From a virus: DNA of 20,086 nucleotides. Positions 1-20,086 of the stretch are shown here, in pieces. The stretch's first letter is position 1, and the number at the start of each line of letters is the position of its first letter. Both the position numbers and the translations under genes were made by a program. The notes below the pieces were generated by a model. It had not been told where the DNA came from. It saw nothing but the letters and a program-made list of their open reading frames with translations, and searched no databases. The stretch is taken from positions 1 through 20,086 of the IMG/VR virus record IMGVR_UViG_3300029319_000688. The stretch is one strand, 5' to 3'.

Positions 1-2
1 CA

Positions 3-209
3 GAATCAGTATTGAAACCTGACCACAATCTTCGAGGGTGTGCACATAATCAGGGTTGTTATGATCAACTGATGGAGATTCGTGAACACGTTTTAGAGTA
101 TCTCAAGACCCTCAAGGAAGTCACGCACCATCAGAATGCTGATGAGTCTGATATAATTGAGAGTGAGAAGTTGGAGAACATTAAAAAGTATCCATCGAAG
201 TGGCGATAA
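3..209 (+). CDS. Hypothetical protein, 5'-truncated by window edge
   Basis: An open frame enters from the left edge and ends at TAA 207-209, giving 68 visible residues. There is no convincing internal start: TTG at 12 is possible, but codons upstream of it are also open, so I treat the gene as truncated. Near its beginning it has a C-x-H-x3-C cluster (GCAHNQGC), then a helical charged stretch (QLMEIREHVLEYLKTLKEV), an acidic linker, and a C-terminal KKYPSKWR. I do not recognise a family. The Cys/His cluster could bind metal, but there is only one such cluster, so this is speculation. It is followed by a 21-base tandem repeat that stays in frame past the stop. Confidence 0.55.
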   Translation, partial: ESVLKPDHNLRGCAHNQGCYDQLMEIREHVLEYLKTLKEVTHHQNADESDIIESEKLENIKKYPSKWR

Positions 210-248
210 AAAATCGTCGCTAAAGTTAAAAAAATCGTCGTTAAAGTT
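207..248 (+). repeat. 21-base tandem duplication, two copies
   Basis: Two adjacent copies of a unit with core AAAAAATCGTCG(C/T)TAAAGTT occupy 207-227 and 228-248 and differ at two positions. The unit length is a multiple of three. The first copy contains the stop codon of the preceding gene, and the frame then stays open to a second TAA at 249-251. The repeat lies just before the strong ribosome binding site of the next gene. It could be a simple replication-slippage duplication or a remnant of a longer coding end. Confidence 0.8.
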
Positions 249-249
249 T

Positions 250-255
250 AAGGAG
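250..255 (+). promoter_or_regulatory. Strong Shine-Dalgarno site (AAGGAG)
   Basis: AAGGAG lies eight bases before the ATG at 264. It is the clearest ribosome binding site in the window and decides the start of the 46-residue basic protein. Most other genes here have weak or no such site. Confidence 0.75.
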
Positions 256-263
256 CATTAATT

Positions 264-404
264 ATGGCAATGAGATTCAGTATGGGTGATTCATTAATCG
301 AAAGTCGCCCAAAGAAGACAAGACAAGGAAGAGGAAAGCATAGCAAGTACTCTGCTACAAGTCGCAATAGGGCAAAAAAGAGATATAGGGGTCAAGGTAA
401 ATGA
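264..404 (+). CDS. Small highly basic protein (46 aa), unknown function
   Basis: ATG 264 is preceded by AAGGAG at ideal spacing, and the frame ends at TGA 402-404. The protein starts MAMRFSMGDSLIESRPKKTR and ends AKKRYRGQGK. By my count it has 15 Lys/Arg and only two acidic residues among 46. The basic, Gly/Ser-rich tail looks like a nucleic-acid-binding or virion-packaged peptide, but I cannot name a family. My impression is that similar small KKTRQG...YRGQGK peptides occur in other T4-like cyanophages; this is memory, not a search. The stop overlaps the start of the next gene (ATGA, 401-404), which suggests translational coupling. Confidence 0.75.
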   Translation: MAMRFSMGDSLIESRPKKTRQGRGKHSKYSATSRNRAKKRYRGQGK

Positions 405-736
405 TATCTTTAAAGAATGTCGAAAGAACACCGAGTCGTATTCGAACTCGGTTTATTGCTGTCTTTGCTCTTGGAACGTCTCTTGCGACCTTTATATCAG
501 GTTTCTTTGTCTTTTTGTATATGAAGAGTCCTGCATTTGAGAATCAACTCACAGGACAGGTTATAAAGGATATGGATTGGATTATTGCAGATGAATTTGA
601 AAAGAAGATAAAAGAATTAAAACCAAGACCTGTTCCTGACCCTAACGACCCAAATGCTTGGTTTTGGGATTATATAGAGCAAAGAAATAAAGAGTATATC
701 GAATGGGAAACAAAAGGTAAGTGGGAGAACAACTAA
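401..736 (+). CDS. Single-pass membrane protein, unknown function (111 aa)
   Basis: The start ATG overlaps the stop of the preceding gene by four bases (ATGA). Residues 1-17 carry several Arg (PSRIRTRF). One hydrophobic segment follows at about residues 18-41 (FIAVFALGTSLATFISGFFV and onward). The remaining 70 residues are hydrophilic, with a Pro-rich stretch (KPRPVPDPNDPN, about 74-85) and an aromatic, acidic C-terminus. By the positive-inside rule the N-terminus would be cytoplasmic and the C-terminus periplasmic. It is not long enough for a structural protein of the kind found downstream. A lysis or membrane-remodelling role (holin- or spanin-like) is conceivable only from topology and late position. 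Its stop at 734-736 is followed immediately by the next ATG. Confidence 0.75.
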   Translation: MISLKNVERTPSRIRTRFIAVFALGTSLATFISGFFVFLYMKSPAFENQLTGQVIKDMDWIIADEFEKKIKELKPRPVPDPNDPNAWFWDYIEQRNKEYIEWETKGKWENN

Positions 737-1417
737 ATGGCTTGTTTAATTGCAAATTTACCCTCCTATGAGGTATGGGTAAGAAAAGAGTATCTAACCG
801 ACCATAAGAGTGGTCACGGTGAGTTTGTAAAGGGAGTATGGGTATCTGCAAAGAGTATACCAGGTCGTGCCTTCTATTTCGAGACTTATCTACCAGAATA
901 TGCAGCAATGTTTGATAAATTACCTATATCTGCGTTTACAACCGACCCAGAAACACCAAAACCTGATATGACCCTACATAATCTTCAGTTTTGGAACTGT
1001 ATGGACTACGGAGTTGTAGCAGTACAGAAGCAATTTATCGGTTCAATGCACTATGAAGTGATGACAAGAGACTATGGAACGCAAACTGGTACGTATATTT
1101 GCACTTTAGACAACTATCACCAAGATGTAGACGCAATTGACTACTCTACAAGTGAACAACCTGCCGAACATAAGTCTCATAACCTCTTAGAACTTGATAA
1201 TGGGCAGTTTTGTCTCTATCCAAACAACAGAATGAGGATATTTGACAACAGTATCACTCCTGAGACACCTAAGATTCCTGATTTTAAGGTTTCAACCGTG
1301 TATTATCAGGTGGAGAACGGTCATGATCGTGATGGATTAGGTTCAGAAGAGAATTATTTTTGGAAAACAGCAAAAGAACGCAAAAAAGAAGATAAAAATC
1401 AACTTGAATTAGGATAA
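737..1417 (+). CDS. Hypothetical soluble protein (226 aa), probably conserved in marine T4-like phages
   Basis: ATG 737 follows directly after the previous stop and has GGGAG at 723-727, nine bases upstream. The protein is rich in aromatic residues, with no signal peptide and no long hydrophobic segment. The N-terminal half (MACLIANLPSYEVWVRKEYL, then GEFVKGVWVSAKSIPGRAFY) looks like a compact beta-rich fold. A middle part has Cys and Trp (QFWNCMDYGVVAVQKQFIGS). The last 30 residues are highly charged (ERKKEDKNQLELG). I recognise the opening as one seen in T4-like cyanophage genomes without an assigned function, but cannot confirm this. Its TAA stop lies inside a late-promoter-like box. Confidence 0.8.
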   Translation: MACLIANLPSYEVWVRKEYLTDHKSGHGEFVKGVWVSAKSIPGRAFYFETYLPEYAAMFDKLPISAFTTDPETPKPDMTLHNLQFWNCMDYGVVAVQKQFIGSMHYEVMTRDYGTQTGTYICTLDNYHQDVDAIDYSTSEQPAEHKSHNLLELDNGQFCLYPNNRMRIFDNSITPETPKIPDFKVSTVYYQVENGHDRDGLGSEENYFWKTAKERKKEDKNQLELG

Positions 1418-1420
1418 ATA
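1413..1420 (+). promoter_or_regulatory. Candidate T4-type late promoter (GATAAATA)
   Basis: GATAAATA matches the T4 late consensus TATAAATA at seven of eight positions and overlaps the stop codon of the 226-residue gene. It lies 18 bases before the ATG of the 43-residue ORF. In T4 this box sits at -10 and is read by the gp55 sigma-like factor. Its placement between genes supports the call, but an A+T-rich background makes chance matches common. Confidence 0.5.
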
Positions 1421-1438
1421 AAATTAAAATGTAAAAAA

Positions 1439-1570
1439 ATGGTTATTAAAATGGATAAATCACAAGAATTTGTCAAATCTGGTCGAAAATTGATCAGTGA
1501 GTATGATGCAGACACTTATTATGAGGAAAAAGAGGAAGAAAAACCTCAATTTTTGAAAGAAGGCGAATAA
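1439..1570 (+). CDS. Small acidic hypothetical protein (43 aa)
   Basis: The frame runs from ATG 1439 to TAA 1568-1570. The peptide begins MVIKMDKSQEFVKSGRKLIS and then has an acidic run (EYDADTYYEEKEEEK) before QFLKEGE. There is no clear ribosome binding site. A second ATG at 1451 (MDKSQEF...) would give 39 residues and may be the real start. A candidate late promoter lies directly upstream and another overlaps its stop, so it may be its own small late unit. I recognise no family. Confidence 0.5.
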   Translation: MVIKMDKSQEFVKSGRKLISEYDADTYYEEKEEEKPQFLKEGE

Positions 1571-1573
1571 ATA
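1566..1573 (+). promoter_or_regulatory. Candidate T4-type late promoter before gp25 (AATAAATA)
   Basis: AATAAATA matches TATAAATA at seven of eight positions and overlaps the TAA stop of the 43-residue ORF. It stands 54 bases before the gp25 start, which would give a 5' leader of about 45-50 bases. The leader (1574-1627) is almost pure A/T, holds two TATAAT-like strings (1601-1606, 1614-1619) and shows no ribosome binding site or strong hairpin. This is the expected promoter position for a gp25-gp6-gp7 transcript. Confidence 0.55.
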
Positions 1574-1627
1574 ATCATAATATTAAAAAACCATTATACA
1601 TATAATAGCAAAGTATAATATATTTGA

Positions 1628-2029
1628 ATGCCTACCAAAATTTCTCGTGCTTTTAAGGACATAAGTTTATCTTTTACGAGACATCCAGTTACAAATGATA
1701 TCACCATTCTTAAAAATGAGGATGCGATTAAGAAATCTGTGACAAATTTATGTCGAACATCTGTAAATGAGAGATTTTTTAACCCATTAATTGGAACAAG
1801 GATAGGTGAATCACTTTTTGAAATAAATGATCCAGACATTGCTGAATTTTTGGAAGAAGACATTGAAAATACACTTAAAAATAATGAACCAAGAATAAAA
1901 GTTAAGTCTGTTGTTGCAAAAGCACTAATGGATTCGAATGAATTGGACATCAAAATAGAGTATGACATAGTTGGACTACCACTTCCATTGCAAAATATCG
2001 AATTTTTACTACAACCAAGCAAATTATAA
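1628..2029 (+). CDS. 25: Baseplate wedge subunit gp25 (133 aa)
   Basis: This is the T4 gp25 family (GPW/gp25), a lysozyme-fold protein of the inner baseplate that bridges wedge and sheath initiation. It starts MPTKISRAFKDISLSFTRHP. The family core follows: DAIKKSVTNLCRT (about 32-44), then ERFFNPLIGTRIGESLFE (about 48-65), with the R-F-x-x-P-x-x-G pattern. It ends with a beta-rich tail containing IVGLPLPLQNIEFLLQP (about 114-130). The length is typical for T4 gp25 (132 aa). No ribosome binding site is evident, but the N-terminus matches the family well. The TAA stop shares one base with the gp6 ATG (TAATG), as expected for coupled wedge genes. Confidence 0.93.
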   Translation: MPTKISRAFKDISLSFTRHPVTNDITILKNEDAIKKSVTNLCRTSVNERFFNPLIGTRIGESLFEINDPDIAEFLEEDIENTLKNNEPRIKVKSVVAKALMDSNELDIKIEYDIVGLPLPLQNIEFLLQPSKL

Positions 2030-3930
2030 TGTCATTTAATCAATTTACCAACTTAGATTTCAATTCGTTAAGGACTCAGATCAAAGATTACCTGAGAGGT
2101 AGTTCAAAGTTTACTGATTTTGACTTTGAGGGGTCAAACTTTTCTGTTCTAATTGATACTTTAGCATATAATTCATATATTACGTCATATAATACAAATA
2201 TGGCTGTAAATGAAGCATTTCTTGATAGTGCAACGGTAAGAGAGAATATAACATCATTAGCAAGAAATATTGGTTATGTCCCTCGTTCAGCAAGATCTGC
2301 GATTGCTAAAGTTAATTTATCTGTGGATTTTGGAACACAAGAAGCACTTTCTGCTACAATTAAGGCAGGAATTTTTGCAATTGGGTCAATTAGTTCTGGA
2401 AATTACGTTTTTTCTATTCCAGAAGACATCACAGTACCTACAAATACAGTTGTAAACAACGCAGCAGACTCAAAAATTGCAAATTTTACAAATATTTCAA
2501 TATATGAAGGTAATTATATCACAAAAAAGTTTATAGTTGATGCATCTCAGGTAAATCAAACATTTATTTTGGATAATAACAACATTGACACCTCTACAAT
2601 CCGTGTCGAGGTTAAAGATTCAAATGGTATTGTAGAAAATTATGAAGAATACAGAAATATATTTGAAGTAAATTCTAGATCTAGACTTTTTCTTGTACAA
2701 GAAATTGCAGATGAAAAATATCAAGTAATTTTTGGAGATAATCTTTTAGGTAAGAAACCAGAAAACGGAAGTGAAGTTACAGTTTCATATATCGTTAATA
2801 ATGGTATTGATGGAAATGGTGCAAATAACTTTACATTTTCAGGTAAAATCACATCAAATATCGGAGATGTAACAAGTGGTATATCAAACATAACAACCAC
2901 TCAGACAGCTGAAAATGGGGACGAGATAGAAAGTATAGATTCTGTAAAATACCTTGCTCCAAGAGTCTATGCGTCGCAGTACAGAGCAGTTACAGCAAAT
3001 GATTATTCAAGTTTAATACCAAGTTTATATGCAAATATCGACTCTGTGACTGCTTATGGTGGAGAAGAGTTAGATCCACCTCAATATGGAAGAGTTTATA
3101 TTACAATCAAACCTAAAAATGGAGATGTTATATCTGGAGCACTCAAAGATAATATTAAATCAAATTTAAAAAAATATACTGTTGCTGGAATTAAACAAGA
3201 ATTACTGGATTTAAAATATCTTTATGTTGAATATGAATCAACCGTTTCTTACAACGCTAGTTTTATTCCAGATAAATCAAATTTAGAAACAAGGATTGTA
3301 TCTGCAATTCAATCTTATTCAAAATCATCAGATATTAATTCATTTGGAGGTAGATTAAAATATAGTAAACTTCAATCTGTTATTGATAATGTTGATCAAG
3401 GAATTACATCTAACATCACAAACATTAAAATTAGAAGAAATTTAGTTCCTCTATATAATGAGTTAGCAAACTATGAAATTTGTTATTTAAATCAGTTTCA
3501 TGCAGATTTAGAAGGATTTAATGTTAAATCTACATCTTTCAAATTGGATGGAGTAAATGGTGACATATATCTCACAGACTTCCCAAATTCAGATCAAAAA
3601 ACAGGAGTTATTAAATTTTTTACTCTTTCTGATCTTGACGAAGTTATATACGTAAATCAAAATGCAGGAAAAATTGATTATATCAAAGGTGAAATAATTC
3701 TCTTTCCAGTGAATATTGTATCTACGGCTTTGAGTGGTAGAATTGAAATACAAGTTATACCAGAATCAAATGATATTATATCAAAGCAAAATTTATATAT
3801 TATTTTGGATACGTCAGCAAATAGTAAACTAACTTTAATTGAAGATGTAGTATCTTCTGGATCAAACAGGTCAGGAAACAATTATATGCCACCATCTAGT
3901 TTCATTAGTGGCAAAACGTATGTAAGATAA
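2029..3930 (+). CDS. 6: Baseplate wedge subunit gp6 (633 aa)
   Basis: gp6 is the core of the baseplate wedge. In T4 it forms the dimer whose N-terminal and C-terminal contacts join the six wedges into the iris-like inner ring. The N-terminal part aligns by eye with T4 gp6: DYLRGSSKFTDFDFEGSNFS (about 20-39) followed by VLIDTLAYNS, against T4 WLNGQNEFLDYDFEGSRLN and VLCDLLAYNT. NIGYVPRSARSA (about 80-91) corresponds to T4 NGYLPTSKSAA. A second block, QVIFGDNLLG then VTVSYIVNNGIDGNGANNF, corresponds to the T4 FYFGEG...IEYISTNGADANGAVGF region. The length is close to T4 gp6 (660 aa). Its ATG overlaps the gp25 stop, and its stop is separated from the next start by AAA only. Confidence 0.94.
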   Translation: MSFNQFTNLDFNSLRTQIKDYLRGSSKFTDFDFEGSNFSVLIDTLAYNSYITSYNTNMAVNEAFLDSATVRENITSLARNIGYVPRSARSAIAKVNLSVDFGTQEALSATIKAGIFAIGSISSGNYVFSIPEDITVPTNTVVNNAADSKIANFTNISIYEGNYITKKFIVDASQVNQTFILDNNNIDTSTIRVEVKDSNGIVENYEEYRNIFEVNSRSRLFLVQEIADEKYQVIFGDNLLGKKPENGSEVTVSYIVNNGIDGNGANNFTFSGKITSNIGDVTSGISNITTTQTAENGDEIESIDSVKYLAPRVYASQYRAVTANDYSSLIPSLYANIDSVTAYGGEELDPPQYGRVYITIKPKNGDVISGALKDNIKSNLKKYTVAGIKQELLDLKYLYVEYESTVSYNASFIPDKSNLETRIVSAIQSYSKSSDINSFGGRLKYSKLQSVIDNVDQGITSNITNIKIRRNLVPLYNELANYEICYLNQFHADLEGFNVKSTSFKLDGVNGDIYLTDFPNSDQKTGVIKFFTLSDLDEVIYVNQNAGKIDYIKGEIILFPVNIVSTALSGRIEIQVIPESNDIISKQNLYIILDTSANSKLTLIEDVVSSGSNRSGNNYMPPSSFISGKTYVR

Positions 3931-3933
3931 AAA

Positions 3934-6900
3934 ATGATCGGCACATCAAAATCTACAAAAGTCAAAATAACAAATATTCTTGATAGTCAAATACTAGACT
4001 TCATTCAAGAGGAAAGTCCCGATTTCAAAGATTTCTTGAGCCAGTATTATGCTTCACAGGAATCTGAATTTGGATCTACATATCTATCTGACAATTTAAC
4101 ATCATTTAAAGATATTAGTACTACTTCAAATAATATTTTAAATGTTAGTGTTCCAAATATTTTAGCTGCAGATCCATCAAGATCTTATGATTCTTCTATC
4201 AATGCTTTTGATGATGAAATACCAGTTACTACGACAGCTGGATATCCTGACCAATATGGTCTTTTTAAGATTGATAATGAAATCATAACTTACACTGGAA
4301 AAACTCCTACTTCATTTACTGGATGTATTCGTGGTCTTAGTGCAATATCATCAATTGAAAAGTCTGAATATCTTACATTTAGTGAAACTGATATTGATGA
4401 ACATTTTACAAATCTTCAAATTAATGTAGATAATGATGGTAATCGAATTATAGAGGAATATAAAGTAACTGTTGAAAGTAAAGATGAAACACATCCATAT
4501 TGGAAAGTTGGAAGTGATAATGGATATCTTTTAGACGGAAATCAATCACCATCACTAACTCTTTTACCTGGTCATACATATAAATTTAATCAATCAGATA
4601 TTTCTAACAGTGCACATCCAATCAGGTTTTATCTAGAGGCAAATAAAACTACTTCATATGGGTCAGAAATTATCGGTGGTGAGGAAAAACCTGCAAATGA
4701 AGTGATTTACTATGCAGATGGTATAAAAGATAAAGTAGATGAGTATTATAGTAGTTTTAGCACTGCTTCAGTTAGATATATTCAAATTACTGTAGATTAT
4801 GGCACACCTACAGTTTTGCATTATATGTGCACTAATCATGGTTATATGGGTAATGCTGCTCAAATTAATCAGAATGGTGGAAGACCTGTTTTAAATTTAA
4901 GCAGTATTTTTATAAATGAATTCTACAGAAAACATAAATCTCAGTTTTTACCAGGTTTTGAAGGAAGAAATTTCGTAGATCAGGTTAACATTGAAAATAT
5001 TTTAACAAGAGCAAAAGATTTTTATAGATCAAAAGGAACTGATACTTCTTTAGAAATATTATTTAAGGTTCTTTTTGGTAAAAGTGTAGTTATAGAAAAA
5101 CCTTTTGAAAATACAATTGGTTCTTCAGACTCTGAATGGGTAGTAACCGATAATATGATAGTGGATGTAATTGAGGGTGATCCATTTAAATTAATATCAA
5201 CTAAGATATTTCAAGGAACCTTTGATAATCCGACTGCAGATGGAACTATTTCAAATATTCAAGAAGTATTTTTAGGGTCAAAGAAATATTATAAACTATC
5301 ATTTGATAAATCTGCACATTTTGGTTCTTTTAATATTGGAACTAAAACAAAAATAACTGAAAAAGCACCAACTGGTTCATCTACTATCAATGTTGACTCT
5401 ACAGTTGGTTTTGGAACTACTGGAACATTCATATACAAATATCTTGATGAATTCTTAGTTGCATCATATACATCAAAATCTGAAAACCAATTTTTTGGAT
5501 GTACTGGTATTGTAGATGAAGGGATAGCAGAAAACAGTGATATCATAGATGATACTTTTATTTTTGGATATGAAAATGGTGATCCAGAAAAAGTGTGTAC
5601 CATGAGAATTACTGGAACGATATCTAAACCATCAGTAAATGTCAGTAATTCAAAATACGCTTCAGTTGGAGAATCAATTCGAGTAAATTATCTTGGAGAA
5701 AAAGCAACAGGACCTAAATTTGATACTTGGCTCTACAATCATTCTACTGTTTTAGATATTGAAGGTGTTTTTGAAGATACTGACAAAACTAATATCATTA
5801 CCACTAAAGAACCATTAACTAATTTCTTATATCAGGGATGTAAAGTTGATATTATTAGATATGATTGGGCAGGTAGTACTAATGATGATTCTCTTAGGTA
5901 TGTTCCAACTAGCGTTTCTATTCTTACTGAAGGAGTTGGATATAGTACAGCAACTGATGTTCCTACAAAATATGAATCCACCCAAACTGGGATTGGTACA
6001 AATTTAACTGTTGGAATTACTACAGCAGAAGGAAGTGATGGTGCAATAAATGGAGTTACAATTATCGATACTGGTATTGATTATAAGAAAGATGAACTAA
6101 TTGAAATTATTGGTGTTGGAGTTACTCCTGCAATTATAAAAATTGATGATGTTGCTCCTATTGGATTTGGTAAGATTCAACCAAATGATCCAGGATTTGG
6201 TGCATTTACAATTGTTGATACAGATGTTGAAATTTCTAATATTAATCCAGAAAATGGTAGAATAACTTTAAAAAAAGGAGATAAAGAGGATTTTGTTGAT
6301 AAAATTAGGCCGCATCAAATTAGAAAAAAATTAGCATATGCAGATTCTTCTTTGGATGAACTTTCTCCAAATTTATTGACTAACATACAAAATACTTATA
6401 TCGATGATGTTGGTAATACTTACGTAACTTTTTCAGGATATCCTTCTTACCCTTTAGAGTCAACAAATAGATCAGTAAAAGTAAGTAATTTTGCTGATAA
6501 TGAAGTTTTTATTGCTGATACAAATCATTCTTTTTTAAATGGTGAAAAAGTATTTTTTGAACAAAATCCATTAACAGTTACTACTGTAACTACCGTAACA
6601 GAAAGTGAAGAATCAACTGAAACAAATGTTTCAATTTCGACTTCATTTGGATTAGGAATAACTAATAGTCTGGGAAATGCAATTGAAAGTGGAGAATATT
6701 ACGCATCAATTGTAGGAATAAATTCATTTAGATTAGCGATTACTTTAGAAGAACTAAGAAGTGGAAATTTTTTAAAATTTAATCCACCAACAACAGGTAT
6801 ATCCACTGTAGTAGAGCAAACTGGTGTTGATGATCTTACCATTATGGCAAATGATATCGCTAACTTTAGTAATTTAACTGGAACTCAAATAACACCTGCT

Positions 6901-9900
6901 GGTGGTGGTGGGTTCGATATGGGTGGATCATATTTACATTTTGCTGCATCTTCTGGTTCAAGGTCTGCAACATTGAATAAAATAGATGCCAGAAACTTTG
7001 AAAAAATCAAAGTTCATGCAAAAGTAGGAAATGACAGTAATGGTGGTGAGGATCCTGATGCTCCTGGTGAGCAAATACAATTAGATTATAAAATTGATAA
7101 TGGAGATTTTGTAAGTGTTGGTACAATTATTCCATTATTGAGTAAAAATAATGCTGCACCAGTAAATGACCCAATTCAAGAAGGTGATTATAATGATGGG
7201 TCTTTAAAAGTATTTGAATTGGATATTCCAGATGGAGCTAAAAAAGAAAATGTATTTTTCAGATTTAGACAACCATCTCCTTCAGGACCTCAATATGATC
7301 ATTACGGTATTCAAAAAATTGAAATTACTGGAAGTGTTGCAGGAGTTACAACTACCACAACCACTTCTATAAGTGGAATAACTACTTGCATTATTACACC
7401 AAATGATTTAGCTAATAATATTTTATCAAATCAAAATCAATTTAAAAGAATATTAAAAACACCTGAAATTAGAGAATCAGAAAATAAGATAATTGGTCCT
7501 ATAGGTGTTCAATTAAATGGAGTTGAGTTATATTCTCCTGTCTTAGAAGATTTTGTATGTTATGGTCAAATTGATGATGTCGTTGTAACAAATAAAGGAG
7601 AAAACTATGATGTAGTAAATCCACCTAATGTATCAGTTGCTAGTACTAATGGAAGTGGAGCAAAATTATACGGACATTTTTCTGGAAATATTTCAGAAAT
7701 TGTTGTTACTCATCCTGGTTTTAACTATGTTGATACTCCTCAAGTTTCAGTAACAGGAGGAAATATAGATGCTTCGGGTAAAGCATTGGTGGGAGAAGCA
7801 TACATGAGGGGTTTCATACATTCTTTCTCATTCAATGATATTTCAAATTTAGTAACTAATATAGATCTTGATAAAGATAGTGTTATTCATGGAGAGGATA
7901 AACCTCATAAATTTGAAAATGGTGAAGAAGTAGTTTATACAACGACAGGAACTCCAATTGGAATTGGATCTACTGCTGTTGGTTTTGATACAAGTCGTTT
8001 GACATCAGGATCTACTTATTTTATTCGAAAAAATAGCGAAGCGTCTTTTTCCTTAACTGTTAACAAAAGTGACGCTTTATCAGGAATCAACACAATAGAT
8101 TTTAATGAATTTGGAACAGGAACTCATACTTTAAGATCTAAAAAAATTAGAAAAATAATTGATCGTATATCTCTACCAGAAACAGGATTAAAGTATCAAA
8201 ATAGAAAAGTAGTAGTTGATTCTAACATTTATCCACCAGAAGATCCAAAAGATAATTTAACAACATTTACTGGTATTAATAAGTACGATAATTATATTTT
8301 TGCGAAAAATCATGGATTTAGTGATGGAGATATTGTTGAATATAATTTTGATGGGACAATTATTTCTGGTTTATCTACAGAATCAATTTACAAAATTTCT
8401 GTCATTGATAACAATAAATTTAAATTAAGCGATGCAGGTACAGCAACAACTATCACAAATTCCAATTATAATCAAAAAATATATGTTGATTTAAATAATA
8501 TTGGTGTTGGAACTCATACTTTCAGATATCAAGATATTGTTGTTAACATAAAAGGAAATGTAAGTGCAGGACTAGTTACTTCAACACTTCCATCTTATTA
8601 TAATGCTACTGCTTATCCAGTTATTGATGGATCTTTAGATAATGTTTTCGTCCAAAATGGTGGTTCTGGATACGGAACAACTGATATTACAAATTATAAT
8701 ACTGCACCAACTTTAGCATTGGAAGGGGGACAAGATGCAGAACTAAGTCCAGTAATTGATAATGGAAAAATAGTAAATGTTTCAATTAACATTGAAGGCA
8801 CTGGATATTCTTCTCCACCAATACTAAATGTTGTTGGCACAGGAACAACTTTTGGAAAATTTGCTAAATTAAAAGCAAATGTTTCAAGTGTGGGAGTTAA
8901 TAGTATAACATCTGTTGATATTATTGATGGTGGAAAAGATTATATATCAGGAAAAACTGTCATAAACGTTGTTCCTAGAGGAGTTGATGCTAAGTTAAAA
9001 GCAAATGTTCATAAATGGAATATAAATGCAAAACAAAGATATTCTAGTGTATTGGGTAATAATATTTTTAAAGATACTACTCAAGTAAATGCTGAAGTTA
9101 AACTACAAAATAAAATAGTTGCCTTTTATGCAGGAATTGAGTATAGAAAATCTCTTAATGATAATATTAATGATGAAAACGATGAAATTACACCACCTCC
9201 AAAACACTCTCCCATTTTAGGATGGGCATATGATGGAAACCCAATATATGGACCTTATGGTTATGCGGATCCTGTAGCTGGTATTGGAATAACACAATTA
9301 TTTTCAAGTTACCAATTAAACAAAATTGAAGATAAATCTTTAAGACCTGATTTTGTTGACGGTTACTTTATTGAAGATTACTTGTATATTGGAGATAGGG
9401 AATTAGACCAATTTAATGGTAGATATGGACAAACACCAGAATTTCCAAATGGAACATATGCATATTTTACCACAGAAACTAAAACTTTATCACAATTCCC
9501 ATATACTACATTTATTCATAGAAATAAAACTGATGCAGTTAATTATGATATAGATTATAAGCAAACAGATAAATTTATTGATTCTGGTCTTTATAAAAGA
9601 AATGTATCACCATTAGGATTAAATGAAAAATTTAGAAATTATTTACCATTATCTGAATCTTTAGAAACAGATCCAGAACTAGAAGTTACTGCATGTTTAC
9701 CAGGAAAAATAAACCAAATTGCAACTTTTGAATCTGGTAGAGATTATAAAGTTGGAGACACCATCAATTTAAATGATTCTTTTGTAGATGCTAGTGTAGG
9801 TGAAATTTTAGGAAAAGAGATAAAAAAGGTTGAGGAAGTTGAAACTAATATCAATAATTTAAATTTTAGTGTTAAAGATAATGTTATCACTGCATCTGGT

Positions 9901-12900
9901 GATTCAATACATAATTTTTCAAATAATGACGTAGTTGAAATTTCAGGAATAACATCTTCCTCTTATTTTGGTATTCAAGGTCTTCAGAAAATAGAAGTTA
10001 ATACAACTTCAACATTTGTCTCTGTTGCAATTGCAGATACGACATCAACAGGAATATCAACTTCTATAAAGTTAGATGTATCAACAAATAGTGGCAAATT
10101 TAAAGTTAATGATGTTATTCAAATTGATAATGAGAAGATGTTAATAATTGGTTTAGATAAACTTAATGACAAGTATGTAGTTTCAAGAATGCATGATAGT
10201 TCAGTGGGAGGAACACATAATATTGATTCTACAGCAAATAAATTAGAAAAATCTTTTACTTATAAAGTTTCTGGAAAAGACATAAAAGATACAAACATAA
10301 ATGAAGAAAAAATAGCTTATGTAAATGTCACTAACTCCATTGGAATAGGGACAACATATACTAGTGTTGTAGTTGGAACTGCTGGAAGTAGTAATATTAC
10401 TAAATCAATTCCACCTAGAGCAATTTACATTCCTAATCATAATTTTAAAAATGGAGACAAAGTATCTTTAGTTTCCATTGGTGGTACTATTATTGCATCA
10501 AAAAATGATTCTTTAACTCCTGATTTTAATTTATCAACAATCAATCCATTATATTGTGTCAAAATTAGTAATAACTATATTGGACTTTCAACAGAGAAGG
10601 TAGGATTTTTAACATCCTACGTTTATTACAAGAGTGTTCAGGATAATGATTTCTTTGGAAAAGAAGTTCAAATTAAAACTAATGAAAATAAATTAATTGG
10701 TAGTGCAAAAAGAGTAAATGGATTAGTTACACTCGGAACTAGTCATAGTATTTCTGTAGATGAAACAATACGTTTAAATATATCTCCAAATAGAACAGAA
10801 AAAATTAAATTCAAATTTGATGCTAATTTGAGAAATTTAATTGTTAACCCTAAAACCTTTGAAAATACTGGAATAGGAACAACTTTATCTACGATTACAA
10901 TTCCAAATCATGAATTTGAAACTGGAGATGCGGTTTTATATAATGTTTCTACTGGATCTCCAATAAATGGTTTATCTGATAATAAAATATATTATGCTAT
11001 TAGAATATCAGAAAATATCATTAAGTTATCTGAAACTTATAAAAAAGCAACTAAAAAACGCTTTAAATCGATAAACATTACAGGTATAGGAAGTGATGGT
11101 ATTTTATCAAAAGTTAACCCCAAAATTCACATAACCAAAGGAAATACACTTGAGATTGATACGTCAGATTCAAGTTTAAAAATAAATGGTACTCCACTTA
11201 GGATAAATTTTTATAGTGATATCAATTTTACAGATAAAATTAGTTCAAATTATATACAACAAAATGGTGAAATTGGAGATGGTAGTGCTGACTCTAAAAT
11301 TATAATTAGAACTGGTGATATATCATTAGAAAGATTTTATTACAGAGTAGAAAATGATAACTTATCAGATAATTTTGCAAATACTGACATACAAAATCAT
11401 TCTACAATCGACATCATAGAGTCTAAATTTAATAGACTTCAAACAGTCACTGGGGTTGGAAATACAACAATAACATTTAATTCCAAAGTTGGAAGTGCAG
11501 AAACAACCACTTACAGTTCATATTTAAGTTCTGGATTTAGCACCGCTACTTATTCTACTAATGCGGTAAATGATCAAGGACCTATTGCTAACGTTAAAAT
11601 TATAAACTTTGGAAAAAATACAAATATCATACCATCTGTTACCTCAGTTGGTACAACTACTGGAGTAAATGCTGTTTTTTCAGTGTTGTCAAATGATATT
11701 GCTAAGATAGAAGACACTGATGTAACTGTTCAGGGATGGGAATTTAGTAAAAATAAATCACTAAAACCAAAAGCAGACACATATGCTATTTTAGATTTAA
11801 AAAATACACTCACTCTAAAATCAATAGGAGTTTCTACTGGGGGAAGAAACTACACAACACCACCAAAAGTAATAGGTGTAGGAAACACTATAATCACAAC
11901 AAGATCTAAAATTGATGGTAATTCTGTAAGTGGTGTTGATATCATATCAAATGATAGTGGTTTACAAGAAGATTTGAGAATTATACCAACTTTTAACTCT
12001 AATGGAATTAATATAGTAAATGCAACTTCTGCTAGTAAAAATTTAACATTAGAATTAAAAGCACCAATAGGTGGTCAATTTACAGATGGACTCCCATTTG
12101 CAGTTGGAGATAAAATTTTTGTAGAAAATGTGCAGATAAAAACTGTTCCTGGACTTGGAACAACAGATCTTGCTAGTTATAATTCAAGTGACTATGATTA
12201 TCGTTTCTTTGAAATTATAGCTGTAAGTAATGGAAGTGCATCTGCTAACCCCTCTGTGACATATTCTATATCTGGAATATCAACCACTGAAGCAGGTAAT
12301 TTTGATGGTAATTTTATATTTGGTAGAGTAACAAAAGCAGAAGATTTAGCATCATTTGAACCAGAGTTTCAAAGTGTAGAATATGTTAAAGGTGAGGTAA
12401 TATCAATAGGAAACGGAAAAGCAACTGCTATTGTATCTGAAAATGGTTGGGATCCACAATCTAAAACCTTAAAAGTAACTGATATAGTAGGAAAAATTGA
12501 TAATGGAGACGAAATAATAGGTTCTGTTAACAGTCAAAAAGCAATTATTAGTAATTTTAATACTTATGAATTTGATTTAGATGTAGATGTCTTTGCAGAA
12601 TCTTTGGGATTTTGGAAAAGTGATAAAAATAAACCTAATTTTAGTTACGAAAGACTACATGATAATGATTATTATCAGAGATTTTCATATGCTTTGAGGG
12701 GTCAAGTAGACTATGAAACATGGAAAGAACCAGTTAATAGTTTAGGACATATATCTGGATACAAAAATTTTGCAGATTATGAAATTGTTTCAAATACTTT
12801 TGTTGGAGTTAGTACAATACCAAAATCAGATGTTGAGTTTAGAGTTGAAATTTTAAGTGATGCATCTGTTCATGAACAATTTGATTATGATTTTGTATCT

Positions 12901-15900
12901 GAAGAAGAAACTTTGAGCAATATCATATCAAGAGAAGTACAGTTTGATCAGAAAAAATTAACTGATTACATTGAAGCTAAAACTAACAAAGTTTTATTAT
13001 TGGATGATATAAGTAATCAATTTACAGGATTGTCTACAATAACTGGACAGTTGGTAGGATTAAAGAATTTTACTATTAAATCTAGTGGTAACGATATAAT
13101 GCATCAAGTATTTGATCCTACAAGTTTAACTGTTGGTGGTAATACCATAAGTATTGTTGATCACGGTTTTACTGATGGAGAAGAATTGGAATATGCTCCA
13201 AATTCTGGAGGGTCAAGTATTGGAATTGTTACAACTAGTGCACCTGGAATTGCAGAAACAAGCATACTTCCATCAAAAGTTTTTGTTAATGTATCGGATG
13301 CTAATAATTTTTCACTAATAATAAAATCCTCAGAATCCGCTTCTGGATCAGCTGTTACATTTTCTAATGTTTCTGGTATAGGAAATCAACATACTTTATC
13401 TGTAAATTCAAGGGAAGCAAGTATAAGATCTTTAATTACAATCGATAATGTAATACAAAGTCCACTTGGTAAAAAATCTACAGTCCTTGGATTATCAACT
13501 AGTGTTGGTATTGGAAGCACTGAAATTTTCTTAAATGACATATCCAAAGTTTCAGGAAACAAATTATTAAAAATTAATGATGAAATAATGTTTACTGGTT
13601 TAGTTGGAATTGGTTCGACTAATTCTGTTTCTGTTGTTCGTGGATATATGGGAACTGTTGCTGCTGCACATACGGTAGGTGCTGGTGTTAGCGAATTATA
13701 TGGTGATTATAGAATATCTAAAGGTAATATTTATTTCTCTGATGCACCATACGGTCCCACAGGAATTGGCACTATTGCTGGTTCGAAAATAGAAGGTGGT
13801 GCGGTGGTTAATATTCCGAATGCAATGACCACAAAATCTGCATTTACTGGAAGAGTTTTCTTTAGAAAAAATGATGTTGCTGAAGGAAGACCAGGTAGCA
13901 TGAACCGTGTTGTTGATGATATATCTGATAATTTTGATGGAACTACTAAATTATTTGATATGAAAGAAAATAGTGCTGTTCTTCCAGTTGGAATAAACAC
14001 TTATGGTGGAGCACTACTGATTAATAATATATTCCAAAAACCATTCTTTGGTGATGTTGGATCAATTAGAGAATCTGATTATAGGGTACAAGCTCCTGTT
14101 GGAGGCGGTACAACAATACAATTCCTTGCAAACCCAGATATTGCTAGTGATACTACCGATATTCCTAGAGGTGGAAGAATCAATGAATTTTTAGTTGGTG
14201 TTGGTTCAGGATATCAGGTTCCTACTCGTGCTCTTGCTTATGCCAATATTGGCGTAGGTGGAACGATAGAATCAGTATCAATATCAACTCATGGTCAAGG
14301 ATATATAAGTGCACCAAGAGTAGCAATTGGTGTCTCATATGCAAACTACGTACATAAATTTATTAGATCGTTAGCAAATTCAATAAATCCAAATGTTGGT
14401 TCAAATAAAACACCTACATTTGCTGAATATGATTCATTTACTGGAGATTTATTTTTAGTAATTCCTAATCATGGTTTAACGACAACAAACACCATTCAAA
14501 TTGTAGATAACTCTTTATTCTTTACATGTTCAAGAGATGGATATGTCAAAGAAAAATCATATCCAAGATCTACTGATCCAGCATCAGGAAAAAATTTAAC
14601 TATTACAAATGCAACAACAAATACAATTATAGTTAATGTAGGTGCAGGTGCAGGTGTTGGTGCTGCGTTTACTTCAGTAGTAAGTGCAGCAGGTACGATA
14701 ACAGCGATCAATGTTGTTAATCCAGGAACTGGATATACAGCAACAAAAGATGAACCATTTATCACAATAGACGAACCCACTCCATATAAAAACATACCTT
14801 TACTTGGTGGAAATGGATCTGGGGCAAAAATGGATGTTGTTGTTGGAACTGGTGGAAGTGTAATTGATTTTAATATTGTAGATCGTGGTACTGGATATGA
14901 AATTGGAGATAATTTAGTTCTTCATGGTTTACCAGTTCAGGTTGGAGTATCTACAATTCCATTTAATATCACAGTTAAGAGTAGATATCAGGATAAATTC
15001 TCTGGATTTACTTTTGGTGAATTAATTGAATTAGATGATTTTAGTAGTTTCTTTAATGGTTTTAGAAGATCATTCTTACTTACAAGAACAATTACAAATA
15101 AAGAATATTTTAGTATTGTTGCTGCAGATGGATCTGGTATTGTTTTAGCAAATAATCTTTTAGTATTTGTAAATGATATTTTACAAAAACCAGGAGTTGA
15201 TTATGAATTTGAAGGAGGAACTAGATTTAAATTTACAGAAGCACCGAAAGCAGGAAGTAAATTTAAAATATATTTCTATAAAGGATCTGGAACTGATGTT
15301 GAATTTGTAGATGTTGATGAAACAATTAAACCAGGAGATATTTTAACTTTAGATGCATTTGACCAAGATAAAAATAACATAAATGAATTTCCAACTCAAG
15401 ATCCAAGAGTAATATATGAATTAACTTCTGCAACTGTTGTAGAAACTCAAACTTATACTGGACCTGGTATATCATCAGATCCTGATTACCTTAGACCAGT
15501 AAGATGGAAAAAACAAACAGTTGATAAAATTATTGATGGAGAAAAAATACAAAAAAATAGAAATTTAAATACTTCACAACAGTATCCAGCAACTAATATT
15601 ATTGCATCAATTAATCCAACTGACACAGTTTTTAGTGTTAAAGACATAGTATCTTTCAGTGGAATTGACAATTTAAGTGAAACACAAAATAGTATAAAAA
15701 TAATAGATCAAAAAGAGACACAAGTTGCCATAGCCACAGCCACTGTAGATTTAGCAACCCAAAAAGTTTCTACATTAACCTTAATTAATGCTGGATTCGG
15801 ATATACAACTGCACCAATGGTTGCTATTCAACCACCAAATGATGTAGGAACTGGTGTTACTGCTACAGCAGGTGCCACAATTGATGGAAATGGTGTTGTA

Positions 15901-16530
15901 ACTGGAATTGCCATTACAAATCCTGGTGATGGATATACATTTAACCCACAATTAGTTATTGAACAACCAAACATACAGTATGATGAAAAACATTCTAATA
16001 TTTCTTTCAATGGTGACAGAGGCATAATTATCGGAATTGGAACTACAAATCAAGGAAGCAATTCTGGAGTATCTACCGATTCGCCAGCACTAACTTTTGA
16101 TATCATTCCAACTAAACAATTACCAGGTGCACCTTCTACTAAATCTGGAATTGTTACTGGTCAATATATTGTAATTCAAGGAACTTCTTTTGGTGATGGT
16201 ATAGTATCAATTGGAACTCACACCAGTAAAATAGTTTCTGTTGGAAATTCATTTGCTGATAACGTATATCAAATTGGTCATTATCAAGATGTTGGAACTG
16301 GATCAACAGTTAGAAGAATAACCTGTAATATAAATACAGCATTGTCTGGAATTAATACAAATACTGGTGTAACCACCAATCGTTTCATTGGTAATTATAG
16401 TTGGGGAACAATTACAGTGGCTGGAAGTAGAAATGGTAAATCATTTGAATTTTACAATCAAAATGGATTATTGGGTATTGAAACTTCTGCTCATATTAGT
16501 AGATCACTCCAGTTAAAACAGGTTTATTAA
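3934..16530 (+). CDS. 7: Giant gp7-like baseplate wedge protein (4198 aa), multidomain mosaic
   Basis: This is one uninterrupted frame of 4198 codons (about 460 kDa), in the gp6-gp7-gp8 position. T4 gp7 is about 1032 aa. Conserved blocks match the T4 gp7 C-terminal part by eye: DSQILDFIQEESPDFKDFLS (17-36); AKDFYRSKGTDTSLEILFKV (360-379), against T4 YDFYSTKGIEASYKFLFKV; a GKATAIVSENG...IVGKIDNGDEI block (2828-2861); and YETWKEPVNSLGHISGYKNF (2927-2946), against T4 SRWKSDVIRFVHPVGFGF. Between these lie a cupredoxin-like domain (175-312), a reelin-like beta-sandwich (962-1134) and a YHYH domain (1755-1850). Also present are about fifteen GxGY-type repeats, eight NHxF-GD repeats, four IDNEI-type modules (110-134, 470-525, 2050-2090, 3190-3250) and three QKP modules (about 3170, 3360, 3745). 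A motif RWKKQTVDKIIDG lies at 3857-3869. The C-terminus (YSWGTI...GIETSAHISRSLQL) looks like a typical end for these proteins. The gp7 role is well supported; what the inserted domains do is unknown. They probably form peripheral decorations or host-contact surfaces. Confidence 0.85.
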   Translation: MIGTSKSTKVKITNILDSQILDFIQEESPDFKDFLSQYYASQESEFGSTYLSDNLTSFKDISTTSNNILNVSVPNILAADPSRSYDSSINAFDDEIPVTTTAGYPDQYGLFKIDNEIITYTGKTPTSFTGCIRGLSAISSIEKSEYLTFSETDIDEHFTNLQINVDNDGNRIIEEYKVTVESKDETHPYWKVGSDNGYLLDGNQSPSLTLLPGHTYKFNQSDISNSAHPIRFYLEANKTTSYGSEIIGGEEKPANEVIYYADGIKDKVDEYYSSFSTASVRYIQITVDYGTPTVLHYMCTNHGYMGNAAQINQNGGRPVLNLSSIFINEFYRKHKSQFLPGFEGRNFVDQVNIENILTRAKDFYRSKGTDTSLEILFKVLFGKSVVIEKPFENTIGSSDSEWVVTDNMIVDVIEGDPFKLISTKIFQGTFDNPTADGTISNIQEVFLGSKKYYKLSFDKSAHFGSFNIGTKTKITEKAPTGSSTINVDSTVGFGTTGTFIYKYLDEFLVASYTSKSENQFFGCTGIVDEGIAENSDIIDDTFIFGYENGDPEKVCTMRITGTISKPSVNVSNSKYASVGESIRVNYLGEKATGPKFDTWLYNHSTVLDIEGVFEDTDKTNIITTKEPLTNFLYQGCKVDIIRYDWAGSTNDDSLRYVPTSVSILTEGVGYSTATDVPTKYESTQTGIGTNLTVGITTAEGSDGAINGVTIIDTGIDYKKDELIEIIGVGVTPAIIKIDDVAPIGFGKIQPNDPGFGAFTIVDTDVEISNINPENGRITLKKGDKEDFVDKIRPHQIRKKLAYADSSLDELSPNLLTNIQNTYIDDVGNTYVTFSGYPSYPLESTNRSVKVSNFADNEVFIADTNHSFLNGEKVFFEQNPLTVTTVTTVTESEESTETNVSISTSFGLGITNSLGNAIESGEYYASIVGINSFRLAITLEELRSGNFLKFNPPTTGISTVVEQTGVDDLTIMANDIANFSNLTGTQITPAGGGGFDMGGSYLHFAASSGSRSATLNKIDARNFEKIKVHAKVGNDSNGGEDPDAPGEQIQLDYKIDNGDFVSVGTIIPLLSKNNAAPVNDPIQEGDYNDGSLKVFELDIPDGAKKENVFFRFRQPSPSGPQYDHYGIQKIEITGSVAGVTTTTTTSISGITTCIITPNDLANNILSNQNQFKRILKTPEIRESENKIIGPIGVQLNGVELYSPVLEDFVCYGQIDDVVVTNKGENYDVVNPPNVSVASTNGSGAKLYGHFSGNISEIVVTHPGFNYVDTPQVSVTGGNIDASGKALVGEAYMRGFIHSFSFNDISNLVTNIDLDKDSVIHGEDKPHKFENGEEVVYTTTGTPIGIGSTAVGFDTSRLTSGSTYFIRKNSEASFSLTVNKSDALSGINTIDFNEFGTGTHTLRSKKIRKIIDRISLPETGLKYQNRKVVVDSNIYPPEDPKDNLTTFTGINKYDNYIFAKNHGFSDGDIVEYNFDGTIISGLSTESIYKISVIDNNKFKLSDAGTATTITNSNYNQKIYVDLNNIGVGTHTFRYQDIVVNIKGNVSAGLVTSTLPSYYNATAYPVIDGSLDNVFVQNGGSGYGTTDITNYNTAPTLALEGGQDAELSPVIDNGKIVNVSINIEGTGYSSPPILNVVGTGTTFGKFAKLKANVSSVGVNSITSVDIIDGGKDYISGKTVINVVPRGVDAKLKANVHKWNINAKQRYSSVLGNNIFKDTTQVNAEVKLQNKIVAFYAGIEYRKSLNDNINDENDEITPPPKHSPILGWAYDGNPIYGPYGYADPVAGIGITQLFSSYQLNKIEDKSLRPDFVDGYFIEDYLYIGDRELDQFNGRYGQTPEFPNGTYAYFTTETKTLSQFPYTTFIHRNKTDAVNYDIDYKQTDKFIDSGLYKRNVSPLGLNEKFRNYLPLSESLETDPELEVTACLPGKINQIATFESGRDYKVGDTINLNDSFVDASVGEILGKEIKKVEEVETNINNLNFSVKDNVITASGDSIHNFSNNDVVEISGITSSSYFGIQGLQKIEVNTTSTFVSVAIADTTSTGISTSIKLDVSTNSGKFKVNDVIQIDNEKMLIIGLDKLNDKYVVSRMHDSSVGGTHNIDSTANKLEKSFTYKVSGKDIKDTNINEEKIAYVNVTNSIGIGTTYTSVVVGTAGSSNITKSIPPRAIYIPNHNFKNGDKVSLVSIGGTIIASKNDSLTPDFNLSTINPLYCVKISNNYIGLSTEKVGFLTSYVYYKSVQDNDFFGKEVQIKTNENKLIGSAKRVNGLVTLGTSHSISVDETIRLNISPNRTEKIKFKFDANLRNLIVNPKTFENTGIGTTLSTITIPNHEFETGDAVLYNVSTGSPINGLSDNKIYYAIRISENIIKLSETYKKATKKRFKSINITGIGSDGILSKVNPKIHITKGNTLEIDTSDSSLKINGTPLRINFYSDINFTDKISSNYIQQNGEIGDGSADSKIIIRTGDISLERFYYRVENDNLSDNFANTDIQNHSTIDIIESKFNRLQTVTGVGNTTITFNSKVGSAETTTYSSYLSSGFSTATYSTNAVNDQGPIANVKIINFGKNTNIIPSVTSVGTTTGVNAVFSVLSNDIAKIEDTDVTVQGWEFSKNKSLKPKADTYAILDLKNTLTLKSIGVSTGGRNYTTPPKVIGVGNTIITTRSKIDGNSVSGVDIISNDSGLQEDLRIIPTFNSNGINIVNATSASKNLTLELKAPIGGQFTDGLPFAVGDKIFVENVQIKTVPGLGTTDLASYNSSDYDYRFFEIIAVSNGSASANPSVTYSISGISTTEAGNFDGNFIFGRVTKAEDLASFEPEFQSVEYVKGEVISIGNGKATAIVSENGWDPQSKTLKVTDIVGKIDNGDEIIGSVNSQKAIISNFNTYEFDLDVDVFAESLGFWKSDKNKPNFSYERLHDNDYYQRFSYALRGQVDYETWKEPVNSLGHISGYKNFADYEIVSNTFVGVSTIPKSDVEFRVEILSDASVHEQFDYDFVSEEETLSNIISREVQFDQKKLTDYIEAKTNKVLLLDDISNQFTGLSTITGQLVGLKNFTIKSSGNDIMHQVFDPTSLTVGGNTISIVDHGFTDGEELEYAPNSGGSSIGIVTTSAPGIAETSILPSKVFVNVSDANNFSLIIKSSESASGSAVTFSNVSGIGNQHTLSVNSREASIRSLITIDNVIQSPLGKKSTVLGLSTSVGIGSTEIFLNDISKVSGNKLLKINDEIMFTGLVGIGSTNSVSVVRGYMGTVAAAHTVGAGVSELYGDYRISKGNIYFSDAPYGPTGIGTIAGSKIEGGAVVNIPNAMTTKSAFTGRVFFRKNDVAEGRPGSMNRVVDDISDNFDGTTKLFDMKENSAVLPVGINTYGGALLINNIFQKPFFGDVGSIRESDYRVQAPVGGGTTIQFLANPDIASDTTDIPRGGRINEFLVGVGSGYQVPTRALAYANIGVGGTIESVSISTHGQGYISAPRVAIGVSYANYVHKFIRSLANSINPNVGSNKTPTFAEYDSFTGDLFLVIPNHGLTTTNTIQIVDNSLFFTCSRDGYVKEKSYPRSTDPASGKNLTITNATTNTIIVNVGAGAGVGAAFTSVVSAAGTITAINVVNPGTGYTATKDEPFITIDEPTPYKNIPLLGGNGSGAKMDVVVGTGGSVIDFNIVDRGTGYEIGDNLVLHGLPVQVGVSTIPFNITVKSRYQDKFSGFTFGELIELDDFSSFFNGFRRSFLLTRTITNKEYFSIVAADGSGIVLANNLLVFVNDILQKPGVDYEFEGGTRFKFTEAPKAGSKFKIYFYKGSGTDVEFVDVDETIKPGDILTLDAFDQDKNNINEFPTQDPRVIYELTSATVVETQTYTGPGISSDPDYLRPVRWKKQTVDKIIDGEKIQKNRNLNTSQQYPATNIIASINPTDTVFSVKDIVSFSGIDNLSETQNSIKIIDQKETQVAIATATVDLATQKVSTLTLINAGFGYTTAPMVAIQPPNDVGTGVTATAGATIDGNGVVTGIAITNPGDGYTFNPQLVIEQPNIQYDEKHSNISFNGDRGIIIGIGTTNQGSNSGVSTDSPALTFDIIPTKQLPGAPSTKSGIVTGQYIVIQGTSFGDGIVSIGTHTSKIVSVGNSFADNVYQIGHYQDVGTGSTVRRITCNINTALSGINTNTGVTTNRFIGNYSWGTITVAGSRNGKSFEFYNQNGLLGIETSAHISRSLQLKQVY
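4456..4869 (+). other. Cupredoxin-like domain within the gp7-like protein
   Basis: Residues 175-312 have the order of a type-1 copper protein. It begins PSLTLLPGHTYKFNQSD, then SAHPIRFYL with His228. A Gly-rich insertion and a beta strand (RYIQITVDYG) follow, then LHYMCTNHGYMGN with Cys299, His302 and Met305. Those four are the expected ligands. The spacing C-x2-H-x2-M is shorter than the C-x2-H-x4-M of plastocyanin. The domain sits between the two N-terminal gp7-conserved blocks, so it is an insertion in the wedge protein. Confidence 0.7.
4984..5109 (+). other. gp7-conserved block, N-terminal piece (residues 351-392)
   Basis: The segment VNIENILTRAKDFYRSKGTD then TSLEILFKVLFGKSVVIEKP aligns without gaps with the T4 gp7 stretch around FYSTKGIEASYKFLFKVLYN, as I remember it. 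Shared features are F-Y-x-S/T-K-G, then L/F-F-K-V-L. This is the clearest single piece of evidence that the giant protein is a gp7 counterpart. Confidence 0.72.
6817..7335 (+). other. Reelin-like beta-sandwich module within the gp7-like protein
   Basis: Residues 962-1134 contain GGGGFDMGGSYLHFAASSG, then RSATLNKIDARNFEKIKVHA. NGGEDPDAPGEQIQLDYKID and an FFRFRQPSPSGPQYDHYGIQ segment follow. The order S-Y-L-H-F, R-x-A-T, I-x-F/V-H-x-K-x-G, N-G-G-E-x-P-D, E-x-I-x-L-x-Y, F-R-F-R-Q resembles reelin/BNR-like jelly-roll modules of carbohydrate- or protein-binding proteins. I infer a surface-exposed binding domain. The family name is tentative. Confidence 0.5.
9196..9483 (+). other. YHYH-type domain within the gp7-like protein
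   Basis: Residues 1755-1850 contain HSPILGWAYDGNPIYGPYGY (1758-1777), then a spacer and LDQFNGRYGQTPEFPNGTYA (from about 1824). Both are signatures of the YHYH domain family, found in many marine bacterial secreted proteins and phage structural proteins. The literal Y-H-Y-H tetrapeptide is not visible upstream; the equivalent place reads AFYAGIEYRK. The function of the family is not established. Confidence 0.75.
12391..12813 (+). other. gp7-conserved block, C-terminal piece (residues 2820-2960)
   Basis: The block has a strand-rich part (GKATAIVSENG, then TLKVTDIVGKIDNGDEIIGS) and then DYYQRFSYALRGQVDYETW followed by KEPVNSLGHISGYKNFADY. Trp2930, Lys2931, Val2934, His2939, Gly2942 and Ala2947 line up with the T4 gp7 pattern W-K-x-x-V-x4-H-x-x-G-F-x3-A. 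In T4 this block follows the FYSTKG block after roughly 100 residues. Here it follows after about 2,400. Confidence 0.6.
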
Positions 16531-16537
16531 TTTCGAG

Positions 16538-16545
16538 TATAAATA
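16538..16545 (+). promoter_or_regulatory. T4-type late promoter for gp8 (perfect TATAAATA)
   Basis: An exact TATAAATA stands in the 46-base gap between the giant gene and gp8, 31 bases before the gp8 ATG. It is the best late-promoter match in the window. By T4 spacing, transcription would start near 16551-16552. It would let gp8 and the DUF4815 gene be expressed independently of the 14.9 kb gp25-gp6-gp7 transcript. No terminator hairpin is visible in the gap. Confidence 0.75.
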
Positions 16546-16576
16546 ATCAAAAAATGAAACTGATTACTAAAAGAAA

Positions 16577-18160
16577 ATGCCAGCAATAATAACAGATCAA
16601 TTTAGAATAGCAAATGCACAGACCTTTGTTCAGAGTTTTTCTGGTATTGGTACAACATCGTATTATTATGCTTTTTTATCACATCCAGAGGGAAATCAAA
16701 GTATATTAGATGGAGTTACACTTCAGAATTATAAATCTATAACTGGAACAACACCTGATGCTCCAAAAGATTCTTTTCAACAAGAAAATTTATATCATGA
16801 CACCATGTTATTTGCAAAAAGAATAACATCCTCCGATATAGCACTAGTCATACCAAATAGACCTTGGACATCAGGAGAAACATACGATATGTATAGGAAT
16901 GATATTGATATTGACAATAGAACAAATGTAACTAGTTATACTAATCTATATGATTCCAGATTTTATGCTGTAAATGATGAATTTAAAGTTTATATTTGTA
17001 TTAATAATGGGTCAATAGGTGATGAAAATGGAAAATTAATAGCAAAGAAATCTTTACAGAAACCAACACATGTGGATTTATCTCCACGTCCAGCTGGTGA
17101 TGGGTCTGATGGATACTTGTGGAAATACTTATTCACAATAAAACCAGCAGATATTATAAAATTTGGTACGGATGACTTTATACCAGTTCCTTCTAATTGG
17201 GGTGACAGCAATAGTATTGAAGTAAAAAATGCTGCAAAAGATGGTAAAATTGAAACTGTATTAGTAAAAAAACAAGGACAGGGTTATAAATTTGGTGCTT
17301 CAAGTAGCACAGTTATTGATAATGTTCCAATATATGGCGATGGAGATGGAACTGCAACTGCATCAGTAACAATTTCTGCTGGAAAAGTAACTCAAGTTGA
17401 TGTGACAAAAGGTGGAGAAGGATATACTCGTGGACATCTTGAACTGAATAGTTCATCTAGAGATAATGTAAATAAAGGTCCAACCGATTCAGGTCAAGCA
17501 GAATTTCAAGTTATAATTCCACCTCAAGGTGGTCACGGTGCTGACATTTATAGAGAATTAGGTGCTTATAGAGTTCTTTTACATTCTAAATTTGATGATA
17601 CAAAAGATGATTTGCCAGATTATGTCACTAGAAATAATTTTTCTAGAGTTGGTATTATCAAAAATCCAATTAAACAAGATGCAACTGGGTCTTCTTCAGT
17701 TTTGCTAAATACTACGACTGCAACAACTCTTGGAGCAATAAAATTAGCTGGTGATAGTGCATCTACTGAATATCCAATTAATAGATTAATAACTCAAACA
17801 CAAACTAATGGTGATGTGGCGGTTGGATATGTAGCAGAATTTGATAAAAATACTAACGTTCTAAGATATTATCAACCAGTTGGATTATCAACATTATCCG
17901 ATTATGGATACAAGTTAGTTGATTTTAAATCTGAAGCAGTATCGATTCAAGGATCAGGTGTTGTAAATCCACTACAGGTAGATACTGGTTTCAATGCTTC
18001 CAGTGTAAATGATGTAAACGTTGGTGTTTCTTTTGTTAATGGAATAGCAAAACCAGAAATTAAAAAATATTCTGGAGATATTATCTACATTGATAATCGA
18101 AATAAAGTTACAAGATCTTCTACTCAGAAAGAAGAAATTAAAATCGTAATAGAGTTTTAA
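16577..18160 (+). CDS. 8: Baseplate wedge subunit gp8 (527 aa), with internal insertion
   Basis: gp8 is a dimeric wedge protein that binds gp7, gp10 and gp6 in the T4 baseplate. Landmarks match T4 gp8 by eye. ITDQFRIANAQTFVQSFSGI (about 5-24) matches T4 VTSKFRTEKMLNFYNSIG. IALVIPNRPW (Trp97) matches LDAVIPRRDW. GSDGYLWKYLFTIKP (about 176-190) matches GDGYVWEYLFEIPP. KYSGDIIYIDNRNKV, with EEIKIVIEF at the very end, matches HSGEMIYMENRPP and EEINILFTF. T4 gp8 is 334 aa. The extra length lies mainly between residues 190 and 500, and includes two GxGY repeats (GQGY237, GEGY283) like those of the giant upstream protein. ATG 16577 lacks a strong ribosome binding site but is supported by the N-terminal match. 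Confidence 0.92.
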   Translation: MPAIITDQFRIANAQTFVQSFSGIGTTSYYYAFLSHPEGNQSILDGVTLQNYKSITGTTPDAPKDSFQQENLYHDTMLFAKRITSSDIALVIPNRPWTSGETYDMYRNDIDIDNRTNVTSYTNLYDSRFYAVNDEFKVYICINNGSIGDENGKLIAKKSLQKPTHVDLSPRPAGDGSDGYLWKYLFTIKPADIIKFGTDDFIPVPSNWGDSNSIEVKNAAKDGKIETVLVKKQGQGYKFGASSSTVIDNVPIYGDGDGTATASVTISAGKVTQVDVTKGGEGYTRGHLELNSSSRDNVNKGPTDSGQAEFQVIIPPQGGHGADIYRELGAYRVLLHSKFDDTKDDLPDYVTRNNFSRVGIIKNPIKQDATGSSSVLLNTTTATTLGAIKLAGDSASTEYPINRLITQTQTNGDVAVGYVAEFDKNTNVLRYYQPVGLSTLSDYGYKLVDFKSEAVSIQGSGVVNPLQVDTGFNASSVNDVNVGVSFVNGIAKPEIKKYSGDIIYIDNRNKVTRSSTQKEEIKIVIEF

Positions 18161-18163
18161 AAA

Positions 18164-20086
18164 ATGTCCCAAGTTACAAATTTAAATATAGCACCTTACT
18201 ATGATGATTTTGACGCAAGTAAAAATTATAGGAAGGTTTTATTTAAACCAGGATTTCCAATACAATCTAGAGAATTAAGTACTTTACAATCAATTCTTCA
18301 TGAGCAAATTGAAAAATTTGGACAACATTTTTTCAAAGAAGGTTCAATGGTTATTCCTGGTGGAACCATTGTTGATTTAAGTTACTTTGCGGTTAGAATC
18401 GATCCATTTTTTCTCAATATACCAGTAAAAGAGTACACAAAATATTTGGCAGATAATAAAATAGAAATACAAGGTGAAATTTCTGGAGTTAAAGCGACTG
18501 TAGTTAATAGATTAACAGACGGTGAATCTATAGATCAATTTGATACTTTATATTTAAAATATACAGCATCTGGTGATGACGGAGTAACCAAAACATTTTT
18601 AGATGGAGAAAATTTAATTACTTTATCTGATATTGAGTATTCTAATACTCGAATAACTGCAAATAGTTTTTTTGCAAGAACAATAATATCAGATTCAATT
18701 AAAACAGGTTCATCAGCATCAATAAGCGAAGGAATTTTCTTTATTAGAGGTTACTTTGTACAAGTTCCAGCTTCAACCGTAATTTTAGATCAATATGAAA
18801 ATCAACCAAGTTATAAAATTGGATTATCAATTAATGAGGAGTTAGTATCTGCTTCATCACAGAATTCTGATTTGTTTGATAATGCAAAAGGATATTCAAA
18901 TGAAACTGCTCCTGGTGCAGATAGATTTAAAATATCTGCAATTTTATCTAAAAAATTACTAACAGATAACGATGATTCTGATTTTGTGGAACTAATTCGT
19001 ATTGAAGATGGTGTTACAAAAGAGCAAGTTAAAAAGACAGAATATAATGTATTTAAAGATGAGTTGGCTAGAAGAACTTTTGATGAATCTGGAAATTATT
19101 ATATTGAACCCTTTTCAGTTGATATTAGAGAAACATTAAATAATCGAATTGCAAATAGAGGATTATATTTTTCAAATCAAATTACTCAAAATGGAAATAC
19201 ACCATCAGATGGTTTATTTACAATTCAAATTTCTGAAGGAAAAGCATATGTTAGTGGATATGAAATTGAAAAAACATCAACAACATCAATTGATTTACCG
19301 AAACCAAGAACAACAAAATCAATAGAAAACGTTACACTTCCAATTAAAATTGGAAATATCGTTGTGGTAAATAATATTTTCGGAACTCCGCAGATTGGTT
19401 TTAGTACATTTGTACATTTATTAGACAAAAGACTCACATCATCAAAAGGAAAAGATTCTACTGCAACTTTAATTGGAAAAGCAAGAGTTTATGATTTTAA
19501 TCAATATACAGGAACAAACTATCAATTAAGATTATTTGATATTGAGACTTTTACAAAAGTTTCATTGGCATCAACAAGTTCTGCTGTTGTTGGAGATCAT
19601 GTAGAGGGAAAATTTAGTGGTTCTGCTGGATTTGTTAATGAACAAACAGGAACAGGATCTGTTTTAACTTTAACTGATGTAAGTGGAGAATTTCAGATAA
19701 ATGAACCAATTCTTGTAAATGGAATTGAAGTTGGAAGTAATATCGGAACTGTTAGTGATTTTGAATTTGCTGATATCAAAGCAATTCATAGTGATGGAGG
19801 AATTAGTGGAGGTAGCAAAACTTTTGCTGCTGATTTAGAATTAAGTCATAGTAAACAGGTATTTCAAACAGGTGCAGAGTTTCAAATTAGTGTGTTGAGT
19901 GGTGGTATTTCAACAGTAACAGGACCTTCTGTTTCGGATTTTAGATCACTAGTTAAAGTTGGTGATATTATTAGTTACAGTTCATCTTCAAACCTTACTA
20001 ATACTCATCCAACTTTTAATCGAGTAAGTGGTTTTGGTATAGGTGGAACTAATTTTACAATTGAAAATGTTGCTGATGTTTCTAAT
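18164..20086 (+). CDS. DUF4815-type virion structural protein, 3'-truncated by window edge
   Basis: ATG 18164 follows the gp8 stop after AAA, and the frame stays open to the window end (641 codons seen). Residues 14-66 (DFDASKNYRKVLFKPGFPIQ, then SRELSTLQSILHEQI...GGTI) carry the pattern of DUF4815: a D/F-x-S-K-N-Y opening, L-F-x-P-G-x-P-I-Q-x-R-E-L, and L-Q-S-I-L-x-x-Q-I. GKAYVSGYEIEK at about 359-370 is also typical. Residues 477-522 (GKFSGSAGFVN...LTLTDVSGEFQINEPI) repeat a module found in the gp7-like protein near 2828-2861. The family occurs in tail and baseplate regions of T4-like marine phages; its exact role is unknown. Its position after gp8 suggests a peripheral baseplate or tail-fibre-attachment component. 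T4 gp9, gp10 and gp11 sequences do not resemble what is visible. Confidence 0.82.
   Translation, partial: MSQVTNLNIAPYYDDFDASKNYRKVLFKPGFPIQSRELSTLQSILHEQIEKFGQHFFKEGSMVIPGGTIVDLSYFAVRIDPFFLNIPVKEYTKYLADNKIEIQGEISGVKATVVNRLTDGESIDQFDTLYLKYTASGDDGVTKTFLDGENLITLSDIEYSNTRITANSFFARTIISDSIKTGSSASISEGIFFIRGYFVQVPASTVILDQYENQPSYKIGLSINEELVSASSQNSDLFDNAKGYSNETAPGADRFKISAILSKKLLTDNDDSDFVELIRIEDGVTKEQVKKTEYNVFKDELARRTFDESGNYYIEPFSVDIRETLNNRIANRGLYFSNQITQNGNTPSDGLFTIQISEGKAYVSGYEIEKTSTTSIDLPKPRTTKSIENVTLPIKIGNIVVVNNIFGTPQIGFSTFVHLLDKRLTSSKGKDSTATLIGKARVYDFNQYTGTNYQLRLFDIETFTKVSLASTSSAVVGDHVEGKFSGSAGFVNEQTGTGSVLTLTDVSGEFQINEPILVNGIEVGSNIGTVSDFEFADIKAIHSDGGISGGSKTFAADLELSHSKQVFQTGAEFQISVLSGGISTVTGPSVSDFRSLVKVGDIISYSSSSNLTNTHPTFNRVSGFGIGGTNFTIENVADVSN

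Follow-up and report, generated by a model that had tools for sequence, protein, structure and literature searches.

A giant gp7 of cyanophage-type T4-like phages with a wedge core very probably split at the domain V site

The baseplate locus and the giant reading frame

The window (the whole stretch of DNA analysed here) is the IMG/VR fragment IMGVR_UViG_3300029319_000688, a single contig of 20,086 bases. Its gene order is gp25-gp6-giant ORF-gp8, followed by an open frame from position 18164, and the baseplate genes lie as follows:

1628..2029, + strand: gp25 (baseplate wedge); PF04965, phrog_261
2029..3930, + strand: gp6 (baseplate wedge; core-bundle partner of gp7); PF21379, phrog_219
3934..16530, + strand: giant gene of 4198 aa assigned to gp7 (baseplate wedge), between gp6 and gp8
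16577..18160, + strand: gp8 (baseplate wedge); PF09215, phrog_438

An upstream ORF (737-1417) matches phrog_3704 (E 1.3e-112; PHROG label 'ferredoxin') without a Pfam match, and the frame that follows gp8 (18164-20086) matches phrog_358, a family of unknown function.

The reading frame 3934-16530 is uninterrupted over its full length. PHROG 2885, 'baseplate wedge subunit', matches its product in seven stretches (E=0, 2180 bits), the best of which places residues 1143-3031 on positions 657-2546 of the 4179-position profile. None of the Pfam gp7 and Baseplate_wedge models PF21427, PF21428, PF21456 and PF23786 matches the window protein at E ≤ 1, and since the curated models PF21428 (Gp7_helical), PF21427 (Gp7_5th) and PF21456 (Gp7_6th) are among them, the protein is not filed as a gp7 of the T4 subfamily. 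Among related giant proteins, the Baseplate_wedge model PF23786 (cut-off 27 bits) stays below its cut-off with S-8S53 (21.5 bits) and contig L138 (19.2 bits), and gives no match with S-SSM7. The phage tail protein domain TIGR02242 reaches 14.6 bits on residues 355-403 of the window protein, below its cut-off of 51.85, and a phmmer comparison of the whole ORF with PDB chains yields nothing at E ≤ 1. By the profile and structure comparisons set out below, the 4198-residue protein can be divided into the following parts:

Residues 11-70, 3964..4143, + strand: core piece A (N-terminal helices); covered by positions 2-61 of the compact-homolog profile, E 0.042 when taken singly
Residues 71-315, 4144..4878, + strand: first core insert; gap between compact-profile pieces
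Residues 327-398, 4912..5127, + strand: core piece B with FYRSKGTDTSLEILFKVL; profiles, slice scan, weak TIGR02242 match
Residues 400-571, 5131..5646, + strand: N-side beta module of domain V type; VIA-align to 5iv5_BJ, hhalign 51%
Residues 572-2816, 5647..12381, + strand: large insert; block spacing
Residues 998-1131, 6925..7326, + strand: reelin-subrepeat-B-like domain PF21471; Pfam scan
Residues 1755-1851, 9196..9486, + strand: YHYH domain PF14240; Pfam scan
Residues 2817-2890, 12382..12603, + strand: C-side domain-V-type strands; hhalign to the second half of T4 domain V (T4 ~810-839), 70-80%
Residues 2891-2954, 12604..12795, + strand: core piece C, LHDNDYYQRFSY...WKEPVNSLGHISGY; profiles, slice scan, hhalign
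Residues 2955-4198, 12796..16527, + strand: C-terminal tail past the core; remainder of the ORF

The N-side beta module contains a nested barrel-like stretch (residues 469-541), and no Pfam family matches residues 2890-4198 at E ≤ 5.

The giant gp7 proteins of the cultured cyanophages S-SSM7, P-SSM2, Bellamy, S-8S53, S-CAM7 and P-RSM4, all PHROG 2885, show the same arrangement as the window protein. Inspection of the sequence had earlier suggested that the inserted region is a mosaic, a description that fits only part of it. Window residues ~1,190-3,030 are collinear with five of the six cultured proteins at 27-32% identity (P-SSM2 was compared over the first 4,896 of its 5,195 aa) and with the metagenomic protein L103 at 47%; P-RSM4 aligns to the window insert only in patches. 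The window protein differs from all six in two extra stretches. One, residues ~621-1148 with the reelin-like domain, gives no alignment above 60 bits to the six cultured proteins, and L103 aligns to its residues 817-950. The YHYH domain is also present in the gp7 of S-SSM7, S-8S53 and L138, i.e. in all three other proteins scanned. The second extra stretch, residues 160-315 (window 4411-4878), contains H228 and C299xxH302xxM305 (YMCTNHGYM), a pattern typical of the ligands in type I copper sites, and these residues suggest that the segment may be cupredoxin-like. Three of the 84 giant-insert ORFs contain the H...CxxHxxM pattern (the window, L009 and L014), and a similar pattern is observed in L242 near the C-terminus, outside the core. 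Pfam gives no match on segment 160-315 and AF2 did not fold it; a literature search linking cupredoxins with phage tails gave nothing relevant among the matches listed.

Correspondence of the separated blocks to T4 gp7

In T4 gp7 the helical wedge core forms a module with two gp6 chains. The sequence-only reading had recognised two blocks of this core at residues 360-382 and 2927-2947 of the 4198-residue ORF, and block profiles confirm these positions, placing the T4 gp7 blocks at window residues 354-398 and 2908-2946. Block 1, FYRSKGTDTSLEILF, starts at residue 363, and block 2, WKEPVNSLGHISGY, at residue 2930 within a longer conserved stretch, LHDNDYYQRFSYALRGQVDYETWKEPVNSLGHISGYKNF. The T4 counterparts are located at ~729-758 and ~865-891 (ORF coordinates 744-773 and 880-906 less 15), with a spacing of 107 residues, in agreement with the distance of about 100 first estimated. 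In searches of 5,281 ORFs from 337 loci, the iterated block profiles find the FYxxKG...LFKVL helix block of the window with E = 7e-19 and, downstream of it, the YYQ..SY...VHPxGF block with E = 1.2e-18; among the same 5,281 ORFs the T4 values are 5e-12 for block 1 and 0.0077 for block 2, the latter weak when taken alone. A cyanophage N-terminal profile furthermore matches the solved structure 5hx2 at 729-759 (E 2e-5).

The overall likeness between the two proteins extends to their place between gp6 and gp8, the A-B-C order of the core pieces and the beta domain V (PF21427) lying between the B and C pieces. T4 gp7, however, comprises 1032 aa, with ~640 residues preceding the core and 107 between B and C, whereas in the window protein the core starts at ~11, 2,510 residues separate B from C and about 1,250 follow C. 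The T4 site between the blocks is occupied by domain V (PF21427 at 766-861), preceded by Gp7_helical at 643-689 and followed by Gp7_6th at 920-1012. Thus T4 has one domain at the insert site, while the cyanophages have many.

For a scan of the entire giant protein, 59 giant-insert proteins were aligned and cut into 149 overlapping 80-residue slices, and each slice was matched by hhalign to segments of a T4-type gp7 alignment of nine members. The 59 rows comprise five cultured-cyanophage proteins and otherwise metagenomic ones; P-RSM4, near-duplicates and sequences that stop fewer than 80 residues past C were left out. The four best slices for T4 700-765, the FYSTKG segment, all fall within 301-440 (scores 54-71; next 15.4), and those for T4 853-908, the VHPxGF segment, all fall within 2861-3000 (24.7-32.3; next 19.0). 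The domain V segment of T4 (764-862) matches two places, with its second half at 2801-2920 (30-32) and its first half at 381-500 (25-27), followed by slice rows at 2761-2860 (score 22). Strands of domain V type are accordingly found on either side of the insert (Z 9.8; hhalign 51% and 70%), and because they flank both sides, the giant insert may either interrupt domain V or separate two copies of it.

Unsplit relatives, block spacing and predicted structures

Natural relatives with an undivided core allow the pieces to be compared with a contiguous template. In Ochrobactrum phage OC, a 631-aa protein is encoded between gp6 and gp8, and its first ~280 residues represent the whole unbroken core. 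A compact profile of 279 positions, built from eight natural unsplit-core proteins in which A-B-V-C are contiguous, matches the window protein in three collinear pieces with an overall E of 1.3e-16: the piece A match listed above, positions 56-198 on residues 327-473 (E 2.3e-9) and positions 176-275 on residues 2840-2947 (E 1.1e-4). T4 gp7 is matched once by this profile, at 647-758 (E 3.5e-7). In profile-profile comparisons with hhalign, the compact V-C region corresponds to T4 V-C in a single stretch (91.5%, E 8.7e-7), and window residues 2827-2954 match compact V-C (98.7%, E 4.6e-16); with block C removed, the match of the C-side V strands to compact V falls to 7%. The core had been described as kept in two distant pieces. 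It is indeed split, but into three, with a smaller second insert between ~70 and ~315.

A second profile, A1 (536 positions), combines compact and medium-insert homologs. Positions 3-70 of this profile recognise piece A of the window at residues 2-69 (E 3.3e-7), and in each of the six cultured cyanophages it locates A, B and C together in one ORF. Piece C of the window itself reaches only 5.4 bits (E 2.8) with A1, a result against the assignment. On the solved gp7 of 9f4a (6e-7) A1 covers 726-836 and, weakly (0.3 bits), 865-894, and on the T4 chain it gives no domain at the second block. Taken together, the compact profile, the 9f4a match, the slice scan and hhalign all point to neighbouring parts of T4-type gp7 as the counterparts of the two blocks, as had been supposed.

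The compact and medium-sized gp7 proteins of phages of other hosts (OC, Cr30, Melnitz, Mosig; PF23786) share the core and the insert site with the window protein and differ in B-C spacing, which is 106 residues in Ochrobactrum OC, 380-557 in Mosig, Melnitz and Caulobacter Cr30 and 2,510 in the window. Altogether 265 ORFs contain both blocks, of which 201 remain after removal of 64 repeats; ORFs with one block (36 with B only and 27 with C only in a first count, many of them frames reaching a contig end) were excluded. The spacing is 100-150 in 10 of the 201 (including T4, 107), 150-300 in 2, 300-450 in 57, 500-653 in 48 (105 in total for 300-653) and 2,129-2,725 in 84, with none found among the 201 between 653 and 2,129; as the loci were chosen by their likeness to the window, OC or Cr30 (best 80 of 211, 225, 124 and 97 candidates), size classes may be missing from this series and the counts do not reflect how common each class is in nature. 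The 84 giants are the window, the six cultured cyanophages and 77 metagenomic contigs fetched as window relatives. In contig L102 (4639-14906) the giant gp7 is distributed over two overlapping frames, the first containing B and the second C, possibly through a sequencing frameshift.

In a tree of 87 block columns and 200 tips, from which rows with short blocks were dropped, the size classes change 8 times, compared with at least 66 times in 200 label shuffles. Of the 80 giants in the tree, 79 group together, with a support of only 0.40. P-RSM4, whose gp7 is the largest of the six cultured ones (6603 aa, spacing 2,725), lies outside the other giants and adjoins Melnitz and Mosig (support 0.89), and its giant gp7 may represent a second, independent growth.

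Closure of the core around an insert was examined on AF2 models, calculated with alignments of 49 of 92 sequences picked (A1) and of the window plus 48 of 63 listed (A2). The model of a natural homolog, L207 (639 aa, insert of ~340 residues), has a mean pLDDT of 75; values exceed 80 in domain V and over most of the insert and are ~36-62 in the helical core. In a Foldseek search of the PDB with this model, only T4-type gp7 structures score below 1e-3 (5iv5_BJ, 8.7e-7; 9f4a_A0, 2.0e-6; 5hx2_A, 1.5e-4; next 0.09). VIA-align superimposes L207 136-566 on 763-850 of 9f4a (Z 10.3, rmsd 3.0, 88 residues aligned) and 139-560 on 765-843 of 5hx2 (Z 8.6, rmsd 2.3, 79 aligned), where the ranges denote the first and last aligned residue only. 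In the predicted L207 fold, residues from both sides of the insert are thus matched to one contiguous T4 domain. With 5iv5 the superposition spans B to C (83-612 on 718-888, Z 10.4, 155 aligned), but with an rmsd of 15.8, and given this and the low pLDDT of the helical core, the L207 model supports closure for domain V but not for the helical part. The idea that the distant pieces come together in three dimensions is therefore borne out in part, on a predicted model of a protein other than that of the window. The model of the window N-terminus (1-610) is poor (mean pLDDT 54.7; 161-314 below 50); Foldseek ranks T4-type gp7 first (E 2.5e-3) with no hit below 0.001. VIA-align places window 400-571 on T4 760-851 (5iv5_BJ; Z 9.8, rmsd 4.0, 89 aligned), in a top row nearly tied with unrelated chains (Z 9.5 and 9.3) that mainly match the nested stretch 469-541.

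It is conceivable, though improbable, that both pieces derive from gp7 but no longer constitute one core, the N piece performing the wedge job and C being a copied or displaced motif that serves a different purpose. The domain-V-type strands flank the insert on both sides, as a duplication would give, and the V part of the A1 profile (about 144-229) finds further ORFs in these phages, as does the wider A1 part ~144-468 in cultured cyanophages. Such a loss of unity is at odds with the distribution of the blocks themselves: no ORF shows more than one B or C match, C comes after B in every ORF having both, and A-B-V-C are contiguous in the compact homologs. In each of the six cultured records the A, B and C parts of A1 match only one giant ORF, and no B or C part of the model was found in any other ORF of the 11 records searched. 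The alignment of L207 model residues from both insert sides to one T4 domain V likewise argues against it.

gp7 in marine T4-like phages

The alternative that gp7 has been lost and replaced by an unrelated protein, VrlC, with the block matches being convergent, is very improbable. It goes back to a passage of PMC7029224 in which T4 gp7 is described as absent in pelagi- and cyanomyophages and apparently substituted by VrlC; a passage of PMC3037559 counts gp7, and also gp10 and gp12, among the non-cyanophage core genes. We reject VrlC as the gp7 replacement because profile, profile-profile and fold comparisons all point to gp7, as does the position of the gene. In the window the gene after gp8 (18164-20086) is separate from gp7, and the 'hypothetical protein' that follows the 'baseplate J domain protein' in Pelagibacter phage Mosig matches the gp7-core A1 profile at 3e-77. 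The present data contradict PMC7029224 on the absence of gp7 and qualify PMC3037559. In S-CAM7 the gene at the place of window 18164-20086 is labelled 'virulence-associated structural protein', and this protein is possibly the VrlC of PMC7029224.

That the giant ORF is an artefact fusing unrelated genes, as might be feared of a metagenomic fragment without another contig, is practically refuted by the genomes of the cultured phages, which have single giant genes at the same place (3007, 3891, 5195, 4067, 6603 and 4314 aa); nor can it be an assembly accident of one contig, since contig L009, which shares 99% identity with the window across the 78 aa surrounding block 2, encodes 4206 aa in one frame at nearly equal block spacing (2517 versus 2510).

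A search for a separate full-length gp7, which would have spoken against the split, reveals no second gp7 core in the six cultured cyanophage records (five titled as complete genomes and S-8S53 as partial); the phage of the window itself is represented by its 20,086-base fragment. In T4 the A1 profile has a single match, gp7 (3.6e-9). S-SSM7 encodes another protein annotated as gp7, SSSM7_103, of about 3,000 aa and located two genes downstream of the giant gp7. A1 matches only a module-like part of it (model 246-299, E 0.0014), with no A, B or C, and by these profile matches the label looks wrong. GenBank labels several of the giant genes 'gp7' or 'baseplate wedge initiator', so that their identity as gp7 is not new. 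Besides the Mosig protein, a 'hypothetical protein' of Methylophilales phage Melnitz matches A1 at 2e-94; judged from their sequences, both are gp7 orthologues and could be renamed.

The most satisfactory explanation of these observations, and very probably the correct one, is that the giant ORF encodes the gp7 orthologue of a cyanophage-type T4-like phage, with its core split by a chain of domains at the domain V site. The conserved helical wedge core would be kept, encoded as pieces 11-70, ~327-475 and ~2,817-2,954, while the domain V site would be filled by a domain chain of more than 2,000 residues. In the virion the pieces would refold into one core and the wedge would still assemble on gp7 and gp6. 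The inserted beta domains (YHYH and others) may project outward from each of the six wedges, much as the sequence-only reading had them looped out of the baseplate, and by analogy the insert might form a layer at the periphery that faces the host or bears fibres, with gp6 held by the closed core. According to PMC3004832, T4 gp7 is a monomer of which each tail contains six copies; it belongs to the wedge components, which assemble in strict order, and both its A domain and the gp10-gp11-gp12 module move upon baseplate opening. A comparable division on a small scale is found in the description of Vibrio phage XM1 in PMC10457771, where domain I of the gp7 orthologue gp17 (242 aa) consists of two stretches, 1-79 and 107-133, and the unresolved stretch between them is placed in tail-spike density; going by this published description, 27 residues separate the stretches in XM1 compared with ~2,400 in the window.

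Only with reserve can this be carried further, to the rather doubtful proposal that contractile baseplates in general use the domain V site of gp7 as an acceptor loop. Growth of this loop in marine cyanophages would then have led to a peripheral layer carried by a single gp7 chain in each wedge, within its own core, and doing what separate pin and short-fibre proteins (gp10, gp12) do in T4; during assembly the N end would wait for a C piece made ~2,400 residues later.

The split arrangement had been thought undescribed, and among the titles and abstract starts listed in searches of CC-licensed PMC literature no description of a split gp7 core in cyanophages was found. Nor was the present reading altered by PMC5349666, PMC12810830, PMC11406892, PMC6630229, PMC9004378, PMC6224464 and PMC2984593. 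The arrangement is not peculiar to the phage of the window, occurring in 84 of the 201 non-redundant homologs, and since domain V, of ~100 residues, already occupies this site in T4, what is new is how large the filling is and what it contains. Marine T4-like phages do possess the core baseplate gene regarded as 'missing', but in disguised form: a core of ~280 residues is spread over about 2,950 residues of the ORF and is thereby hidden from standard domain models. The arrangement also raises a question of folding, because translation reaches the last helix of the core about 2,400 residues later than the core's first part. A single insertion site, used across many T4-like phages, lets baseplates gain domains, and the natural zero-, medium- and giant-insert versions of gp7 make it testable which part of the protein serves assembly and which serves contact with the host.
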